Positions 1 to 64,000 of a stretch of DNA of 64,000 bases are shown in pieces. Made by a program: the position numbers and the translations under genes. The stretch comes from Nocardioides sp. ChNu-153. GTDB lineage: Bacteria > Actinomycetota > Actinomycetes > Propionibacteriales > Nocardioidaceae. Location: NCBI RefSeq assembly GCF_030466625.1, contig NZ_JADEVT010000001.1, positions 434,001 to 498,000 of the forward strand. Direction: 5' to 3'. The stretch's first letter is position 1. Each line of letters begins with the position of its first letter. Under the pieces are notes generated by a model. It made no database searches and was not told the origin of the DNA. It saw nothing but the letters and a program-made list of their open reading frames with translations.

Positions 1-549
1 GGCCTGGCCGCCGACTACCGGTCCGCGGTGACGGAGATCGGCCAGGTCAGCACCACCGTGGCGTCGACCAACACCGCGGTCGGCAACTACTGGGAGGGAC
101 GCGGGTTCAACGCCTACGTCACCATCGCCGAGCAGCAGGACCAGGCGGCGAAGGCCGTCGGCACCGTGCTGGGCGAGGCGGCGTCGCTGCTCGAGGAGGG
201 ATCGGCCCGGCTGCTCACCGAGTGGGCCAACCAGATCAGCAACCTGGTGGACCTGCAGGCCGGCATCGTCAACGCGGCCGGGGGCTTCGCCAGCCTCGAC
301 AAGGCGACCGGAGCCTGGGTCGCGCCGACGATCAACCTCATCACCGAGATCGTCACCAACATCAACACGATCGTCACGGACTTCGTGAACTACTTCATCG
401 AGCTCAACGTGACGTACGCCGGCTCGTGGGCCGACATCACCAGCGGGCTCGGCATCGAGGGGCTCCCGGGCGGCGCCTGGCCGCCGTTCGACCCGTTCCT
501 CGTCACCGACGCCAACACCGACGGGGGTTGGCGCCCCGGCGAGGGCTGA
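1..549 (+). CDS. WXG100-like secreted protein, 5' end missing
   Basis: The reading frame is open from the first base of the window and ends in TGA at 547-549, so the N-terminus lies outside; an internal GTG at 28 is not a convincing start. About 180 residues are visible. Near the start is a Trp-Glu-Gly motif in a helical, Ala/Thr-rich setting (YWEGRGFNAY), typical of the helix-turn-helix bend of WXG100/ESX-type proteins. A long amphipathic helical stretch follows, then a Gly/Pro/Trp-rich tail. There is no transmembrane segment in the visible part. Inference: a type VII secretion substrate or WXG-fold N-terminal region of a larger secreted protein. No secretion-system gene is visible nearby, so the assignment is by motif only. 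Confidence 0.55.
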   Translation, partial: GLAADYRSAVTEIGQVSTTVASTNTAVGNYWEGRGFNAYVTIAEQQDQAAKAVGTVLGEAASLLEEGSARLLTEWANQISNLVDLQAGIVNAAGGFASLDKATGAWVAPTINLITEIVTNINTIVTDFVNYFIELNVTYAGSWADITSGLGIEGLPGGAWPPFDPFLVTDANTDGGWRPGEG

Positions 550-585
550 GCGGCTCGTCGTACCGCCCGGCTGTACCTGCCGCGG

Positions 586-813
586 CTACTGCTCGGCGTC
601 GTCGTCCTCGCCGACGGCGGCGTCGAGCCGTTCGCGGGCCCCGTCGAGCCAGGTCTGGCACGAGCGGGCCAGCAGTTCGGCGCGCTCCCACAGCGCCAGC
701 GACTCCTCGAGCGTCGTGCCGCCGCTCTCGAGCCGGCGCACCACCTCGACCAGCTCGTCGCGCGCCTGCTCGTAGGAGAGGGCCTCCTCGGTGGTGGCCT
801 GCTTCTCAGCCAT
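586..813 (-). CDS. xseB: Exodeoxyribonuclease VII small subunit
   Basis: 75 residues, the usual size for XseB. Exonuclease VII is a cytoplasmic nuclease that degrades single-stranded DNA from both ends; several small subunits associate with each large subunit. The family signature is clear: an N-terminal helix ([18 protein letters not shown]), then the conserved [20 protein letters not shown] block, then an acidic tail. The ATG at 813 lies 8 bp inside the 3' end of xseA, so the two are translationally coupled in the order xseA-xseB, as in most bacteria. Confidence 0.95.
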
Positions 814-2101
814 CGGTCTCCTCGATGTCGGGGTCGAAGTCGGAGTCGGAGTCAGGGGCGGGGGCGGGGGCCGGGTCGGCCTCGACCCGCTCGAGCCGGG
901 TGGGGGTGGCGTGGACGCGGCCGTCGGCGATCCGCACCGTCACCGGCTCGCCGACGCCCACCTGGTCGAGCGCGGTGACGACCGCGCCGTCGGCGCTCTG
1001 CAGCACGGCGTACCCCCGCCGCAGCGTCGCCAGCGGCGACAGCGACTCGGCGCGGGCCCGGCGGTGCTCGACGTCGTCGGCCGCCCGGTCGAGGCGGTGG
1101 CGCAGGGTGCGCCGGGCGCGGTCGCGCAGGGCTGCGACCTCGTCCCCCCGTACGGCGAGCAGGTGCCGCGGGTCGGCCATGGCCGGGCGCGAGCGCAGGG
1201 CGTCGAGCCCCGCCTGCTCGCGGGCCAGGAAGTGCTCCAGCACCCGGCGGGCCCGGTCGCGGGCGTGCGCGACGCCGCGCCGCTCCTCGGTCACGTCGGG
1301 CACGATGCGCTTCGCCGCGTCGGTCGGGGTGGCCGCGCGCCAGTCGGCGACGAGGTCGAGCAGCGGCGAGTCGGGCTCGTGCCCGATCGCGGAGACCACC
1401 GGCGTGCGCACCGCGTGGACGGCCCGCACCAGGCCCTCGTCGGAGAAGGGCAGCAGGTCCTCCACCGAGCCGCCGCCCCGGGCGACGACCACGACGTCGA
1501 CCTCGGGGTCGCGGTCGAGCCGCTCGACGGCCTCGATGACCTCCGGCGCGCAGCGCTGACCCTGCATGGCGGCGTGCACCACGCGGAACCGCACCGCCGG
1601 CCAGCGCCGTCGGGCGACCTCGAGCACGTCGCGCTCCGCGGCCGAGCCCGGCGCCGTGACGAGCCCGACCACGCCGGGCAGGAACGGCAACGGCCGCTTC
1701 AGGTCGGAGGCGAACAGGCCCTCCGCGGCGAGCAGCTGCCGGCGCCGCTCGAGCCGGGCGAGCAGCTCGCCGAGGCCGACCATGCGGATCTCCCGCGCGT
1801 ACAGCGAGAAGGTGCCCCGGTTCGGGTAGTACGACGGCTTCGCGTGCACCACCACGCTCGCGCCCTCGACCAGCGGCGGGTTGAGCCCGTCGAAGAGGGT
1901 GCGCGAGCAGGTGAGCGTCACCGACAGGTCGGCCACCCCGTCGCGCAGCGTCATGAAGACGGTGCTGACCCCGGGGCGGCGGCTGACCTGCGCGACCTGG
2001 CCCTCGACCCACACGGGCCCGAGCCGGTCGATCCAGCCGGCGACCGCGTTGGCGATCTGCCGCACCGGCGCCGGCTGCTCGGGGGAGGTCTCGAGGGCCA
2101 C
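806..2101 (-). CDS. xseA: Exodeoxyribonuclease VII large subunit
   Basis: 431 residues, normal length. The N-terminal OB-fold (about residues 15-115, with the segment [17 protein letters not shown]) is followed by the catalytic XseA domain, which contains the family signatures [30 protein letters not shown] and the [16 protein letters not shown] block. A coiled-coil-rich C-terminus binds XseB. It forms a two-gene operon with xseB. The GTG start at 2101 is preceded by a TAGGCT -10 box exactly 7 nt upstream, which indicates a leaderless mRNA and fixes the start. The acidic C-terminal tail (repeated DS/DFDPD) is poorly conserved in the family. Confidence 0.95.
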
Positions 2102-2108
2102 GGCGGTG

Positions 2109-2114
2109 AGCCTA
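2109..2114 (-). promoter_or_regulatory. -10 box of xseA, leaderless
   Basis: TAGGCT on the minus strand, with 7 nt to the GTG start of xseA. It matches the actinobacterial TANNNT -10 consensus, and transcription is expected to start at or next to the start codon. No clear -35 is seen. Confidence 0.6.
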
Positions 2115-2180
2115 GGGGAGCCCGCCGACGCCGGCGCGCGCCGCCGTACCGCAGGACTTCGGCCGCGTGCCCCGCTCGCC

Positions 2181-2186
2181 TAGACT
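2181..2186 (+). promoter_or_regulatory. -10 box of ispH, leaderless
   Basis: TAGACT on the plus strand, 8 nt before the ATG at 2195. There is no Shine-Dalgarno between the box and the ATG, consistent with leaderless initiation. It lies divergent to the xseA promoter in the 93-bp intergenic space. Confidence 0.6.
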
Positions 2187-2194
2187 CGGGACCC

Positions 2195-3196
2195 ATGAGC
2201 ACCGACCTGGGTACGCCGCGACTCCTGCCGCGCGACGACGCCGAGAGGGCCGTGCTGCTGGCGGCGCCCCGCGGCTACTGCGCCGGCGTCGACCGCGCCG
2301 TCATCACGGTCGAGAAGGCGCTCGACCTCTACGGCGCGCCCGTCTACGTGCGCAAGCAGATCGTCCACAACAAGCACGTGGTGCGCACGCTCGAGGAGCG
2401 CGGCGCCGTCTTCGTCGAGGAGATCGAGGAGATCCCCGAGGGGGCCACCGTCGTCTTCTCCGCCCACGGCGTCTCGCCGATGGTGCACGCCGAGGCCGCC
2501 GAGCGCTCGCTGAAGACCATCGACGCGACCTGCCCGCTCGTCACGAAGGTGCACCACGAGGCCATCCGCTTCGCGCGGGAGGGCTACCGCATCCTCCTCA
2601 TCGGCCACGCGGGCCACGAGGAGGTCGAGGGCACGGCCGGCGAGGCGCCCGACCACATCACGCTGGTCGAGAGCCCGGACGACGTCGACGGCCTCGAGTT
2701 CCCCGAGGGCACGCGGCTGTCGTGGCTCTCGCAGACGACGCTGAGCGTCGACGAGACCATGGAGACGGTGCGCCGGCTGCGCGAGAAGTTCCCGCAGCTG
2801 GAGGACCCGCCGAGCGACGACATCTGCTACGCCACGCAGAACCGCCAGGTGGCGGTGAAGGAGATCGGCGCCGGCGCCGACCTCGTGATCGTGGTCGGTT
2901 CGGGCAACTCGTCGAACTCCGTGCGGCTCGTGGAGGTCGCCCTCGAGGCGGGGGCGAAGGCGTCGTACCGCGTCGACGACGCGAGCGAGATCGAGGAGGC
3001 CTGGCTCGACGGCGTCGAGACCGTCAGCGTCACCTCGGGCGCCTCCGTGCCGGAGGACCTGGTGGAGGGCGTGCTGGCCTTCCTCGCCGAGCGCGGCTAC
3101 CCCGACGCGCGCGCCGTGCAGACGGCCGAGGAGTCGCTGATCTTCGCGCTGCCGCCCGAGCTGCGCCGCGACCTCAAGGCCGCCGGGCGGGTCTGA
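2195..3196 (+). CDS. ispH: 4-hydroxy-3-methylbut-2-enyl diphosphate reductase
   Basis: 333 residues. IspH is the last enzyme of the non-mevalonate (MEP) pathway: an iron-sulfur enzyme converting HMBPP to IPP and DMAPP in the cytoplasm. The three cluster-binding cysteines are present in their motifs: Cys29 in [12 protein letters not shown], the Cys of [11 protein letters not shown], and the Cys of [11 protein letters not shown]. The FSAHGVSP and HKHVV-type histidine motifs are also intact. The frame is open far upstream, but the ATG at 2195 follows a TAGACT -10 box by 8 nt and gives the normal length. ispD and ispF of the same pathway lie near 59-62 kb. Confidence 0.97.
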
Positions 3197-3200
3197 GCCG

Positions 3201-3824
3201 GTGGCCCGCTACCTCGACCTCCACCCCGTCGACCCCCAGCCGCGCCTCGTCGCGCAGGTCGTCGAGGCGTTGCGCGACGACGCCCTCATCGCCTACCCGA
3301 CCGACTCCGGCTACGCACTGGGCTGCCAGCTCGGCAACCGCGACGGCAAGGACCGGATCCTGCGGATCCGCGACCTCGACGAGAAGCACCACTTCACGCT
3401 CATGTGCTCCGACTTCTCGCAGCTCGGGCACTTCGTGCAGGTCTCCAACCACGCGTTCCGCTCCGTGAAGGCGGCGCTGCCGGGGCCCTACACCTTCATC
3501 CTGCCCGCGACCCGCGAGGTCCCGCGTCAGCTCATGCACCCGAAGAAGAAGACGGTGGGTGTCCGCATCCCCGACCACCCGGTCGTCGCCGCCCTCCTGG
3601 CCGGCCTGGGCGAGCCCATGCTCACGAGCAGCCTGATCCTCCCCGGCGAGACCGAGCCGCGCACGATCGGCTGGGAGGTCAAGGAGGACCTCGACCACGC
3701 GGTCGACATCGTCATCGAGGCCGGCGAGACCCCGGCCGTGCCCACCACGGTCGTCGACTGGTCGGAGGACGCCCCCGAGGTGCTCCGCCACGGCGCCGGC
3801 GACGCCGCGCGCTTCGAGGAGTAG
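3201..3824 (+). CDS. YrdC/YciO-family L-threonylcarbamoyladenylate synthase-like protein
   Basis: 207 residues, a single YrdC domain. The family makes threonylcarbamoyl-AMP from Thr, bicarbonate and ATP for the t6A modification of tRNA position 37. Seen in the sequence: an N-terminal IAYPTDSGYALGCQL nucleotide-binding stretch, a KDRILRIRD segment (the KxR element), HFTLMCSD, and a TSSLI segment near the C-terminus. The short length and lack of a C-terminal Sua5 domain place it with YciO, whose activity is less certain than that of YrdC/TsaC. The GTG start is 4 nt after the ispH stop, so the genes are probably cotranscribed. Confidence 0.85.
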   Translation: MARYLDLHPVDPQPRLVAQVVEALRDDALIAYPTDSGYALGCQLGNRDGKDRILRIRDLDEKHHFTLMCSDFSQLGHFVQVSNHAFRSVKAALPGPYTFILPATREVPRQLMHPKKKTVGVRIPDHPVVAALLAGLGEPMLTSSLILPGETEPRTIGWEVKEDLDHAVDIVIEAGETPAVPTTVVDWSEDAPEVLRHGAGDAARFEE

Positions 3825-3828
3825 GTGC

Positions 3829-4224
3829 TCAGTCGCCCGTCATGCGGGCGGCGAGCGTCACCAGGCACAGGGCGTAGCCCACGCCGAGCCCCACCGCGTG
3901 GTGCAGGACGCCCGACACGAGCGCCTGCACGGCACCGTCCTCCGGTCGGGCCAGGGCGCCCGGGGCGAGCACCGCCACGATCGTGAACGCGCCGAGCAGC
4001 AGCAGGGGCGGCAGCACGCCGACCACGAAGACGTCCGCGCGGTCCACCAGCACCGCCAGACCCAGGCACAGCACGATGAAGCACAGGTCGAAGAAGAGGC
4101 CGACGGTCGGGCCCAGCAGCAGGTCCAGGCCCAGGACGCCCAGCACGGCCACGACGCCCAGCAGCACGACGCGACGACCGGGGACGTGTCCCGTCGTCGG
4201 ACGGGTGGCCGCGAGCAGGCTCAC
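3829..4224 (-). CDS. DUF6542-like small membrane protein
   Basis: 131 residues with four hydrophobic segments: VVLLGVVAVLGVLGLDLL, LFFDLCFIVLCLGLAVLV, VFVVGVLPPLLLLGAFTIVAVLAP and a C-terminal AVGLGVGYALCLVTLAA. This matches the actinobacterial DUF6542 membrane proteins found beside rmuC and ispH; the function is unknown. The frame is open far upstream, but GTG at 4224 is chosen because a TAGGGT -10 box lies exactly 7 nt before it, giving a leaderless gene of normal size. It lies 23 bp downstream of rmuC on the same strand and converges on the YrdC-family gene. Confidence 0.75.
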   Translation of the reverse strand: MSLLAATRPTTGHVPGRRVVLLGVVAVLGVLGLDLLLGPTVGLFFDLCFIVLCLGLAVLVDRADVFVVGVLPPLLLLGAFTIVAVLAPGALARPEDGAVQALVSGVLHHAVGLGVGYALCLVTLAARMTGD

Positions 4225-4231
4225 GCCCACG

Positions 4232-4237
4232 ACCCTA
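4232..4237 (-). promoter_or_regulatory. -10 box of the DUF6542-like gene
   Basis: TAGGGT on the minus strand, 7 nt before the GTG at 4224. It decides the start of the downstream gene. Confidence 0.5.
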
Positions 4238-4247
4238 AGGCGCGCTG

Positions 4248-5420
4248 TCAGGCGCCGTGCGCCGACGCGCCGGGGTCCGGGCGCACCGCGTCCGGCCGCA
4301 CGGGGTCGACGACCGCCTCGAGGCCCGCGTCGCCGAGCACGTCCCCCTCGGGCCGCCCGTCGTGGGGGTCGGCGACCGTCGTACGACGGGGGAGGTCGCC
4401 CACCGCGCGGGGACCGGGCAGCTCCTCGTCGGTGACCCCGAGCTCGGCGAGCCGGCGCGCCGAGACCAGCACCCGGCTCTCCAGCGACCCGACGGCGCTG
4501 TTGTAGTGCCGCGTCGCTGCCCCGAGCGACCGGCCGAGGGCGTCGAGGTGCTCCGCCCACGTGCGCAGCCGCTGGTGGAGCTCGCGGCCGGTGCGCTGGA
4601 TCTCCTCCGCCCGCTCGGCCAGCCCCTCCTGGCGCCACCCGTGGGCGACCGTGCGCAGCAGCGCGATGAGGGTGGTCGGCGTCGCCAGCACGACCTGGGC
4701 CGCGGCCGCGTGCTCGAGCAGGCCGGGGTCGGCCTCGAGCGCGGCGGCCAGGAACGCGTCGCCCGGCACGAACAGCACGACGAGCTCGGGGGAGTCGGGC
4801 AGCGCCGCCCAGTAGCGCTTCGCGCCGAGGGCGTCGACGTGGCTGCGCACCTGCCGGGCGTGGCGGGCCAGGTGGGCCCGCTGGCGCTCCGCCTGCTCGG
4901 CGTCGCCGCCGTCGAGCTCGGCGGCGTCGAGGAACGCGTCGAGCGGCACCTTGGCGTCGACCACCAGCGAGCGCCCGCCCGCGAGGTGCACCACGACGTC
5001 GGGCCGCAGCGCGCCGTCGGCGAGGCGCACCTGCTCGGAGAAGTCGCAGCGGTCGACCATGCCGGCCAGCTCGACGGCGCGGCGCAGGTGCAGCTCGCCC
5101 CAGCGCCCGCGCACGGTCGGGCGCCGCAGGGCGGTCGCGAGCGCGTGGGTCTCGCGGCGCAGCTCGCCCGTCTGGTCCCGCATCGCGGCGACCTGGGCGG
5201 TCAGCTCGCCCTGCCACACGGCTCGGTCGTGGTGGAGGTCGGCGAGCTGGTCGCCGAGCCGGTCGATGCCCTCGGCGAGGCGCAGGGCGTCGACCGCCGC
5301 GGCGCGCTCGGCCGGGCGGCCCCGGGACCAGAGCACCCCGACGTACCACCCCGCCGCCACGCCGACCGCGAGCAGGGCCAGCGCCGTCACCACGTCGAGC
5401 ACGTCCATGGGCGACAGCAT
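4248..5420 (-). CDS. rmuC: DNA recombination protein RmuC
   Basis: 390 residues. The layout is that of RmuC: an N-terminal membrane anchor (VVTALALLAVGVAAGWYVGVL), a coiled-coil stretch (about residues 30-110) and the RmuC nuclease-like domain with the signature RGRWGELHLRRAVELAGM, VVHLAGGRSLVVDAKVPLDAF and TPTTLIALLRTVAHGWRQE. RmuC limits recombination at inverted repeats in E. coli; the mechanism is not settled. The start is either ATG 5420 or ATG 5408; neither has a strong ribosome binding site, and the upstream one is given. The C-terminal tail after about residue 330 is variable and acidic. Confidence 0.92.
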   Translation of the reverse strand: MLSPMDVLDVVTALALLAVGVAAGWYVGVLWSRGRPAERAAAVDALRLAEGIDRLGDQLADLHHDRAVWQGELTAQVAAMRDQTGELRRETHALATALRRPTVRGRWGELHLRRAVELAGMVDRCDFSEQVRLADGALRPDVVVHLAGGRSLVVDAKVPLDAFLDAAELDGGDAEQAERQRAHLARHARQVRSHVDALGAKRYWAALPDSPELVVLFVPGDAFLAAALEADPGLLEHAAAAQVVLATPTTLIALLRTVAHGWRQEGLAERAEEIQRTGRELHQRLRTWAEHLDALGRSLGAATRHYNSAVGSLESRVLVSARRLAELGVTDEELPGPRAVGDLPRRTTVADPHDGRPEGDVLGDAGLEAVVDPVRPDAVRPDPGASAHGA

Positions 5421-5478
5421 GGCGGGGCCCACCGACCGTTCGCCGGAGCCCCGCCACGCCCAGGCGCCCGCGTCGGGC

Positions 5479-6585
5479 TCAGGCCTCGCCGGCCGCCAGC
5501 ACGCGCGCGGCCTCCCGCGCGGCCGCCGCGTTCGCGACGCCGGCGCGGGAGCCGGCCAGCTTGGCGCGCAGGTGCTCGGCGACGGTGACGGGCTCGTAGG
5601 CCGAGGCGCCGTCCGCGTCGCGGCAGGTGGGCAGGGTGGCGATGACGGCGTCGATGTCACCGTCGTGGAAGTACGCCGCGCTGCGCCGACGCCGGATCGT
5701 GCCGTCGACGATCGGCGGCTTGACGCGGTGCACGGTCGACATCCAGTGGTCGTTCGTCCAGCGCGCCATGAGGTCGCCGAGGTTGATGAGCAGCGCGCCG
5801 TCGGCCGGCTGGACGTCGTTCCACGACCCGTCCGCACCGAGCACCTGCAGGCCGGCGACCTGGTCGGCCCACAGCACGGTGACGATGCCGTAGTCGGTGT
5901 GGGCGCCCATGCCCGTGAGGTCGCCGTCGAGCTCGACGGCGCCCGGCTCGAGCGCGTAGTTGTTCATCCGCAGCACGTCGACGGAGTGACCGGTGAAGGC
6001 GTCGAAGTAGCCGGGCTCCAGGCCGAGCGCGTCCGCGAACAGCGTCGTCAGGGTGCGCGCGACGCGGCCGGCCTCGTCGAAGTACGCCGACACGGCTGCC
6101 CGGAAGCCCTCCGCCCCGAGGGTCTCGTCGGGCCACACGTTCTCCGGGTAGTCGGCCAGGGGCAGGTCGAGGCCGGGGAAGTCGGAGACCGCGAGGCCCA
6201 CGTTGAAGGCCTCGAAGAAGTCGTGCATGCGGTTCGACGGGGCGACGCCGAGGCTCAGGCTGAGCGACTCCGTCTTGGGCGGGCTGTAGCCCCGGTTCAC
6301 CTCGGGCGGGGTGCGGTAGGTCTTCTTGGCCTCCAGCGGCATCCCGAAGAACGCGTCGAGCCCGTCCGCGAATCCGCGGAGCACGTCGTCGGGCACGCCG
6401 TGGCCGACGACCTGCACGAAGCCGACGGTGCGCGCCGCCTCGTCGAACGCGGCGGCCGCGGCGGCGCGGGCGGCGGCGTCCCCGTCGCCCACGTAGGCGC
6501 TGATGTCGACGGTCGGCACGCGGAAGCCGTCGGGGCCGACGCGGGCGCCGCCGCGCACGGCCTCGGTGGTGGTCTCGCTGGTCAT
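5479..6585 (-). CDS. Isopenicillin N synthase-family 2OG/Fe(II) dioxygenase
   Basis: 368 residues. An N-terminal DIOX_N domain (VPTVDISAYVGDG through GFVQVVGHGVPDDVL) is followed by the 2OG-FeII oxygenase domain. The iron triad is visible: His229 and Asp231 in GMGAHTDYG and His286 in MSTVHRVKPP; the co-substrate RxS motif is in RRRRSAAYFHDGD. The family includes plant hormone oxidases, IPNS and the fungal thymine 7-hydroxylase. The gene follows the adenosine-deaminase-like gene by 34 bp with a strong ribosome binding site (AGGAGGACCCC) and is the last gene of the ABC transporter operon. Inference: it hydroxylates a nucleobase-like compound delivered by that transporter. Beta-lactam synthesis is unlikely because no cluster is present. 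Confidence 0.85.
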   Translation of the reverse strand: MTSETTTEAVRGGARVGPDGFRVPTVDISAYVGDGDAAARAAAAAAFDEAARTVGFVQVVGHGVPDDVLRGFADGLDAFFGMPLEAKKTYRTPPEVNRGYSPPKTESLSLSLGVAPSNRMHDFFEAFNVGLAVSDFPGLDLPLADYPENVWPDETLGAEGFRAAVSAYFDEAGRVARTLTTLFADALGLEPGYFDAFTGHSVDVLRMNNYALEPGAVELDGDLTGMGAHTDYGIVTVLWADQVAGLQVLGADGSWNDVQPADGALLINLGDLMARWTNDHWMSTVHRVKPPIVDGTIRRRRSAAYFHDGDIDAVIATLPTCRDADGASAYEPVTVAEHLRAKLAGSRAGVANAAAAREAARVLAAGEA

Positions 6586-6619
6586 GGGGTCCTCCTGGGG
6601 TACGGCGGAGCGGGCGGGG

Positions 6620-7693
6620 TCAGGCGGGGTCGGGCGGGTCCGCGAGCAGCGGGGCGCAGAGCTCGTCGACGCGCCGGGCGAGGTCGGCCTTGTCGCTCTC
6701 GTCGAGCCAGCAGGCCTCGACGGCGTTCCTCGTGAACGCGGCGAGCTCGGGCGCGCCGTACCCCAGCGCGTGGGCGAGCACGCGGAAGTCGTGGGTGGGG
6801 TCGGTGCCGAACATGGGCGGGTCGTCGGAGTCGATGGTGACGAGCAGCCCCGCGTCGACCATCTCGCGGATGCGGTGGTGGGTGCCGTCGCCGGAGCCGG
6901 AGTACCGCCCGATGTCGGAGCTGACCGGCGTGCAGTTGAACGGCACCCGCTCCTCGACGCAGCGCGCGGTGATCGCCGGGTCGTCGACCACGTGGTAGCC
7001 GTGGTCGACCCGGGAGCAGCCGAGCTCGTCGAGCAGGGTGAGGACGTGGGCGGGCGGGCCGGACTCGCTGTGCGCGGTACGACGCAGGCCGTGGCGCCCG
7101 GCGAGGCGGTAGGCCTCGACGAAGCGCCCGGGCGGGCCGTTGACCTCGGCGTAGTCGAGGCCGATGCCGAGCACCTCGTCGCGCCGGTCGGCGACGACCT
7201 GCTCGACGAGCTCGACGGCGTCCGCCCCGCTGCGCTCGCGGTTGATGCCGATGACCAGGCCGAACGAGATGCCCGTGTCGGTCTGGGCGTCGCGGGCGCC
7301 GGCGAGCACGCCGTCGAGGAGGCGGCCGTACGGCACGTCCGGGTGGCCGGGCGGGCTCAGCTGGATCTCGCGGTGCAGCACGTGGTGGTCGGCGCCGCCC
7401 TGCGTGAGCGACTCGTAGGTGATGCGGTGCAGGTCGTCGGCGTCGCGCACGAGCGAGCCGACGACGTCGAGGACGCGCAGGAACTCGCCGAGGTCCTCGT
7501 AGCTGCCGTGGTCGTAGAGCTCGTCGGCGCTGCGGCCCAGGTCGACGCCGTGCTTGCGGGCGAGGTCGACGACGGTGCCGGGCGCCACGGTGCCGAGGAG
7601 GTGGCAGTGCAGGCTGACCTTCGGCAGCGCCGCCACCAGCGCGTCGATCGCCGGGTCGGCGGGGGTCGGGGTGGAGTGGGCGAAGGTGCTCAT
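6620..7693 (-). CDS. Adenosine deaminase-family hydrolase, divergent active site
   Basis: 357 residues, normal for the family. It shows an amidohydrolase TIM barrel with the metal motif HCH (His29, His31) near the N-terminus, a VDHGYHV motif and TIDSDDPPMFG near the C-terminus, equivalent to the metal-binding Asp-Asp of adenosine deaminases. Two family positions differ. The usual HxHLDG reads HCHLLG, with Leu33 where mouse ADA has Asp19, which binds the ribose 5'-OH. The usual HAGE reads HSES, moving the acidic residue one position. The substrate is therefore probably not plain adenosine; a free base or analogue is possible. ATG at 7693 overlaps the permease stop by 4 bp, so it is coupled to the ABC importer. 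Confidence 0.8.
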   Translation of the reverse strand: MSTFAHSTPTPADPAIDALVAALPKVSLHCHLLGTVAPGTVVDLARKHGVDLGRSADELYDHGSYEDLGEFLRVLDVVGSLVRDADDLHRITYESLTQGGADHHVLHREIQLSPPGHPDVPYGRLLDGVLAGARDAQTDTGISFGLVIGINRERSGADAVELVEQVVADRRDEVLGIGLDYAEVNGPPGRFVEAYRLAGRHGLRRTAHSESGPPAHVLTLLDELGCSRVDHGYHVVDDPAITARCVEERVPFNCTPVSSDIGRYSGSGDGTHHRIREMVDAGLLVTIDSDDPPMFGTDPTHDFRVLAHALGYGAPELAAFTRNAVEACWLDESDKADLARRVDELCAPLLADPPDPA

Positions 7694-8559
7694 CGGCCCC
7701 GCCCCGCGTCGTCGCCGTAGCGGGCGAGCACGACCGACTCGACGAGCTGGGCGACGAGGTAGAGCACGAGCGACGCCACCGTCACGATGACGACGAGCGA
7801 CCAGGTCTCGTTGATCCGGCCGTTGCGAGAGGCCGACACGATGGCCGAGCCCATGCCCTGGCCGGTGGCCAGCCACTCCGCCAGCAGGGCGCCGGTGATC
7901 GCGCCGGGCACGGAGATGCGGATCGCCGCGAAGAGCGACGGCAGCGCCGCCGGCAGGGCGGCCCGGCGCAGGACGGTGCCCTCGCTCCCGCCGTACACGG
8001 TCACCACGTCGCGCAGCTGGGGTGAGACCGAGCGGAGGCCGAACACGACGGTCACGAGCGCGGGGAAGAGGACGACGACGCCGCTGATGAAGGCGACGGT
8101 GAGGAACCCGCGCCCGGCCAGCAGGATGATGATGGGCGCCAGTGCGACGAGGGGCACGGAGCGCAGCACCATCGCGACCGGCATGACGGCGCTCTCGACC
8201 GCGCGGAAGCGCACGATGAGCAGGGCGAGGACGACCGCGGCGACGAGGCCGACGACGAAGCCGGTGGCCGCGTCCTCCAGCGTCACCAGGAGCAGACCCA
8301 GCATGCCGTCGCGGTTCTCAGCCGCGTCGGGGTCCGTCACGAGGTGGGCCCACACGTCGGCGGGGCCCTTGCCGACGAAGTCGTCGACGTCCCACAGCGC
8401 GAGCCCGGCGACCCACAGCCCGACGACGACGGCGAGGACGAACGTCATCGTGACCAGGGTGCGGCCCACGGACCGCAGCACGGCGAGGCCCGTGCGGCTG
8501 CGCACCGGCTGCTGCTCCGGTCCCGTGTCGGCGTGCGGCGGGGTGAGGGTGGCGCTCAT
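7690..8559 (-). CDS. ABC transporter permease (BPD_transp_1 family), second copy
   Basis: 289 residues, inner membrane. About six transmembrane helices are seen, beginning with VTMTFVLAVVVGLWVAGLALW, and an EAA loop resembling VYGGSEGTVLRRAALPAALPS that contacts the ATPase. It is the SsuC/TauC/ThiX-type permease of importers whose binding proteins resemble NMT1/THI5. The start ATG at 8559 overlaps the upstream permease stop (ATGA), and its own stop overlaps the deaminase-like gene. Two different permeases in tandem imply a heterodimeric membrane unit. The charged N-terminal 35 residues are cytoplasmic. Confidence 0.9.
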   Translation of the reverse strand: MSATLTPPHADTGPEQQPVRSRTGLAVLRSVGRTLVTMTFVLAVVVGLWVAGLALWDVDDFVGKGPADVWAHLVTDPDAAENRDGMLGLLLVTLEDAATGFVVGLVAAVVLALLIVRFRAVESAVMPVAMVLRSVPLVALAPIIILLAGRGFLTVAFISGVVVLFPALVTVVFGLRSVSPQLRDVVTVYGGSEGTVLRRAALPAALPSLFAAIRISVPGAITGALLAEWLATGQGMGSAIVSASRNGRINETWSLVVIVTVASLVLYLVAQLVESVVLARYGDDAGRGR

Positions 8560-9341
8560 GCCGCGACCCCCTTCGACCACGGGCTGACGACGCGGCCGAG
8601 CAGCCCGAACGCGGCGTAGCCCAGGCCGGCGACGAGGGCACACAGCAGCCCGGTGGCCCAGGCCCGCTCGACGTCGAGGTTCTGCTGGGCCGTGACGAGC
8701 ACGCGGGCGACGCCGGGGCGCAGCCCGCCGGCGTACTCCCCGAGGATCGCGCCCAGGAAGGCGGCGGGAGCGGCGATCTGCAGGGCGTTGAGGATGGACG
8801 GGAGGGCGGAGACCAGCTGCACCTTGCGGAGCTGGGCCCACCGGCCGCCGCCGTACACGCTCACGACGTCGAGGCTGGTGCGCTCGGCGGAGCGCAGCCC
8901 CAGCACGGTGCCGACCACGGTCGTGAAGAAGACCGACAAGGTGGCGAGGGCGACCGCGGTGCCCGAGGGGGCGCCGTCCTCCGGGATGCCGATGACGATG
9001 TAGAGCACCGGCGCGATGGCGACGATGGGGATGCAGTAGCTGATGACGGCCAGCTGCATGATCACGCTCTCCAGCTGGGGCACGAGCAGCACGAACGAGG
9101 CCAGGGCGATGGCCGCGACGTTGCCGTAGACGAAGCCGACGAGGGCCTCCTCCACGGTCATCGAGAAGTTGGGACCGTAGTAGGCCCAGCCGTCGTCCAG
9201 CACCGAGGCGACGACGCCGCCGGGGGTGGGCACCCGGGCGTCGGCGAGCAGGGTGAGGGCCAGCAGCCACCACAGCAGCACGACCACGACGACGCCGGCG
9301 GCACCGACGAGCAGGGAGCGGGCACGTCCGGGAGCGCGCAC
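8556..9341 (-). CDS. ABC transporter permease (BPD_transp_1 family), first copy
   Basis: 261 residues with about six transmembrane segments, the first being SLLVGAAGVVVVVLLWWLLALTLL. The EAA loop is at VYGGGRWAQLRKVQLVSALPS. It lies 10 bp after the ATPase gene and overlaps the second permease by 4 bp. It shares the aliphatic-sulfonate/nitrate/pyrimidine-type permease fold with its neighbour but the two are clearly divergent in sequence, so they are a functional pair and not a recent duplication. Confidence 0.9.
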   Translation of the reverse strand: MRAPGRARSLLVGAAGVVVVVLLWWLLALTLLADARVPTPGGVVASVLDDGWAYYGPNFSMTVEEALVGFVYGNVAAIALASFVLLVPQLESVIMQLAVISYCIPIVAIAPVLYIVIGIPEDGAPSGTAVALATLSVFFTTVVGTVLGLRSAERTSLDVVSVYGGGRWAQLRKVQLVSALPSILNALQIAAPAAFLGAILGEYAGGLRPGVARVLVTAQQNLDVERAWATGLLCALVAGLGYAAFGLLGRVVSPWSKGVAA

Positions 9342-9351
9342 GGGGCGGCCC

Positions 9352-10188
9352 TCAGTCCGTGCCGTGCGAGCCGAAGAGCAGCTCGCTGGCCTGGTCGTGG
9401 AGGGCGTGGAACTCGGGCGTGCGCATCATCTCGGGCAGGCGGGGCCGCGGCAGGTCGACGTCGATGACGGCCTTCACCCGGCCCGGCCGCGGGCTCATCA
9501 CCGCGACCTGGTCGGACAGGAAGATGGCCTCGGAGATGCCGTGGGTGACCATGAGCGTGGTCGCCGGCTTCTCGGTCCAGATGCGGAGCAGCTCGACGTT
9601 GAGGCGTTGGCGCGTCATGTCGTCGAGCGCTCCGAAGGGCTCGTCGAGCAGCAGCACCGACGGTTTCACCACCAGCGACCGGGCGATCGAGACCCGCTGG
9701 CGCATGCCGCCCGAGAGCTGGGCGGGCTTGGCCTTCTCGAACCCGGTGAGGCCCACGAGCTCGACGAGCTCGGCGATGAGGGCCTCGTCGGGCTTCTGGC
9801 CGGACACCTCGAACGGCAGCCGGATGTTGGCGACCACCGAGCGCCACGGCAGGAGCGCGGAGTCCTGGAACGCGATCCCCAGCTCGTGGTCGCGGCGCAG
9901 CTCCAGCGGGGTGCGGCCCTCCACGAGCGCGGTGCCCGAGGTGGGCTTCTCGAGCCCGGCGAGGATCCGCAGGATGGTCGACTTGCCGCAGCCCGAGGGC
10001 CCGAGCAGCGAGAGGAAGCTGCCCTTGTCGGTCGACAGCGTGGCGTCGTCGAGCGCGGTCACGCTGCGCCGGCCCATCCGGAACGTCTTGGTCAGGTTCT
10101 CGATCCTGACCCCCGTGCCGGTGGAGGCGGGGGTGCCGGACGGCGTCCGGGGCGGGACGACCGCGGCGGCGGTCGGTGTCGTGCTCAC
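9352..10188 (-). CDS. ABC transporter ATP-binding protein (SsuB/TauB type)
   Basis: 278 residues. Walker A is GPSGCGKST, the Q-loop sits in the stretch ending [10 protein letters not shown], the signature is LSGGMRQR, Walker B is [12 protein letters not shown], and the switch His is in [10 protein letters not shown]. This is the single-ATPase form that works as a homodimer with the two permeases downstream. A Thr/Pro/Ala-rich 25-residue N-terminal extension precedes the domain. It lies 85 bp downstream of the binding-protein gene on the same strand. Confidence 0.93.
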
Positions 10189-10273
10189 GGGGGACTCCCT
10201 CGGGTGCTGCGGGGGCGGGCGGTGCGGACGCGGGCGTGCCGCCGCCCCGCGGGGGGCGGCGGCACGCGCGGGG

Positions 10274-11353
10274 TCAGGACGTCGGGACCTCGACGCCCTC
10301 GGGCAGCTCGGCCAGCTCGGGCTTCTCCTCGAGCAGCTCGGTGAGCAGGGAGAGGTCGAAGACGTCCTCGGCGCTCACGTCGATGTCGGCGGCGGCCAGG
10401 GTGGCCAGGTTCTCCTCGATGAGCGCGTCGCTGATGGTGAACAGGCCGTTGCTGACGACGTCGGGGGTGACGATGAGACCGGTCTGGACGCGGGCCTGCT
10501 CCAGCTCCTTGTCCATCGACAGGTCGAGGTCGGCGCCGTACTCCTCCACGGCGAGGCGGGCGGCCTCGTCGGGGTCGGCGAGCGCGTCCTGCCAGCCGCG
10601 GATCTCGGCCTCGAGGAACGCCTTCACCATCTCGGGGTCCTCCTCGATGGTGCGCTCGTTGGCGATGAGCGACTCGCCCACGAACGGCAGGCCGTTGTCG
10701 GCGAAGGGCAGGTTGGTGACCTCGTGGCCGTCCATCTGCACGGTGATGGACTCGTTGGTCAGGTAGGCGAGGAAGCCGTCGACCTCGCCGTCCACGAGCG
10801 GGGAGGGGTCGTACTCCACCGGCACCTTGGTGACGTCGGCCGGGTCGATGCCGTTGACCTCGAGCAGGGCGTCGAAGAGCGTCTCGTTGCCGCCGGCCTG
10901 CACACCGATGCGCTTGCCCACGAGGTCCTGCGGCGTCGCGATGTTGCCGCCGTCGGCCATCGACAGGATGGTGAACGGGTTCTTCTGGAACTTGGTGCCG
11001 ACGATCTTGATCGGGGCGTCCTCCTCGGCGACGAGCTGGGCCGTGGCGATCGCGTTGCTGAGGCCGAACTCCGCCTCGCCCGAGGCCACGAGGGTCTCGA
11101 TGGCGCCGGGGCCGGGGTTCATGGTCACGTCCCCGAAGCCGGCGTCGGCGTAGTGCCCGTTGGTGTCGGCGAAGAACTCGCCGGCGAACTCGGCGTTCTT
11201 GACCCACGAGAGCTGCAGGGTGACGTCGCCGAAGTCGCCGTCGGCGGCGTCGGACTCCTCCGAGCCGCCTCCGCAGGCGGACAGGACGAGCGCGGTGGCG
11301 CTGGCGACGGCGGCGCAGCGGGCGAACCGTCGGTGGCGCAGGGACAGCTTCAT
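10274..11353 (-). CDS. ABC transporter substrate-binding lipoprotein (NMT1/THI5-like)
   Basis: 359 residues. A twin-basic signal peptide ends in the lipobox LSAC, so the mature protein is membrane-anchored outside the cell. The body is an NMT1/SsuA/THI5-type periplasmic binding fold ([38 protein letters not shown]). This family binds heteroaromatic ligands such as thiamine pyrimidine precursors, riboflavin or nucleobases, as well as sulfonates. A purine or ureide ligand is inferred from the shared operator and the catabolic neighbours; the sequence alone cannot fix it. The ATG has a good ribosome binding site (GAGGAGAGACC). It is the first gene of an operon running to the dioxygenase at 5479. 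Confidence 0.9.
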
Positions 11354-11415
11354 GGTCTCTCCTCGATCAGGGGTGTTGGCGGCACCTGTCGGTGCGGGGC
11401 CCCGAGTACGCGAGG

Positions 11416-11478
11416 AGGCTAGGAAGGGCGGGTAACGCCGCGACGTTGGCGGCGTTTCACCGCTGTTACGTTCGTTTC
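11416..11478 (-). promoter_or_regulatory. Promoter and operator array of the purine ABC operon
   Basis: On the minus strand a -10 box TAGCCT (11416-11421) is followed one base upstream by a degenerate palindrome, GAAGG-N4-GTAAC in plus-strand orientation (11423-11436). Further GTTTC half-sites lie at 11454 and 11474, the latter forming GTTAC-N4-GTTTC (11465-11478). Half-site starts are spaced 22 and 20 bp, about two helical turns each. The same layout occurs at three other promoters of the island. The leader to the ATG at 11353 is about 55 nt and contains a ribosome binding site. Confidence 0.6.
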
Positions 11479-11483
11479 AGTCC

Positions 11484-12002
11484 TCAGTAGCGGGTGCGGT
11501 CGACCTTGGCGAGCCAGGCGTCGAACGGCGCGGCGGCATCGTCCGGGCGCACCTGCACCACGGGCATGGCCCACTGCTCGCGGGGCGCGGCCAGCAGGTC
11601 GTAGAACGCGCGGTCGTCGAAGCCCCCGTGCGCGGCGTCGTCGCGGTCCGCGGCGTACACCACCCGGTCCACCCGCGCCCACAGCGACGCGGCCACGCAC
11701 ATCGGGCACGGCTCGCACGAGCTGAACAGCTCGCAGCCGGCCAGGGAGAAGTCGCCGAGGGCGCGGCATGCGGCGCGGATGGCCTGCACCTCGGCGTGCG
11801 CCGTCGGGTCCAGGGTCGGCGTGACGCGGTTCTGGCCGGTCGCGACGACCTCCCCGTCGCGCACGACGACGGCGCCGAAGGGCCCACCGCCGTCGGCGAC
11901 GTTCTCCACCGCGAGCGCGACGGCGCGGGCCAGCCAGGTGGCGTCGGTGGCCGTCGGGCCGGCTGCGGGCGCTGCGGGGGCTGCGGGGTGGGGTGCGCTC
12001 AT
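11484..12002 (-). CDS. guaD: Guanine deaminase-like nucleoside deaminase
   Basis: 172 residues, cytidine-deaminase fold. The zinc and catalytic motifs are intact: HAE in [14 protein letters not shown] and PCxxC in [15 protein letters not shown]. The substrate-side segment [23 protein letters not shown] resembles the GuaD/TadA-like group that deaminates guanine to xanthine. It is the last gene of the main operon, and its ATG overlaps the xanthine dehydrogenase stop by 4 bp, so its product xanthine is the substrate of its neighbour. The first 20 residues are a low-complexity Ala/Pro stretch. Adenine or another purine base as substrate cannot be excluded. Confidence 0.8.
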
Positions 12003-14773
12003 CGGGGGTCCTCGCTCGGGGTGGTCGGGGTGGCCGGGGTGGCCGGGGTGGCCGGGGTGGCCGGGGTGGCCGGGGGTGCGGCGGGCCGCTGCTGCGCGAG
12101 GCGCCACACCCGGTCGCGGCTCATCGGCACCTCGTGGGGGCGGACGCCGAGGGCGTCGCGCACGGCGTTGGCCATCGCGGCGGCGACGGGGTTGTAGGGC
12201 GCCTCGCTCATCGACTTCGCGCCGGCCGGGCCGAGGGTGTCGACGGTGTCGGCGAACAGCACGCGGGTGGGCGGCACGTCGGCCATCTGCGGCACCCGGT
12301 AGTCGCGGAAGGCGGCGGTGGTGACGGCCCCGTCCCGGGTCATCACCTCCTCGTGCAGCGCGCCGCCGACGGCCTGCGCGACGCCGCCCTCGACCTGCCC
12401 GCGCAGCTGTTCGGGGTTGAGCACGACGGCGGCGTCGACGCCCTGCACGGAGTCGAGCACCCGCACCTCGCCGGTGCGCGGGTCGACCGCGACCCGGAAG
12501 CCGTGCACGTTGAACGCGACCGAGCGCGGCGATCCGGTGTGGGACGCGCGGGCCGTGACGGGCGACTCCAGCACCCCCGGGCCGCCGACGGCGTCGAGGC
12601 GCGCCCGCAGGTCGGCGGCCGCGCGGGCGACGGCGGCGCCCGCGACGACGGAGCCCGTCGAGCCGTAGGCGCCGGTGTCGTAGCCCGACGTCGCCGTGTC
12701 GGAGGTGCGCAGCGTCACGCGCCCGACGGGCACGCCGAGGGCGTCGGCGACGAGCTGGGTGTGGACGGTGGCGGTGCCGTTGCCGAACTCCGCGGTGCCC
12801 ACGTCGACGGTGACCGACCCGTCGGGCGCGACGGTCACCGCCGCCTCGCTGTGGTGCCCGCGCGGGGGGATGGTCGCGATCATGGCCGCGGCGACCCCCT
12901 CGCCGAGCAGCCAGCCCTCGCCGGGTACGGCGGCACTCCCGCGGGTCTCGGACAGGGCGGTCTCGACGAGGTCGAGGCACTGGTCGAGCCCGTAGCTGCC
13001 GAAGACGAGGTCGGCGTCGGGCGGGCCGTTGACGACGAAGTCGTCGCCCGGCACGACGGCGTTGCGCCGCCGGACCTCGAACGGGCTGATGCCCACCTCG
13101 CGGGCCAGCTCGTCCATCGCCGACTCGATGCCGAGCACCACCTGGCCCAGCCCGTAGCCGCGGAAGGCGCCCGACGGCACGTTGTGGGTGTAGACGGCCT
13201 CGGCGTCGACCCGCTTGTTCGCGCAGCGGTAGAGCGCGACCGACTCGTGGCAGCCGTGGAACATGACGCCCGGCCCGTGGTTGCCGTAGGCACCGGTGTC
13301 GGACAGCACGTCGACGCGCAGCGCGGTGAGCACGCCGTCGGCGTCCGCGCCCAGCTCGACCTCGACGCGCATGGGGTGGCGCAGCGGGACCATCGTGAAC
13401 TGCTGCTCGCGGGTGAGCTCGAGCTGCACCGGCGCGGTCTCGCCGCGCTCGGCGAGCCGCAGCGCGGCGACGGCGACGAGGTCCTCGACGATCATCTCCT
13501 GCTTGCCGCCGAAGCCGCCGCCGACGCGGGCCGCGACGACGCGCACCGTGGCGGGGTCACGGTCGAGGATGCGCGCCAGCTCGTCGCGCACGAGGAACGG
13601 CACCTGGGTGCTGGTGCGGACGACGAGGGTGCCGTCGGGCTCGACCCAGGCGCGCGCTCCGTGGGTCTCCAGCGCGGCGTGGGTGACCCGCGCGGTGCGC
13701 CACGTGCCGCTCACCCGGTGGGCGGCGGCGGCGAGACCGGCGGCCACGTCGCCCACCTCGCCGTGGCTGCGCGCGACCGTGTTGCGGCCCGGGTCGGCGA
13801 TGCGGCTCTCCGGCCCCTTGTCGCCGTGGACCAGCGGCGCCCCCGGGGCCCGGGCCTCCTCGGGGTCGAGCACCGCCGGCAGGGGCGCGTAGGTGACCTC
13901 CACGAGGCGGGCGGCGGCGGCCGCCGTACGGGGGGAGTCGGCGACGACCGCGACGACGCGCTGGCCAACGAACCGCACCACGTCGTCGAGCACGCGGGTG
14001 TCGTCGGGGTCGTCGAGGCGGCTCTGGTGCCGCGCGGTCGAGAAGAGCACGCCGGGGACGTCGCGGTGGGTCAGCACGAGCCGCACCCCCGGCAGCGCCT
14101 CGGCGGCCCGCGCGTCGACGGCCACGACGCGCGCGTGGGCGTGGGGGCTCTGCACGAGGGCGACGTGCAGCACGCCGGCCTCGGGCAGGTCGAGGGTGAA
14201 CGGCTCGCGGCCCGTGACGACGCGGCGCGCGGCCGGGGCGCCGACGGAGCGGCCGAGGGCGGCGGTCGGGGCCGGGCCCGGCCCGCCCGGCGCGCCGTCC
14301 GGCTCCTCGACGTTGCACCGCCCGGCGAGGGCGTCGCGGATGGAGCGGTAGCCGGTGCAGCGGCACAGGTTGCCCTTGAACGTCCGCGCCACCTCCTCGG
14401 CGCGGGCGGGGTCGTCGGCCCCGGGCACGACGCCGCGCTCGTCGGCGAGGGCGGCCGCGGTCACGACGTACCCCGCCGTGCAGAAGCCGCACTGGAAGCC
14501 CGCCGCGCGGGCGAAGTTGCGCTGCACCGGGTGCAGGTCGTCGGGCGCCCCGAGGCCGGCGACGGTGGTGACGGCGCGGCCCTCGGCCCGGTGCAGCGGG
14601 AGCACGCAGGAGTGGGTGGCCGCACCGTCGACGAGCACGGTGCACGCGCCGCAGTCGCCCGCGTCGCAGCCCTTCTTCACCTCGAGGTGGCCGGTCTCGC
14701 GCAGGAACGTGCGCAGGCACTGGCCGGGGTGGGCGCCGGACGCGTCGACCGCGGTGCCGTTGACCTCGATCAC
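11999..14773 (-). CDS. Xanthine dehydrogenase, fused 2Fe-2S and molybdopterin subunits
   Basis: 924 residues, cytoplasmic. Domain 1 (about residues 1-160) has both [2Fe-2S] clusters: Cys36/Cys41/Cys44 in [10 protein letters not shown], and CGFC with CRCTGY further on. Domain 2 (about 180-890) is the molybdopterin-binding part, with [11 protein letters not shown], the [10 protein letters not shown] block, GTAEFGNGT and the catalytic Glu in MSEAPYNP. The FAD part is a separate protein encoded immediately upstream (GTGA overlap), so the order is unlike classical single-chain XDH and unlike three-subunit enzymes. It oxidises hypoxanthine and xanthine to urate. The last 30 residues are a Pro-Ala-Thr repeat encoded by a 9-bp tandem repeat. 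GTG start at 14773. Confidence 0.92.
12016..12073. repeat. 9-bp tandem repeat at the 3' end of the xanthine dehydrogenase gene
   Basis: About six copies of the 9-bp unit GGGGTGGCC (plus strand), the first copy variant (GGTC). On the coding strand they encode a repeated Pro-Ala-Thr tripeptide, so copy-number change would not shift the frame. The flexible tail lies outside the enzyme domain. Confidence 0.85.
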
Positions 14774-15621
14774 GCGGCCACCTCCTCGCTGCTGGTGGTG
14801 ACGGCCAGCTCGGCCAGCACCTCCGCGGCGAGGACGGGGGTGATCCCGGCCCGCCAGTCCGCGGGGCCGTGAGGGTCGTCGTACCAGGTCGTGACCCCGG
14901 CGAGCGCGTCGGTGACCTCGGCCGCGCCGGGCAGGGCGGGGAAGCGGAGGCGCAGGGGACGGGTGGTCGCGGCGGTGACCACCAGCGTGCAGGCGCCGTC
15001 GGCGTCGAGGCGGCCGACGACGAGCGCGGAGGAGCGGCCGACGGGGGTGAGGGCGAGCTGGCGGGAGGCGTAGCGAGCGGTGAGGGCCGCGGCGGGCACG
15101 TCGACGCCCCGCAGCAGCTCGTCGCCGGCGCGGTCGGTGCGGCCGGGGCCGGTGACGAGGTCGACGACGGGTACGGCGCGCGCCCCCCGGTCCGGCGACC
15201 ACAGGTCGGCGACGCCGTCGAGGGCCGCGGTCAGCGTGATCATCGCGCCCGCGGGGAGGCCGAGGCAGAGGTTGCCGCCGACGGTGGCGACGCTCCAGAC
15301 CTTCGACGACATGAGGAAGGCGTCCGCGCAGCGGCGCACGAGGGCGGCGGCGCTCGCGGTGGCCGGGTCGGCGGCGGGCCACGTCGCCGCGGCGGCGACG
15401 AGCTCGGCGACCGTGCAGGTGCCGGCGATCCGCAGCGCCCCGTCGTCGTCGCGGGCCGTCGGCGCCCAGCCCATGCCGGTCAGGTCGACGAGGCCGGTGA
15501 GGTGGGGCTGCGGGGTGGAGTAGAGCCACGACCCGCCCCCCAGCCACGCCTCACCGGGGCGGAGCACGAGGTCGTCGGTGGTGCGGGCGACGCGCACGCC
15601 CGTCAGCTCGGCGAGGTCCAT
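14770..15621 (-). CDS. Xanthine dehydrogenase FAD-binding subunit
   Basis: 283 residues. It is a molybdopterin-dehydrogenase FAD-binding domain with the FAD motif [21 protein letters not shown] near residue 30, a second FAD contact at [18 protein letters not shown], and a C-terminal CO-dehydrogenase flavoprotein domain. It passes electrons from the 2Fe-2S/Mo protein encoded next to NAD. Both ends are coupled: ATG at 15621 overlaps the regulator stop, and its stop overlaps the GTG of the Fe-S/Mo gene. The C-terminus is slightly shorter than usual. Confidence 0.9.
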
Positions 15622-16445
15622 CACTCGATCTCCCTCAGGCGCAGGTAGGCGTTGCTGATCGTGGTGACGCGCTCCCGCCCGGCGGCGCCGCGCGCGGCGA
15701 GGACGCCGTCGGCCAGCACGGCGGCCATGCTCATCGCGGCCGCGTAGGAGTCGAAGGCGAGCTCGGTGGCGATGGGGCACCCCAGCCAGGTGCCGCGCGG
15801 CCCGAGGTGGCGGCGGTGGTCGGCGGCGGTCGGGTCGGCGAGCAGCACGACGTCGGCGCCGGTCGCGACCGCGTCGGCGAGGAAGGCGCTGAACCCCACG
15901 GGACGGCGGCGGAACCCGACGAGGAGCACCGCGTCCCCGGCGTCCACGTCGGCCAGCTCCTCGCCCATGACCTGGCCGGGCAGGGGCGCGAGGCGCACGT
16001 CGGGACGGGCCTGGGCGAGCTGCTGGCGCAGGTGGAGCGCGACCGCGTGGCTGCCGCGCCACCCGACGACGTGCACGCGCCGGGCCGAGGCGAGGGCCGC
16101 GACGGCCGGTACGACGCCGGGCTGGCCGACGACGGTCGCGATCGTCGCCGCCTCGGCCCGGGCGTGCGCCGGCAGGCTCGCGGGTGCGCTGAGCTGGCGC
16201 GGCTCGCCCGCCACGCGCTGGGCCCGGAGGTGGTCGCGGACCTCGTCGAAGTCGGCGTACCCCAGGCTGCGGAACAGCCGGCTCATCGTGGCCTTCGAGA
16301 CGCCGGCCAGGTCGGCGAGCTCGGCGGCGCGGTAGGTCGCGAGGTCGTCGAGGTGCTGCAGCAGTGTGTCGGCGGCGCGGCGCTCCTGCGGCGACAGGGT
16401 GGCGCGGTGCGTGGCGATGCGCTCGTCGATCCGCACCGTCGTCAC
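15621..16445 (-). CDS. RpiR/MurR-family transcriptional regulator with SIS domain
   Basis: 274 residues. N-terminal HTH_6 domain (about 1-75) with the helix-turn-helix LADLAGVSKATMSRLFRSLGYADFDE; C-terminal SIS sugar-isomerase-like effector domain (about 115-250) containing VHVVGWRGSHAVALHLRQQL and DAVLLVGFRRRPVGFSAFL. RpiR proteins usually bind palindromes of the GAAA..TTTC type and sense phosphosugars; here the effector is more likely a ureide or purine intermediate. It is embedded in the operon between allantoate amidohydrolase and xanthine dehydrogenase, with GTGA and ATGA overlaps. It is the only regulator encoded in the island and so the best candidate for the GAAACNNNNGTTTC operators found at four promoters. 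Confidence 0.85.
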   Translation of the reverse strand: MTTVRIDERIATHRATLSPQERRAADTLLQHLDDLATYRAAELADLAGVSKATMSRLFRSLGYADFDEVRDHLRAQRVAGEPRQLSAPASLPAHARAEAATIATVVGQPGVVPAVAALASARRVHVVGWRGSHAVALHLRQQLAQARPDVRLAPLPGQVMGEELADVDAGDAVLLVGFRRRPVGFSAFLADAVATGADVVLLADPTAADHRRHLGPRGTWLGCPIATELAFDSYAAAMSMAAVLADGVLAARGAAGRERVTTISNAYLRLREIE

Positions 16446-17758
16446 CGCACCGGTCCCGTCGCAGGGGCGGGCACGGCGGCGGTGCCACCGGCCTCGTACG
16501 CCGCGGCCGCGGCGAGCACCGCGGCCTCGAGCGCGTCGGCGGCGCGGGCCACGTCGACCTCGCGGACGTCCTCGCCCGGGTGGTGGCTGATGCCGTCGTG
16601 GCAGCGCACGAACAGCATGCCGATGTCGGCGACGGCGACGACCGCCATGGCGTCGTGGCCCGCGCGGCTCCACAGGGCCATCGGGTCGGCGTCACCGGTC
16701 GCGCGGATGCCGTCGACGACGGCCTGCTGGAGCCACCCGGCGCACGGGGCGGCGGGCGCGCGGTGGGTCTCGCTCACCTCCAGCGTCAGGCCGCGCGCCG
16801 TGCAGGCGGCGGCGATGGCGGCGTGCAGCACCTCCCACGCGTGGTCGCGGTCGGCGTCGCGCGGCGCCCGCAGGTCGAGGCTGAGGTCGGCGCGGCCGGG
16901 GATGACGTTGACGGCGCCCGGCTGCACCTCGATCTGCCCGACGGTGGCGATGACGCCGAGCTCGCGGGCGAGGCGCTCGACCGCGGTGACGGCCTCGCTG
17001 GCGCCCACGAGGGCGTCGCGCCGCCGCTCGTACGGCGTGCCCCCCGCGTGGCGGGCCTCGCCGTGGACGGTCAGGGCGAAGCGCCGGGCGCCGGCGATGG
17101 TGGTGACGACCCCGAGCGAGGCGTCGGCGGCCTCGAGGTAGGGCCCCTGCTCGATGTGGGCCTCGAGGTAGCCGACGAGGCTGCCGGGTGTCCGGGCGGC
17201 CTCGTGGTTGCGCGCGGGGTCGAGCCCGAAGGCGCGGTAGGCCTGCGCGAGCGTGGTGCCGTCGCGGTCGGCGAGGTCCCACCAGGCGTCGTCCCACGTG
17301 CCGGCGAGGGCCTGGCTGCCGAGCAGGGCCGTGCCGAAGCGGGCGCCCTCCTCGTCGGAGAACGCGACCAGCTCGAGCGCGAAGGGGAGGTCCGCGACCC
17401 GGTCGCCGAGGCGCTGGGCGACGGCCACCGCCAGCACGACGCCGAGCATGCCGTCGAAGCTGCCGGCGTCCGGCACCGTGTCGAGGTGGGAGCCGAGGAG
17501 CAGCGCCGGGAGACCGGGCTCGCGGCCCTCACGCCGGCCGCAGAGGTTGCCCGCCGCGTCCTGCCACGTCGTCAGGCCGGCCTCCGTCATCCAGGTGCGC
17601 ACCAGCGCGTTGGCCGCCGCGTGCTCGGGCGTCAGGTGGAGGCGCTCGAGCCGGTCGGGCGCGGCGGAGAACGCGTCGAGCTCGGCGCAGCGGGCGAGCA
17701 CGCCGGCGGCGGTGGTGGAATCGGTCGTGGGGTCGGTGGTGGGGCCGGTGGTGGTCAT
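16442..17758 (-). CDS. allC: Allantoate amidohydrolase (M20 family)
   Basis: 438 residues. M20 metallopeptidase fold of the hydantoinase/carbamoylase type: metal-site motifs GSHLDTVPDAGSFDGMLG, FSDEEGARFG, and a C-terminal HHPGED with SRAGHDAM; the dimerisation insert contains EAHIEQGPYLE. The family hydrolyses N-carbamoyl compounds; with allantoinase and a PucG-like transaminase beside it, allantoate is the natural substrate (giving ureidoglycine, ammonia and CO2). N-carbamoyl-L-amino acid hydrolase is the main alternative. Start ATG 17758 overlaps the transaminase stop, and its own stop overlaps the RpiR start (GTGA). The first 15 residues are a Thr/Pro-rich tail. Confidence 0.85.
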   Translation of the reverse strand: MTTTGPTTDPTTDSTTAAGVLARCAELDAFSAAPDRLERLHLTPEHAAANALVRTWMTEAGLTTWQDAAGNLCGRREGREPGLPALLLGSHLDTVPDAGSFDGMLGVVLAVAVAQRLGDRVADLPFALELVAFSDEEGARFGTALLGSQALAGTWDDAWWDLADRDGTTLAQAYRAFGLDPARNHEAARTPGSLVGYLEAHIEQGPYLEAADASLGVVTTIAGARRFALTVHGEARHAGGTPYERRRDALVGASEAVTAVERLARELGVIATVGQIEVQPGAVNVIPGRADLSLDLRAPRDADRDHAWEVLHAAIAAACTARGLTLEVSETHRAPAAPCAGWLQQAVVDGIRATGDADPMALWSRAGHDAMAVVAVADIGMLFVRCHDGISHHPGEDVREVDVARAADALEAAVLAAAAAYEAGGTAAVPAPATGPVR

Positions 17759-19017
17759 GCTGCGGCCCCGGCGGTCGCGGCGGCTCCGTCGTACACCTCG
17801 CGGGCCGCGGCGACCCCGCCGCCGCCCGTCAGCGGCACGCCGTACCCGCGCAGGACCTGCTCGAGGGCGGCGAGGGTGGTGAGCACGGCGTCGCGGCGGG
17901 CGTTGTAGCCCATCGTGCCGATGCGCCAGACCCTGCCGTGGAGGGGGCCGAAGGAGGTGCCGATCTCGATGCCGAAGTCGGTGAGCATCGCCGCGCGGGC
18001 CGCGTCGCCGGGCACACCGTCGGGGATGTGGACGGCGACGACGTTGTGCATCTTGTGGGCGACGTCGCCGAAGACGGCGAGGCCGAGGCCCGTCACGCCC
18101 GCCAGCATGGCGTCGCCGTGGAGGCGGTGGCGCTCGACGGCCGCGTCGACGCCCTCCTCGACGAGGATGCGGGCGCACTCGCGGGCGCCGTAGAGCATCG
18201 TCGTGGCCTCGGTGTGGTGGTTGAGGCGGCGGGGGCCCCAGTAGTCCATGATCTGTGCCAGGTCGAGGTAGTTGGACGCGATGCGGGTGCCCGCCTCGCG
18301 CGCCACGTCGGCCTCCTCGCGGATGCCGGCCTCGACGTGGCGGCGCCCGTCGACGACCGCGACGGCGCGCGGCGAGAGCGTGATCGGGGCGCTGCCCGAG
18401 GGCCCGCCGAGGCACTTCTGCAGCCCGGCCGACGCGACGTCGACGCCCCAGTCGTCGGTGGCGAAGGCGTTGCCGCCGAGGGTGGCCGTGGCGTCGACGT
18501 AGAGGAGCGCGTCGTGGCGCCGGCAGATCTCGCCGAGGTGGGCGAGCGGCTGGGCCATCGTCGTCGCGGTGTCGCCGTGGACGACGGCGACGAGCTTCGG
18601 GCGGACGGCGCGGACGGCGTCCTCGACCTGCTCGGGGGCGAACACCGTGCCCCAGTCGGTCGCGAGCGTGTGGACCTCGGCGCCGCAGCGCTCGGCGATC
18701 TCCACGAGGAGGTGCCCGAAGCGACCGAACACCGGAACGAGCACCCGGTCGCCGGGCTCCAGCAGGCTGACCAGCGCCGCCTCGATGCCGGCCCGCGAGG
18801 TGCCGTCGACGAGCAGCGTCTGCTCGTTCGTCGTGCGGAACACCTCGCGGTAGAGCGCCATGGTCTCGTTCATGTAGCCGGTCATCGCCGGGTCGTACTG
18901 GCCCACGAGCGGCGCCCCCATCGCCCGCAGCACGCGGGGGTCGGCACTGATCGGGCCGGGGCCCATCAGCAGGCGCGCGGGTGGGTGGACCGGGGCGACC
19001 GGTGGGGCGACGGGCAT
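17755..19017 (-). CDS. pucG: PucG-like (S)-ureidoglycine-glyoxylate aminotransferase
   Basis: 420 residues. Class V aminotransferase of the AGXT/PucG group: GPGPISADPRVLRAMGAPLVGQYDPAM at the N-terminus, the PLP lysine in SAGLQKCLGGPSG, and DATATLGGNAF. In Bacillus, PucG transfers the amino group of ureidoglycine to glyoxylate, giving glycine and oxalurate. The neighbours (allantoate amidohydrolase directly downstream, allantoinase and uricase nearby) support this over alanine- or serine-glyoxylate transamination. ATG at 19017 lies 7 nt after a TAGCGT -10 box, so the first gene of the main operon is leaderless. The first 15 residues are a Pro/Val-rich extension. Confidence 0.82.
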   Translation of the reverse strand: MPVAPPVAPVHPPARLLMGPGPISADPRVLRAMGAPLVGQYDPAMTGYMNETMALYREVFRTTNEQTLLVDGTSRAGIEAALVSLLEPGDRVLVPVFGRFGHLLVEIAERCGAEVHTLATDWGTVFAPEQVEDAVRAVRPKLVAVVHGDTATTMAQPLAHLGEICRRHDALLYVDATATLGGNAFATDDWGVDVASAGLQKCLGGPSGSAPITLSPRAVAVVDGRRHVEAGIREEADVAREAGTRIASNYLDLAQIMDYWGPRRLNHHTEATTMLYGARECARILVEEGVDAAVERHRLHGDAMLAGVTGLGLAVFGDVAHKMHNVVAVHIPDGVPGDAARAAMLTDFGIEIGTSFGPLHGRVWRIGTMGYNARRDAVLTTLAALEQVLRGYGVPLTGGGGVAAAREVYDGAAATAGAAA

Positions 19018-19024
19018 GGCGAGG

Positions 19025-19077
19025 ACGCTATGAAACGGTCGTTTCCCGGGTGTTTCGGCGCGCGAACGGGTTGTTTC
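19025..19077 (-). promoter_or_regulatory. Promoter and operator array of the main purine operon
   Basis: Minus-strand -10 TAGCGT (19025-19030) sits 7 nt before the pucG ATG. One base further upstream is a perfect palindrome, GAAAC-GGTC-GTTTC (19032-19045), placed in the -10/-35 spacer, a position typical of repressor operators. Two more GTTTC half-sites start at 19052 and 19073, 11 and 32 bp from the first, i.e. on the same helical face. Confidence 0.7.
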
Positions 19078-19088
19078 GGGGCGGCGGG

Positions 19089-19140
19089 AGTGCGCAGGTT
19101 CAGTCGGGTGGGGCCTCGGCGACCGGACCTGCGCACTCGG
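19089..19140. repeat. Hairpin element, copy A
   Basis: An 11-bp perfect stem, AGTGCGCAGGT (19089-19099) pairing with 19127-19137, continues inward with further paired bases. The 50 bases from 19091 align without gaps to those from 25701 (about two thirds identical, by eye), with the 5' half and outer stem best conserved. It lies just behind the operator array of the main purine operon and ahead of the thioredoxin-like gene. Confidence 0.5.
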
Positions 19141-19180
19141 GCGGCGGAATGGGGGGCGCCGCGGAGGCGTTGGCCCGTCC

Positions 19181-19699
19181 GTGACCGGTCTGTGGATCCT
19201 GCTCGCCGCCGTCGTGCTCGCCGGCGGCCTCGGCCTGTGGCGCCTGCGCACCGACGGCGCCTTCCGGGGTGCGCGGCGCGGCGCCGCTCCTGACGCCGCT
19301 GCCGGTACGCCGGAGCCCGCCGCGGCTGCCCCCGCGGCCGGAACCGCGGCGCCGGACACCGAGCCGGTCGAGGCGGCCGAGCCCGGCGCGTGGGCGCGGG
19401 CGGCGGCTGCCGGCGTACCGGGGGAGCCCGGCGAGCGCGCCACGCTGCTGCAGTTCTCCTCCGCCTTCTGCGCCCCGTGCCGGGCCACGCGGCGCGTGCT
19501 CGGCGAGGTCGCCGCGGTGGTGCCGGGCGTGGCCCACGTCGAGGTCGACGCGGAGCACCACCTGCAGCTGGTGCGGGACCTGGACGTCCGTCGTACCCCG
19601 ACGACCCTCGTGCTCGACGCCGCCGGTCGCGAGGTCACCCGCGCCGCGGGCGCGCCGACCAAGCAGCAGGTGCTGGCCGGCCTCGAGGCCGCGCTGTAG
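19181..19699 (+). CDS. Membrane-anchored thioredoxin-like protein
   Basis: 172 residues. An N-terminal hydrophobic helix (LWILLAAVVLAGGLGLWRL) anchors the protein; an Ala/Pro/Glu-rich linker of about 55 residues leads to a thioredoxin fold with the redox motif CAPC in FSSAFCAPCRATRRVLGE and the cis-Pro in RRTPTTLVLD. The domain should face outward if the anchor is N-in, suggesting an extracytoplasmic thiol-disulfide role. It is the only plus-strand gene in the purine island, is divergent from pucG and ends 4 bp before the allantoinase stop. A functional link to purine breakdown is not evident. Confidence 0.85.
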   Translation: MTGLWILLAAVVLAGGLGLWRLRTDGAFRGARRGAAPDAAAGTPEPAAAAPAAGTAAPDTEPVEAAEPGAWARAAAAGVPGEPGERATLLQFSSAFCAPCRATRRVLGEVAAVVPGVAHVEVDAEHHLQLVRDLDVRRTPTTLVLDAAGREVTRAAGAPTKQQVLAGLEAAL

Positions 19700-19703
19700 G
19701 GAC

Positions 19704-21038
19704 CTAGCGCACCCGCTCCAGCATCCGCCCCCAGGTGTGGTCGGGGCGGTCGACGTCGACGGCGTTGCCGCGCACGACGGTGCGGACGACGCGGCCGCCG
19801 TACCGGATGCCGTCGTACGCCGAGATGGGGTTGCGGTGGGCCAGCTGCGCGGCCTCGACGCGGAAGTCGACGCCGGTGTCGTAGACGGCGAGGTCGGCGT
19901 CGGCGCCCACGGCGATGCGGCCCTTGTGGCCGAAGCCGACGAGGTCGGCGGTGTGGCGCGACATCCACCGGCTGACCTCGGCGAGCCCGATGCCGCGCCG
20001 GCGGGCCTCGGCGGCCATCACCGCGAGCCCGACCTGCAGCCCCGACACCCCGCCCCACGCCTGCTGGAGGTCGCCGTCGCCGCGGCCCTTCTCCTCCGCG
20101 GTGGCGGGGGAGTGGTCGGAGACGACGCAGTCGATGATCCCGGCGCGCAGCGCGGCCCACAGCTCCTCGCGGTTGCCGGCGTCGCGGATCGGGGGGCAGC
20201 ACTTGAACTGCGCCGCCCCGTGCGGCACCCGCTCGGCGTCGAAGACCAGGTAGTGCGGGCACGTCTCGACGGTCAGCCGCAGCCCCTCGGCGCGGGCGTC
20301 GGCGATCATCCCCAGCGCCCGCGCGCTCGACAGGTGCAGCACGTGCACCCGGGCGCCGGTCTCGCGGGCGCCGTCGATCACCTGCCGGATCGCCGCGGTC
20401 TCCGCCTCGTGGGGCCGCGAACGCACGAACGCGCGGTAGGAGCCGCCCGCCTCCTGCGGCGCCGCGGCCAGCACACCTGCGTCTTCCGCGTGCACGATCA
20501 TCAACCCGTCGAAGCGGGCCACCTCCCGCAGCGCGAGCAGGAACTGGGCGGGGTCCAGCGGCGGGAACTCGTCGACGCCGCTCGGCGCGAGGAAGCACTT
20601 GAACCCCAGCACCCCGGCGTCCCACAGCGGCTCGAGGTCGCCGACGTTGCCGGGCACCGCGCCGCCCCAGAACCCCACGTCGACCATGAGCTGGTCGCGC
20701 GCGACGGCCCGCTTGACGCGCAAGTGCTCCACCGTCGTGGTCGGCGGCAGGGAGTTCAGGGGCATGTCGACGAGCGTCGTCGCGCCGCCGAGCGCCGCGG
20801 CCCGCGTCGCGGACGCGAAGCCCTCCCACTCGGTGCGTCCCGGCTCGTTGACGTGCACGTGGGTGTCGACGACCCCGGGTACGACGTACGCCGTGTCGGC
20901 GGCCTGCACGACCACGCCCTCCGCCTCGTGCTCGTAGGCCTCGACGGCGGCGATCCGTCCCCGCTGGACGACGACGGTGGCGGGCACGAAGGCGTCCCCG
21001 ACGAGCACCCGCCGGCCGCGGACGGCGTCGACCCGCAT
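19704..21038 (-). CDS. allB: Allantoinase
   Basis: 444 residues. A cyclic amidohydrolase with the binuclear metal site: DTHVHVNEPGRTEWEGF, the carboxylated Lys in GFKCFLAPSG, HAED, HVLHLSSA and SDHSPAT. The pattern (NEPGRTEWEGF, PHYLVF, KCCPPIRD) is that of AllB rather than dihydropyrimidinase. It opens allantoin to allantoate. It is the last gene of the urate operon; ATG at 21038 overlaps the uricase stop (ATGA). A C-terminal MLERVR tail completes the usual composite beta-domain. Confidence 0.93.
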   Translation of the reverse strand: MRVDAVRGRRVLVGDAFVPATVVVQRGRIAAVEAYEHEAEGVVVQAADTAYVVPGVVDTHVHVNEPGRTEWEGFASATRAAALGGATTLVDMPLNSLPPTTTVEHLRVKRAVARDQLMVDVGFWGGAVPGNVGDLEPLWDAGVLGFKCFLAPSGVDEFPPLDPAQFLLALREVARFDGLMIVHAEDAGVLAAAPQEAGGSYRAFVRSRPHEAETAAIRQVIDGARETGARVHVLHLSSARALGMIADARAEGLRLTVETCPHYLVFDAERVPHGAAQFKCCPPIRDAGNREELWAALRAGIIDCVVSDHSPATAEEKGRGDGDLQQAWGGVSGLQVGLAVMAAEARRRGIGLAEVSRWMSRHTADLVGFGHKGRIAVGADADLAVYDTGVDFRVEAAQLAHRNPISAYDGIRYGGRVVRTVVRGNAVDVDRPDHTWGRMLERVR

Positions 21039-21958
21039 CAGGCGAACGCGGGCACGGTGGCCCACGCCTGCGGCACCTCGGCCTGCCCCTCCCGGGTGAT
21101 GGTGGCCTGGATGAGCCCGTACGGGCGGTCGGCCGCGTAGAACACCTCGCCCGGGTTGTCGAGGCCGAACGGCTCGAGGTCGACGAGGAAGTGATGCTTG
21201 TTCGGGCACGACAGGCGCACCTCGGCCACCACGCCGTACCGCTCCAGCACCCGGCGTCCCATGGCGAAGAGGGTCTGCTGCAGGGCCAACGAGTGGAGGT
21301 CGGCGAACGCGGCGAGCAGCTCCGCGCGGATGCCGTCGTGGAGGGCGTCGAAGTCGAGCTCCTCGAGCTCGGCCTGGGTCTGCGGGGCGTAGCGCCACCA
21401 CGCGGTCACCGACGTGGCCATGACGCGGTCGTCGACCTCCGCGAGCGTCGTGTAGCGGTCGCGGGGGAACCCGTGGAACTCCGAGCCCGTCGACTTCAGC
21501 ACCACGCAGTCCTTGAGCCCCGACACGATCCAGGTGGCGTCGCCGTCCTTCTGCACGACCGTGGTGCGGGTCTCCTGCCCGCGCCGCACGAACGAGTGGT
21601 CGTGCGGCGCGCCGTCGACGCTGATGCGGTCCCAGGTGGACGTCTCGGCCTCCCAGCGCCCGCCGCTCACCCAGTCGAACCCCTCGACGAAGTGCGCGCC
21701 GTACGTCATGAGGAAGTGCTCGGGCGTGCGCACGCCGTGCTCGCGGGCGAAGGCGTAGAGCGTGTTCTTCTGCGTGTCCGTGGCGACCACCTGGCTGTTG
21801 TCGCCGTCGGTGTGGCAGGCGGTGAAGTCGCCGCGCAGCTGGGCGGTCACGGTGAGGTCGGTGATGCGGTGGACCGGGCTGTCACGGTCGACGCGCACGA
21901 GGCGGCACTCCGCCTTGCCGTACTGGTTGGCCCCCAGGACGATGTCGCCGATCGCCAT
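21038..21958 (-). CDS. Urate oxidase (uricase)
   Basis: 306 residues, the usual length for cofactor-free uricase. Catalytic and signature elements are visible: NQYGKAECRLVRVDR (catalytic Lys), VVATDTQKNTLYAFAREHG (Thr-Asp motif), VLKSTGSEFHGFPRDRYTTL, and CPNKHHFLVDLEPFGLDNPGEV near the C-terminus. It oxidises urate to 5-hydroxyisourate with O2. It lies 1 nt after the HIU hydrolase stop and overlaps allantoinase by 1 bp. The product of xanthine dehydrogenase in the adjacent operon is its substrate. Confidence 0.97.
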   Translation of the reverse strand: MAIGDIVLGANQYGKAECRLVRVDRDSPVHRITDLTVTAQLRGDFTACHTDGDNSQVVATDTQKNTLYAFAREHGVRTPEHFLMTYGAHFVEGFDWVSGGRWEAETSTWDRISVDGAPHDHSFVRRGQETRTTVVQKDGDATWIVSGLKDCVVLKSTGSEFHGFPRDRYTTLAEVDDRVMATSVTAWWRYAPQTQAELEELDFDALHDGIRAELLAAFADLHSLALQQTLFAMGRRVLERYGVVAEVRLSCPNKHHFLVDLEPFGLDNPGEVFYAADRPYGLIQATITREGQAEVPQAWATVPAFA

Positions 21959-21959
21959 C

Positions 21960-22301
21960 TCAGCTCCCCTTGTAGGTGGTGTAGGAGTACGGGCTCAGCA
22001 GCAGAGCGACGTGCACGTGCGGTCCCGCGAGGGCCACGGTCAGCTCGACGCGCGGGAAGAAGGTGGCGCGCCCGGCGGCCGTGAACCACGGGCCGGTCGC
22101 GAACCGCAGCTGGTACGTCGCGGGGTCGAGCTCGGCGCCCGCGCCCGCCCGCTCCAGGGGCTCGTCCCAGCGCACCCGCCCGTCGCCGTCGGTGGTGGCG
22201 TGGGCCAGCGCGACGCCGTCGGCGTCGGCCAGGGTCACCTTGAGCCCGGCCGCCGGCACGCCGCGGGCGGCGTCGAGCACGTGGGTGGAGCAGGTGGTCA
22301 C
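21960..22301 (-). CDS. uraH: 5-hydroxyisourate hydrolase (transthyretin-like)
   Basis: 113 residues, normal size. N-terminal STHVLDAARGVPAAGLKV and the C-terminal family signature, here YSYTTYKGS in place of the common YRGS, are present, with the central conserved Arg in YQLRFATGPWF. It hydrolyses 5-hydroxyisourate to OHCU. The GTG at 22301 overlaps the OHCU decarboxylase stop (GTGA). It is second in the urate operon and directly upstream of uricase. Confidence 0.95.
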   Translation of the reverse strand: MTTCSTHVLDAARGVPAAGLKVTLADADGVALAHATTDGDGRVRWDEPLERAGAGAELDPATYQLRFATGPWFTAAGRATFFPRVELTVALAGPHVHVALLLSPYSYTTYKGS

Positions 22302-22801
22302 GAGAGGATCCCGTCGAGTCGGAGGAGCGCGATCTGGGTCAGCTGCTCGGCGACCTCGGCGGCCTCGGCGGCCGGCTCGTTGTCGAGCCGGCGCACGAGC
22401 TCGTCGAGGATCTCCTTGCGCGTGCGGCCCGCGGCACGGATGAGGAAGACGCGGTCGAAGCGGGCCTCGTACGCCGCGTTCCCGGCCGCGACGGCCTCCT
22501 CGAGGCCGGGGTCGCGGGGGCCGGGGTCGACGATCGCGGCCTGCTCGCGGCGGCTGTGGGCGGCCTCGGCGCCCTCCCCGGCGGGGCGCTCGCCGATCCG
22601 GGGGTGGTGGGCGAGGGCGGCGTCGACGTCGGCGGTGCTCCACCGGGCCGCGTCGCGCTCGGCGCGGGCGAGCAGGGCGTCGCGGTCGTCGTACGGACGC
22701 GCGGCGACGAGCCCGTCGACCCACCAGCCGACGTCGGCGGCCGGGCGCAGCACCTCCCGCGCCGCGTCGGCCGGCAGGCCGTTGAAGTCCTCGATCCGCA
22801 C
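22298..22801 (-). CDS. uraD: OHCU decarboxylase
   Basis: 167 residues. The signature HPRIGERP (His catalytic) and the C-terminal block RVFLIRAAGRTRKEILDELVRRLDNEPAAE are typical of 2-oxo-4-hydroxy-4-carboxy-5-ureidoimidazoline decarboxylases, which produce (S)-allantoin. It is the first gene of the urate operon (uraD-uraH-uricase-allantoinase). The start is GTG at 22801, with a purine-rich leader (GGAAGGGAGCCAGGGGC) about 30 nt from the predicted transcript start. Confidence 0.93.
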   Translation of the reverse strand: MRIEDFNGLPADAAREVLRPAADVGWWVDGLVAARPYDDRDALLARAERDAARWSTADVDAALAHHPRIGERPAGEGAEAAHSRREQAAIVDPGPRDPGLEEAVAAGNAAYEARFDRVFLIRAAGRTRKEILDELVRRLDNEPAAEAAEVAEQLTQIALLRLDGILS

Positions 22802-22833
22802 GCCCCTGGCTCCCTTCCCCGCGGTCGGCGACC

Positions 22834-22895
22834 AACCTAGGGACGCCGTGTTTCACGGACCGGCGCGCGCGTTTCGCCGTGGTAACGAACGTTTC
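22834..22895 (-). promoter_or_regulatory. Promoter and operator array of the urate operon
   Basis: Minus-strand -10 TAGGTT (22834-22839), then after one base a degenerate palindrome ending in GTTTC at 22850. GTTTC repeats start at 22871 and 22891 (spacing 21 and 20 bp), and GTAAC-N4-GTTTC forms a better palindrome at 22882-22895. The arrangement mirrors the ABC-operon promoter at 11416-11478. Confidence 0.6.
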
Positions 22896-22896
22896 G

Positions 22897-24441
22897 TCAG
22901 GCGCCGGCGCGGCTGCGGGCGAGGTCGGCGGCGAGCGCGAGGAGGTCGCGGTCGCGGCCCGGGGCGGCGACGAGGCAGACCCCGCAGGGCAGTCCCTCGG
23001 CGGTGCGCAGCGGCACGTTGACCGCCGGGAGGCCGCCGATCCCGGCGATGGAGGTGAGCGCGAGCAGGGTGTCGCGCAGCTGCTGGTCGGCCGTGCCGGG
23101 GTACGGCGCCACCGTCGGCGTCGAGGGCAGGAGGAGCACCCGGTCGCCGATGCGGTGGCGGATCTCGAGCCGGATGCCGGTCAGGGCGTCGGCGGCGGCC
23201 GCGACCTCGGCGGGGTCGAGGCGGGCGGCGGCCTCGAAGCGCTCCCGCACCGGCGCGCTCAGGGTCGAGAGCCGGGAGGCGACCCAGCCCGCGTGCTGGC
23301 GCCACGCCTCGGCGGACTGCACGAGCACGAACGTGCGCCGCCAGGCGGCCAGCTCGTGGGCACCGAACGGCTCGCGGAAGACGGTGCCCCACGACCGGGT
23401 GACCGCCTCGACCGAGGCGCGCACGTCGGGCGCGGCCAGCGCCAGCAGGTCGGTGGCGAGCACGAGGTCGCTCACGGCCGGGGGCGGGGCCGGGGGGAGT
23501 AGCACGTCGCCGACGCGGGCGAGGAGGCCGGCGTCGCGGGTCATCCACCCGACGGTGTCGAAGGTCGGCGCGAGGGCGAGCAGCCCGTCGCGCGGCACGG
23601 CGTTGCGGGAGGTCCGGATGCCCCACAACCCCTGCCACGAGGCGGGCACGCGGATCGACCCGCCGGTGTCGGTGCCGAGCCCGATGCTCACCTGGCCGAG
23701 GCTCGTGGCGGTGGCGGAGCCCGACGACGACCCGCCGGGGATCCGGCGCGGCGCGTGCGGGTTGGGCGGCGTGCCGTGGTGCTCGTTGGTGCCGAACAGG
23801 CTCCACGCGAACTCGTCGGTGCGCGCGATGCCGGTGACGTCCGCGCCCGCGTCGAGCAGGCGCTGCACGGCCCGGGCGGTGCGGGGCGCGGGCGGGGCGG
23901 CGGCGAGGTACGCCGGACTGCCCGCTCCCACCTTCTGGCCCGCGATGGCGTAGACGTCCTTGACGGCGACCGTCTCCCCGGCCAGCTGGCCCTCGTCGCG
24001 GCCGGTGACGAGCGGGTCGCCCACGACGCGCCAGATCCGGGTGTCGAGGGCGGGCGGGGTGGTCGCGACGTGGGCAGCCGTGACGACCCAGCCCTGCTCG
24101 CGGCGCTGCCACAGCTGGGTCTGCACGCCGCGGCCGCCGCGGGCCAGCTCGGTGGTGGCCATCACGAGCGCGTTGACGTCGTCCACCACCTGGACGCGGA
24201 CGTCGACGACGGTACGGCGGGGCGCGCCGCCCCGGCCGCCGCGGAACGCGCTGATCTGCTCGTGGCCGACGAGGACGCCGGCGGCGTCGGCGCGCAGGGT
24301 GTCGGGACCGGGGGCGAAGAGCGCGTCCAGCGTCGCCAGGTCGTCGGCCATCAGCGCCCGCTCGTAGGACCAGAAGGCCTCGACCAGACCGGGGGGCAGG
24401 TCGTCGGGGGCGCTCGCCGTACCGCTCATGCGCGGCATCAT
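22897..24441 (-). CDS. AtzH-like domain fused to an amidase-signature hydrolase
   Basis: 514 residues. Residues about 15-130 form an NTF2-like AtzH/DUF3225 domain (LVEAFWSYERALMADDLATLDALFAPG through TAAHVATTPPALD). An amidase-signature domain follows with the catalytic Lys in VAVKDVYAIAG, the Gly/Ser-rich motif GGSSSGSATA and the Ser in GTDTGGSIRVPAS. The family hydrolyses amides; AtzF and ureide amidases belong to it. Inference: it cleaves a late ureide such as oxalurate or a related amide. ATG at 24441 gives an ATGA overlap with the formamidase-like gene upstream; ATG 24429 is an alternative start. It is the last gene of a two-gene operon under the shared operator. Confidence 0.85.
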   Translation of the reverse strand: MMPRMSGTASAPDDLPPGLVEAFWSYERALMADDLATLDALFAPGPDTLRADAAGVLVGHEQISAFRGGRGGAPRRTVVDVRVQVVDDVNALVMATTELARGGRGVQTQLWQRREQGWVVTAAHVATTPPALDTRIWRVVGDPLVTGRDEGQLAGETVAVKDVYAIAGQKVGAGSPAYLAAAPPAPRTARAVQRLLDAGADVTGIARTDEFAWSLFGTNEHHGTPPNPHAPRRIPGGSSSGSATATSLGQVSIGLGTDTGGSIRVPASWQGLWGIRTSRNAVPRDGLLALAPTFDTVGWMTRDAGLLARVGDVLLPPAPPPAVSDLVLATDLLALAAPDVRASVEAVTRSWGTVFREPFGAHELAAWRRTFVLVQSAEAWRQHAGWVASRLSTLSAPVRERFEAAARLDPAEVAAAADALTGIRLEIRHRIGDRVLLLPSTPTVAPYPGTADQQLRDTLLALTSIAGIGGLPAVNVPLRTAEGLPCGVCLVAAPGRDRDLLALAADLARSRAGA

Positions 24442-25598
24442 CGCGTGCGGGGGCCGGTCGGCGGCGGTAGGTGGGCGAAGTCGGCGGTGCGGATCCGCGC
24501 GTGGACGCCCTTGACGACGTCGACCACCTGGGAGATGTCGAAGTCGGTGGCGGCCGAGAGGTAGGCGTAGGCCATCGCCGGCTCCATCCCGTAGCGGGCG
24601 CCGAGCAGGGCGATGGCGGCGCGCACGCAGTTCTGGGTCGCGACGTCGAGGTCGGGGTCGAGGCCGGTGGGCACGAGGTGGTCGGAGGTGGCGGCGAGCG
24701 GGCCGGCCAGGTCGCCGAAGGCGGCCACCGCGTCCTCGTGCGCGACGACGTCGAGGCGGACGGTCGCGCGGAGGCTGGCCTCCATCGCCGTGAGCGCGAC
24801 CTCGCCGTCGCCCTGCGCGAAGTGGGGGTCGCCGAGGTAGGCCAGCGCCCCGGCGACCTGCACCGGGAGGTAGAGCGTCGACCCGACGGTCAGCAGGTTG
24901 ATGTCGAGGTTGCCCCCGTGGGCGCCGGGCGGCACCGAGTGGGGCCGGGCCTCGTCCGCGACCGCCACGCCCATGATCCCGAGGAAGGGCGCGAGCGGGA
25001 ACCGGGCGCGCGGCGCCTGCGGGTCGCCGTACCCCGCGTGGGTGAGGGGCAGCTCCCCGTACGACGCCCGCTCCCCGCCGGCGCCCGTGTGCTCGGCCAT
25101 GGCTGCGAAAGCGGAGAAGACGGGGAGGTCGTCGAGGGGGTACTCGCCGGGCAGCGTGCCGCGGCCGTGCCGGTTGGAGACGACGCCGTAGGGGACCCGC
25201 GGCAGGGTCTCGAGGACGGTGATCGCGAGCAGGTCCCCGGGGCGCGCGCCGGTGACCGCGATCGGCCCGGTGACCACGTGCGGGCCTTCGGTGCCGGGGT
25301 CGTGCGGGTGGTCGGAGGCGGCGAGGTCGACGGCGTCGGCGAGCACTCCGTCGCCCTCGACCCCGTGGCGGGCGAAGAAGGCGCGCGGGTCGCGGCCCTG
25401 GTCCTCCAGCACGCCCTCGTGGCTGAGGGTGTCGACGGTGACCTCGGTGCCGGGGTCGACCGTGAGCACCGGCCGGTCGCGCGCGCAGGGCAGGCGCCCC
25501 CACAGGAGGTTCTCGCGGGCCGACGGGAGGTAGGTCGCCGAGCGGATCGGCCCCACCCCGGCGTCGAGCGGCCGGTCGGGCACGGGGAGGAGGGTCAC
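24438..25598 (-). CDS. Acetamidase/formamidase-family amidohydrolase
   Basis: 386 residues, FmdA_AmdA family. Typical segments: PGDLLAITVLETLPRVPYGVVSNRHGRGTL, the metal-site region PHSVPPGAHGGNLDINLLTVG and PVQVAGALAYLGDPHFAQGDGEV. These enzymes hydrolyse formamide or short amides to ammonia and the acid. The GTG at 25598 is chosen because a TAGCGT -10 box lies 7 nt before it; a GTG at 25607 would overlap that box. The shared operator and the amidase downstream tie it to the end of the ureide route, although formamide release from another source is possible. Confidence 0.85.
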   Translation of the reverse strand: MTLLPVPDRPLDAGVGPIRSATYLPSARENLLWGRLPCARDRPVLTVDPGTEVTVDTLSHEGVLEDQGRDPRAFFARHGVEGDGVLADAVDLAASDHPHDPGTEGPHVVTGPIAVTGARPGDLLAITVLETLPRVPYGVVSNRHGRGTLPGEYPLDDLPVFSAFAAMAEHTGAGGERASYGELPLTHAGYGDPQAPRARFPLAPFLGIMGVAVADEARPHSVPPGAHGGNLDINLLTVGSTLYLPVQVAGALAYLGDPHFAQGDGEVALTAMEASLRATVRLDVVAHEDAVAAFGDLAGPLAATSDHLVPTGLDPDLDVATQNCVRAAIALLGARYGMEPAMAYAYLSAATDFDISQVVDVVKGVHARIRTADFAHLPPPTGPRTR

Positions 25599-25605
25599 GC
25601 GCCGC

Positions 25606-25660
25606 ACGCTAGGAAACCGATGTTTCGGGGGTGTTCCGGGCGTTGCAGCGCTGAGGTTTC
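25606..25660 (-). promoter_or_regulatory. Promoter and operator array of the formamidase-amidase operon
   Basis: Minus-strand -10 TAGCGT (25606-25611), one base, then a perfect palindrome GAAAC-CGAT-GTTTC (25613-25626). A GTTCC half-site starts at 25633 and GTTTC at 25656. Spacing from -10 to palindrome and to start codon is identical to the pucG promoter at 19025-19045. Confidence 0.7.
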
Positions 25661-25699
25661 CCCGCCTGGGCGCTGCCCGCCCGGACGGCGGCCGGGGGA

Positions 25700-25750
25700 G
25701 TGCGTGGATTCAGTCGGCGGGCGGGGCCGTGGCTGAATCTGCGCACGCGG
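25700..25750. repeat. Hairpin element, copy B
   Basis: 14-bp stem (25700-25713 with 25733-25746) that pairs throughout if two G-U pairs are allowed. It aligns base for base with copy A at 19089. It sits between the formamidase promoter and the 3' end of the small membrane protein gene at 25793, so it could also act as a terminator of the latter. Confidence 0.5.
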
Positions 25751-25792
25751 ACGCTGCGCGCTCGGGGTCCCTGCGGTGGAGGCCGCGGGCGG

Positions 25793-25996
25793 TCAGGAGG
25801 TCCGGTTCCTGCCGAGGTACCGGAGCAGCGCGAAGGCGAGCACTGCGTACACGACCACAGCGAGGGCCACCACAGGAAGGAACGACCAGTCCGGCAGGTC
25901 GAACAACCTCGGGAGCGTGGACGCGGCGAGGATGAACAGCACGTTGAACGCGGCAAAGACGTCGTTGCGGCGGTCGGGGTGGTGGTCAGTCGTCAC
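25793..25996 (-). CDS. Small two-helix membrane protein of unknown function
   Basis: 67 residues: a charged N-terminus (MTTDHHPDRRND), then two hydrophobic segments (VFAAFNVLFILAASTLPRLF and FLPVVALAVVVYAVLAFALLRYL) and a basic end. No family is recognised. The GTG at 25996 overlaps the end of the upstream membrane gene, and the three small membrane genes here form one minus-strand group. Base composition is lower in GC than its neighbours, hinting at a less conserved region. Confidence 0.6.
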   Translation of the reverse strand: MTTDHHPDRRNDVFAAFNVLFILAASTLPRLFDLPDWSFLPVVALAVVVYAVLAFALLRYLGRNRTS

Positions 25997-26397
25997 GGTC
26001 CACTCCCGCCGCCACCCGACGGGACCTCTTCGACCGGAGGAAGACGATCTGGACGAGGACCGCAGCCGCTCCGGTCAACGGCATCACGATCGTGACCTTG
26101 AGCCACCAGTGAACGTCTGGCCCACTGAACAGCACCAATGCTGAGGAAGCCGGTGGTGAGGCCGAAGAAGAGTCCCCACTGCTCGTCGGTGGACATCGGC
26201 TCCCGCCGCGCGGGGCGTCTCCACCTCTCCCGACCGCGGACGGTGGCGACGGAGTAGCCGAACAGGCAGCCGACAGCCACGCACGACGTCTGACCCGCTG
26301 TGCGGTGGGTGGTGGAGACGTCGTCGACCAAGAAGCCCGCCACGAAAATGACGGCAGCGCCGGTCGCGACCACGACGGGCATGAGAAGCGCTGTCAC
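25986..26397 (-). pseudogene. Four-helix membrane protein gene with probable frameshift
   Basis: The GTG at 26397 overlaps the upstream gene (GTGA). The frame encodes two helices (LLMPVVVATGAAVIFVAGFLV; CVAVGCLFGYSVATV) and starts a third (WGLFFGLTTGFLSI). Unshifted, it then becomes hydrophilic and ends at 25993. In another frame from about 26138 onward a clean continuation appears: LVLFSGPDVHWWLKVTIVM, then LTGAAAVLVQIVFL and a basic tail, ending at 25986. The parts join to a four-helix protein like its upstream neighbour. I infer a single frameshift near 26138, real or a sequencing error. A second start at the ATG of MSTDEQ is possible. Confidence 0.5.
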
Positions 26398-26822
26398 GGC
26401 GTCCCGCGGGGGTCGTGCTCGAGCGGACGGCTGGGCGCGTCTGGGCCTGCGACGACCTGGTGCCGGCTCAGGCGCAGGACGGTCTTGTCGATGACGAACA
26501 TGACAGCGCCACCCACGGGAAATAGGACGAGGACGCCGAACCAGTAAGGGAGGTCGAGACCGATCCAGACGGCCAGGACGACGGCTGCGATGGCGGCACC
26601 CGAGACGGCCGCGGCGACTCTGCCCCGGGCGCTGGTGGGCGCGCCCGCGACGGTGGTGATGCTGGCCCGCCCGCGAGGGGTGAGGAGGTGGTACGCGCAG
26701 AGCGTCACGGTGGCGAGCAGGAGCAGCCCCGCTGCGACTCGATCCAGCGTGGCATCGTCGCCGTCGAAGATGTAGAGCGACGTGCTCGTCGACACGCTGA
26801 TCAGCAGGGCCGTGAGGCTCAC
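26394..26822 (-). CDS. Four-helix membrane protein of unknown function
   Basis: 142 residues with four hydrophobic helices: LTALLISVSTSTSLYIF, AAGLLLLATVTLCAYHLL, AAAVSGAAIAAVVLAVWIG and YWFGVLVLFPVGGAVMFVI, with a polar C-terminal tail. No family is recognised. It is the first of three small membrane genes; a TAGGTT -10-like box lies at 26856-26861, 33 nt before the GTG start. The organisation (4-TM, 4-TM, 2-TM) suggests a small membrane assembly but no partner of known function is nearby. Confidence 0.6.
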   Translation of the reverse strand: MSLTALLISVSTSTSLYIFDGDDATLDRVAAGLLLLATVTLCAYHLLTPRGRASITTVAGAPTSARGRVAAAVSGAAIAAVVLAVWIGLDLPYWFGVLVLFPVGGAVMFVIDKTVLRLSRHQVVAGPDAPSRPLEHDPRGTP

Positions 26823-26960
26823 GGCCGCTCGTCACCGGTGAGTGCCACAACCGTCAACCTAGCGAAAGTGCGCCGCCCTGTACCCAGAGTGCTCGCGACA
26901 GCCGCCCGTGGCTGGTGGGCCTGGGCGTGTGGTCGTGTCTCCGCCAGGCTGCGCGGCTCC

Positions 26961-27737
26961 TCAGTCCAGGTCCACCACGACGGGGGCGTGGTCGGACGCA
27001 CCCTTGCCGGCGCGCTCCTCGCGGTCGATGAAGGCCCCCGTCACGCGGTCGGCGAAGCTCGGCGAGCCGACGACGAAGTCGATGCGCAGGCCGCGGTTCC
27101 GCTCGTACCGCTGCCGGTAGTAGTCCCAGTACGTGTAGACGTCCGGCCCCGGCGTGTGCGGCCGCACGACGTCGACCCAGCCGTCGTCGAGGAACGCCTG
27201 GAAGGCGGCGCGCTCGCGCGGCGTCACGTGCGTCGACGTCGCGAACTGCTTCATGTCGAACACGTCCTCGTCCCGCGGCGCGATGTTCCAGTCGCCCACG
27301 AGCGCGGTCGGGGTGTCCGCCCAGGCGCCGGCGGCCTCGCGCAGGCGGGCGAGCCAGTCGAGCTTGTAGACGTAGTGCGGGTCGTCGACCTTGCGCCCGT
27401 TGGGCACGTAGAGCGACCACACGCGCACCCCGCCGCAGACCGCGCCGATCGCCCGCGCCTCCGGCTCGACGGGCTCGCCCCAGCCCGGCATGCCGGGGAA
27501 CCCGACCTCGACCTCCTCGAGGCCGACGCGGCTGATGATCGCCACGCCGTTCCACTGGCTGGTGCCGGCCGCGGCCACCTCGTAGCCGCGCGCCTGCAGG
27601 CCCATCAGCGGCAGCTGGTCGACCCGCGCCTTCGTCTCCTGCAGCGCCAGCACGTCGACGTCGTGCCGCTCGAGGAAGGCCTCGACGCGGTCGATGCGGG
27701 AGCGGAGGGAGTTGACGTTCCAGGTCGCGATGCGCAC
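26961..27737 (-). CDS. xthA: Exodeoxyribonuclease III (AP endonuclease)
   Basis: 258 residues. Endonuclease/exonuclease/phosphatase fold with all family motifs: TWNVNSL, LALQETK (metal Glu), YVPNGR, GDWNIAPRDEDVFD (catalytic Asp/Asn), and GLRIDFVV with GASDHAPVV (catalytic Asp-His) at the C-terminus. It acts in base-excision repair at abasic sites. The GTG start at 27737 lies 6 nt after a TAGCCT -10 box, so the gene is leaderless. It is 10 bp from the PH-domain gene upstream on the same strand. Confidence 0.95.
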   Translation of the reverse strand: MRIATWNVNSLRSRIDRVEAFLERHDVDVLALQETKARVDQLPLMGLQARGYEVAAAGTSQWNGVAIISRVGLEEVEVGFPGMPGWGEPVEPEARAIGAVCGGVRVWSLYVPNGRKVDDPHYVYKLDWLARLREAAGAWADTPTALVGDWNIAPRDEDVFDMKQFATSTHVTPRERAAFQAFLDDGWVDVVRPHTPGPDVYTYWDYYRQRYERNRGLRIDFVVGSPSFADRVTGAFIDREERAGKGASDHAPVVVDLD

Positions 27738-27743
27738 CGCTCG

Positions 27744-27749
27744 AGGCTA
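27744..27749 (-). promoter_or_regulatory. -10 box of xthA, leaderless
   Basis: TAGCCT, 6 nt before the GTG at 27737. It overlaps the stop region of the upstream PH-domain gene, so xthA has its own promoter inside the operon end. Confidence 0.5.
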
Positions 27750-29420
27750 CGTGGCCCGTGCGGGGGCGGCGCGGAACGGGGTCAGCAGGCCCGGCGTCGC
27801 GGCGTCGGCCAGGCGCAGCCCGACGCCGAGGTCGACGTCGCGCACGCGCACGGACTCCCCGCCGGCCGCGGTGGTCGCCACCAGGTCGGCCAGACCCGTA
27901 CGACGCTGGAAGAACGACTGCTCGACCACCCAGCCGATGACGCCTTCGGCCTCGAGCACGGTGCGGGTGCGCGCGAACGCGCCGCTGCCGGCCACGAGGT
28001 GCCGCGGCCGCCCGTCGAGCGTCGTGAGGGCGTGGCCGAGGTTGCGGTACGACGACTCCGCCCCCGCGACGCCGAGCACCGCGAAGAACACGACGACCGG
28101 CACGGGCGCCCAGCCGGGCGTGCCGTCGACCAGGAGCGCGGCGAGGGCTGCCGTGCCAAAGATCAGCGTCGACCACTGCCAGCGCACGTGGGCGCGACGA
28201 CGAGCACCCGGGCCGTGCTGCACGAGGGGGGTGGTGAGGGGAGCGGCGGCCGCCGCGTCGGGGCCCAGCACGTCGTGACCGACGGCGACCGCCACGTCGA
28301 GGGGGCAGGAGGGCAGCACCTTGGTGGTGCCGTTCTCGACCCCGGTGGCGAGCGTCGACAGCTCGGCGCCGTCCGCAAACCGCATCAGGGCGGGCTCGAC
28401 GAGCTCGACGCCGCGCACGCGCCGCTCCTCCACGGTGACGGAGCGCGTCGTGAGCAGGCCGGCGCGCAGGTGGAGCGAGGTGTCGCCGGGCCGGCGCCCA
28501 CCGGGCTCGCGCACGAGGCGGAAGCCGGCCCACTGCACGACGTACCCCGTCAGCGAGATCACCAGCCACAGCACCAGCAGCACGACGGCGACCACGAGCA
28601 GCAGCAGCGGCAGGAACTGCCGGCCCAGCCAGTCCCACAGCGCCGAGGCGTGCTCGGTGTCGAAGATCGGCAGGTCGTCGAAGAACTGCGAGCCGGCACC
28701 GAACGCGCCGGCCACGATCGCGAGCCGCGCGAGGCTCAGCGGGGCGAAGCGCAGCCACGACCATCGCAGCGTCGCGAGCACCTGCTCCGCACCGGGACCC
28801 GGCACGCCGACGGGGGCGCCCGGCACGGCCTCCGGCGGGTACGGCGACGCGTCCGCCGCCGCCTCGCCCCCACCGACGGCGGGGGTCGGGGCCGGCCCCG
28901 CGCCCTCCGCGGTCCGGGGCAGCAGCGCGACCTGCAGACGGTGGGCCTCCGGTGCGGTCACGACGTCCAGGGTGATGCGGCTGTCGTCGACGCCGGTGCC
29001 GATCTCGACCTTCGTCACGCCGAGCACGCGGTGCAGCAGCGACGCGGTCTGGTCGACGCTGCGCACCCGGTCGAGCGGCGCCGTCTGGTTGGTGCGGTTG
29101 AGCAGGCCGCGGCGGACCTCGAAGTGGGTGGCGGTCTGGCGGTAGTACGTCGTCAGCCACGGGATCGCGCCCAGCACGCACGCGGCCACGACGGCGATCG
29201 GCACGAAGAGCAGCGCCCACGGGCCCATCTGCGTGCCGATGCCGATGAAGCCGAGCAGCAGCGGGAAGGCGAACTGCCCCAGCACGCGCACCGGGCCGAT
29301 GACGAGCATCCGCTTGTCGAGGCGCGTCCAGCCGTCGTCCGGGTCGACCGGCCGGTCGACCGGCCGGTCGTACGGCGGGGGGTGCGGCGGGGCGTACGGC
29401 GGGGGGTGCGGCTCGCTCAC
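27747..29420 (-). CDS. YdbT-like membrane protein with bacterial PH (DUF304) domains
   Basis: 557 residues. After a Pro/Tyr-rich N-terminal tail come paired transmembrane helices (FAFPLLLGFIGIG; ALLFVPIAVVAACVLGAIPWL), a bPH2 domain (YYRQTATHFEVRRGLLNRTNQTAPLDRVRSVDQTASLLHRVLG), a second helix pair near 270-310 (LLLLVVAVVLLVLWLVISL), a second bPH2 domain and a third helix pair and domain toward the C-terminus. This three-domain layout is that of Bacillus YdbT. Its GTG start overlaps the YdbS-like gene upstream (GTGA), the conserved YdbS-YdbT pairing. The biochemical role is unknown. Confidence 0.85.
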   Translation of the reverse strand: MSEPHPPPYAPPHPPPYDRPVDRPVDPDDGWTRLDKRMLVIGPVRVLGQFAFPLLLGFIGIGTQMGPWALLFVPIAVVAACVLGAIPWLTTYYRQTATHFEVRRGLLNRTNQTAPLDRVRSVDQTASLLHRVLGVTKVEIGTGVDDSRITLDVVTAPEAHRLQVALLPRTAEGAGPAPTPAVGGGEAAADASPYPPEAVPGAPVGVPGPGAEQVLATLRWSWLRFAPLSLARLAIVAGAFGAGSQFFDDLPIFDTEHASALWDWLGRQFLPLLLLVVAVVLLVLWLVISLTGYVVQWAGFRLVREPGGRRPGDTSLHLRAGLLTTRSVTVEERRVRGVELVEPALMRFADGAELSTLATGVENGTTKVLPSCPLDVAVAVGHDVLGPDAAAAAPLTTPLVQHGPGARRRAHVRWQWSTLIFGTAALAALLVDGTPGWAPVPVVVFFAVLGVAGAESSYRNLGHALTTLDGRPRHLVAGSGAFARTRTVLEAEGVIGWVVEQSFFQRRTGLADLVATTAAGGESVRVRDVDLGVGLRLADAATPGLLTPFRAAPARAT

Positions 29421-29953
29421 GTCGCGTCGTCCCGGGTGGCGGAGGTGATGGCCGTGAGGTCGGCGACGAGCTCGCGGGCCAGCTGTTCGTCGAGGCACTC
29501 GATGCTGATCGGGCCGGCCGCCGACGCGGTGGTGACGGTCAGCGACCTCAGGCGGAACATGCGTTGGATCGGCCCCTGCGAGGAGTCGACCGTCTGCACG
29601 CGCGACAGCGGGGCCACCCGCTCGTCGATGCTCAGCCAGCCGCTGCGGGTGTGGACGGCGTCGCCGGTGACCTCCCACCGGTGGATGCGGTAGCGCAGCG
29701 GCGGCATGACGACGACCTCGACGAGAAGCACCACGACGGACGCGACGAGGAGCAGCGTGAACCACCACGGCCGCTCGCCCCACAGCACCCAGGCCACCGC
29801 CAGGCCGATCACCGGGAGCGACGTCGCCAGCGCCGCGGTGAGCCGCCAGTAGCCGCGGGCGCGCGGCGACACCTGGTGCGCCGGGAGGCGCAGGGCGACG
29901 GGGGTCGGGTCCGCGGGCGGATCCTGCCGGGGCGGCGACGTCGGGGTGCTCAC
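29417..29953 (-). CDS. YdbS-like membrane protein with one bacterial PH (DUF304) domain
   Basis: 178 residues: a polar N-terminal 30, two transmembrane helices (LTAALATSLPVIGLAVAWVLW; FTLLLVASVVVLLVEVVVM) and a bPH2 domain (YRIHRWEVTGDAVHTRSGWL, PLSRVQTVDSSQGPIQRMFRL). The second half of the domain ends SIECLDEQLARELVADL. It is coupled to the larger YdbT-like gene by a 4-bp overlap. The ydbS-ydbT pair is implicated in resistance to some membrane-active compounds in Bacillus; in this organism the role is unknown. Confidence 0.85.
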   Translation of the reverse strand: MSTPTSPPRQDPPADPTPVALRLPAHQVSPRARGYWRLTAALATSLPVIGLAVAWVLWGERPWWFTLLLVASVVVLLVEVVVMPPLRYRIHRWEVTGDAVHTRSGWLSIDERVAPLSRVQTVDSSQGPIQRMFRLRSLTVTTASAAGPISIECLDEQLARELVADLTAITSATRDDAT

Positions 29954-30019
29954 GGAGCGAGCCTCCCACGCCGCACCGACGGGGCGGCCGCAGATGTGAG
30001 CGGCGGGTGCGGCGCGCCG

Positions 30020-30025
30020 TACACT
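30020..30025 (+). promoter_or_regulatory. -10 box of ychF, leaderless
   Basis: TACACT on the plus strand, 8 nt before the GTG at 30034. No Shine-Dalgarno lies between. It sets the start of ychF. Confidence 0.55.
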
Positions 30026-30033
30026 CGCGCCCC

Positions 30034-31110
30034 GTGGCTCTCACCATCGGCATCGTCGGTCTCCCCAACGCAGGCAAGTCGACGCTCTTCAACGCGTTGA
30101 CGAAGAACGACGTGCTCGCGGCGAACTACCCGTTCGCCACGATCGAGCCCAACGTCGGCGTCGTGGGCGTGCCCGACGAGCGCCTCGCGGTGCTCGCGGA
30201 GATCTTCGGCTCGGCCAAGGTGCTGCCCGCGACCGTCGAGTTCGTCGACATCGCCGGCATCGTCCGCGGCGCGAGCGAGGGCGAGGGCCTGGGCAACAAG
30301 TTCCTCTCCCACATCCGCGAGTCGGCCGCGATCTGCCAGGTCACGCGTGTCTTCCGCGACGAGGACGTCACCCACGTCGACGGCGAGGTCAACCCCGCCA
30401 ACGACATCTCGACCATCCAGACCGAGCTGATCCTGGCCGACCTGCAGACGGTGGAGAAGGCGATCCCGCGCCTGGAGAAGGAGGCGCGGGCCAAGAAGGA
30501 GCTGGCCGCCACCCTCGCCGCGGCCAAGGAGGCGCTGGGCCACCTCGAGGCCGGTACGCCGATCATCGCCACCGCGGTCGACCGCGAGCTCGTGCGCGAG
30601 CTGTCGCTGCTGACCGCCAAGCCGTTCATCTACGTCTTCAACTGCGACGCCGACGAGCTCGCCGACGAGGAGCTCAAGCAGAAGATGCGCGACCTGGTCG
30701 CGCCCAGCGAGGCGATCTTCCTCGACGCGAAGTTCGAGGCCGAGCTGGTCGAGCTGGGCGACGACGACGAGGCCCGCGAGATGCTGGCCGAGACGGGCGT
30801 CGACGAGCCCGGCCTCGACGTGCTCGCCCGCGTCAGTTTCGACACCCTCGGCCTGCAGACCTACCTGACCGCCGGCCCCAAGGAGACGCGGGCCTGGACG
30901 ATCAAGAAGGGCTCGACCGCCCCCGAGGCCGCCGGCGTCATCCACACCGACTTCCAGCGCGGCTTCATCAAGGCCGAGATCGTCTCGTTCGACGACCTCG
31001 TCGCCGCGGGCTCGATGCAGAAGGCCAAGGAGGCCGGCAAGGTCCGCATGGAGGGCAAGGACTACGTCATGGCCGACGGCGACGTGGTGGAGTTCCGCTT
31101 CAACGTGTGA
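30034..31110 (+). CDS. ychF: Redox-regulated ATPase YchF (OLA1 family)
   Basis: 358 residues, family-typical. P-loop GLPNAGKST near residue 10, switch region YPFATIEPNVGVV, G3 DIAGIVRGASEGEGLGNKFL, the NxxE-type specificity motif (YVFNCDADEL in this copy) that selects ATP, then a helical coiled-coil insertion and a C-terminal TGS domain (FDTLGLQTYLTAGPKETRAWTIKKG with FIKAEIVSFDDL). It is a universally conserved P-loop ATPase bound to ribosomes. The GTG at 30034 is favoured over an upstream in-frame start because of the -10 box placement. Confidence 0.96.
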   Translation: MALTIGIVGLPNAGKSTLFNALTKNDVLAANYPFATIEPNVGVVGVPDERLAVLAEIFGSAKVLPATVEFVDIAGIVRGASEGEGLGNKFLSHIRESAAICQVTRVFRDEDVTHVDGEVNPANDISTIQTELILADLQTVEKAIPRLEKEARAKKELAATLAAAKEALGHLEAGTPIIATAVDRELVRELSLLTAKPFIYVFNCDADELADEELKQKMRDLVAPSEAIFLDAKFEAELVELGDDDEAREMLAETGVDEPGLDVLARVSFDTLGLQTYLTAGPKETRAWTIKKGSTAPEAAGVIHTDFQRGFIKAEIVSFDDLVAAGSMQKAKEAGKVRMEGKDYVMADGDVVEFRFNV

Positions 31111-31136
31111 GCCGCGCAGCGGCAGACGCCCTGCCA

Positions 31137-31183
31137 CCCACGCCCGCCGTCGGTGACCATCGGCCGCCGACGACGAGCGTGGG
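31137..31183. terminator. Possible bidirectional terminator hairpin
   Basis: CCCACGC (31137-31143) pairs with GCGTGGG (31177-31183), with an inner CGTCGG/CCGACG pair. It lies between the convergent ychF and the 45-residue gene. There is no U-run; in this high-GC genome that is usual. Confidence 0.4.
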
Positions 31184-31185
31184 TG

Positions 31186-31323
31186 TCAGAGCTTCGGGCG
31201 CGAGCGTCGGTTCTTCGCCGACGCCACCGCCTTCTTGATCTTGGCCTGGTTGTGCGGCTTGCGGGCCTCGTCGTACAGCTTCTTGCCGATCCCGATCACA
31301 GCGGCGCTCCTCAACAGCTTCAT
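31186..31323 (-). CDS. 45-residue basic protein of unknown function
   Basis: Too short for common gene callers. It encodes 45 residues beginning MKLLRSAAVIGIGKKLYDEA and continuing with a strongly basic stretch rich in Lys (KPHNQAKIKKAVASAKNRRS) and a short C-terminus. The ATG is at 31321-31323; codon usage and GC skew at codon position 3 fit coding. No family is named with confidence. It is alone between ychF and the Ser/Thr kinase, on the opposite strand to both. A short N-terminal amphipathic helix might bind membrane or nucleic acid. Confidence 0.55.
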   Translation of the reverse strand: MKLLRSAAVIGIGKKLYDEARKPHNQAKIKKAVASAKNRRSRPKL

Positions 31324-31457
31324 GGAGGTTCGGTACCCACCGCCCGCTGGCTCACCCGCCGTGGGAGCGTGGTCGGCGCGCCCGGTGGGTAACGGGTGCG
31401 GAGCGCGACGACCCCAGCAGGGCCACGACGAGCCAGCCGATCCGGAGGAGGAGCCGC

Positions 31458-32951
31458 ATGCCGCCGCAGATCATCGCCGGCCGCTACCGCATCGAGCGGG
31501 AGATCGGACGCGGGGGGATGGGCAGCGTCTGGCTGTGCCACGACGAGGTCCTCGGCCGGGCGGTAGCCGCCAAGCAGGTCGGCAAGCTGCCGGGCGAGTC
31601 GACGCCCGACATGGCCCGCGCGATGCGGGAGGCGCGCTCGCTCGCGGCGCTCAACCACCGCAACGTCGTGTCGGTGTACGACGCCATCCAGGACGGCGAC
31701 CACATCTGGATGGTGATGGAGTACGTCGCGGGCCGGACCCTCTCGCAGATCGTCGCCGAGGAGGGTCCGTTGTCGCCGGCGCGCGTCGCCCGGATCGGCG
31801 CGCAGGTCGCCGACGGTCTGGTGGCCGCCCACCACCGCGGCACGGTGCACCGCGACGTGAAGCCCGGCAACATCCTGGTCACCGAGGACGACGTCGCGAA
31901 GATCTCCGACTTCGGCATCGCCCGCACCTCCGGGGACGACCAGCTGACGCGCTCCGACATCGTCGTCGGGAGCCCGGCGTTCTTCTCGCCCGAGCTGGCC
32001 CGCGGTGAGGAGCCCAGCCGGGCCGCCGACGTCTGGGCGCTCGGGGCCACGCTGTACACGGCGGTGGAGGGCGCTCCGCCGTACCCCGAGCAGGGCAACG
32101 CCATCGCGCTGCTCGCCACGATCGCCACGCAGCGCCCGCCGCAGCCGCAGCGGGCAGGCGTCCTCGGCGACGTCCTCGCCCGGATGATGGACCCCGACCC
32201 GGTGTCCCGCTGGTCGATGGACGACGCCGCCCACGCCCTGCGCCGCGTCGCGGCGCGGCACGGCTCCGGGGAGGCGCTGCCGCGCTCGGGAGCGTTCCTG
32301 GGCCCGACCACGCCGGCGTCGCCGGCCGAACCGGTCGCCGTACCCGTCGCCACGCAGACGCGCCCGGCACCACCCCCGCCCGTGGCGCCGGACCCGGTCG
32401 ACGACCGCGCCCGCCGGCGCTGGCCGCTCGTGGCCGCTCTCGCGCTCCTCGCCGTGCTCGGCGGCGTCGCCTTCCTCGTGTGGGGCCAGGGCGACGACGA
32501 CCAGCAGAGCGCCGACGACCGCACGAGCACCACCCCCACCCGCGAGGCCCCGGCGAGCACCGCCACCGAGGACGAGCCGGCGAGCCCGGAGCCCAGCGCC
32601 TCGACCTCCGAGCCCGCGCCCACGACGACCACCCCCGCGCCCGACGACGAGGCCGGCCGTGCTGCGTTCGTCGAGTCCTACTACGGGGCGCTGCCCGGCG
32701 ACACCGCGATGGCGTGGGCGATGCTCGGCAGCGACTTCCAGGCCGAGGTCGGCAGCCTCGACGACTACGAGGGCTTCTGGGCGACGATCGACGCCGTGTC
32801 GGTCGACGACGTCCAGCCGGCGGGCGAGGACGCGGTCGACGTGTCCCTCACCTACACCACCGACGGGTCGTCGCAGAGCGAGGTCCGTCGGCTCTACCTG
32901 GAGCCCACGGACGGCGGCTACCTGATCGTCGACGACGAGGTCACCGGCTGA
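31458..32951 (+). CDS. Membrane Ser/Thr protein kinase (PknB-like)
   Basis: 497 residues. Kinase domain about 5-270: Gly-rich loop IGRGGMGSVW, Lys39 in AVAAKQ, catalytic loop HRDVKPGN, DFGIAR and an SPAFFSPELARGEE activation/APE region. A Pro/Thr-rich juxtamembrane linker precedes a transmembrane helix (WPLVAALALLAVLGGVAFLVW); outside is a Thr/Pro/Asp-rich linker and a compact C-terminal domain (about 395-497) of NTF2-like appearance. There are no PASTA repeats, so it is not PknB itself. ATG at 31458 has a ribosome binding site (GGAGGAGCCGC). Confidence 0.9.
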   Translation: MPPQIIAGRYRIEREIGRGGMGSVWLCHDEVLGRAVAAKQVGKLPGESTPDMARAMREARSLAALNHRNVVSVYDAIQDGDHIWMVMEYVAGRTLSQIVAEEGPLSPARVARIGAQVADGLVAAHHRGTVHRDVKPGNILVTEDDVAKISDFGIARTSGDDQLTRSDIVVGSPAFFSPELARGEEPSRAADVWALGATLYTAVEGAPPYPEQGNAIALLATIATQRPPQPQRAGVLGDVLARMMDPDPVSRWSMDDAAHALRRVAARHGSGEALPRSGAFLGPTTPASPAEPVAVPVATQTRPAPPPPVAPDPVDDRARRRWPLVAALALLAVLGGVAFLVWGQGDDDQQSADDRTSTTPTREAPASTATEDEPASPEPSASTSEPAPTTTTPAPDDEAGRAAFVESYYGALPGDTAMAWAMLGSDFQAEVGSLDDYEGFWATIDAVSVDDVQPAGEDAVDVSLTYTTDGSSQSEVRRLYLEPTDGGYLIVDDEVTG

Positions 32952-33005
32952 CGGGCGGCCGGGTCGGGTACCTGCCCCGGTCCACGCCTACCCCCGGAGG
33001 CCCCC

Positions 33006-33104
33006 GTGTTCCTGTTCTTCAGCAACCGCCTCGGTTGCTTCGGCTCGATCCTGCTCTCGCTGGCGCTCACCGCGCTGCTCGTCCTGGTGCTGGTCGTCCT
33101 CTGA
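33006..33104 (+). CDS. 32-residue membrane protein of unknown function
   Basis: A tiny ORF: GTG at 33006, stop at 33102-33104. The product starts MFLFFSNRLGCFGS, then a single Leu/Val-rich transmembrane helix to the end. A ribosome binding site (GGAGG) lies 7 nt ahead. I recall similar very short proteins with an SNRLGC motif and one C-terminal helix in many actinobacterial genomes, but cannot check it here. It is 54 bp downstream of the Ser/Thr kinase. Confidence 0.6.
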   Translation: MFLFFSNRLGCFGSILLSLALTALLVLVLVVL

Positions 33105-33128
33105 CCCGTCCGACGTGACCCACCGGGC

Positions 33129-33150
33129 CGGTACGGCGCTCGCCGTACCG
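33129..33150. terminator. Hairpin between convergent small genes
   Basis: A 9-bp perfect stem, CGGTACGGC pairing with GCCGTACCG, around the loop GCTC. It sits at the junction between two convergent small genes, which fits a bidirectional terminator. Confidence 0.55.
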
Positions 33151-33151
33151 C

Positions 33152-33346
33152 TCAGCCGCCCGCCGCGTGCCACCACCGCGGGGGCGCGTCCACGAGGTAC
33201 CACGCCACCCACGTGACGGGGAACAGCGCGCCGGCCGCCGCCGCGCGCACCCGTCCCGCACCGCGCCGCCGACTGCCGAGCGCGGTGAGGACGACGAGCG
33301 CGAGCGGCAGTGCCGTCAGCGCCGCAGCCACCCAGACGAGCTCCAT
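33152..33346 (-). CDS. 64-residue two-helix membrane protein
   Basis: 64 residues from ATG 33346: an N-terminal helix (LVWVAAALTALPLALVVLTAL), a basic loop (GSRRRGAGRVR) and a second helix (AAAAGALFPVTWVAWYLV) followed by a short Trp/His-rich tail (DAPPRWWHAAGG). No known family. The gene is antisense-facing to the 32-residue gene and ends at the hairpin at 33129-33150. Longer in-frame starts reach into the riboswitch and are not supported. Confidence 0.55.
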   Translation of the reverse strand: MELVWVAAALTALPLALVVLTALGSRRRGAGRVRAAAAGALFPVTWVAWYLVDAPPRWWHAAGG

Positions 33347-33449
33347 GCCGAGCAGTGTGGCCCAGGCGCGGCCGCCGCGCACCCCCCTGCTCGCCGGGCG
33401 CTGAGACCGCGGGCCCCGCGCGCGGCGCCCCCGTGCTACGTTCGCGGGC

Positions 33450-33615
33450 GAGTCGATCGCATCCGAACGGATGCCAGGGAACACCGGTGGGAATCCGGGA
33501 CTGGCGCGCAGCGGTGAGGGAGACGGCGACACCAGGTGCCACTGGGGCGGGAGTCCTGGGAAGGCGGTGTCGTCGGACGATCCCGAGTCCGAAGACCTGT
33601 CGGCTCTCGTGTTCG
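33450..33615 (+). promoter_or_regulatory. Cobalamin (B12) riboswitch
   Basis: This is the only stretch over 300 bases without a gene (33347-33707). It carries the cobalamin aptamer landmarks in order: AGGGAACACCGGTGGGAATCC (from 33476), GACTG, then CAGCGGTGAGGGAGA, GCCACTGGG (33538-33546), CGGGAGTCCTGGGAAGGCG, and the B12-box region around AGTCCGAAGACCTGTCGGC (33586-33604). It lies 93 bp upstream of the btuCDF-type operon. Expected action: adenosyl- or methylcobalamin binding lowers transporter expression, probably by translational masking or termination. Confidence 0.9.
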
Positions 33616-33707
33616 ACAGCGGGCCCTCGCGCACAGGGCCCCGGACCCGAGAGGCACCTCGCCGTGGACCCGTCACCCCGTCCTCGACCCACACCCGGCC
33701 CCACCCC

Positions 33708-34768
33708 GTGAGCCACGGGAAGCGGACCCGGACCGCGCGCCCCCGCCGGCGCCTGCCGTTCTGGCCGCTCGTCCTCGTGCTGGCCGCAGCCGGGCTCGCG
33801 AGCATCGTCGTGTCGCTGGCCTTCGGGTCCGAGGCCATCCCCGTCGGCGAGGTCGTGTCGGCGGTGACCGACCGCCTCGCCGGGCGCGAGCCGGGCCGCT
33901 GGGACGTGATCGTGTGGGAGCTGCGCCTGCCGCGGGCGCTGCTGGCCTTCATCGTGGGCGCCGGCCTGGCCGTGGCCGGCGCCGGCATGCAGACCCTGGT
34001 GCGCAACCCGCTGGCCGACCCGTACCTGCTGGGCATCAGCTCGGGGGCGTCCGTCGGCGCGACGGCGGTCATCACCATGGGGGTGCTCGGCGCGCTCGGC
34101 ATCTACGCCATCTCCGTCGGCGCCCTGCTGGGCGCCCTCGTGGCCGCGCTCCTCGTGTGGCTGGTGGCGACCGCGCAGGGCGGCCTGACGCCGCTGCGCC
34201 TCGTGCTCTCCGGGGTCGTCCTCTCCTCGGGGCTGTCGGCGATCGCCTCGTTCCTCGTCTTCCTCAGCGACGACCCGCGCGCCGCCAACTCCGTCATGTT
34301 CTGGATGCTCGGCAGCGTCGGCGGCGCGACCTGGGAGAAGCTCGTGATCCCCGCCGTCGTCGTCGCGGTGGCGACCGTGGCCATGGTCGCGATCCACCGG
34401 TGGATGGACGCCCTCGCGGCCGGTCCCGAGACCGCGTCGGCGCTCGGCGTCAGCGTGGGCGGGCTGCGCACCACCCTCTTCGTGGGCCTCGCGGTGCTCG
34501 TCGGCGTGCTGGTCGCGGTGAGCGGCGGCATCGGCTTCGTGGGCCTCATCGTGCCCCACGCCGCCCGGCTGGTCGTCGGCGCGCAGCACCGCGTCGTGCT
34601 GCCGGTCGCGGCGCTCGGCGGCGGTCTGTTCCTGCTCTGGGTCGACGTGGTGGCCCGCCTCGCGGTGCGGCCCCAGGAGATCCCCCTGGGGGTCGTGACC
34701 GGGGTCGTCGGCGCGCCGCTCTTCCTGCTGCTCATGGGCCGGGGCCGCTACGAGTTCGGCGGCGGCCG

Positions 34769-34772
<4 letters not shown>
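33708..34772 (+). CDS. btuC: FecCD-family ABC permease, probable cobalamin importer
   Basis: 354 residues. About nine to ten transmembrane helices of the BtuC/FecCD family, with the signatures GAGLAVAGAGMQTLVRNPLADPYLLGISSGASVGA and the C-terminal GGIGFVGLIVPHAARLVVG ATPase-contact motif. GTG at 33708 begins a polar N-terminus; the frame is open upstream into the riboswitch, but no better start exists. The stop overlaps the ATPase gene by 4 bp (GTGA). The riboswitch upstream points to cobalamin rather than siderophore. Confidence 0.92.
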
Positions 34773-35622
<850 letters not shown>

Positions 35623-35626
<4 letters not shown>

Positions 35627-36699
35627 GCAGCAGCGCCCCCGCCCGCCTCGTCGGCCTCGTCTCGCTCGCCCTCGGCGCCTCCCTGCTCGCCGGCTGCGGG
35701 GCGGACGACCCCGGCTCGGCCGCCGCGGGCGGCATCACCGTGGAGAACTGCGGCGAGGACCTGACCGTCGCCGAGCCCGTCACCGAGCTCTACGCCTACG
35801 ACGGCGGCATCATCTCGATCGCCCTCGCCGCGGGCGCGCGCGAGGAGCTCGTCGCCGTCACCGGCATGGCGCGGGACCAGGACGTGCTCGAGCTCGCCTA
35901 CCCCGACGACCGTGTCGACGAGCTCGAGGTCGTCGGCGACCAGTTCCCGACGCTGGAGAACGTCCTCGCCGTCGACCCGCAGCTGATGTTCGCCGGGTGG
36001 GGCTACGGGTTCAGCGAGGCCCGCAACCTCGTGCCCGACATGGTCGAGGAGCACGACATCGCGACCTACCTGCTGAGCGAGACCTGCCAGCAGGACGACG
36101 GCGGCCGCGGCACGATGGACGCCTGGACGGCCCTGACGACCGACCTGCGCAACATCGGCGAGCTCACCGGCCACGCCGGGACCGCCGAGCAGGTGGTCGC
36201 CGACATCGAGGCCCGTCGTACCGCGCTGCAGGAGGCGCCGCAGCCCGCCGAGGCGCCGACGGCGTTCCTCTTCGACTCCGGCACCGACGCGATCTTCACC
36301 TCGGGCTCGTACGGCGGGCCCCAGGCCATCTTCGACGCCGCCGGCGTCACCAACGCCACGGCCGACGTCGACGACACCTGGACCGAGGTCGGCTGGGAGA
36401 CGCTCGCCGCCGCCGACCCCGACGTCATCTTCTTCGTCGACTACCCGGGCCAGTCCTTCGAGGACAAGGTCGAGGTGCTGCGCTCCAACCCGGCGTCGCG
36501 CGACCTGGCGGCGGTGCGCGAGGAGCGCTTCGTGAACCTGCCCTACGCGCTGTGGGTCTCGAGCCCGCTCAACATCGACGCCGCCGAGTGGGTACGGCGG
36601 GCGGTCGAGCACTACGGGTTCGCCCCGGAGTCGGGCATCGAGCCGACCCTCGACATCACCGCGCTCGACGAGCTGACCGGGAACGAGTGGATCGGCTGA
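35623..36699 (+). CDS. btuF: Cobalamin/siderophore-type substrate-binding lipoprotein
   Basis: 358 residues. Signal peptide with lipobox LLAGC, so a surface lipoprotein. The PF01497 (helical backbone) binding fold is clear: VTELYAYDGGIISIALAAGAREELVAVTGM at the start, ENVLAVDPQLMFAGWGYGF in the middle and WETLAAADPDVIFFVDYPG in the second lobe. Regulation by the upstream cobalamin riboswitch indicates a corrinoid ligand. GTG at 35623 overlaps the ATPase stop. Only three genes follow the riboswitch; no cobalamin synthesis gene is in the window. Confidence 0.9.
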
Positions 36700-36765
36700 C
36701 GCCGAGGCCCTCCCGTTCGTGCGGGGTCGCGGTGGCGGAGGGCGAGCCGTCGCCGGCCTGCTGTC

Positions 36766-36794
36766 GCAGGTGCGCTCAGCGCGACCGCACCTGC
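36766..36794. terminator. Hairpin at the end of the TIGR01777 gene
   Basis: GCAGGTGCG (36766-36774) pairs perfectly with CGCACCTGC (36786-36794); the loop contains the stop codon of the minus-strand epimerase. It may terminate both the epimerase and, from the plus strand, the btu operon ending at 36699. Confidence 0.35.
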
Positions 36795-37729
36795 CGCACG
36801 AGGTCGGCGGCGGCCTCGGGCCACGACGGGTGCTCGAAGGTGAAGCCCGCCTCGAGCAGCCGCCCGGGCACGACGCGGCGGCTCTTGAGGAGCAGCTCCG
36901 TGTCGCTGCGCAGCGCGAACGCCCCGAGCGCGGCCATCCACCGCGTGGCCGGCAGGCCGGGGCGGTGGCCCCACTCCCGGCGCAGGGCGCGCATCAGCTC
37001 TCGCTGGGGGAGCGGCTCCGGGGCGGCGACGTTGACCGGCCCGTCGATGTCGTCGCGCTCGAGGAGCAGCAGGACGGCGCGGACGAGGTCGTCCTCGTGG
37101 ATCCACGAGACGTACTGCCCGCCGCCCGCCACCGGCCCACCCACGCCGAGGCGCGCCATCCACAGCAGGTAGTCGAGGATGCCGCCGCGGTCGGGGCTCA
37201 TCACGAGGGCGGTGCGCAGCGCCACGCGGCGGGTGGCGGGCGTCGCCGCCTCCGCCTGCGCCGCCTCCCAGCTCCGCGCGATCCGCACGCTGTACTCCCA
37301 GTACAGGGGTACGTCGGGCTCCTCGCCGCCGATGACGCCGTGGGTCTCGTCGTGGGCGGGGCCGCGCGTGTCGGCGTAGATCGTCGCGGTGCTCATCTGC
37401 AGCCACACCCGGGGCGGCCGTTCCGCCTGCGCGATCGCGGCGCCGACGACCCGGGTCGAGGTGACCCGCGAGTCCATCATCTGCCGCAGGTTGCGGTCGG
37501 TGTAGCGGCAGTTGACGGAGCGGCCGGCGAGGTTGACGACGGCGTCGACCCCGTCGAGCTCCTCGGCCCACGGGCCGACGGTGCGCCCGTCCCACACCAC
37601 GTGCCGCACGCCCGGCTCGAGGGCCTCCGGACGCCGGCTGAGCACGACGACGTCGTGCCCCTCCGCCGCCAGCGCCCGCCGCAGGATGCCTCCGACCTGC
37701 CCGGTCCCGCCGGGTATCACGATCCTCAT
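36776..37729 (-). CDS. TIGR01777-family NAD(P)-dependent epimerase
   Basis: 317 residues. Rossmann N-terminus with the dinucleotide motif PGGTGQVGG, DAVVNLAGRSVNCRYTDRNLRQMMDSRV, and the C-terminal DUF1731 block (PAARWMA-type; here LPATRWMAALGAFALRSDTELLLKSRRVVPGRLLEAGFTFEHP). This atypical-SDR group is related to SulA-like proteins; its function is not known. ATG at 37729 is 6 nt after a TACGGT -10 box and so leaderless. Confidence 0.88.
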   Translation of the reverse strand: MRIVIPGGTGQVGGILRRALAAEGHDVVVLSRRPEALEPGVRHVVWDGRTVGPWAEELDGVDAVVNLAGRSVNCRYTDRNLRQMMDSRVTSTRVVGAAIAQAERPPRVWLQMSTATIYADTRGPAHDETHGVIGGEEPDVPLYWEYSVRIARSWEAAQAEAATPATRRVALRTALVMSPDRGGILDYLLWMARLGVGGPVAGGGQYVSWIHEDDLVRAVLLLLERDDIDGPVNVAAPEPLPQRELMRALRREWGHRPGLPATRWMAALGAFALRSDTELLLKSRRVVPGRLLEAGFTFEHPSWPEAAADLVRQVRSR

Positions 37730-37735
37730 GGGCTG

Positions 37736-37763
37736 ACCGTAGCGCAGAACTGAACGCGTTCAA
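37736..37763 (-). promoter_or_regulatory. Promoter of the epimerase with palindromic operator
   Basis: -35 TTGAAC (37758-37763) and -10 TACGGT (37736-37741) with a 16-bp spacer on the minus strand. A perfect 12-bp palindrome, TGAACGCGTTCA (37751-37762), overlaps the -35, so a dimeric repressor is likely. No regulator gene is adjacent. Confidence 0.6.
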
Positions 37764-37852
37764 ATAGGCGGCGGGCCTAGGACGCGACAGGATGCCCCGG
37801 TGACCGGACCAGAGCACCCGAGCGCTGTCGACATGGCGGGCCCACCAGCGCC

Positions 37853-38521
37853 GTGAGATCCCTCCTCGAACGGCTGCGCGGCTGTAGGTCGGGCTCGTTC
37901 CGGGAGCCCGCGGACTCCGGAGACGCCCGGGCCCTGAGCGCCGCCTGGGCGGCGGCGTGGCCGGGACACGCGCCCGACGCGTGGGAGGTCCGGGCGCTGC
38001 CAGGCGCCCACCACGTGCGGCTCGACGGACTGGCCGACGGCCGGCTGCCGCACGGTGACGCGGACGACGCCGACGTGGTGGACCTCTACCTCCGGCTCGT
38101 CCGGCGGCTGCGCAAGCTGCACGAGGACGAGCCCCTCGTGATCGTCGGGCACGAGTACGGGCGACGCAACATCATGGCTGGCCACTTCCGGAGGGCGTTC
38201 CCCGAGGCATGGCCCTGGCGGACCGACCGTCCGTACGGGGGCGTGCAGCGCGGCGGTGAGCCCATCACGTACTTCTGGGTCGTGGGTCCCGGGGTAGAGG
38301 CCGGTGAGCTGCGCCGTCTGCTGCGGGAGATCGTCCGCGACGAGGCGCTCACGGTCGTCCTGGCCCCGTCGTCCTTCACGTGGCTGTTCTACCCCTTCGG
38401 GCAGGCGGGCGACCTCGCCGTCGTCGACCGTTGGCGCTTCGACCTCGTGCTCGCCGAGTTCGAGGCGTGGGTGTGCCACCACGACGACGTCCCGGACGAC
38501 GGGTTCCCGCCCGGCGCCTAG
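37853..38521 (+). CDS. Conserved hypothetical protein
   Basis: 222 residues from GTG 37853. It has no signal peptide or transmembrane helix. Segments that look structured are PDAWEVRALPGAHHVRLDGLADG, PLVIVGHEYGRRNIMAGHFRRAFPEAWPW and EALTVVLAPSSFTWLFYPFGQAGDLAVVDRWRFDLVLAEFEAWVCHHDDVP. The composition (Trp, His, Arg-rich) suggests a soluble globular protein. I do not recognise a family. It is 32 bp ahead of the dienelactone hydrolase-like gene on the same strand, but each has its own ribosome binding site. Confidence 0.6.
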   Translation: MRSLLERLRGCRSGSFREPADSGDARALSAAWAAAWPGHAPDAWEVRALPGAHHVRLDGLADGRLPHGDADDADVVDLYLRLVRRLRKLHEDEPLVIVGHEYGRRNIMAGHFRRAFPEAWPWRTDRPYGGVQRGGEPITYFWVVGPGVEAGELRRLLREIVRDEALTVVLAPSSFTWLFYPFGQAGDLAVVDRWRFDLVLAEFEAWVCHHDDVPDDGFPPGA

Positions 38522-38555
38522 GGTGGCCGCCGTACCCCCAGCCGAGGAGGCAGCC

Positions 38556-39143
38556 ATGGCCACCGTCGTCCTGTTCCACCACGCCCAGGGCCTGACGGAC
38601 GGCGTCCTCGGGTTCGCCGAGCGCCTCCGCGAGGCCGGCCACGAGGTCCACACCCCCGACCTCTTCGACGGGCGCACGTTCGACACGGTCGTCGACGGGG
38701 TCAACCACGTCGCCGACATCGGCTTCCCGGCGATGCTGCAGCGCGGGGCGGCCGCGGTCGGCCACCTCCCGACCGAGCTCGTGTACGCCGGGTTCTCCCT
38801 CGGCGTGCTGCCCGCGCAGATGCTCGCGCAGGGTCGTACGGGCGCCCGAGGTGCGCTGCTCCTCGAGGCCTGCGTGCCGCCCAGCGAGTTCGGCGACCGC
38901 TGGCCCGACGAGGTCCCGGTGCAGGTGCACGGCATGACCGAGGACCCGTACTTCGCGGGCGAGGGCGACCTCGATGTCGCCCGGGCGCTCACCGCGCAGG
39001 TCGAGGGCGGCGAGCTGTTCCTCTACCCCGGGGACGCGCACCTGTTCGCCGACCCGACGCTGCCGTCGTACGACGAGGAGGCCGCCGGCCTGCTCATCGA
39101 CCGCGTCCTGGCCTTCCTGGAGCGGGTGGACGCCCGGGCCTGA
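38556..39143 (+). CDS. Dienelactone hydrolase-family protein
   Basis: 195 residues, an alpha/beta hydrolase of the DLH group: MATVVLFHHAQGLTDGVLGFAERLREAGHEVHTPDLFDG at the N-terminus, the nucleophile region YAGFSLGVLPAQMLAQG (Ser in place of the usual Cys), acidic residue around MTEDPYF and His in PGDAHLFADP. The ribosome binding site GAGGAGG precedes ATG 38556. The substrate is not evident from context. Confidence 0.88.
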   Translation: MATVVLFHHAQGLTDGVLGFAERLREAGHEVHTPDLFDGRTFDTVVDGVNHVADIGFPAMLQRGAAAVGHLPTELVYAGFSLGVLPAQMLAQGRTGARGALLLEACVPPSEFGDRWPDEVPVQVHGMTEDPYFAGEGDLDVARALTAQVEGGELFLYPGDAHLFADPTLPSYDEEAAGLLIDRVLAFLERVDARA

Positions 39144-39152
39144 GCCAGGACG

Positions 39153-39530
39153 TCAGGAGCGCGGGCCCGTGCTGCCGCCGCGGTCGAGCTCGGCGGTCGT
39201 CATCGCGCGCAGCGCCCCGGTGTCGCCGTCGAGGACCGCGCCGTGGCGGGCGCCGGCGTCGTCGCGCCACACGATGTCGACCCGCGCGTCGATGGGGCGC
39301 AGCAGGAGCACCAGCTGGCCGTCGCCCTCCTGCAGGCTGCGGGCCCGCACGTCGGAACCCGGGTAGAGCGCGGTGCGGGGGTGGGGGAGGGCGACCACGT
39401 CGTGGACCGTGCCGTGCCCCGCCCAGCTGACGTGGTGGCTGCGGTGCTGCTCGTCGCCCTGCGCGGAGCTGCGGACGACGAGGTGGCCCGGTCGTCGGAC
39501 CTCGCCGTGACGTTCGTGCGTCAGGTTCAC
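39153..39530 (-). CDS. Hypothetical protein coupled to the histidine kinase
   Basis: 125 residues. Its GTG at 39530 overlaps the histidine kinase stop (GTGA), so translation is coupled. No domain is recognised; the sequence is polar, rich in His near the N-terminus (LTHERHGEVRRPGHLVV) and in Asp/Arg, with a beta-rich centre (SLQEGDGQLVLLLRPIDARVDIVWRDDAGARHGAVLD). It has no transmembrane segment. It is not a receiver domain (no phospho-acceptor pattern). A small partner or inhibitor of the kinase is a guess from position only. Confidence 0.5.
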   Translation of the reverse strand: MNLTHERHGEVRRPGHLVVRSSAQGDEQHRSHHVSWAGHGTVHDVVALPHPRTALYPGSDVRARSLQEGDGQLVLLLRPIDARVDIVWRDDAGARHGAVLDGDTGALRAMTTAELDRGGSTGPRS

Positions 39531-41308
39531 GGGGTGCGCTCCTGGGGCAGGCGGATCGTGGCGGTGGTCCCGGCGCCGGGGGCGCTGTCGAGCTCGATGG
39601 TGCCGGCGTGCGCGGCGACGACGCGCTGCGCGACGGGCAGGCCGATGCCGAGGCCCTGGGTGGCGCTGCGGCGGGCCCGCTCGGTGCGGTAGAAGCGCGT
39701 GAACGCCTGGCGCGCCTCCGCCGGGGTCATGCCGTCACCCGTGTCGCGCACGGCCACCACGGCGTCGGGGCCGTTGGGCCCGTCCTCGCGGCGCACCGTG
39801 ATGGTGACGCAGCCGCCGTCCGGGGAGTGCTTGACGGCGTTCGACACGAGCTGGTCCACGGCCTGCGCCAGGCGGGGCTGCGCCAGCACGCGCACCGGCG
39901 CGGGTGGTACGTCGAGGCGCAGCGTCGTGCTGCGCTCGGCCGCCAGCGCGCGGTGGCGGTCGTGCGCCTGGCGGGCCAGGTCGGCGAGGTCCGTCGGGCT
40001 GCGGTCGCCACCGACGTCGGCGAGGTCCTCGCGGGACGCCTCCAGCAGGTCGTTGATGCGTCCCATGAGGACGGCGGCGTTGCGGCGCGCGGAGTCGACC
40101 GAGCGCACCAGGCGCGGGTCACCCGGGCGGTGGCCGCCGTTCTCCAGCGCCTCGGCGAGCAGCTCGTTGTGGCCGATGATCGAGGTGAGCGGCGTCCGCA
40201 GCTCGTGGGAGACGGTCGAGAGGAACCGGTCGCGCACCTCCACCGCCTCGGTGAGCTCGGTGACGTCCCACGCAGCGACGACGGACCCGAGGTGCACCGG
40301 CGGCTCGTCGGCCCGCTCGTCGGCCGCCCCCGAGCCGGGACCCGTGCCCGTGCCGGGGAGGGGGCCGCGGTGCTGCCCGCCGCCGGAGGGGGCGCGGCCC
40401 TCCCACAGCTGGTGGCAGGAGGCCATCATGGCCCGCTGGTCGCCGGGCGGACCGACCCAGTAGAGCCGGCCGGGCTCGTCGTCGCCCCGTCGGGCCCGGG
40501 CGACGATCTGCTCGCGGGCCGGGACCGGGGTGACGCGGTCCTCGTAGAAGACGCGGTGGGGGGAGCCCGGGGGCGGACCGACGGGGACGGGCTGGCTCGC
40601 GTCGTACCCCGCGAGCGCCGCGAGGTGCCGCGCGTAGGGGTTGAGCAGCGCGGGGCGGCCGCGGTCGTCGAGGTAGCAGACGCCGGCGTCGATCACGCCC
40701 GTGACGCGCTCGGCGACGAGCAGGCGGTGCCGCGCCAGGTCGAGCTGCTCCCGCAGCGCCGCCCGGGAGGCGAGGAGGTCGTCCTGCTTGCGCTGCAGCA
40801 GCATCGCCAGCGAGCGGGCGGTCACGACCACCGCGATCGTCACCACGGGGAACAGCGAGGCCTGCACCCAGGCGAGGCCGGTGGACAGGCCGGTGCCGGG
40901 ACCGACGAAGGTCCAGGCGCTCTGGGCGAACGCCCCCGCCAGCGCGAGGACGATGCCGCGCCCCCCGAACTCGAACGCCAGCCACGTCAGCGGCAGCACC
41001 GAGAGCAGGCCGATCGAGCGGAGGTCGCCCAGGTCGAGGCGCAGCACCACGGTCGCCAGCAGGGTGGCCGCGGGCACGACGATGCGCCAGGCGAGGCCCC
41101 AGCGCTCCCACGGCGCGGCGAGGGCGGCGACGGAGGCCGCGGCGACGAGGGCGAGGGAGAGGACGATGGGTGTGCTCGCCAGGAGGTGCGGGGCCGTCAG
41201 GGCCAGGGCGGTCGCCAGGTAGGCCGTCAGCAGCAGCGTGGGCAGCTGCCAGACGACGAACACGCGCACGCGTCCGCGCAGCGTCACATCACGTTCCGGT
41301 CCGAGCAC
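39527..41308 (-). CDS. Membrane sensor histidine kinase, orphan
   Basis: 593 residues. Five to six N-terminal transmembrane helices (from LPTLLLTAYLATALALTAPHLL through VVTIAVVVTARSLAMLL), a coiled segment, a PAS-like region (LLVAERVTGVIDAGVCYLDDRGRPALLNPYARHLAALAGY) and the kinase core: H-box FLSTVSHELRTPLTSIIGHNEL, N-box DQLVSNAVKHSPDGG, G1 DTGDGM, G2 GLGIGLPV. GTG at 41308 is chosen because GGAAGGA lies 8 nt ahead. No response regulator is adjacent; its 3' end is coupled to an unknown 125-residue gene instead. Confidence 0.88.
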   Translation of the reverse strand: MLGPERDVTLRGRVRVFVVWQLPTLLLTAYLATALALTAPHLLASTPIVLSLALVAAASVAALAAPWERWGLAWRIVVPAATLLATVVLRLDLGDLRSIGLLSVLPLTWLAFEFGGRGIVLALAGAFAQSAWTFVGPGTGLSTGLAWVQASLFPVVTIAVVVTARSLAMLLQRKQDDLLASRAALREQLDLARHRLLVAERVTGVIDAGVCYLDDRGRPALLNPYARHLAALAGYDASQPVPVGPPPGSPHRVFYEDRVTPVPAREQIVARARRGDDEPGRLYWVGPPGDQRAMMASCHQLWEGRAPSGGGQHRGPLPGTGTGPGSGAADERADEPPVHLGSVVAAWDVTELTEAVEVRDRFLSTVSHELRTPLTSIIGHNELLAEALENGGHRPGDPRLVRSVDSARRNAAVLMGRINDLLEASREDLADVGGDRSPTDLADLARQAHDRHRALAAERSTTLRLDVPPAPVRVLAQPRLAQAVDQLVSNAVKHSPDGGCVTITVRREDGPNGPDAVVAVRDTGDGMTPAEARQAFTRFYRTERARRSATQGLGIGLPVAQRVVAAHAGTIELDSAPGAGTTATIRLPQERTP

Positions 41309-41386
41309 CCGAGTGTCCTTCCATCTCCACGCACCGCGCGTGGGAGGGAACAGTCCACACCAGGAACGGGATGACGCCACCGTGCT

Positions 41387-41395
41387 TGTGGACAA
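41387..41395 (-). other. DnaA-box-like site
   Basis: On the minus strand TTGTCCACA, the actinobacterial DnaA-box consensus, lies in the 170-bp gap between the histidine kinase and the EVE-domain gene. A weaker relative lies near 41351-41359. Single boxes also occur by chance. Confidence 0.4.
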
Positions 41396-41478
41396 CCACC
41401 GCACAACTTGTGGCGGTGCAGAAGCGGTCTTCAGCAGGGCGCGGGAGGCGGCGCCGCAGCGCCGGGGTCCTCGCCAGA

Positions 41479-41958
41479 CTAGGGCTTCGCGGCGCCCCTG
41501 TCCGACGATCCGGCGGGCCAGGCCGGCAGCAGCGGGACCAGCACGGCGAGCTGCTCGCGGGACACCCAGGACGGGTTGGAGCCGGCGGGCATCCGCAGCA
41601 CCTCGAGGTCGCCCGCGCCGGCGGCCCGGACCTCCTCGGCCGGCACGCCGTCCGGCAGGAGCGGTACGTCGAGCCCGACCTCCGGGCGTCCGTCACCGTC
41701 GCGGGGGCGCACGGCGGCGGTCACGTTCCCCAGCCCCCAGATGCCGCGCGTCAGCAGCCGCCCGTCGCCGGACACCCAGAGGAGCACCCGGTCGCCCGGC
41801 GCCATCATCCGGCCGCGGTAGTTGTCGCTGACGCAGCGCCTCGTCACCACGAGCGGTACGCCGCCCCTCGCCGCCGCGACCAGGTCGGGGTTCGCGCGGG
41901 GGTCGGTCTTGACGAGCCACGCGCCGAGCGTCGCGGGGGTGATGCGGGCGGTGGCCAC
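41479..41958 (-). CDS. EVE-like (PUA-fold) domain protein
   Basis: 159 residues. The EVE/YTH-like arrangement is seen: AWLVKTDPRANPDLV at the start, DNYRGRMMAPGDRVLLWVSG, then GIWGLGNVTAAV, with an aromatic-rich basic pocket. EVE domains bind modified nucleobases in DNA or RNA; here there is no restriction or modification gene beside it. GTG at 41958 follows a TAGGAA hexamer by 6 nt. The C-terminal 30 residues are variable. Confidence is in fold, not function. Confidence 0.65.
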   Translation of the reverse strand: MATARITPATLGAWLVKTDPRANPDLVAAARGGVPLVVTRRCVSDNYRGRMMAPGDRVLLWVSGDGRLLTRGIWGLGNVTAAVRPRDGDGRPEVGLDVPLLPDGVPAEEVRAAGAGDLEVLRMPAGSNPSWVSREQLAVLVPLLPAWPAGSSDRGAAKP

Positions 41959-42016
41959 GCTTCGTTCCTACCAGGACCGGGCATGAAGACCGCTCGGAAG
42001 GGGAAGGAGAGCAGCC

Positions 42017-42700
42017 GTGAGCAACGGCAGGAACACCACCCTCGTGAGCTGGCTGTGGGCGCTCGTGCCCGCTGTCACGCTGGGCCTCGGCACCCCGGCG
42101 ATCATGGCCCACGCGGCGGTCAAGAAGCGCAGCCGGGCGCAGGCGGTCGCCGTCGCGGTCTACCTGGCCGCGGTCGCGGCGCTGTTCGGCGTCGACCGTG
42201 ATCGGGGCGGCCTCGATGCTGCCCTGTTCACGGCGGCGATGGTCGTGCTCCTGTTCGTGGGTCTGGCGCACGCCGTGGCGATCCGGGCGTGGGTCTTCGC
42301 GGACGACAGTCCTGCGGTGTCCCGCTCGCAGCCGTCGCCCGTGCTCGAGCAGCAGGCCGCGGCGGTCGCCGTGCACCGGGAGACGGTAGCGGCACGGGAG
42401 ACGGCCCGGCACCTGATGGACGACCAGCCCGCGCTCGCGCACGAGCTGCGGATCGGACGCCCCGATCTCGTCGGCCGGACGTTCCCCGACGGTGGCCTCG
42501 TGGACGTGAACCGCGTCGACGCCCGCACCCTCGCGCAGCACGCCCACCTGCCCCTGCCGCTGGCGGAGCAGGTGGTGGCCGTGCGGGACGGCATCGGCGG
42601 GTACGGGTCGTTCGACGACCTCGTCGCGCTCTCCGGCGTCCCCCCGCACGAGCTCGACCCCGCCCGGGGCGTGCTGGTCTTCAGCCGCCGCCTCGGGTGA
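42017..42700 (+). CDS. Membrane protein with C-terminal helix-hairpin-helix
   Basis: 227 residues. Two hydrophobic regions near the N-terminus (VSWLWALVPAVTLGLGTPAIM; AVAVAVYLAAVAALFGV) and a third around residue 75-95 (LFTAAMVVLLFVGLAHAVAI), a polar linker, then an HhH motif (VDVNRVDARTLAQHAHLPLPLAEQVVAVRDGIGGYGSFDDLVALSGVPP) like ComEA/T2SK-type hairpins. Such proteins may bind DNA at the membrane, but the family has no assigned role. GTG start with ribosome binding site GGAAGGAGAG. Confidence 0.75.
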   Translation: MSNGRNTTLVSWLWALVPAVTLGLGTPAIMAHAAVKKRSRAQAVAVAVYLAAVAALFGVDRDRGGLDAALFTAAMVVLLFVGLAHAVAIRAWVFADDSPAVSRSQPSPVLEQQAAAVAVHRETVAARETARHLMDDQPALAHELRIGRPDLVGRTFPDGGLVDVNRVDARTLAQHAHLPLPLAEQVVAVRDGIGGYGSFDDLVALSGVPPHELDPARGVLVFSRRLG

Positions 42701-42707
42701 CGCGGGC

Positions 42708-43337
42708 TCAGGCCAGCAGGTCGGGCTCCGTCTTGGCGCGGACCTCGGCCTCGTCGACGCCCGGCGCGAGCTCGACGAGGCGCAGGCCGTCGGGGGTGAC
42801 GTCGATGACGGCGAGGTCGGTGATGATGCGCTGCACGACGCCGCGGCCGGTGTAGGGCAGCGAGCACTCCCGCACGATCTTGTAGGACCCGTCGCGCGCC
42901 ACGTGCTCCATGAGCACGACGACCTTCGCGGCGCCGTGGACGAGGTCCATCGCGCCGCCCATGCCCTTGACCATCTTCCCGGGGATCATCCAGTTGGCGA
43001 TGTCGCCCGCCTCGGACACCTGCATGGCGCCGAGGATGGCGGCGTCGACCTTGCCCCCGCGGATCATGCCGAAGCTGGTCGCGGAGTCGAAGTAGGACGC
43101 GCCCCGCCGCACCGTCACCGTCTCCTTGCCGGCGTTGATGAGATCGGGGTCGACGGCATCGTCGGTGGGGTAGGCGCCGACGCCGAGGATGCCGTTCTCG
43201 CTCTGCAGCACGAGCTCGACGTCGTCGGGCACGAAGTTGGGGACCCGGGTCGGCAGGCCGATGCCCAGGTTCACGTAGGAGCCGTCGTGCAGCTCTCGGG
43301 CCGCGCGGGCCGCCATCTCGTCGTGGGTCCAGCCCAT
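42708..43337 (-). CDS. scoB: 3-oxoacid CoA-transferase subunit B
   Basis: 209 residues. The catalytic Glu lies in SENGILGVG in the block [33 protein letters not shown]; the rest ([56 protein letters not shown]) is characteristic of ScoB/PcaJ. It transfers CoA from succinyl-CoA to acetoacetate or 3-oxoadipate. It lies 1 nt after subunit A on the same strand. The IclR regulator upstream and the aromatic-type neighbours leave open whether the acceptor is acetoacetate or 3-oxoadipate. Confidence 0.94.
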
Positions 43338-43338
43338 G

Positions 43339-44121
43339 TCAGGCCTCCTCGCCGCTCGCGCGCACCGTGCGCTTCTCGATCCGCTTGTCCGCCGCCTGCT
43401 CGGGGGTCAGCGGCACCACCCGGTGCACGAAGACGCCCGGGAGGTGCACGTGGTCGGGGTCGAGGTCGCCGGGCTCGACGAGCTCCTCGACCTCGGCGAT
43501 CGTCACCCGGCCGCACATGGCGGCCAGCGGGTTGAAGTTGCGGGCCGAGCGGCGGAACACGAGGTTGCCGTGGCGGTCGCCGCGGGCGGCCCGCACCAGG
43601 GCGAAGTCGGCGACGATCGCCTCCTCGAGCACGAACTCCTTCTCGCCGTCGGTCGTCTCGAAGACCTGGGTCTGCTTGGCGGGCGAGGCCTTCACGACGT
43701 TGCCGTCGGCGTCGTAGCGCCAGGGCAGGCCCCCGTCGGCCACCTGGGTGCCGACGCCGGTGGCGGTGAAGAACGCGGGGATGCCCGAGCCGCCCGCGCG
43801 CATCCGCTCCGCCAGGGTGCCCTGGGGCGTGAGCTCGACCTCGAGCTCGCCGGAGAGGTACTGCCGCGCGAACTCCTTGTTCTCCCCGACGTAGGAGGCC
43901 ACCATCCGCCGCAGCCGGCCCGCTCCGAGCAGCAGGCCGAGGCCCGCGTCGTCCACGCCGGCGTTGTTGGAGAACGCCTCCAGCTGGTCCACGCCCGTGG
44001 CGAGCAGTGCCTCCAGCAGGACGGTCGGGATCCCGCAGAGGCCGAAGCCCCCGACGGCGATGCTCGACCCCGACCCGATGTCCGCGACCGCCTCAGCGGC
44101 CGAGGCGACGACCTTGTCCAC
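43339..44121 (-). CDS. scoA: 3-oxoacid CoA-transferase subunit A
   Basis: 260 residues. ScoA/PcaI domain with [19 protein letters not shown], the oxyanion region [51 protein letters not shown], and [19 protein letters not shown]. The [13 protein letters not shown] wording is closer to succinyl-CoA:acetoacetate transferases. GTG at 44121 has a GGAGCCGG ribosome binding site. It is divergent to the IclR gene, whose likely operator lies about 140 bp upstream. Confidence 0.93.
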
Positions 44122-44263
44122 CCGGCTCCTCCTGCCCTCGTCCTGCCCTCGTCCTGCTGCGTCCGTCCGGTGTCGCCCGAGCGACCCGTCCGCGAGTCCA
44201 CCGCTGGGCCCGCACGGGGTCAAGCGACCGGTCGGGACTGCTCGCCGGGTGACCGCCTCTCGC

Positions 44264-44297
44264 TGGACGCGTCCACTGAGCGGACGCGTCGTACGAT
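44264..44297 (+). promoter_or_regulatory. iclR promoter with paired palindromic operator
   Basis: A perfect 12-bp palindrome TGGACGCGTCCA (44264-44275) is followed 17 bp on by a second GGACGCGTC copy (44282-44290). A TACGAT -10 box (44292-44297) sits 6 nt before the IclR GTG start. The array lies between iclR and the divergent CoA-transferase operon, the usual site for IclR-family autoregulation and control of the target genes. Confidence 0.6.
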
Positions 44298-44303
44298 CCC
44301 GTC

Positions 44304-45092
44304 GTGAGCGAACCCCTGGGCATGGTCGGGCGCACCGCGGCCGTGCTGCGGGCGCTCGCCGAGCTCGACGCCGCGGGAGCCCGCACGGCCGACCTCGCCC
44401 GGGCCGTCGGGCTGCCGCGCCCGACGGTCCACCGGCTGCTGAGCGCGCTGCTCGAGGAGGGGTTCGTGGACCGCGCGGCCGGGAGCGGCCGCTGGCACCT
44501 CGGGCCGGAGCTGTTCGTGCTGGGCGCGGCGGCGGCACGTCGCTACGACGTCGCCCAGGTGGCCCACCCCGCGGTGCGGCGCCTCGCCGAGGTGACGGGG
44601 GAGAGCGCCTTCTTCTCGGCGCGCCGCGGCGACGACACCGTCTGCCTGCTGCGCGAGGACGGTGACTTCCCCATCCGCTCCCACGTGCTCGTCGAGGGTG
44701 CACGGTTCCCGCTCGGGGTCGTCTCGGCGGGGCTCGTCGTGCTCGCCCACCTGCCCGACCGCGAGGTGGAGGACTACCTCGCCCGCGTCGACCTCGCCCC
44801 CCGGTACGGCGCGCCCCACGCCCCCGAGGCGTTGCGGGCCCGCATCGCCACCACCCGGGCCGACGGCTACGCCACCAACCCCGGGCTCATCGTCGAGGGC
44901 AGCTGGGGGCTCGCCGCCGCGGTGTTCGACGGCGCGGGTCGCCCGGCGTGGGCGCTGACCCTCACGGGGATCGAGGCCCGGTTCGCCCCCGCCCGGCGCC
45001 GCGAGCTGGGCGCCCTGCTGCTGCGCGAGGCCCACGCGCTCGGGACCCGGCTGAGCGCCGGCCCCGCTCGCACGCCCGTCCCCGACGCCTGA
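44304..45092 (+). CDS. IclR-family transcriptional regulator
   Basis: 262 residues. N-terminal winged helix (about 1-65) with AVGLPRPTVHRLLSALLEEGFVDR; C-terminal IclR effector domain with ESAFFSARRGDDTVCLLREDGDFPIRSHVLVEG, PLGVVSAGLVVLAHLPDREVEDYL and a DGYATNPGLIVEGSWGLAAAVFDGAGRP conserved block. GTG at 44304 is leaderless, 6 nt after TACGAT. It is divergent from the CoA-transferase genes, so it likely controls them together with the FAD dehydrogenase downstream. Confidence 0.93.
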   Translation: MSEPLGMVGRTAAVLRALAELDAAGARTADLARAVGLPRPTVHRLLSALLEEGFVDRAAGSGRWHLGPELFVLGAAAARRYDVAQVAHPAVRRLAEVTGESAFFSARRGDDTVCLLREDGDFPIRSHVLVEGARFPLGVVSAGLVVLAHLPDREVEDYLARVDLAPRYGAPHAPEALRARIATTRADGYATNPGLIVEGSWGLAAAVFDGAGRPAWALTLTGIEARFAPARRRELGALLLREAHALGTRLSAGPARTPVPDA

Positions 45093-45186
45093 CGCGCCCC
45101 CGGCGTACCGCCCCGCGGGGACGCCCGGTGCGCCATCATGGGCGCGGCCGACCGGGAGGTGCCCGGCCGGGGGAGGGAGCCCACCC

Positions 45187-46836
45187 GTGCGCACGGACGT
45201 CGTCGTCGTCGGAGCCGGCCTGGCCGGACTGGTCGCCGCGGCGGAGGCCGCCGACGCGGGCCGCTGGGTCGTGCTGGTGGACCAGGAGCCCGAGCAGTCG
45301 CTGGGCGGCCAGGCGTTCTGGAGCCTCGGCGGGCTCTTCCTCGTCGACAGCCCGGAGCAGCGGCGCATGCGCGTGCGCGACTCCGTCGACCTCGCGCTGC
45401 AGGACTGGATGGGCTCCGCGCAGTTCGACCGTGAGGAGGACCGCTGGCCCCGGGCCTGGGCGGAGGCCTACGTCGACTTCGCCGCGGGCGAGAAGCGCTC
45501 GTGGCTGCGGGCGATGGGCCACCGCATCTTCCCGGTGGTGGGCTGGGCCGAGCGCGGCGACGGGCGGGCCGAGGGCCACGGCAACTCGGTGCCGCGCTTC
45601 CACATCACGTGGGGCACGGGCCCGGGCGTCGTCGCGCCGTTCGAGCGGCGGGTGCGTGAGCACGTGGCCACGGGCCGGCTCAAGCTCGCGTTCCGGCACC
45701 GCGTCGACGAGGTCGTCGTCGAGGGCGGTGCGGCGGTGGGCGTGCGCGGGCGCACCCTCGCCCCGGACGACGTCCGGCGCGGCGGCGCCTCCAACCGCGA
45801 CGAGACCGGCGACTTCGAGATCCGCGCGCAGGCGGTCGTCGTCACCAGCGGCGGCATCGGCGGCGACCACGACCTCGTACGGCGCAACTGGCCGGCCCGC
45901 CTCGGCGAGCCGCCCGCGTCGATGGTCGCCGGTGTCCCGGCCCACGTCGACGGCCGGATGCTCGGCATCACGGAGGCGACGGGCGCCCGCGTCGTCAACC
46001 CCGACCGCATGTGGCACTACGTCGAGGGCATCCGCAACTGGGACCCGATCTGGGCGAACCACGGCATCCGCATCCTGCCCGGCCCCTCCTCGCTGTGGCT
46101 CGACGCGAACGGCGACCGGCTGCCCGCGCCGTACCACCCCGGGTTCGACACCCTGGGCACCCTGCGCCACCTGCGCTCCACCGGCCACGACCACTCGTGG
46201 TTCGTGCTGACGCAGAAGATCATCGAGAAGGAGTTCGCGCTCTCGGGATCCGAGCAGAACCCCGACCTCACCGGCAAGGACCTGCGGCTGCTGCTCAAGC
46301 GTGTCACGCCCGGCGCCCCGGGCCCGATCGAGGCGTTCAAGGAGCACGGCGAGGACTTCGTCGTGGCCGACGACCTCACGACCCTCGTCGCCGGCATGAA
46401 CGAGCGCAACGGCACCGCCCGCATCGACGAGACCGCCCTGCGCCGCCTCGTCGAGCAGCGCGACCGCGAGATCGAGAACCCGTACACGAAGGACGCCCAG
46501 ATCACCGCGCTGCGGGGGGCGCGGGGCTACCTGGGTGACAAGCTCGTCCGCGTCGCCTCCCCCCACCGCCTCCTCGACCCGGCGGCGGGTCCGCTCATCG
46601 CGGTCCGCCTGCACGTGCTGACGCGCAAGAGCCTCGGCGGGCTCGAGACCGACCTGCGCGCCCGCTGCCTCACCGCGTCGGGCGCCCCCCTGCCGGGCCT
46701 GTACGCCGCGGGCGAGGTGGCGGGCTTCGGCGGCGGCGGCATGCACGGCTACAACGCGCTCGAGGGCACGTTCCTGGGCGGCTGCCTCTTCTCGGGGCGT
46801 ACGGCGGGGCGCGCCGCCGCCGCCGACGTGCGCTGA
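45187..46836 (+). CDS. FAD-binding dehydrogenase (COG3573 type)
   Basis: 549 residues. The N-terminal dinucleotide motif VVVVGAGLAGLVAAAEAADAG and the FAD_binding_2 body match the FAD-dependent dehydrogenases related to 3-ketosteroid dehydrogenase and flavocytochrome c fumarate reductase, but of the shorter uncharacterised group of about 550 residues. Other seen motifs are VVTSGGIGGDHDLVRRNWPARLG and a C-terminal LYAAGEVAGFGGGGMHGYNALEGTFLGGCLFSGRTAGR, which closes the FAD site. The substrate is unknown. GTG start; GGGAGGGAG upstream is the ribosome binding site. Confidence 0.85.
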   Translation: MRTDVVVVGAGLAGLVAAAEAADAGRWVVLVDQEPEQSLGGQAFWSLGGLFLVDSPEQRRMRVRDSVDLALQDWMGSAQFDREEDRWPRAWAEAYVDFAAGEKRSWLRAMGHRIFPVVGWAERGDGRAEGHGNSVPRFHITWGTGPGVVAPFERRVREHVATGRLKLAFRHRVDEVVVEGGAAVGVRGRTLAPDDVRRGGASNRDETGDFEIRAQAVVVTSGGIGGDHDLVRRNWPARLGEPPASMVAGVPAHVDGRMLGITEATGARVVNPDRMWHYVEGIRNWDPIWANHGIRILPGPSSLWLDANGDRLPAPYHPGFDTLGTLRHLRSTGHDHSWFVLTQKIIEKEFALSGSEQNPDLTGKDLRLLLKRVTPGAPGPIEAFKEHGEDFVVADDLTTLVAGMNERNGTARIDETALRRLVEQRDREIENPYTKDAQITALRGARGYLGDKLVRVASPHRLLDPAAGPLIAVRLHVLTRKSLGGLETDLRARCLTASGAPLPGLYAAGEVAGFGGGGMHGYNALEGTFLGGCLFSGRTAGRAAAADVR

Positions 46837-46904
46837 GGCGACGCCCCCGGGGAGCGGTCGCGACGACGTCGGGAAGGCGGACCGCCACGGTCCGCCACCG
46901 GCGC

Positions 46905-46910
46905 TAGCGT
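46905..46910 (+). promoter_or_regulatory. -10 box of the DinB-like gene
   Basis: TAGCGT, 6 nt before the ATG at 46917; leaderless. Confidence 0.5.
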
Positions 46911-46916
46911 GCGGGC

Positions 46917-47509
46917 ATGGACACCACGAAGGATGTGCTGCACGCTACCTGCGCTCGCACCGCGAGGCGGTGCTGTGGAAGCTCGAGGGACTGCCCGAGC
47001 GCGACCAGCGCTGGCCCGCGACCCCGTCGGGCACCAACCTGCTCGGTCTCGTCAAGCACCTGGCGTTCACCGAGGCGGGCTACTTCGGGCTCGTGTTCGG
47101 ACGCCCGCCGCACTGGGCGCCCCAGTGGGTGCTCGACATCGCCACGGGGGCCGACGAGGAGCCCAACTCCGACATGTGGGCGCGCCCCGACGAGTCGCCC
47201 GAGGAACTGGTCGCCCTCTACCGCCGGATGGCGTCCCACTCCGACGACACCATCGCCGCGCTCCCGCTCGACGCCCCGGGTCGGGTGCCGTGGTGGGGCG
47301 AGCAGGGCGACACGACGCTGCACCACGTGCTCGTCCACATGATCGCGGAGACGGCGCGGCACGCCGGGCACGCCGACGTCGTCCGGGAGGGCATCGACGG
47401 GGCCCGCGGCCTGGCCGCCGGCAACGACAACCTGCCGGACGCCGACGAGGCGTGGTGGGACCGCTACGTCGACCGTCTCCGCGACGTGGCGCAGGCGGCC
47501 GACGGCTGA
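46917..47509 (+). pseudogene. DinB/DUF664-family gene, N-terminal frameshift
   Basis: From ATG 46917 the frame encodes MDTTKDVLHA and then drifts into an unrelated Cys/Arg-rich sequence. The other frame, open at 46946 to the stop at 47507-47509, encodes a full DinB_2 domain: [68 protein letters not shown]. Adding one base near 46945 joins MDTTKDVLHA to YLRSHREAVLWKLEG, exactly the expected DUF664 start. So one base is missing, either a genuine null mutation or a sequencing error. The leaderless -10 box is intact. DinB proteins are four-helix metal-dependent thiol transferase relatives; mycothiol is a likely cosubstrate. Confidence 0.75.
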
Positions 47510-47537
47510 GCGCCGCCCGGCGCCGGCAGTTGGCCCC

Positions 47538-48311
47538 TCAGGCGCCGGGCGCCACGCGGTGCACCTTGTGCTGCGCCGCCTGGGCGCGGGGCCGGATGAC
47601 GAGCTCGTCGATGTTGACGTGGCTCGGGCGCGTGACGACCCAGCCGATGGCGTCGGCGACGTCCTCGGCGACCAGCGGGTCGGGCACGCCGGCGTACACG
47701 CGGTCGGCGGCCTCCTGGTCGCCGCCGAAGCGCACGAGGGAGAACTCGGGCGTGTGCACCATGCCGGGCGCGACCTCCGTGATGCGGACGGGCTCGCCGA
47801 CGAGCTCGAGGCGCAGGGTCTGCGTGACGACCTTCGTGCCGTGCTTGGCGGCGGTGTAGCCGGCGCCGCCCTCGTAGGCCACCCGGCCGGCGGTCGAGCC
47901 GACGTTGACGACGACGGCGTCGCCGCTGGCCCGCAGCGCGGGCAGCAGGGCCTGGGTCACCTGCAGCAGGCCGACGACGTTGACGTCGTACATCGCGCGC
48001 CACTGCTCCGCGTCCGCCCGCTCGACCGGGTCGGAGCCGAACGCCCCGCCGGCGTTGTTGACGAGCACGTGCACCACGTCGCCCGCGGCCCGGGCGAGGT
48101 CGGCGACCTGGGCGGCGTCGGTGACGTCGCAGGCCACCGCGGTGCCGTCGATCTCGGCGGCGAGCGCCTCGACCCGCTCGGCGCGCCGGGCGGCGCACAC
48201 GACGTGGAACCCGGCGGCGGCCAGGGTGCGGGCGGTCGCCGCACCGATGCCGCTGCTGGCTCCGGTGACGACGGCGGTACGGCGGGTGGCGGGGGCGCTG
48301 GGCGTGGACAT
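47538..48311 (-). CDS. Short-chain dehydrogenase/reductase (SDR)
   Basis: 257 residues. Classical SDR: cofactor motif [22 protein letters not shown], catalytic Ser in VNVGSTAG and YTAAKHG (Tyr-x-x-x-Lys). The C-terminal [15 protein letters not shown] and [23 protein letters not shown] resemble the YdfG/serine-dehydrogenase branch. ATG at 48311. It is divergent from mshA with 93 bp between. Confidence 0.93.
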
Positions 48312-48404
48312 GCGCCCAGTCTGACCGACCTTGGGGCCGGGGTGGACAATGGGCGGCGGTGCCCGGTCCCCGACGTGGGGCGGGCCGAGGCGAGGAGGTG
48401 CCGG

Positions 48405-49658
48405 GTGAAGCGGGTCGCGATGGTCAGCCTCCACACCTCGCCGCTCGACCAGCCCGGCACCGGCGACGCCGGCGGCATGAACGTCTACGTGCTCGAGCTC
48501 GCGCGCCGCATCGGCGCCCTCGGCGTGGACGTCGAGGTGATGACGCGGGCGACGTCGTCGCGCCAGCCCGCCGTCGTGGAGGTGGCCGAGCACGTCCGCG
48601 TCAGCCACCTCGTGGCCGGCCCCTACGAGGGCATGGACAAGGCCGACCTGCCCGCCCAGCTGTGCGCCTTCGCCCGCGAGGTGCTCCGGCAGGAGGCCGA
48701 GGCGCCCCGCGGCCACTTCGACGCCGTCCACACCCACTACTGGCTGTCCGGCCAGGTCGGGGCCCTGGCCCGCGACCGGTGGGACGTGCCGCTCGTGCAC
48801 TCCATGCACACGATGGCGAAGGTCAAGAACGCCGCGCTCGCGGCCGGCGACCGCCCCGAGCCGGCCGTGCGCGTCATCGGGGAGGAGCAGGTCGTCGACG
48901 CGGCCGACCTCCTCGTGGCCAACACCGTCCGCGAGGCCGACGAGCTGGTGAGCCTGTACGGCGCGGCGCCCGAGCGCGTGCAGGTCATCCACCCCGGTGT
49001 CGACCTCGGACGCTTCCGTCCGCAGCACCGCGCGAGCGTCCGCGCCGCGCTCGGGCTGCCGCGCGACGCCCGCGTCGTGCTCTTCGCCGGCCGCATCCAG
49101 CCCCTCAAGGCGCCCGACGTGCTGGTGCGCGCCGTGGCCCGCCTGCTCGCCGACGACCCGGCCCTGCGCCCCGGTCTCGTCGTCCCCATCGTCGGCGGTC
49201 CGTCGGGCTCGGGGCTGGCCCGCCCGGAGGCCCTGGCGCAGCTGGTCGGCGAGCTCGGGCTCGACGACGTCGTCCGGTTCGTGCCGCCGGTCGGCCAGGC
49301 CGAGCTCGCGTGGTGGTACGCCGCCGCCGATCTCGTGGCCGTGCCGTCGTACAACGAGTCGTTCGGCCTCGTCGCGCTCGAGGCCCAGGCGACCGGTACG
49401 CCGGTGGTCGCCGCCGGCGTCGGAGGCCTGACGACGGCCGTGCGCCACGGCGAGAGCGGCTGGTTGGTCGACACCCACGAGCCGGGCGACTGGGCCGCGG
49501 TGCTGCGCCGCCTCCTGCGCGACGACGCCGCGCGCCTCGCGCTGTCGGCGGGAGCGCTGGAGCACGCCCGCGGGTTCGCCTGGGAGCGGGCCGCGGAGGC
49601 CACGCTGGCGGCGTACGAGCACGCGCGTCGCACGATGCGCGTGACGGCAGGACGGTGA
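48405..49658 (+). CDS. mshA: D-inositol-3-phosphate glycosyltransferase (mycothiol synthesis)
   Basis: 417 residues. GT4 glycosyltransferase with the MshA signature start [43 protein letters not shown], and the C-terminal donor site [28 protein letters not shown]. It links GlcNAc from UDP-GlcNAc to inositol-3-phosphate, the first mycothiol step in Actinobacteria. GTG at 48405 follows a GAGGAGGTG ribosome binding site. The YbjN-domain gene follows 4 bp later, an arrangement common in actinobacteria. Confidence 0.94.
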
Positions 49659-49662
49659 CCCG

Positions 49663-50217
49663 GTGAGCGAGCTGGACGAGCAGCAGCCCGAGCCCGACGT
49701 CGACGAGGGGGCCCGCGCGCTGGTGCGCGCCTACCTCGAGGCGGGCGGCATCGAGCACGACGAGCAGGTCCCCGGCGTCTTCTCCCTCTCGCTGCCCGGC
49801 GAGCGCAAGCTGACGATCCCGGTGCGCCTCGACGTGGGCCGGCACGCGCTGGGGGTGCACGCGTTCGTGTGCCGCAACCCCGACGAGAACCACGAAGGCG
49901 TCTACCGCTGGCTGCTGCAGCGCAACCTGCGGATGTACGCCGTCGCCTTCGCCGTCGACCGCACCGGCGACATCTACCTCGACGCGCGCCTGCCGCTGGA
50001 GGGGCTCGGCGAGGAGGGGCTCGACCGCCTGCTCGGCTCGGTGCTGACCTACGCCGACGAGTCGTTCAACACGATCCTCGAGCTGGGGTTCGCCACCTCC
50101 ATCCGCCGCGAGTGGGAGTGGCGCATCGAGCGCGGGGAGTCGACCCGCAACCTCGACGCGTTCCGGGGCTGGCTCGAGCAGGGCCCCGACACCGACGCCG
50201 GCGCGCGGCGCGGCTAG
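49663..50217 (+). CDS. YbjN-domain protein
   Basis: 184 residues. The YbjN/Tir-chaperone-like fold is evident: ALVRAYLEAGGIEHDEQVPGVFSLSLPGERKLTIPVRLDVG, HEGVYRWLLQRNLRMYAVAFAVDRTGDIYLDARLPLEGL and EEGLDRLLGSVLTYADESFNTILELGF. Function is unknown. GTG at 49663 is 4 nt after mshA stop; the gene is likely cotranscribed with mshA. It overlaps the convergent EamA gene by 4 bp. Confidence 0.88.
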   Translation: MSELDEQQPEPDVDEGARALVRAYLEAGGIEHDEQVPGVFSLSLPGERKLTIPVRLDVGRHALGVHAFVCRNPDENHEGVYRWLLQRNLRMYAVAFAVDRTGDIYLDARLPLEGLGEEGLDRLLGSVLTYADESFNTILELGFATSIRREWEWRIERGESTRNLDAFRGWLEQGPDTDAGARRG

Positions 50218-51179
50218 GACCCTGCAGCGGCCGGCCGCGGCCGGCGCCGGGTCAGCAGCACGCCGCCGATGCACAGCGCGCCGCCGAGGAACGCCAGCGG
50301 CGGGGGCACCTCGTCGAGCGCCACCCATGCGATGCCCGCGGCGAGGAACGGCACGAGGAACGTCGTCAGCGCCATCGTCGAGGCGTTGGTGCGCGACAGC
50401 GCGTAGGCCCAGGTGCTGAACGCCAGCGCCGTCGGGAACAGCCCGAGGTAGACGATCCACACCACGGTGTCGACCGACGAGTCGCCCAGCATCGTCACGA
50501 GGTCGCCGGCCCAGGGCAGGCACACGGCCGCGCCGATCGCGCAGGCCAGGAAGGTCACCTCCAGGGCGCCCGCGTGGGCCAGCACGGGCTTCTGGCTCAG
50601 CACCCCCACGGCGTAGGTCAGCGCGGCGACGAGGGCGAGCAGCACGCCGCCCAGGTCACCCGTGCCGTGGCCCGAGGAGGCCTGCGCGATGACCACGACG
50701 CCCGCGAAGCCCACGACCATGCCGACGACGAGCCACCGGTGGAGCACCTCGCCGAGGAACACGGTGGCCAGCAGCGCGACGAGGATCGGGCCGACCTGCA
50801 CCACCAGGGCGGCGGTGCCGGCGTCGATGCGCCGCTCCGCGGCGTTGAGCGCCACGTTGTAGACCCCGAACCAGGCGACGCCGCAGAGCAGCAGGACGGG
50901 GAGGTGCCGGCGTACCGGCCAGCGCAGCGAGGAGCGGCGGCGCAGCAGCAGGAGCGCCCCCAGCACCAGGGCGGCGACGAGCAGCCGGCCGAGCGACAGG
51001 GCGCCCGGCGAGACGGACTCGCCGAGGTGGCGGATCGCCACGAAGGCCGAGGCCCACAGCACCAGCGTCACGGCGCCGGCGGCCACCGGCAGCCAGGGCC
51101 GCTCCGTCGGGCGGGGCGTGACGTCGTCGGGCGCGGGGGCCGGGGCGGGGGCCGCGGCGGGCGGGGGAGTGCTGCTCAC
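50214..51179 (-). CDS. EamA-family (DMT) transporter
   Basis: 321 residues, ten transmembrane helices in two EamA repeats (VAAGAVTLVLWASAFVAIR at the start; GGVLLALVAALTYAVGVLSQKPVL opening the second). It exports small metabolites in other members; the substrate is unknown. The C-terminus ends in a basic RRRPRPAAAGS tail and the N-terminus carries an Ala/Pro repeat. GTG at 51179 lies 6 nt after a TAGCGT -10 box (leaderless). It converges on the YbjN gene with a 4-bp overlap. Confidence 0.9.
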   Translation of the reverse strand: MSSTPPPAAAPAPAPAPDDVTPRPTERPWLPVAAGAVTLVLWASAFVAIRHLGESVSPGALSLGRLLVAALVLGALLLLRRRSSLRWPVRRHLPVLLLCGVAWFGVYNVALNAAERRIDAGTAALVVQVGPILVALLATVFLGEVLHRWLVVGMVVGFAGVVVIAQASSGHGTGDLGGVLLALVAALTYAVGVLSQKPVLAHAGALEVTFLACAIGAAVCLPWAGDLVTMLGDSSVDTVVWIVYLGLFPTALAFSTWAYALSRTNASTMALTTFLVPFLAAGIAWVALDEVPPPLAFLGGALCIGGVLLTRRRPRPAAAGS

Positions 51180-51185
51180 CCCCGC

Positions 51186-51191
51186 ACGCTA
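51186..51191 (-). promoter_or_regulatory. -10 box of the EamA gene
   Basis: TAGCGT on the minus strand, 6 nt before the GTG at 51179. Confidence 0.5.
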
Positions 51192-51255
51192 GGGCACCCC
51201 GCCGACCCGGCGACACTGGGTTTCCTGCCGGGCCGCGACGATCCCCCGCCAACCC

Positions 51256-51933
51256 TCAGAGGTCGAGCTTGTAGCCCAGGCCGCGCACGGTGACGAGGTA
51301 CTTCGGCTCGCTCGGGTCCGGCTCGAGCTTGGCGCGCAGGCGCTTCACGTGCACGTCGAGCGTCTTGGTGTCGCCGACGTAGTCGGAGCCCCACACGCGG
51401 TCGATGAGCTGGCCGCGGGTCAGCACCCGGCCCGGGTTGCGCAGGAACATCTCGAGCAGCTCGAACTCCTTGAGCGGCAGCCGCTGCTCGTTGCCGTCGA
51501 CCGTGACGACGTGACGCTCCACGTCCATCCGCACCGGCCCGGCCTCCAGCGTGGAGGGCGACAGGTCCGGCTCGGCGCCGCGCCGCAGCACGGCGCGGAT
51601 GCGGGCCACCAGCTCGCGGGGCGAGTAGGGCTTGGTGACGTAGTCGTCGGCGCCCAGCTCGAGGCCGACCACCTTGTCGACCTCGTCGTCCTTCGCGCTG
51701 ACCATGATGACCGGCACGCTCGAGGTCTGCCGGATCTGGCGGCACACCTCGGTCCCGGGGATGCCGGGGAGCATGAGGTCGAGCAGGACGATGTCGGCGC
51801 CGTTGCGGTCGAACTCGGTCAGGGCCGTGTTGCCGTCGGCGGCGATGGCCACCTCGAAGCCTTCCTTGCGGAGCATGTAGGCGAGCGCGTCGCTGTAGCT
51901 CTCTTCGTCCTCGACGACGAGTACCCGCGTCAC
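51256..51933 (-). CDS. regX3: Response regulator RegX3 (PhoP-like)
   Basis: 225 residues. Receiver domain with acidic pocket VEDEE, phospho-acceptor Asp in DIVLLDLMLPG and Lys in YVTKPYSP; C-terminal OmpR-type winged helix (LPLKEFELLEMFLRNPGRVLTRGQLIDRVWG, TLDVHVKRLRAKLEPDP). It controls phosphate-starvation genes. GTG at 51933 overlaps the kinase stop by 4 bp, so kinase and regulator are coupled. A PHO box lies in the divergent region to phoU, whose two 11-bp repeats are its expected target. Confidence 0.93.
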   Translation of the reverse strand: MTRVLVVEDEESYSDALAYMLRKEGFEVAIAADGNTALTEFDRNGADIVLLDLMLPGIPGTEVCRQIRQTSSVPVIMVSAKDDEVDKVVGLELGADDYVTKPYSPRELVARIRAVLRRGAEPDLSPSTLEAGPVRMDVERHVVTVDGNEQRLPLKEFELLEMFLRNPGRVLTRGQLIDRVWGSDYVGDTKTLDVHVKRLRAKLEPDPSEPKYLVTVRGLGYKLDL

Positions 51934-53144
51934 GGGCGTTCCTCCTGGTGGGTGGGGCGGAGCTCGGAGCTGGACACGAGGTCCCGGGGGTCCTCGGGCA
52001 CGACGAGGTCGTCGTGGTGGGGGGAGTGGTCCAGGCTGCGGGGCAGCCGGAGCCGGAAGGTCGAACCCTGGCCCTCGACGGACCAGACGCGCACATCGCC
52101 GCCGTGCGTGGCGGCGATGTGCTTGACGATGGACAGGCCGAGGCCGGTGCCGCCCGTCGAGCGGTGGCGCGCCGGGTCGACGCGGTAGAAGCGCTCGAAG
52201 ATGCGGTCGATGTCGCTGGCCGGGATGCCGATGCCCTGGTCGGAGACCGCGATCTCGACGTCGTCGTCGCACGCCTTCGCGGTGATCGCCACCGTCGAGC
52301 CGGCGGGGCTGTAGGTCACCGCGTTCGCGACGAGGTTGCCGACCGCGATGAGGATCTGCTCGCGGTCGCCGAGCACCACGAGGTCGGGCTCGGCCGAGAA
52401 GGCCACCGTGACGTCGCGCGTCTGCGCGTCGATCGTGTTCGTGTCGACGGCGGCCTCGACGACCTGGGCGACGTCGACCGGCGCGGCGTGCTCCAGCGGG
52501 TCGTCGCCCTGCAGGCGGGAGAGCTCGATGATCTGCTGGACGAGCACGGAGAGCCGCTCGCTCTCCTTGATCATCCGCAGCGCGAAGCGCTCGACCGCCT
52601 CGGGGTCCTCCGACGCCTCGACGGCTGCGTCGGCCAGCAGGCGGATGGCGCCGACGGGGGTCTTGAGCTCGTGGCTGACGTTCGCGACGAAGTCGCGGCG
52701 CACCGCCTCCACGCGGTGCTCGCGGGTGCGGTCCTCGACCAGGCCGAGCACGAGGCGCGAGCCGAGCGGCGCCACCCGGGCCACGATCGTGCGCGTCGGG
52801 TAGCCCGGGCGCGCCATCGTGATCTCCTGCTCGCGGATCTGCCCGTCGCGGCGCACGTCGCGCACCATCTCGGCCAGGCGCGGGTCCACGACCTCGCGGC
52901 CACGCACGATGCCCAGCGCGTACGTCGGGGCGGAGGCCTTGAGCACGACGTCGTCGTCGTCGACCACCAGGCCGCTGCTGCGCAGCACGGACAGGACGTC
53001 GGCGACGCCGGCGGGCAGGGCGGGCTCGGCGGCGGGCGGGGCGGAGCGCTGCAACCGGTCGCTGATGTGCCAGGCCATCACGGCCGACCCGGCCACGAGG
53101 GCGCCCAGGAGGGCAGCCACGAGTGCCTGGGTCGACGGGTCCAC
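51930..53144 (-). CDS. senX3: Sensor histidine kinase SenX3 (PhoR-like)
   Basis: 404 residues. An N-terminal transmembrane helix (QALVAALLGALVAGSAVMAWH), a PAS-type segment (ADVLSVLRSSGLVVDDDDVVLKASAPTYALGIVRG), H-box FVANVSHELKTPVGAIRLLAD, N-box VGNLVANAVTYSPAG, G1 DQGIGI, and G2 GGTGLGLSIVKH. It phosphorylates RegX3 under phosphate limitation. GTG at 53144 is 6 nt after a TACGAT -10 box, so leaderless. The divergent phoU gene is the usual SenX3 partner. The C-terminal tail is His/Asp-rich and variable. Confidence 0.93.
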   Translation of the reverse strand: MDPSTQALVAALLGALVAGSAVMAWHISDRLQRSAPPAAEPALPAGVADVLSVLRSSGLVVDDDDVVLKASAPTYALGIVRGREVVDPRLAEMVRDVRRDGQIREQEITMARPGYPTRTIVARVAPLGSRLVLGLVEDRTREHRVEAVRRDFVANVSHELKTPVGAIRLLADAAVEASEDPEAVERFALRMIKESERLSVLVQQIIELSRLQGDDPLEHAAPVDVAQVVEAAVDTNTIDAQTRDVTVAFSAEPDLVVLGDREQILIAVGNLVANAVTYSPAGSTVAITAKACDDDVEIAVSDQGIGIPASDIDRIFERFYRVDPARHRSTGGTGLGLSIVKHIAATHGGDVRVWSVEGQGSTFRLRLPRSLDHSPHHDDLVVPEDPRDLVSSSELRPTHQEERP

Positions 53145-53150
53145 GCGGCG

Positions 53151-53156
53151 ATCGTA
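53151..53156 (-). promoter_or_regulatory. -10 box of senX3
   Basis: TACGAT on the minus strand, 6 nt before the GTG at 53144. Confidence 0.5.
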
Positions 53157-53204
53157 CGCATCCTCCACCCGTGCCCCCTCCGCCGTGGACCCCTGCGAGG
53201 GGAT

Positions 53205-53226
53205 GTTCACCGCCCGTTCACGCATC
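53205..53226 (+). promoter_or_regulatory. PHO box (RegX3/PhoP binding site)
   Basis: Two 11-bp direct repeats, GTTCACCGCCC (53205-53215) and GTTCACGCATC (53216-53226), matching the actinobacterial PHO box pattern of GTTCACC repeats in register. It lies in the region between senX3-regX3 and phoU, some 50-70 bp upstream of phoU, in activator position. Confidence 0.75.
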
Positions 53227-53264
53227 GATCGCCGCAGCGGTCGGCGGCCCCGCGGGGCACGTCG

Positions 53265-53270
53265 TACCGT
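53265..53270 (+). promoter_or_regulatory. -10 box of phoU
   Basis: TACCGT, 6 nt before the ATG at 53277; the PHO box ends 38 bp upstream of it. Confidence 0.5.
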
Positions 53271-53276
53271 CGGGGC

Positions 53277-53939
53277 ATGCGCGTCATCTTCCACGAGAAG
53301 CTCGACTCCCTCTTCGACGACCTGGCCACGATGGCCGGCCTGATCCGTCACGCGGTCGCCGACGCCACGGAGGCGCTGCTCTCGGGCGACGCCGAGATCG
53401 CCGAGCGCGTCATCTCCGCCGACAAGGAGATCGACGACCTCCGCGAGCGCACCGAGGAGAACGCGTTCGCGCTGCTCTCCCTCGAGGCCCCGGTCGCGGG
53501 CGACCTGCGCGTCGTCGTCGCCGCGCTGCGGATGGTCACCGAGCTGGAGCGCATGGGCGACCTCTCGGTGCACGTCGCGAAGATCGCCCGCCTGCGCGTG
53601 CCGGAGCTCGCGGTCCCGGAGCCGGTGCGGCCCACGCTCGAGCGCATGGCGAAGGTCGCCGAGACCATGACGGCGCGCGTCGAGACGATCATCGCGAACC
53701 GGGACGCCGAGTCGGCCGCCGACCTGCGCCTCATCGACGACGAGATGGACCAGCTGCGGCGCGCGACCTTCACGGCGATGCTCGGCGACGACTGGCCGCA
53801 CGGCGTCGAGGCCGCCGTCGACCTGGCCCTGCTGGGCCGCTACTACGAGCGGATCGCCGACCACGCCGTCTCCGTCGCGAACCGCGTCGTCTTCGTCGTC
53901 ACGGGCGAGAACCCGTCGGCGCACCAGGTCGCCCGCTGA
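53277..53939 (+). CDS. phoU: Phosphate-signalling protein PhoU
   Basis: 220 residues. Two PhoU helical bundles: FHEKLDSLFDDLATMAGLIRHAV with the metal-binding ERMGDLSVHVAKIAR (residue about 85) and YYERIADHAVSVANRV near the C-terminus. PhoU couples Pst phosphate uptake to SenX3 kinase activity. It is divergent from senX3-regX3 and followed by a strong terminator. No pst genes are in the window. Confidence 0.95.
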   Translation: MRVIFHEKLDSLFDDLATMAGLIRHAVADATEALLSGDAEIAERVISADKEIDDLRERTEENAFALLSLEAPVAGDLRVVVAALRMVTELERMGDLSVHVAKIARLRVPELAVPEPVRPTLERMAKVAETMTARVETIIANRDAESAADLRLIDDEMDQLRRATFTAMLGDDWPHGVEAAVDLALLGRYYERIADHAVSVANRVVFVVTGENPSAHQVAR

Positions 53940-53949
53940 CCCACCGACG

Positions 53950-53983
53950 ACGAAGGGCCCGGAGTGATCTCCGGGCCCTTCGT
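53950..53983. terminator. Strong bidirectional terminator of phoU and gpmA
   Basis: A perfect 15-bp stem around the 4-nt loop TGAT (core GAAGGGCCCGGAG pairing with 53969-53981). It sits between convergent phoU and gpmA. There is no long U-run. Confidence 0.85.
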
Positions 53984-54029
53984 GCGTGGGGTGGCCGTCG
54001 TGACGGCGTCACGGGGGGTACGGCGGGAC

Positions 54030-54773
54030 TCAGCGCCCCTGGTTGGCGACGGCCGCCGCGGCCGCGGCGGCGGCCTCGGGGTCGAGGTACTCCCCGCCGC
54101 GCACCGTCGGCGTCATCGACGCGTCGAGGCGGTAGACCAGCGGCATGCCCGTCGGGATGTTGAGCCCGGCGATCTCGTCGTCACCGATCTGGTCCAGGTG
54201 CTTGACGAGGGCGCGCAGGCTGTTGCCGTGCGCGGCGACGAGCACCGTGCGGTCGGCCTGCAGGTCCGGGACGATCTCCGACTCCCAGTACGGCAGGAAC
54301 CGCTCGATGACGTCCTTCAGGCACTCGGTGCGGGGCAGCTCGTCACCGAGGTCGGCGTAGCGGGGGTCGCCGGCCTGCGAGAACTCGTCGTCGTCGGCCA
54401 GGGGCGGGGGCGGCACGTCGAACGAGCGGCGCCAGAGCATGAACTGCTCCTCGCCGAACTCCTCGAGCGTCTGCTTCTTGTCCTTGCCCTGGAGGGCGCC
54501 GTAGTGGCGCTCGTTGAGGCGCCACGAGCGCTTCACGGGGATCCAGTGGCGGTCGGCGGCGTCGAGCGCGAGCGCGGCCGTGTTGATGGCGCGGCGCTGC
54601 AGCGAGGTGTGCACGACGTCGGGGAGCAGGCCCGCCTCGCGGATGAGCTCGCCGCCCCGGACGGCCTCGGCGCGACCCTGCTCGGTCAGCGCCACGTCCA
54701 CCCAGCCGGTGAAGAGGTTCTTGGCGTTCCACTCGCTCTGGCCGTGGCGCAGGAGCACGAGGGTGTGCGTCAT
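54030..54773 (-). CDS. gpmA: 2,3-bisphosphoglycerate-dependent phosphoglycerate mutase
   Basis: 247 residues, usual length. Phosphohistidine motif [27 protein letters not shown] and the second catalytic His in [16 protein letters not shown] are intact. It interconverts 3- and 2-phosphoglycerate in glycolysis. ATG at 54773, 5 bp after the lipoprotein stop on the same strand. The alanine-rich C-terminal run (about ten Ala) is a lineage-specific tail. Confidence 0.96.
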
Positions 54774-54778
54774 GGCGC

Positions 54779-55486
54779 TCAGCCCTCCGAGCCGTCGTCG
54801 GTCGCGGACGTGGTGGGCTCGCCCGAGGTCGTCGGGGCGACCGTCGCGGCCTCCCCGGCGACGCCGTCGGCCGAGCGGTCGAGACCGGCCCAGGGGTTCT
54901 CCGCGCCGTCGTGCGCCTCCTCGTGCTCCTCCCCGTCGCCGCTCTCGTGCCCGTCGCGGCGGGGCTCGGTGGTGAGCTCGTCGTCGTCGGGGACGACGGG
55001 CACCCACATGGTGCGGGCGTCCTCGCCCTCGCCGACCTCGAACGGGATGGAGGCACCGGCGTCGACGTCGTCGCCGGACACGGTGATGGGCTCCATGGTC
55101 TCGTCGGCGAGGTTGACCGCCTCGTTGCCCGAGAGCTCGAACGGCTCGTAGCCGACCAGCTCGACGCCCTCGGTGGCCTCGATCTGCGGGGTCGTCATGG
55201 TGTCGCGCGAGGTGTTGAGGAAGGTGGCGACCAGGGTGCCCCGGCCGTCCTCCGCGGACACGATCACCATGCCGTTGACCTGCACGAGCGCGTCGAGGGA
55301 GGACACGCGGTAGTTCGCCCCGTGGTTCGGCACGTAGGGCCGGTCCGTCTCGACGTCGAAGCCGGTCAGCTTCGAGCAGCCGGTCAGCGCGGGGGCCGCC
55401 AGCAGGGCCCCGGCCAGCACGGCGCCGGCGGTGCGGCGCCTGCGGGCGCGGGAGGCGGCGGAGGTGCGTGCGGGGGTGCGCGACAT
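54779..55486 (-). CDS. LpqE-like lipoprotein
   Basis: 235 residues. A basic signal peptide ([25 protein letters not shown]) ends in the lipobox LTGC, then a beta-rich domain ([52 protein letters not shown]) and an acidic Glu/Asp/Thr tail. The position, next to gpmA and near carD, matches mycobacterial lpqE, which lies beside carD. Its function is unknown; copper or secretion roles have been suggested for related folds. The start ATG at 55486 is 98 bp from the UbiA gene. Confidence 0.7.
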
Positions 55487-55584
55487 CGTGTCTACCTTCG
55501 ACGGTCGGTGGGCGGGACCTGCGCCGCGCCGGGGCGTGGCGGACGACAGCCTAGCGTCCGGCCCGGGGCCGGGGACGCGTGCCC

Positions 55585-56418
55585 TCAGGCGGTCAGCCCG
55601 ACGGTGGCCCCGGCGACGAGGAGCCCGACCACGACCAGGCCGGTCGCCACCCCGGAGAGCAGCAGCAGCCGCGAGGCGCCCGTCCGCAGGGCGACCCGGA
55701 GGGGGAGGTGGCGGCGGCCGTCGCGGTTGTCCTGCACCAGCCCGGGCAGGGCCCGCAGGAAGTGCACGCACACGCCGAGGAGCGCCGCCAGCGCGACGAC
55801 GACGAGGTGCGGCGGCTCGCCCTCGTGGCGCCCGCCGAACCCGCCGTACGAGAGGAAGACCGGGTAGAGGCCGAAGGAGACGGCCCACGGCAGCCACGAC
55901 AGCACGCTGCCCCGCAGCACGAGGTTGCCCAGCAGGGCGACCACGAGGCTGCCGACGTACGCAGCGGCGGCCACCAGACCGTTCGCCACGGACAGGGGCA
56001 CGAGGGCCAGCACCGCCGCCGCGACGGCGAACCACACGGTCCCCGCGTCGAGGCGCCCGTCGGCCACCGGCTTGCCGGCCCGTCCCGCGTCGCGGTCCGC
56101 CTCGGCGTCCACGACGTCGTTGTGCCACCCCAGCACGGCCTGGCCGATCGCCACCGTCAGCCCGACGAGCGCGACCTCCTCCACGGGACGCCCGGCGACG
56201 AACGCGGCCAGGGCCACGGCGGCGGCGGTGAGCACCAGCTGGCGGGGGTGGGCGGCGACGACGAGGGCCAGGGCGTTGCGGACGGCGCCGGGCACGGGGA
56301 TGCGTCGGCGGGCGCGCGCGGGAGCGGCGTCCGAGGGGCTCGTCGAGGTCGGCGAGGGGGACGAGGACGGCGACGCCGCGGACGTCGTCGTCCCGCTGCT
56401 CGTGGTCGGGGCGGCCAT
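55585..56418 (-). CDS. UbiA-family prenyltransferase
   Basis: 277 residues. About eight transmembrane helices (LVLTAAAVALAAFVAG; AAYVGSLVVALLGNLVLRG; etc.). The first Asp-rich motif is NDVVDAEADRDAGRAGKPVADG (NDxxDxxxD); the second (around LVQDNRDGRR) is shorter than in canonical UbiA, so prenyl acceptor and donor cannot be named. Ser/Thr/Pro-rich N-terminal 30 residues are unusual. ATG at 56418. Confidence 0.87.
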   Translation of the reverse strand: MAAPTTSSGTTTSAASPSSSPSPTSTSPSDAAPARARRRIPVPGAVRNALALVVAAHPRQLVLTAAAVALAAFVAGRPVEEVALVGLTVAIGQAVLGWHNDVVDAEADRDAGRAGKPVADGRLDAGTVWFAVAAAVLALVPLSVANGLVAAAAYVGSLVVALLGNLVLRGSVLSWLPWAVSFGLYPVFLSYGGFGGRHEGEPPHLVVVALAALLGVCVHFLRALPGLVQDNRDGRRHLPLRVALRTGASRLLLLSGVATGLVVVGLLVAGATVGLTA

Positions 56419-56574
56419 GGAGGGGAGTATCGGTCACGACGGGCCGCCCGGGGAGGTCTTGCGCGCAGATCGCGTCCACCGCGGGCGTGCGCACCACAGC
56501 GGATCCTGTCTTGTCAACCCCTTGCGAGGCGCTGACCTGCACAAACGTCCCTGAGAGGGAGATGAGAGCCGTGT

Positions 56575-56580
56575 TAGACT
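56575..56580 (+). promoter_or_regulatory. -10 box of carD
   Basis: TAGACT on the plus strand, about 29 nt before the ATG at 56609, with a ribosome binding site (AAGGGGAACC) in the leader. A clear -35 is not seen. Confidence 0.5.
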
Positions 56581-56608
56581 CGACCCCCTAGGAAGGGGAA
56601 CCTGACAT

Positions 56609-57094
56609 ATGACTTTCACCGTCGGCGAAACGGTCGTCTATCCCAATCACGGGGCCGCAGTCATCGAGGACATCGAGATGCGGAAGATCAAGGGAGAGGA
56701 CCGGCAGTACCTGGTGCTGCGGATCGTGGCCCAGCAGGACCTGGTGGTGAGGGTGCCGGCGTGCAACCTCGACCTCGTCGGAGTGCGCGACGTCGTGGAC
56801 AAGGCCGGCCTGGACCGGGTGTTCGACATCCTCCGCGCCGAGCAGGTGGAGGAGCCGACCAACTGGTCGCGCCGCTACAAGGCCAACCTGGAGAAGCTGC
56901 ACAGCGGCGACGTGAACAAGGTGGCCGAGGTCGTCCGCGACCTGTGGCGCCGTGAGCGCGACCGCGGTCTGTCGGCCGGCGAGAAGCGCATGCTGGCGAA
57001 GGCGCGCCAGATCCTCGTGTCCGAGCTCGCGCTCGCGGAGAGCACGAACGAGGACAAGGCCGAGTCGATCCTGGACGACGTGCTCGCCTCCTGA
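56609..57094 (+). CDS. carD: RNA polymerase-binding regulator CarD
   Basis: 161 residues, family-typical. N-terminal RNAP-interacting Tudor-like domain ([23 protein letters not shown]) and C-terminal DNA-binding helical domain ([56 protein letters not shown]). CarD stabilises open complexes on rRNA and many other promoters in Actinobacteria. Unlike mycobacteria, ispD is not the next gene; a glycosyltransferase and a degenerate IspD-like gene follow. Confidence 0.96.
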
Positions 57095-57121
57095 GCACCA
57101 CCACTGCACCACCACTTCCGT

Positions 57122-57157
57122 CGAGGGCCCCCGGGGTGATGACCCCGGGGGCCCTCG
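57122..57157. terminator. Strong terminator after carD
   Basis: A perfect 16-bp stem around the loop GATG (core GAGGGCCCCCGGGGT pairing with 57142-57156). It ends carD transcription ahead of the glycosyltransferase gene. Confidence 0.85.
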
Positions 57158-57226
57158 TCGTCCCGGTGCCCGGGTCGTCCCGCCTGAACGACCCCCGTGC
57201 CGGGTAACGGCACGGGAGGAGGTCGC

Positions 57227-58485
57227 ATGACGCACGACACGCCCACGTTCCCGGGGACCCACCCCGGCGCCCGCCCGCAGCCCCGTCCGGAGGTACGGCG
57301 GGAGCCCCGCCCCGACCCGGCCCGGGGACGCCGGGTGCTCCGTGCCCCCCACCGCCCGCCCGCGTCCTCCGTCCCGCCCGCGACGTGCCTCTACACGCCC
57401 TCGGCGGACCCCTCCGGGATGGGTCAGCACATGCTCGACCTCGCCGCCTGCCTCTTGGAGCGGGGCACCGACGTCACCCTCATGGCGTGGCCCACCGACC
57501 CGGGCCGGCGCCTCCTCGAGCGCGCGGCGGCCGCGGGCGCCGTACCCGTCGCCCTGCCCCACCCCCGCGACCCGGGCTTCGCCGCCGCGATCGCCACCCA
57601 CCTGCGCCGGCGCCACGTCGCCGTGTTCCACGCCCACGTCGGGACGGGCCGGGAGAACTTCGACGGCGCCCGCGCGGCCCGGGCGGCCGGCGTGCCGGCC
57701 GTGGTGCAGACCCTGCACCTGCCGTGGATGCTCTCGGAGCGACGCAAGCGCGACCCGTTCTTCGCCGCGATCGCGGACGTCGACCACCTCGTGACCGTGT
57801 CCGAGGCGCAGCGGGCGACGTACCTGCGGATCGGTGTGCCGCCCGGGATGCTGAGCACCGTGCCCAACGGCGTGCGGCCCCGGGGCGGGCCGCCGCCCGC
57901 CGCGCCCTCGGGCTCGACGCGCACCAGCCGGTCGTGATGGCGGTGGGGCGGCTGACCGTGATGAAGGGGCAGCGCTACCTCGTCGACGCCCTGCCCCACC
58001 TCCTCGCGCAGTGGCCCGACCTGGCCGTCGTCGTGGTCGGCTCCGGCCACCTCGAGGCGGCCCTGCGCACCCAGGCCGAGACGCTCGGCGTCGCGCACGC
58101 CCTGCATCTCGTCGGCCACCGGTCCGACGCCCGCGACCTGCTCGACGCCGCGGACGTCTTCGCGTTGCCCTCGCTGCACGAGGGGATGCCGCTGGCCGCC
58201 ATGGAGGCGATGGACGCCGGTCTCCCCGTGGTCGGCACCTCGGTGGTCGGCACCGCCGAGATCGTCGAGCCGGGTCGCACCGGCGAGCTCGTGCGCCCCC
58301 GCGACGCCGTGGCCCTCGCCGGGGCGATCGCCGGTCTGCTGCGCGACCCCGCCCGCCGGGCCGCGCAGGGTGCGGAGGGACGGCGCCGCTTCGCGGAGCG
58401 CTTCACCGCCGACGAGATGACGGCCCGCACGACGGAGGTCTACCGCTCGGTGCTGCGCGCCGTCGGCGCCGACGTCGCGGGCTAG
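57227..58485 (+). pseudogene. GT4 glycosyltransferase gene with a frameshift
   Basis: ATG 57227 has a strong ribosome binding site (GGAGGAGGTC). The first frame encodes a GT4 N-domain: CLYTPSADPSGMGQHMLDLAACLLERGTDVTLMAW, VFHAHVGTGRENFDGARAARAAGV, HLVTVSEAQRATYL, VPNGVRP, then breaks off into PGG/Ser-rich sequence and stops at 57937. From about 57885 another frame continues with AARRALGLDAHQPVVMAVGRLTVMKGQRYL, VVGSGHLEAALRTQAETLG and LPSLHEGMPLAAMEAMDAGLPVVGTSVVG, the GT4 C-domain. A one-base gap in the GGCCCCGGGGCGGGCC run near 57885 would restore a 420-residue enzyme. Confidence 0.8.
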
Positions 58486-58495
58486 GTTGGCGAGC

Positions 58496-59074
58496 GTGAC
58501 CCAGGACAGCGAGCAGCCGGCGTACCCCGAGGTGGAGGGGCCCGTCTGGGGTGCCGTCGTGGAGGAGGGGCGCGGCGCGCTGCCGTTCGCGCTCGTCCAC
58601 GGCGAGTCGCTCGTCGCGTGCGCCTCGTGGGCCCTCGGCGCGGCGGAGGTCGAGGCCGTCGCCCTCGGCACGCCGTGGGCCGTCGTGCAGGAGGCCGAGG
58701 TGCCGTTCGTGCTCCACGACGCGCTGTGCCCGCTCCTCGACGCCGGGGTGATCCTGGAGTGCGTGCGCCGGGCCGTCGCCGAGGACGTGGTCGTCGTCGG
58801 GGTGCGCCCGGTGACCGACACCGTGAAGCTGGAGCGCGGCGGCGTGCTCGGCGGCACCGTCGACCGCGACCACCTCGCCGCGGTGGCCTCGCCCGTCGTG
58901 CTGCCTGCCGGCGTCGTGGCCGACCTGGAGCGCCTGCCGTCGACCGACTTCGCGGCGCTGACGACCGTGCTGCAGGCGCGCTACCCCGTCGTGCTGGTCG
59001 AGGTGCCCGCCAGCGGGGCCCGCGTGTCGTCGGTCGCCGACCTCGCCGTGCTCGAGGCGCTCACGGCCGGATGA
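58496..59074 (+). CDS. Degenerate IspD-like protein
   Basis: 192 residues from GTG 58496. It has the shape of IspD without its catalysis: the nucleotide loop is altered (VWGAVVEEGRGALPFALVHGESLV in place of PAAGxGxRxxxxPK), HDALCPLLDAGVI recalls HDAARPL, and PVTDTVKLERGGVLGGTVDRDHLAAV matches the IspD middle, ending without the C-terminal KITT-type motif. It probably does not make CDP-ME. It stands where ispD stands in mycobacteria (after carD) and overlaps the true ispD by 14 bp in convergent orientation. Confidence 0.65.
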   Translation: MTQDSEQPAYPEVEGPVWGAVVEEGRGALPFALVHGESLVACASWALGAAEVEAVALGTPWAVVQEAEVPFVLHDALCPLLDAGVILECVRRAVAEDVVVVGVRPVTDTVKLERGGVLGGTVDRDHLAAVASPVVLPAGVVADLERLPSTDFAALTTVLQARYPVVLVEVPASGARVSSVADLAVLEALTAG

Positions 59075-59795
59075 GGTGCTCGGCGACGCGCACGTCGCCG
59101 GGCCAGGTCACCTTGAGGTTGGTGGCGTCCGAGGGGACCGCCACGACCTCCACGTCCGGCCCACCGTGACCGGGTCGCCCCGCCCAGGCCGCGACGCACG
59201 AGGCCGTGTCGGTGCCGGTGAAGCCCGTCTCCTCCGCCCAGCGGTGCGCCGCGAGCAGCACGTCGGCGCGGAACGCCTGCGGGGTCTGCACCGCCACGGT
59301 CCGGGATCCGCGCCCCGCGCCCGGCACCGGGCCGCCGTCGCGGCGCACGAGGCCCGTGACGGGGTACGCCGGGACCGCGCCGCCGTGCTCCCGGGCCGCG
59401 GCGAGCACGGCGTCGTACAGAACCGGGGCGGCGAGCGGACGGGCCGCGTCGTGCAGCGCGACGACGTCGATGCTCCCGTCGTCCACCTCCGCCTCGAGCG
59501 CCCGCAGGGCGGCGCGCTCGGAGGCGTGCCGCGTCGCCCCGCCCACCGTCACCCGCACCTCGCGGTCGGCGTGGTCCGGGTGCTCGAGGAGCACGGGCGC
59601 CACGGCGTCGGCGACCTCCGCCTCGTCGCCGGGGCGCACCACGACCACGAGGTGGTCGACCTCGCCGACGGCCAGGGCGGAGCGCAGCGCGTGCACCAGC
59701 ACCGGCGCACCGGCGACGGGCAGCAGCACCTTGTTGACCCCGGCGCCGACACGGGTGCCGGACCCGGCGGCGAGCAGGACGACGGCGGCGCTCAC
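59061..59795 (-). CDS. ispD: 2-C-methyl-D-erythritol 4-phosphate cytidylyltransferase
   Basis: 244 residues. The CTP-binding loop LLAAGSGTRVGAGVNKVLLPVAG, HDAARPLAAPVLYDAV, VTGLVRRD, QTPQAFRADVL, TDTASCVAAW and the final TNLKVTWPGDV are all present. It makes CDP-ME in the MEP pathway. GTG at 59795 with GGAGGGAG 6 nt ahead is preferred to a GTG 30 nt further upstream. It overlaps the degenerate IspD-like gene at its 3' end. Confidence 0.95.
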   Translation of the reverse strand: MSAAVVLLAAGSGTRVGAGVNKVLLPVAGAPVLVHALRSALAVGEVDHLVVVVRPGDEAEVADAVAPVLLEHPDHADREVRVTVGGATRHASERAALRALEAEVDDGSIDVVALHDAARPLAAPVLYDAVLAAAREHGGAVPAYPVTGLVRRDGGPVPGAGRGSRTVAVQTPQAFRADVLLAAHRWAEETGFTGTDTASCVAAWAGRPGHGGPDVEVVAVPSDATNLKVTWPGDVRVAEHLIRP

Positions 59796-59945
59796 GAGCG
59801 CTCCCTCCGGACGGTTGTTTTTCACGGGCGTTACACACCGACACGCGGCGTTGACACGCAGAGCCTAGTTTCCGAGCGACCAGCGAGATCTCGGGCCTCG
59901 CGGCGCCTGCCGGCGCAGCGCGGTCCGTCGGAGCGAGGGGGACCG

Positions 59946-60299
59946 ATGGGCGGGGCGCAGGAGTGGCGACCGGTCTGCCGCGTGGCCGAGCTCGAGGTGG
60001 AGCGCGGGGCGACCGCGCTCGTGCACGGCCAGGCCATCGCGCTGTTCCGGCTGCCGGACGACCGGGTGTTCGCGCTCGGCAACCACGACCCGTTCGCGCA
60101 CGCGTCGGTGATGGCACGCGGCATCGTCGGGTCCCGCGACGGCGTGCCGTTCGTCGCCTCACCGGTGCACCGGCGCTCCTTCGACCTGCGCACCGGTCGT
60201 TGCTGCGAGGACGAGGGGGTCTCGGTGCCGGCGTACGAGGTGCGGGTCGTCGAGGGCGTCGTCCTGGTCGGCGGACGCCGCCAGGAGGCCGCTGCCTGA
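59946..60299 (+). CDS. nirD: NirD-like Rieske-fold protein (nitrite reductase small subunit)
   Basis: 117 residues. Rieske_2/NirD domain: VCRVAELEVERGATALVHGQAIALFRLPDDRVFALGNHDPFAHASVMARGIVGSRDGVPFVASPVHRRSFDLRTGRC. As in NirD of assimilatory NirBD enzymes, the cluster cysteines of true Rieske proteins are absent, with NHDPF and SPVHRRSF in their place; so no iron-sulfur cluster is expected. nirB is not adjacent. The ATG at 59946 has a GGAGCGAGGGGG ribosome binding site. It is 32 bp ahead of the MerR gene. Confidence 0.85.
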   Translation: MGGAQEWRPVCRVAELEVERGATALVHGQAIALFRLPDDRVFALGNHDPFAHASVMARGIVGSRDGVPFVASPVHRRSFDLRTGRCCEDEGVSVPAYEVRVVEGVVLVGGRRQEAAA

Positions 60300-60331
60300 G
60301 CGTCGTGCCCGCCGGTGGGGACCTCCCTGCG

Positions 60332-61141
60332 ATGATGGCCGCGATGAGTGCGCGCCACGGGGAGATGACGATCGACGAGCTCGCCGCACGGGTCGGGATG
60401 ACCGTGCGGAACGTCCGCGCGTACGCGACCCGTGGCCTCATGGCCGCACCCCGTCTCGTGGGCCGCAAGGGCTACTACAGCGAGGAGCACGTCGCCCGCC
60501 TCGCGCTGGTGCGCGACCTCCTGGACCGCGGCTACACCCTCAACGCCGTCGAGAAGGCCCTGGCGGAGAACCCGCACGTGCCCGAGACCCACGCCCTCGA
60601 CCTCCTGACGCTGCTCACCCGCCCCGTCGGCGGCACGGTCGAGCCGGAGGAGATCGCGGTCGACGCCCTGGCCGAGCTGGCCGGCATCGAGCACGACGAC
60701 GACTTCGTCGCGCGCCTCGAGGAGCGCGGCCTGCTGGTGCGGGTCGACCCCGACACCGTGCGCCTCCTGCGGCCCGCGCTCGTGCGCGCCGGCGCCCAGG
60801 CCATGCGCCTCGGGCTGGGCAAGGAGCGCGTGCTCGAGCTCTTCGGCCAGTCGCAGGACCTGCTGGGCCGGATGGCGGGGGCGTACGTCGGGGCCTTCCG
60901 CGACGACGTGTGGCGCCGCTTCCTCGGCGAGGGCATGCCCGAGGAGAAGTGGCCCGCGCTGGTCGGCAGCATCGAGACGCTGCTGCCGGTCGTCAGCCAG
61001 GCCGTGCTCGCGTCGTTCCGCTACGAGCTGGCGCGGGTCATCGAGCAGGCCCTCGCCGAGGAGCTGGGCGCGCTGACCGGCGAGCAGGCCCAGGCCCTCT
61101 TCGGCGGTGACGACGGCGCGCTCGGGTCGTTCGGCGCCTAG
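60332..61141 (+). CDS. MerR-family transcriptional regulator
   Basis: 269 residues. N-terminal MerR winged helix ([65 protein letters not shown]), then a helical effector part without recognised ligand domain. ATGs at 60332, 60335 and 60344 are all possible; the first is given for its GGTGGGGACC spacing. The gene is next to nirD but no nitrogen link is proven. It overlaps ispF by 4 bp in convergent orientation. Confidence 0.85.
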
Positions 61142-61716
61142 CCGGCCGGCTGGTCGAGGGGGACGACGAGCGCCGTCGCGACGGCCGCCACGCCCTCGCC
61201 GCGCCCGGTGAGCCCCAGCCCGTCCGTCGTCGTCGCCGACAGCGTCACCGGCGCCCCGACCACGGCGCTGAGGACCGCCTCCGCCTCGGCCCGGCGCGCC
61301 CCGATCCGGGGGCGGTTGCCGATCACCTGCACGGCGACGTTGCCGACCACGAAGCCGGCGGCGCGCACCCGCCGTACCGTCTCGGCGAGCAGCGCCGTCC
61401 CGGCGGCACCCGCCCAGGCCGGCTCGGCCGTGCCGTAGTTCGACCCCAGGTCGCCCAGGCCGGCCGCGGACAGCAGGGCGTCGCAGGCCGCGTGGGCGGC
61501 GACGTCGGCGTCGGAGTGGCCCTCGAGGCCCTGCTCCTCGTCCGGGAAGTGCAGGCCCGCCAGGTGCATCGGGGCGCCCGGGGCGAACCGGTGGACGTCG
61601 GTGCCGACGCCCACACGGGGCAACGCGGGGGGCAGCGCGGGCGGGAGGGGGTGGGGGGAGGGGTGGGGCTGGCCGTGCACGGGGGCGTCGCCGGATACGG
61701 TCACGTCGGGCATCAT
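61138..61716 (-). CDS. ispF: 2-C-methyl-D-erythritol 2,4-cyclodiphosphate synthase
   Basis: 192 residues. IspF domain with zinc ligands and the active-site signatures [42 protein letters not shown], and the C-terminal [21 protein letters not shown]. It forms the cyclodiphosphate of MEP. A Pro/His-rich extension of about 34 residues precedes the usual start; ATG 61716 or 61713 initiates it. Convergent 4-bp overlap with the MerR gene; ispD lies 1.3 kb away on the same strand. Confidence 0.94.
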
Positions 61717-61748
61717 GCCGGACGGTCGGGGCCGAGAGGAGGACGGGC

Positions 61749-63392
61749 GTGGAGGAGCGCACCCGCGTCGCGTGGGCCGGTTCCGGCCTCGTCGCGGCCC
61801 TCCTCGGGTTCGGCGTCAGCGAGCTCGCCGCCGGCGCGCTCACCCTGCACACCGGACCCCTGCCCGGGGTGCGTGAGGCGGTGCAGCGGCTGCTGCCGGC
61901 GGAGTTCGTCGTGCACAACGGCATCGACCTCGTCGCCCTCGCGACCGGCCCGCTGCTCACCCTGCTCGTCGCCCTCGTCGTGGCCGGCCTCGCGCTCGCC
62001 TCGGGCCTCGCCGCCGCGCGCGGCTGGCGCCGCCCCGCCGTGGTCGCGGCCGGCGTGGGCGTGGTGGGCGCCGCGCTGACCCTGGTGCGACCCGGCGCCG
62101 GGCTCGTGGACCTGCTGCCGGTCGCCGCGGGCGTGCTCGGCTACGGCGCGACGCTGCTCGGCCTGGCGACGGTCCTGCGCCGCCAGGGCGACCCGACGGA
62201 CAGCGCCCCCGCCGCCGCCCCCGACGGCGCCCCCGACGGCGTCCCCGCCGCCGCCCCCGACGCCGCCCCCGACGGCGCCGCCGTCCCGGGCGGACCGACG
62301 GGGCACCGGGTCGCCGCGCTCACCGGGCGGCGCGGTTTCCTCGCGGCGGCGGGCGCGGTCGCGGTGGTCGGCGTCGTCCTGGCCGTCACGGGCGAGGTGG
62401 TCGGACGGGGGCGGCGCGCGGTCGAGGAGGGCCGCCGGCTGCTGCGCCTGACGATGGTCACGGAGCCCCGGGTGCCGGCGGGCGCCGGCGTCGGGGTGCT
62501 GGGTGTCGTTCCGTGGCAGACGCCGAACGAGGACTTCTACCGCGTCGACTCGGCCATCGTCGTGCCGACCACCCCGGCGGAGGACTGGGCGCTGCGCATC
62601 CACGGCGAGGTCGAGCGCGAGGTCGTCGTCGACTTCGCCGAGCTCATCGCCATGACCACCCGGGAGCAGTGGACGACGCTCGTCGGGCTGACGAACGAGG
62701 TCGGCGGCACCCGGGTCGGCAACGCCTGGTGGAGCGGCGTGCCCACGAGCGCGCTGCTCGAGCGCGCCGGCGTGCTGCCCGGCGCCGACGCCGTCGTGCA
62801 GACGGGCGCCGACGGCTGGCGCTGCGTCACGCCGACCCAGGTGCTCGGCGACCCCGGCCGCTCCGCGCTGCTCGCGTTCGGCATGAACGGCGAGCCGCTG
62901 CCGCTGGACCACGGCTTCCCGGTGCGCACCCTCGTCCCGGGGCTGTACGGCGGGGTGGCGGCCTGCAAGTGGGTCGTCGACTGGGAGGTGACGCGGCTCG
63001 AGGTGCTCGAGCCCTCGTGGGACGCCGACCGGCCGCTGACGGCGCCCGTGCGGCTGGCGTCGCGCATCGAGGTGCCCAGCGACGGCGCCGAGGTGCCGCC
63101 CGGCGTGGTCGACGTGGCCGGCACGGCCTGGGCCCCGCCCGCCGGCGTGGAGGCCGTCGAGGTCGCGGTCGACGGCGGTGACTGGCAGCGGGCGGTGCTG
63201 GGCGACGTACGTCTCGACGACGCGTGGGCGCAGTGGCGCGCCGCCGTCGAGCTGGAGGCGGGCAGCCACCGGGTGCACGTGCGCGTGCGGGACCGCCTCG
63301 GCGGCGTGCAGGAGGGGGTCGTCGCCGACGACGGGGCCGGCGCGACCGGCCTGCACGAGGTCACCCTCGAGGTCGTCGCGCCCGAGGCGTGA
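61749..63392 (+). CDS. Membrane-anchored sulfite oxidase-like protein lacking the Mo-ligand Cys
   Basis: 547 residues. N-terminal membrane helices (about 10-190), then an Ala/Pro/Asp repeat linker, a twin-arginine-like [15 protein letters not shown] and the molybdopterin domain (about 265-430: [69 protein letters not shown]), ending in an immunoglobulin-like dimerisation domain. The cofactor-binding Cys of the usual TxTCVSNEVGG motif is Gly313 here (VGLTNEVGG). So molybdenum ligation as in sulfite oxidases is not evident; it may be inactive or bind differently. GTG at 61749 with GAGGAGGAC. Confidence 0.85.
62206..62285. repeat. Degenerate GC-rich repeats encoding an Ala/Pro/Asp linker
   Basis: Imperfect tandem units of about 12 bp (GCCCCCGACGGC type) between the membrane and catalytic parts of the sulfite oxidase-like gene. 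They encode a flexible APDGAPDG-like linker and keep frame. Confidence 0.8.
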
Positions 63393-63401
63393 CGACCCGG
63401 C

Positions 63402-64000
63402 TCACCAGTTGCGGCGGGTGCCCCGGGGCGGCAGCTGCGTCGCCGCGTCGCGGATGACGTAGACGAGCCCGCCCGAGCGCGGCAGCCAGGCCCGCTCGAA
63501 CTGCGCCCGCTGGTAGACGCGGCGCACGGACGAGTTGCGCGGCGCCGCCGGGTCGTTGACGACGACGTCGCCCTCGGGCGTGAAGCCGGCGATGACGAGC
63601 AGGTGGCCGTTCGTCGCCCCGATGGGGGAGCCGTCCAGCTCGCCGCGGGCGAAGGAGATCGACGCGACCAGCGGGATGCCGTAGGCGATGAACTCCTCGG
63701 CCTCGCGGAGGCTGCGGAGGCGGGTCACGAAGGCAGAGGCGACGCGCTGGTTGGCGTAGGCGGTGTTGAACGGCCAGTTGCCACAGCCGCGGTACTCCGC
63801 GTCGTAGACCATCCGCGCCGCGTGGTCGACCCACGGGTCGGTGTGGCCGGCGGGCACCCAGGAGTAGGCGCTCGAGGACGGCAGGGCGCGGTAGTAGTGC
63901 AGCACCATCGACACCGAGGTGGGGGAGCACCACGCCTCCCCGCCGTTGCCGTACGACGGGTAGTGGCCGCTGTGGATCATCTGCGAGAACTGCGGCACGG
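63402..64000 (-). CDS. C39-like peptidase family protein, 5' end missing
   Basis: About 199 residues are visible; the gene runs off the right edge (the frame is open at 63999), so the upstream part is missing and the in-frame GTG at 63998 is not a real start. It begins PQFSQMIHSGHYPSYGNGGEAWCSPTSVSMVLHYY, the catalytic Cys region of a C39-like papain-fold peptidase. The later segment GATNGHLLVIAGFTPEGDVVVNDPAA carries the catalytic His. C-terminal RGTRRNW ends the protein. A secreted peptidase is inferred; a cleavage-site signal would be upstream, out of the window. Confidence 0.8.
   Translation of the reverse strand, partial: VPQFSQMIHSGHYPSYGNGGEAWCSPTSVSMVLHYYRALPSSSAYSWVPAGHTDPWVDHAARMVYDAEYRGCGNWPFNTAYANQRVASAFVTRLRSLREAEEFIAYGIPLVASISFARGELDGSPIGATNGHLLVIAGFTPEGDVVVNDPAAPRNSSVRRVYQRAQFERAWLPRSGGLVYVIRDAATQLPPRGTRRNW

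Follow-up and report, generated by a model that had tools for sequence, protein, structure and literature searches.

In adenosine deaminase (ADA), the aspartate of the HxHxDG motif binds ribose and the HxxE motif is catalytic, with its glutamate meeting N1 of the purine; we take these positions to be Asp19 and Glu217 in the ADA numbering. To our knowledge, the characterized ADA-family enzymes act on 6-aminopurines. In methylxanthine catabolism, Rieske N-demethylases of the NdmA type remove N-methyl groups oxidatively before xanthine dehydrogenase acts. NtaA-type enzymes cleave C–N bonds, as do 2-oxoglutarate (2OG) and Rieske N-demethylases. The fate of methylated or otherwise modified RNA and DNA bases in bacteria is poorly mapped, and a 2026 paper calls their disposal ‘not established’ even for Escherichia coli (PMC13296781). 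According to the same paper, E. coli Add deaminates N6-methyladenosine but not N6,N6-dimethyladenosine, so some alkylated adenines need a prior step. The roles of residues in the base pocket of thymine 7-hydroxylase (T7H), the closest structural relative of the dioxygenase considered here, are given in PMC4787775.

The window analyzed is a 64,000-nucleotide stretch of Nocardioides sp. ChNu-153, an actinobacterium of soil type. Six minus-strand genes at 5479–11353 form one operon. Four of them specify an ABC importer of the THI5-like kind, and the other two a deaminase of the ADA family and a 2OG/Fe(II) dioxygenase of the IPNS family. The importer comprises a substrate-binding lipoprotein (SBP) of the NMT1/THI5 family (10274–11353; PF09084, 154.8 bits), an ATPase (9352–10188; PF00005) and two permeases (permease 1, 8556–9341; permease 2, 7690–8559; both PF00528, BPD_transp_1). 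These are followed by the deaminase (6620–7693; A_deaminase, PF00962, 191 bits), which has HxE (HSES) for HxxE (HAGE), and by the T7H-like dioxygenase (5479–6585; PF14226, DIOX_N, and PF03171, 2OG-FeII_Oxy). The permease 1/permease 2 and permease 2/deaminase reading frames overlap, gaps of 85 and 34 bp separate the SBP from the ATPase and the deaminase from the dioxygenase, and GC3 of the operon genes is 0.97–0.99. An earlier note on this DNA had placed the three functions in a single operon; every part is found by Pfam matches, and the overlaps and short gaps agree.

The operon lies immediately downstream of genes for guanine deaminase, xanthine dehydrogenase (XDH) and urate/ureide metabolism, all on the minus strand. 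The adjacent gene (11484–12002) encodes a guanine-deaminase-like protein of the CDA fold (PF00383; named by eye) and also adjoins the operon in related loci. It is preceded by the XDH subunits (an XdhC+A fusion and the FAD subunit, 11999–15621), an RpiR-family regulator (15621–16445; PF01418) and the urate/ureide genes (16442–22801), which encode a member of the allantoate amidohydrolase family, a PucG-like class-V aminotransferase (named by eye), an allantoinase-like amidohydrolase, uricase and OHCU decarboxylase. A thioredoxin-like ORF on the plus strand (19181–19699; assigned by eye) interrupts this row.

The promoter/operator of the operon (11434–11482, minus strand) contains GAAAC boxes starting at 11478 and 11458, followed by CTTCCTAG. 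Phased GAAAC boxes ahead of a CCTAG-like element are also present upstream of uraD (22895/22875/22854), PucG (19077/19056/19045) and a formamidase-like gene (25660/25626). Of the GAAAC words in the 64-kb window, 15 are on the minus strand, 10 of them within these four promoters, and three are on the plus strand. When up to three mismatches are allowed, TGAAACGNACGTAAC is found at four sites, every one within the four promoters; GTAACNNNNNTGAAAC matches the operon site itself and one position at 59.8 kb, and a GTAAC/GTTNC palindrome as the operator form gave no matches. In 17 of 18 loci, counting the window, the SBP gene is preceded by paired GAAA(C/T) boxes, compared with 61 of 3400 random 500-nt stretches that contain them (start-to-start spacings of 15–29 were allowed; the spacing is 22 in most loci and 20 in the window). 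The concentration in four promoters and the recurrence over background rule out a reading artefact and bear out the earlier claim that the operon is under the purine operator. The RpiR-family regulator is a candidate reader of the GAAAC sites.

The closest PDB sequence to the dioxygenase is T7H (138.9 bits; the next different protein scores 102 bits), and T7H is also nearest to its structural model (Z 37.3), in agreement with the family placement made previously; yet the tree gives no supported sister relation between the two. We aligned 32 homologues of this enzyme (dioxygenase A; >50% identity, window included). All contain the HxD...H iron triad and RxS 2OG site of the IPNS superfamily, with iron ligands H229, D231 and H286 and 2OG residues R300 and S302. 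The residues corresponding to T7H base contacts Asn87, Glu122, Arg190 and Phe292 are likewise kept in all 32; the Tyr217 position is Tyr in 29 and Phe in three, and the Asn294 position is Asp throughout. The Glu, Arg, Tyr and Phe contacts are also present in 6jyv and 9ovh, and the Asn contact in two distant homologues (at L120 and in the first copy of L196).

The deaminase has the ADA fold (AF2 model, pLDDT 93.2) and the zinc-site residues of the A_deaminase family (HxH, H, DHG, DD), with 4gxw (Z 46.6) and 3rys (Z 45.2) as the nearest structures. Its score against TIGR01430 (Add), 212.8 bits, falls below the cut-off of 216.55. Residues H29, H31, H208, H231, D290 and D291 are invariant across 72 aligned sequences. 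Leu33 (LHCHLLGT) occupies the position of the ribose-binding Asp in HxHxDG, as the earlier note had observed, but the replacement is not unique: the corresponding residue is Glu in 3rys and Leu in 4gxw. The catalytic motif is altered as well, and the change from HAGE to HSES is more aptly read as a one-residue deletion that turns HxxE into HxE (H-S-E-S-G-P-P aligned with H-Q-S-E-D-A-P-P in a related group), where Glu210 is the glutamate of HSES. This form occurs in all 43 members of the deaminase clade (SH-aLRT 100). In the deaminases at L117 and L118, found beside the same dioxygenase, the HxxE glutamate is replaced by His. The genome holds three further ADA-family enzymes, all HxxE, one of which (L141) keeps the ribose-binding Asp (LHDHLDGG); these rule out the operon deaminase as the ordinary adenosine deaminase of the cell.

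The PDB chains closest to the SBP are 4nmy (86 bits) and 3ix1, the N-formyl-aminopyrimidine binding protein ThiY (64.6 bits). The PF09084 match, together with permease and ATPase genes, makes the importer a candidate member of the THI5/ThiY type, which takes up pyrimidine precursors. Nitrate/SaoA-type models are best for the ATPase, with none over its cut-off among the best 25 of 188 NCBIfam matches. Four importer types are found beside these enzymes: THI5-ABC, NCS1, NCS2 and a Bmp-type ABC system (L117/L118).

The module is present in several actinobacterial families. Gene calls in the compared loci, made with a GC3 script and tblastn, are approximate. An oxygenase lies within 2.6 kb of the deaminase in 39 of 42 HxE-clade loci, at identity thresholds of 50% (dioxygenase A), 42% (a second 2OG enzyme, B) or 45% (FMN monooxygenase). 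It is dioxygenase A in 28, B alone in three, and an NtaA-type FMN monooxygenase in eight (NtaA/DmoA family, 417 bits; cut-off 279.7); six of these eight belong to Agreia, so the loci do not count as independent. On the deaminase tree, the exchange of the oxygenase for the FMN monooxygenase takes two changes or more. The three loci with no nearby oxygenase are L063, L068 and L082, and the L068 contig extends only 1.5 kb on one side. A nucleobase-type importer, counted from at least one component within 9 kb, accompanies 40 of the 42; NCS1 permeases take the place of the ABC importer in 19. XDH is within 10 kb in 13, including the differently arranged L062 and L075. FCY1-like deaminases occur in the Agreia clusters and at L060, L117 and L118, and Rieske-like proteins lie close to relatives of the deaminase that keep HxxE, in Acidimicrobiia and Kaistia and outside the HxE clade. 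Partner names were given partly by eye (FCY1-like, guanine deaminase, PucG, amidohydrolase, Rieske and, in part, NCS1), and hmmscan matches for NCS1, FCY1-like and Rieske examples were under curated cut-offs.

The link between deaminase and dioxygenase is one-sided. In the class sample, the dioxygenase adjoins the HxE deaminase in all seven genomes that have the latter, but nine of 16 genomes carry dioxygenase-A homologues, with a nearly identical residue signature, without the deaminase; in the family sample this holds for six of the 16 genomes that have a copy of at least 62% identity. A strict two-way partnership was dropped for this reason. A Rhodococcus plasmid carries two dioxygenases and an NCS2 symporter without the deaminase, and no XDH is annotated within 12 kb. 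Records from Aminobacter, Phaeobacter and Streptomyces gave no usable purine-type context, and the Burkholderia plasmid stretches inspected are without annotation. The check for constant pairing suggested earlier gives a one-sided answer: the dioxygenase is conserved with the operon in 28 of 42 loci, and this recurrence answers the objection that it might not be, whereas the nine genomes lacking the deaminase run counter to constancy. The proposed enzyme set recurs and needs widening to include the FMN monooxygenase (8/42), NCS1 permeases (19/42) and, on the Rhodococcus plasmid, NCS2.

The genes present, the operator shared with purine genes, the recurrent association, the conservation of catalytic residues and the likeness to a free-base dioxygenase lead us to favor, with about even confidence, a route in which an imported N-alkylated purine base is oxidatively dealkylated and deaminated to feed XDH. 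The substrate would be a modified base rather than a nucleoside, presumably an N-alkylated adenine-type purine, and its modification would come off before the usual purine pathway begins. Uptake of the base would fall to the THI5-like ABC system. The dioxygenase, with 2-oxoglutarate and O2, would hydroxylate an alkyl carbon on the ring or amino nitrogen; the hydroxylated group would depart as an aldehyde, and the ADA-like enzyme would hydrolyze the 6-amino (or 6-alkylamino) group. This assignment of dealkylation to the oxygenase is putative, as is the sequence in which the two enzymes act. Hypoxanthine or xanthine would then pass through the cluster-encoded XDH to urate and allantoin. The occupation of one slot by unrelated oxygenases suggests a single oxidative step. 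In an unsystematic reading by eye, no formaldehyde-handling genes were noticed. The earlier interpretation is retained as regards the shared purine operator, the altered deaminase clade, the T7H-like dioxygenase and their recurrence, with the qualification that the link is limited and the parts are exchangeable; its methylated substrate and its placing of hydroxylation before deamination stay conjectural.

In a rather unlikely version, the operon would degrade adenines substituted at N1, for example the 1-methyladenine released when RNA is turned over, with the dioxygenase removing the N1 alkyl group after the deaminase has acted. The one-residue shift of the glutamate in the HxE clade, or its replacement by His at L117 and L118, would make room for that group, and unrelated oxygenases and several nucleobase importers could fill the same roles. 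Modified pyrimidines are the quite unlikely subject of another explanation, which pairs a bacterial thymine/5-methylcytosine 7-hydroxylase with an ADA-like deaminase of a cytosine-type base. T7H, the closest PDB relative, does act on a pyrimidine, most of its base contacts are preserved, and both the NCS1 permeases of 19 clade loci and the FCY1-like deaminases would fit. However, the operator of the operon is one found at purine genes, XDH is a neighbor even in differently arranged loci, the ADA-family enzymes known to us act on 6-aminopurines, and no isoorotate decarboxylase was recognized among the scanned window proteins, a scan that used no dedicated model. The purine operator would suit ordinary catabolism with a back-up oxidation, in which the dioxygenase would serve as a second xanthine/hypoxanthine hydroxylase, functionally parallel to fungal XanA, and the deaminase would simply act on adenine. 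The nearness of adenine deaminase 3rys and the absence of an annotated XDH within 12 kb of the two Rhodococcus dioxygenases and NCS2 gene are in keeping with this. We consider it quite improbable: the cluster already encodes XDH, the genome has other ADA-family members with HxxE, and the clade-wide HxE change and the NtaA-type replacement are left unexplained.

Catabolism of cytokinins (N6-isopentenyladenine, zeatin), in which the side chain is oxidized and the N6 substituent taken off, overlaps our favored dealkylation route, because cytokinins too are N-alkylated adenines. The ADA-family fold and purine cluster are compatible with it, and PMC13054789 mentions a cytokinin deaminase of the amidohydrolase superfamily; such a deaminase would require no oxygenase, and no feature specific for an isoprenoid side chain was seen, making this very unlikely. 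It is highly improbable that the dioxygenase travels with the operon as a passenger, acting on an unrelated substrate of its own. The copies without a deaminase in nine of 16 genomes speak for it, but dioxygenase A adjoins in 28 of 42 clade loci, many with overlapping or nearly touching genes, and in every class-sample genome with an HxE deaminase (7/7).

A literature search, with subscription journals outside its scope, gave no paper that we recognized as describing the deaminase–dioxygenase pairing. Known enzymology would gain two members if the dealkylation route is correct: a 2OG dioxygenase whose substrates are free purine bases, and an ADA subfamily in which the catalytic motif has been rebuilt.

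Among known systems, the dioxygenase most resembles T7H of Neurospora crassa (PDB 5c3p) in its IPNS-type fold (rmsd 2.2 over 313 residues), its iron and 2OG residues, and the Asn87, Glu122, Arg190, Tyr217 (Tyr or Phe) and Phe292 positions of the free-base pocket. It differs in having 29% identity over the aligned part and Asp for Asn294, and in being a bacterial enzyme of a purine operon with a predicted substrate. Like adenine deaminase AAur1117 (3rys), the deaminase combines the ADA fold and zinc-site motifs with absence of the ribose-binding Asp, but it has HxE rather than HxxE, Leu rather than Glu at the Asp19 position, and a separate clade. A further structure, 3ou8, deposited as an adenosine deaminase, is presumably adenine deaminase PA0148. 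The nearest solved structure, 4gxw (Burkholderia COG1816 amidohydrolase, EFI-505188; 34–35% identity), shares the Leu at the Asp19 position but keeps HAGE, and is deposited as an adenosine deaminase/COG1816 amidohydrolase of predicted function. The N2,N2-dimethylguanine hydrolase NdmH offers a recent case of an amidohydrolase dedicated to an N-methylated purine base; it is hydrolytic and a guanine-deaminase relative, and the main text of the paper on it lacks the words ‘dioxygenase’ and ‘operon’ (PMC13054789). With the NdmA-type Rieske enzymes the proposed step itself would be shared, carried out here by a 2OG/Fe enzyme.

The operon comprises six tightly spaced genes running from 11353 to 5479 on the minus strand of the window, which encode, in order, a THI5/NMT1 binding protein, an ABC ATPase, two permeases, an ADA-family protein (the deaminase) and a 2OG/Fe(II) oxygenase (the dioxygenase). 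Upstream on the same strand lie, nearest first, a guanine-deaminase-like protein, xanthine dehydrogenase (XDH; fused XdhC/A plus FAD subunit) and an RpiR-family regulator. These are followed, again on the minus strand, by an allantoate-amidohydrolase-family protein, a PucG-like class-V aminotransferase, an allantoinase-like amidohydrolase, uricase and OHCU decarboxylase. A single plus-strand thioredoxin-like ORF interrupts this row of purine genes, and the downstream side of the operon holds housekeeping-type genes, as read by eye. The genome is 3.75 Mb in size; among named genomes, the closest operons belong to Nocardioides and relatives. Elsewhere in the window, a cobalamin riboswitch (RF00174, 96.3 bits; 33437–33618) precedes a FecCD-type permease gene, the gene being assigned by eye.

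Ten of the 15 minus-strand GAAAC words in the 64 kb fall within four promoters: those of a formamidase-like gene (25660, 25626), uraD (22895, 22875, 22854), PucG (19077, 19056, 19045) and the operon (11478, 11458). A CCTAG- or CATAG-like element comes after every set. Paired GAAAC-type boxes stand ahead of the importer gene at 17 of 18 related loci, counting the window (the exception is L057), versus 61 of 3400 random stretches from the same loci. Because the boxes are common to the purine promoters and the operon, importer, deaminase and dioxygenase share a purine-breakdown control signal, bearing out the earlier note's placement of the operon under the purine operator. The formamidase/acetamidase-family gene with the same type of promoter occupies 24438–25607.

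The deaminase matches Pfam A_deaminase (191 bits) and falls narrowly below the cut-off of the adenosine-deaminase model (212.8 versus 216.55). Among solved structures, the EFI target 4gxw and the adenine deaminase 3rys come closest to it. Six zinc-site residues are invariant across the 72 aligned sequences. The earlier note read HSES as replacing HAGE; the motif is indeed altered, but the change is better described as the loss of one residue, from HxxE to HxE. The 43 HxE sequences form a single clade (SH-aLRT 100) in a tree of 99 sequences, 8 of 107 having been removed beforehand; the tree was built by a quick method with motif columns kept in. The rest of the tree comprises 51 with HxxE, two with HxxH and three with HCD(I/V)D (L063:18455–19486, L092:7743–8750, L109:10702–11706). 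The window's genome has three further ADA-family paralogues, all with the full-length motif as HAGE or HGGE; the ribose-binding Asp is present in one of them. In one other genome, G210, the HxE deaminase is broken across two frames (L203:9800–10810), and an Acidimicrobiales genome holds four ADA-family genes inside 10 kb (L088:9980–19865).

We surveyed the partners of all 42 HxE loci of the named-genome scan, counting oxygenases within 2.6 kb, importer components within 9 kb and XDH within 10 kb. Homologues of the window enzyme (dioxygenase-A) occur at 28 loci, five of which also carry a second 2OG enzyme type (dioxygenase-B); three loci have dioxygenase-B without dioxygenase-A, and at eight an NtaA/DmoA-family FMN monooxygenase takes the oxygenase position, six of these being closely related Agreia. 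No oxygenase was found within 2.6 kb at the other three. Mapped onto the deaminase tree, 2OG and FMN enzymes must have been exchanged at least twice. Importer components are of the THI5-type ABC (21/42) or NCS1 (19/42) kind, and none was found within 9 kb at two loci, one of which (L049) sits on a contig that extends 2.1 kb upstream. XDH is present at 13 of 42. One of the 28 dioxygenase-A loci, in a Nocardia genome, has the enzyme beside its deaminase aligning as two separate segments, which looks like a frameshift (L077:8932–10000). Some Nocardioides/Marmoricola-type operons carry a second dioxygenase copy, 56–58% identical, upstream of the deaminase (L046:8122–9252, L059:8928–9986, L028:8159–9217); these copies group among those without a deaminase.

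Outside the HxE clade, dioxygenase-A homologues (54–56% identity) adjoin only the two HxxH deaminases among 48 locus sequences on the tree; these actinobacterial loci (L117:9968–11008, L118:4127–5158) also hold dioxygenase-B and a Rieske-like protein. Weaker 2OG homologues (30–35%) lie on the opposite strand at L094, L095 and L120, close to a total of four sequences with HxxE. Rieske-like proteins and Bmp-type ABC systems occur near deaminase relatives in many Acidimicrobiia and at two Kaistia loci.

Among the 149 genomes of the family sample, 10 (the window's and nine others) have a dioxygenase with 70% identity or more, and the deaminase is adjacent in all 10; the dioxygenase of one, G087, has a stop inside its reading frame. 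In six further genomes with a 62–66% dioxygenase, no deaminase was found adjacent, nor any match above 174 bits elsewhere in the genome, and three genomes hold distant copies only. In the class sample (394 genomes), deaminase matches (E ≤ 1e-80) occur in 14, seven with HSESGPP and seven with HASEDAPP. Constant pairing, which the earlier note suggested looking for in other genomes, holds in this sample from the side of the HxE deaminase, where the dioxygenase adjoins all seven HSESGPP proteins, but not from the other: 9 of the 16 genomes with dioxygenase-A (E ≤ 1e-130) lack a deaminase beside it. Such modules are infrequent, and it is the deaminase that depends on the oxygenase. On a Rhodococcus qingshengii RL1 plasmid (L205:9874–14143, NZ_CP042916.1), a compact unit of XRE regulator, NCS2 nucleobase symporter, dioxygenase-A (61%) and dioxygenase-B contains no deaminase. 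At loci of Nocardia, Mycolicibacterium and Actinomadura, the genes around the deaminase encode one or two dioxygenases together with an NCS1-type permease and an XRE-cupin regulator.

The earlier note's placing of the dioxygenase in the family that includes fungal thymine 7-hydroxylase (T7H) agrees with both sequence and fold. T7H is its best PDB sequence match (138.9 bits; next different protein, 102) and the best structural match to its AF2 model (pLDDT 88.7; Foldseek E 1.7e-27; Z 37.3, versus 34.9 for TraH). The T7H residues contacting the free base, as defined in PMC4787775, correspond to N97, E125, R206, Y232 and F306. Four of these are present in 32 of 32 homologues above 50% identity; Y232 is also conserved, but is Phe in three. 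T7H Asn294 is replaced by Asp308, which is Asp in all 32. Since 6jyv and 9ovh share the Glu, Arg, Tyr and Phe contacts, discrimination falls to the Asn, which in T7H bonds directly to base O2. At this position 6jyv and 9ovh have Trp and TraH has Arg, but the Asn is also present in two distant bacterial homologues. Dioxygenases without a deaminase have an almost identical residue signature.

Several features point to the breakdown of an alkylated purine base: the operator is shared with purine genes, nucleobase importers of several types occur beside the enzymes, the dioxygenase has the fold of a free-base enzyme, the oxygenases replace one another, and the catalytic motif of the base deaminase is altered. 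A pyrimidine route or a plain xanthine dioxygenase is possible but less likely. The particular base and the order of the two steps are inferred. Oxidation before deamination would fit N6,N6-dialkyl adenines, because E. coli Add is inactive on N6,N6-dimethyladenosine according to PMC13296781; deamination before oxidation would fit N1-alkyl adenines.

Each of the enzymes comes from a known family. The literature searched yielded neither the combination nor the HxE clade, nor the replacement of one oxygenase by another. The discovery of N2,N2-dimethylguanine hydrolases, as described in PMC13054789, shows that dedicated methylated-base enzymes are still emerging.
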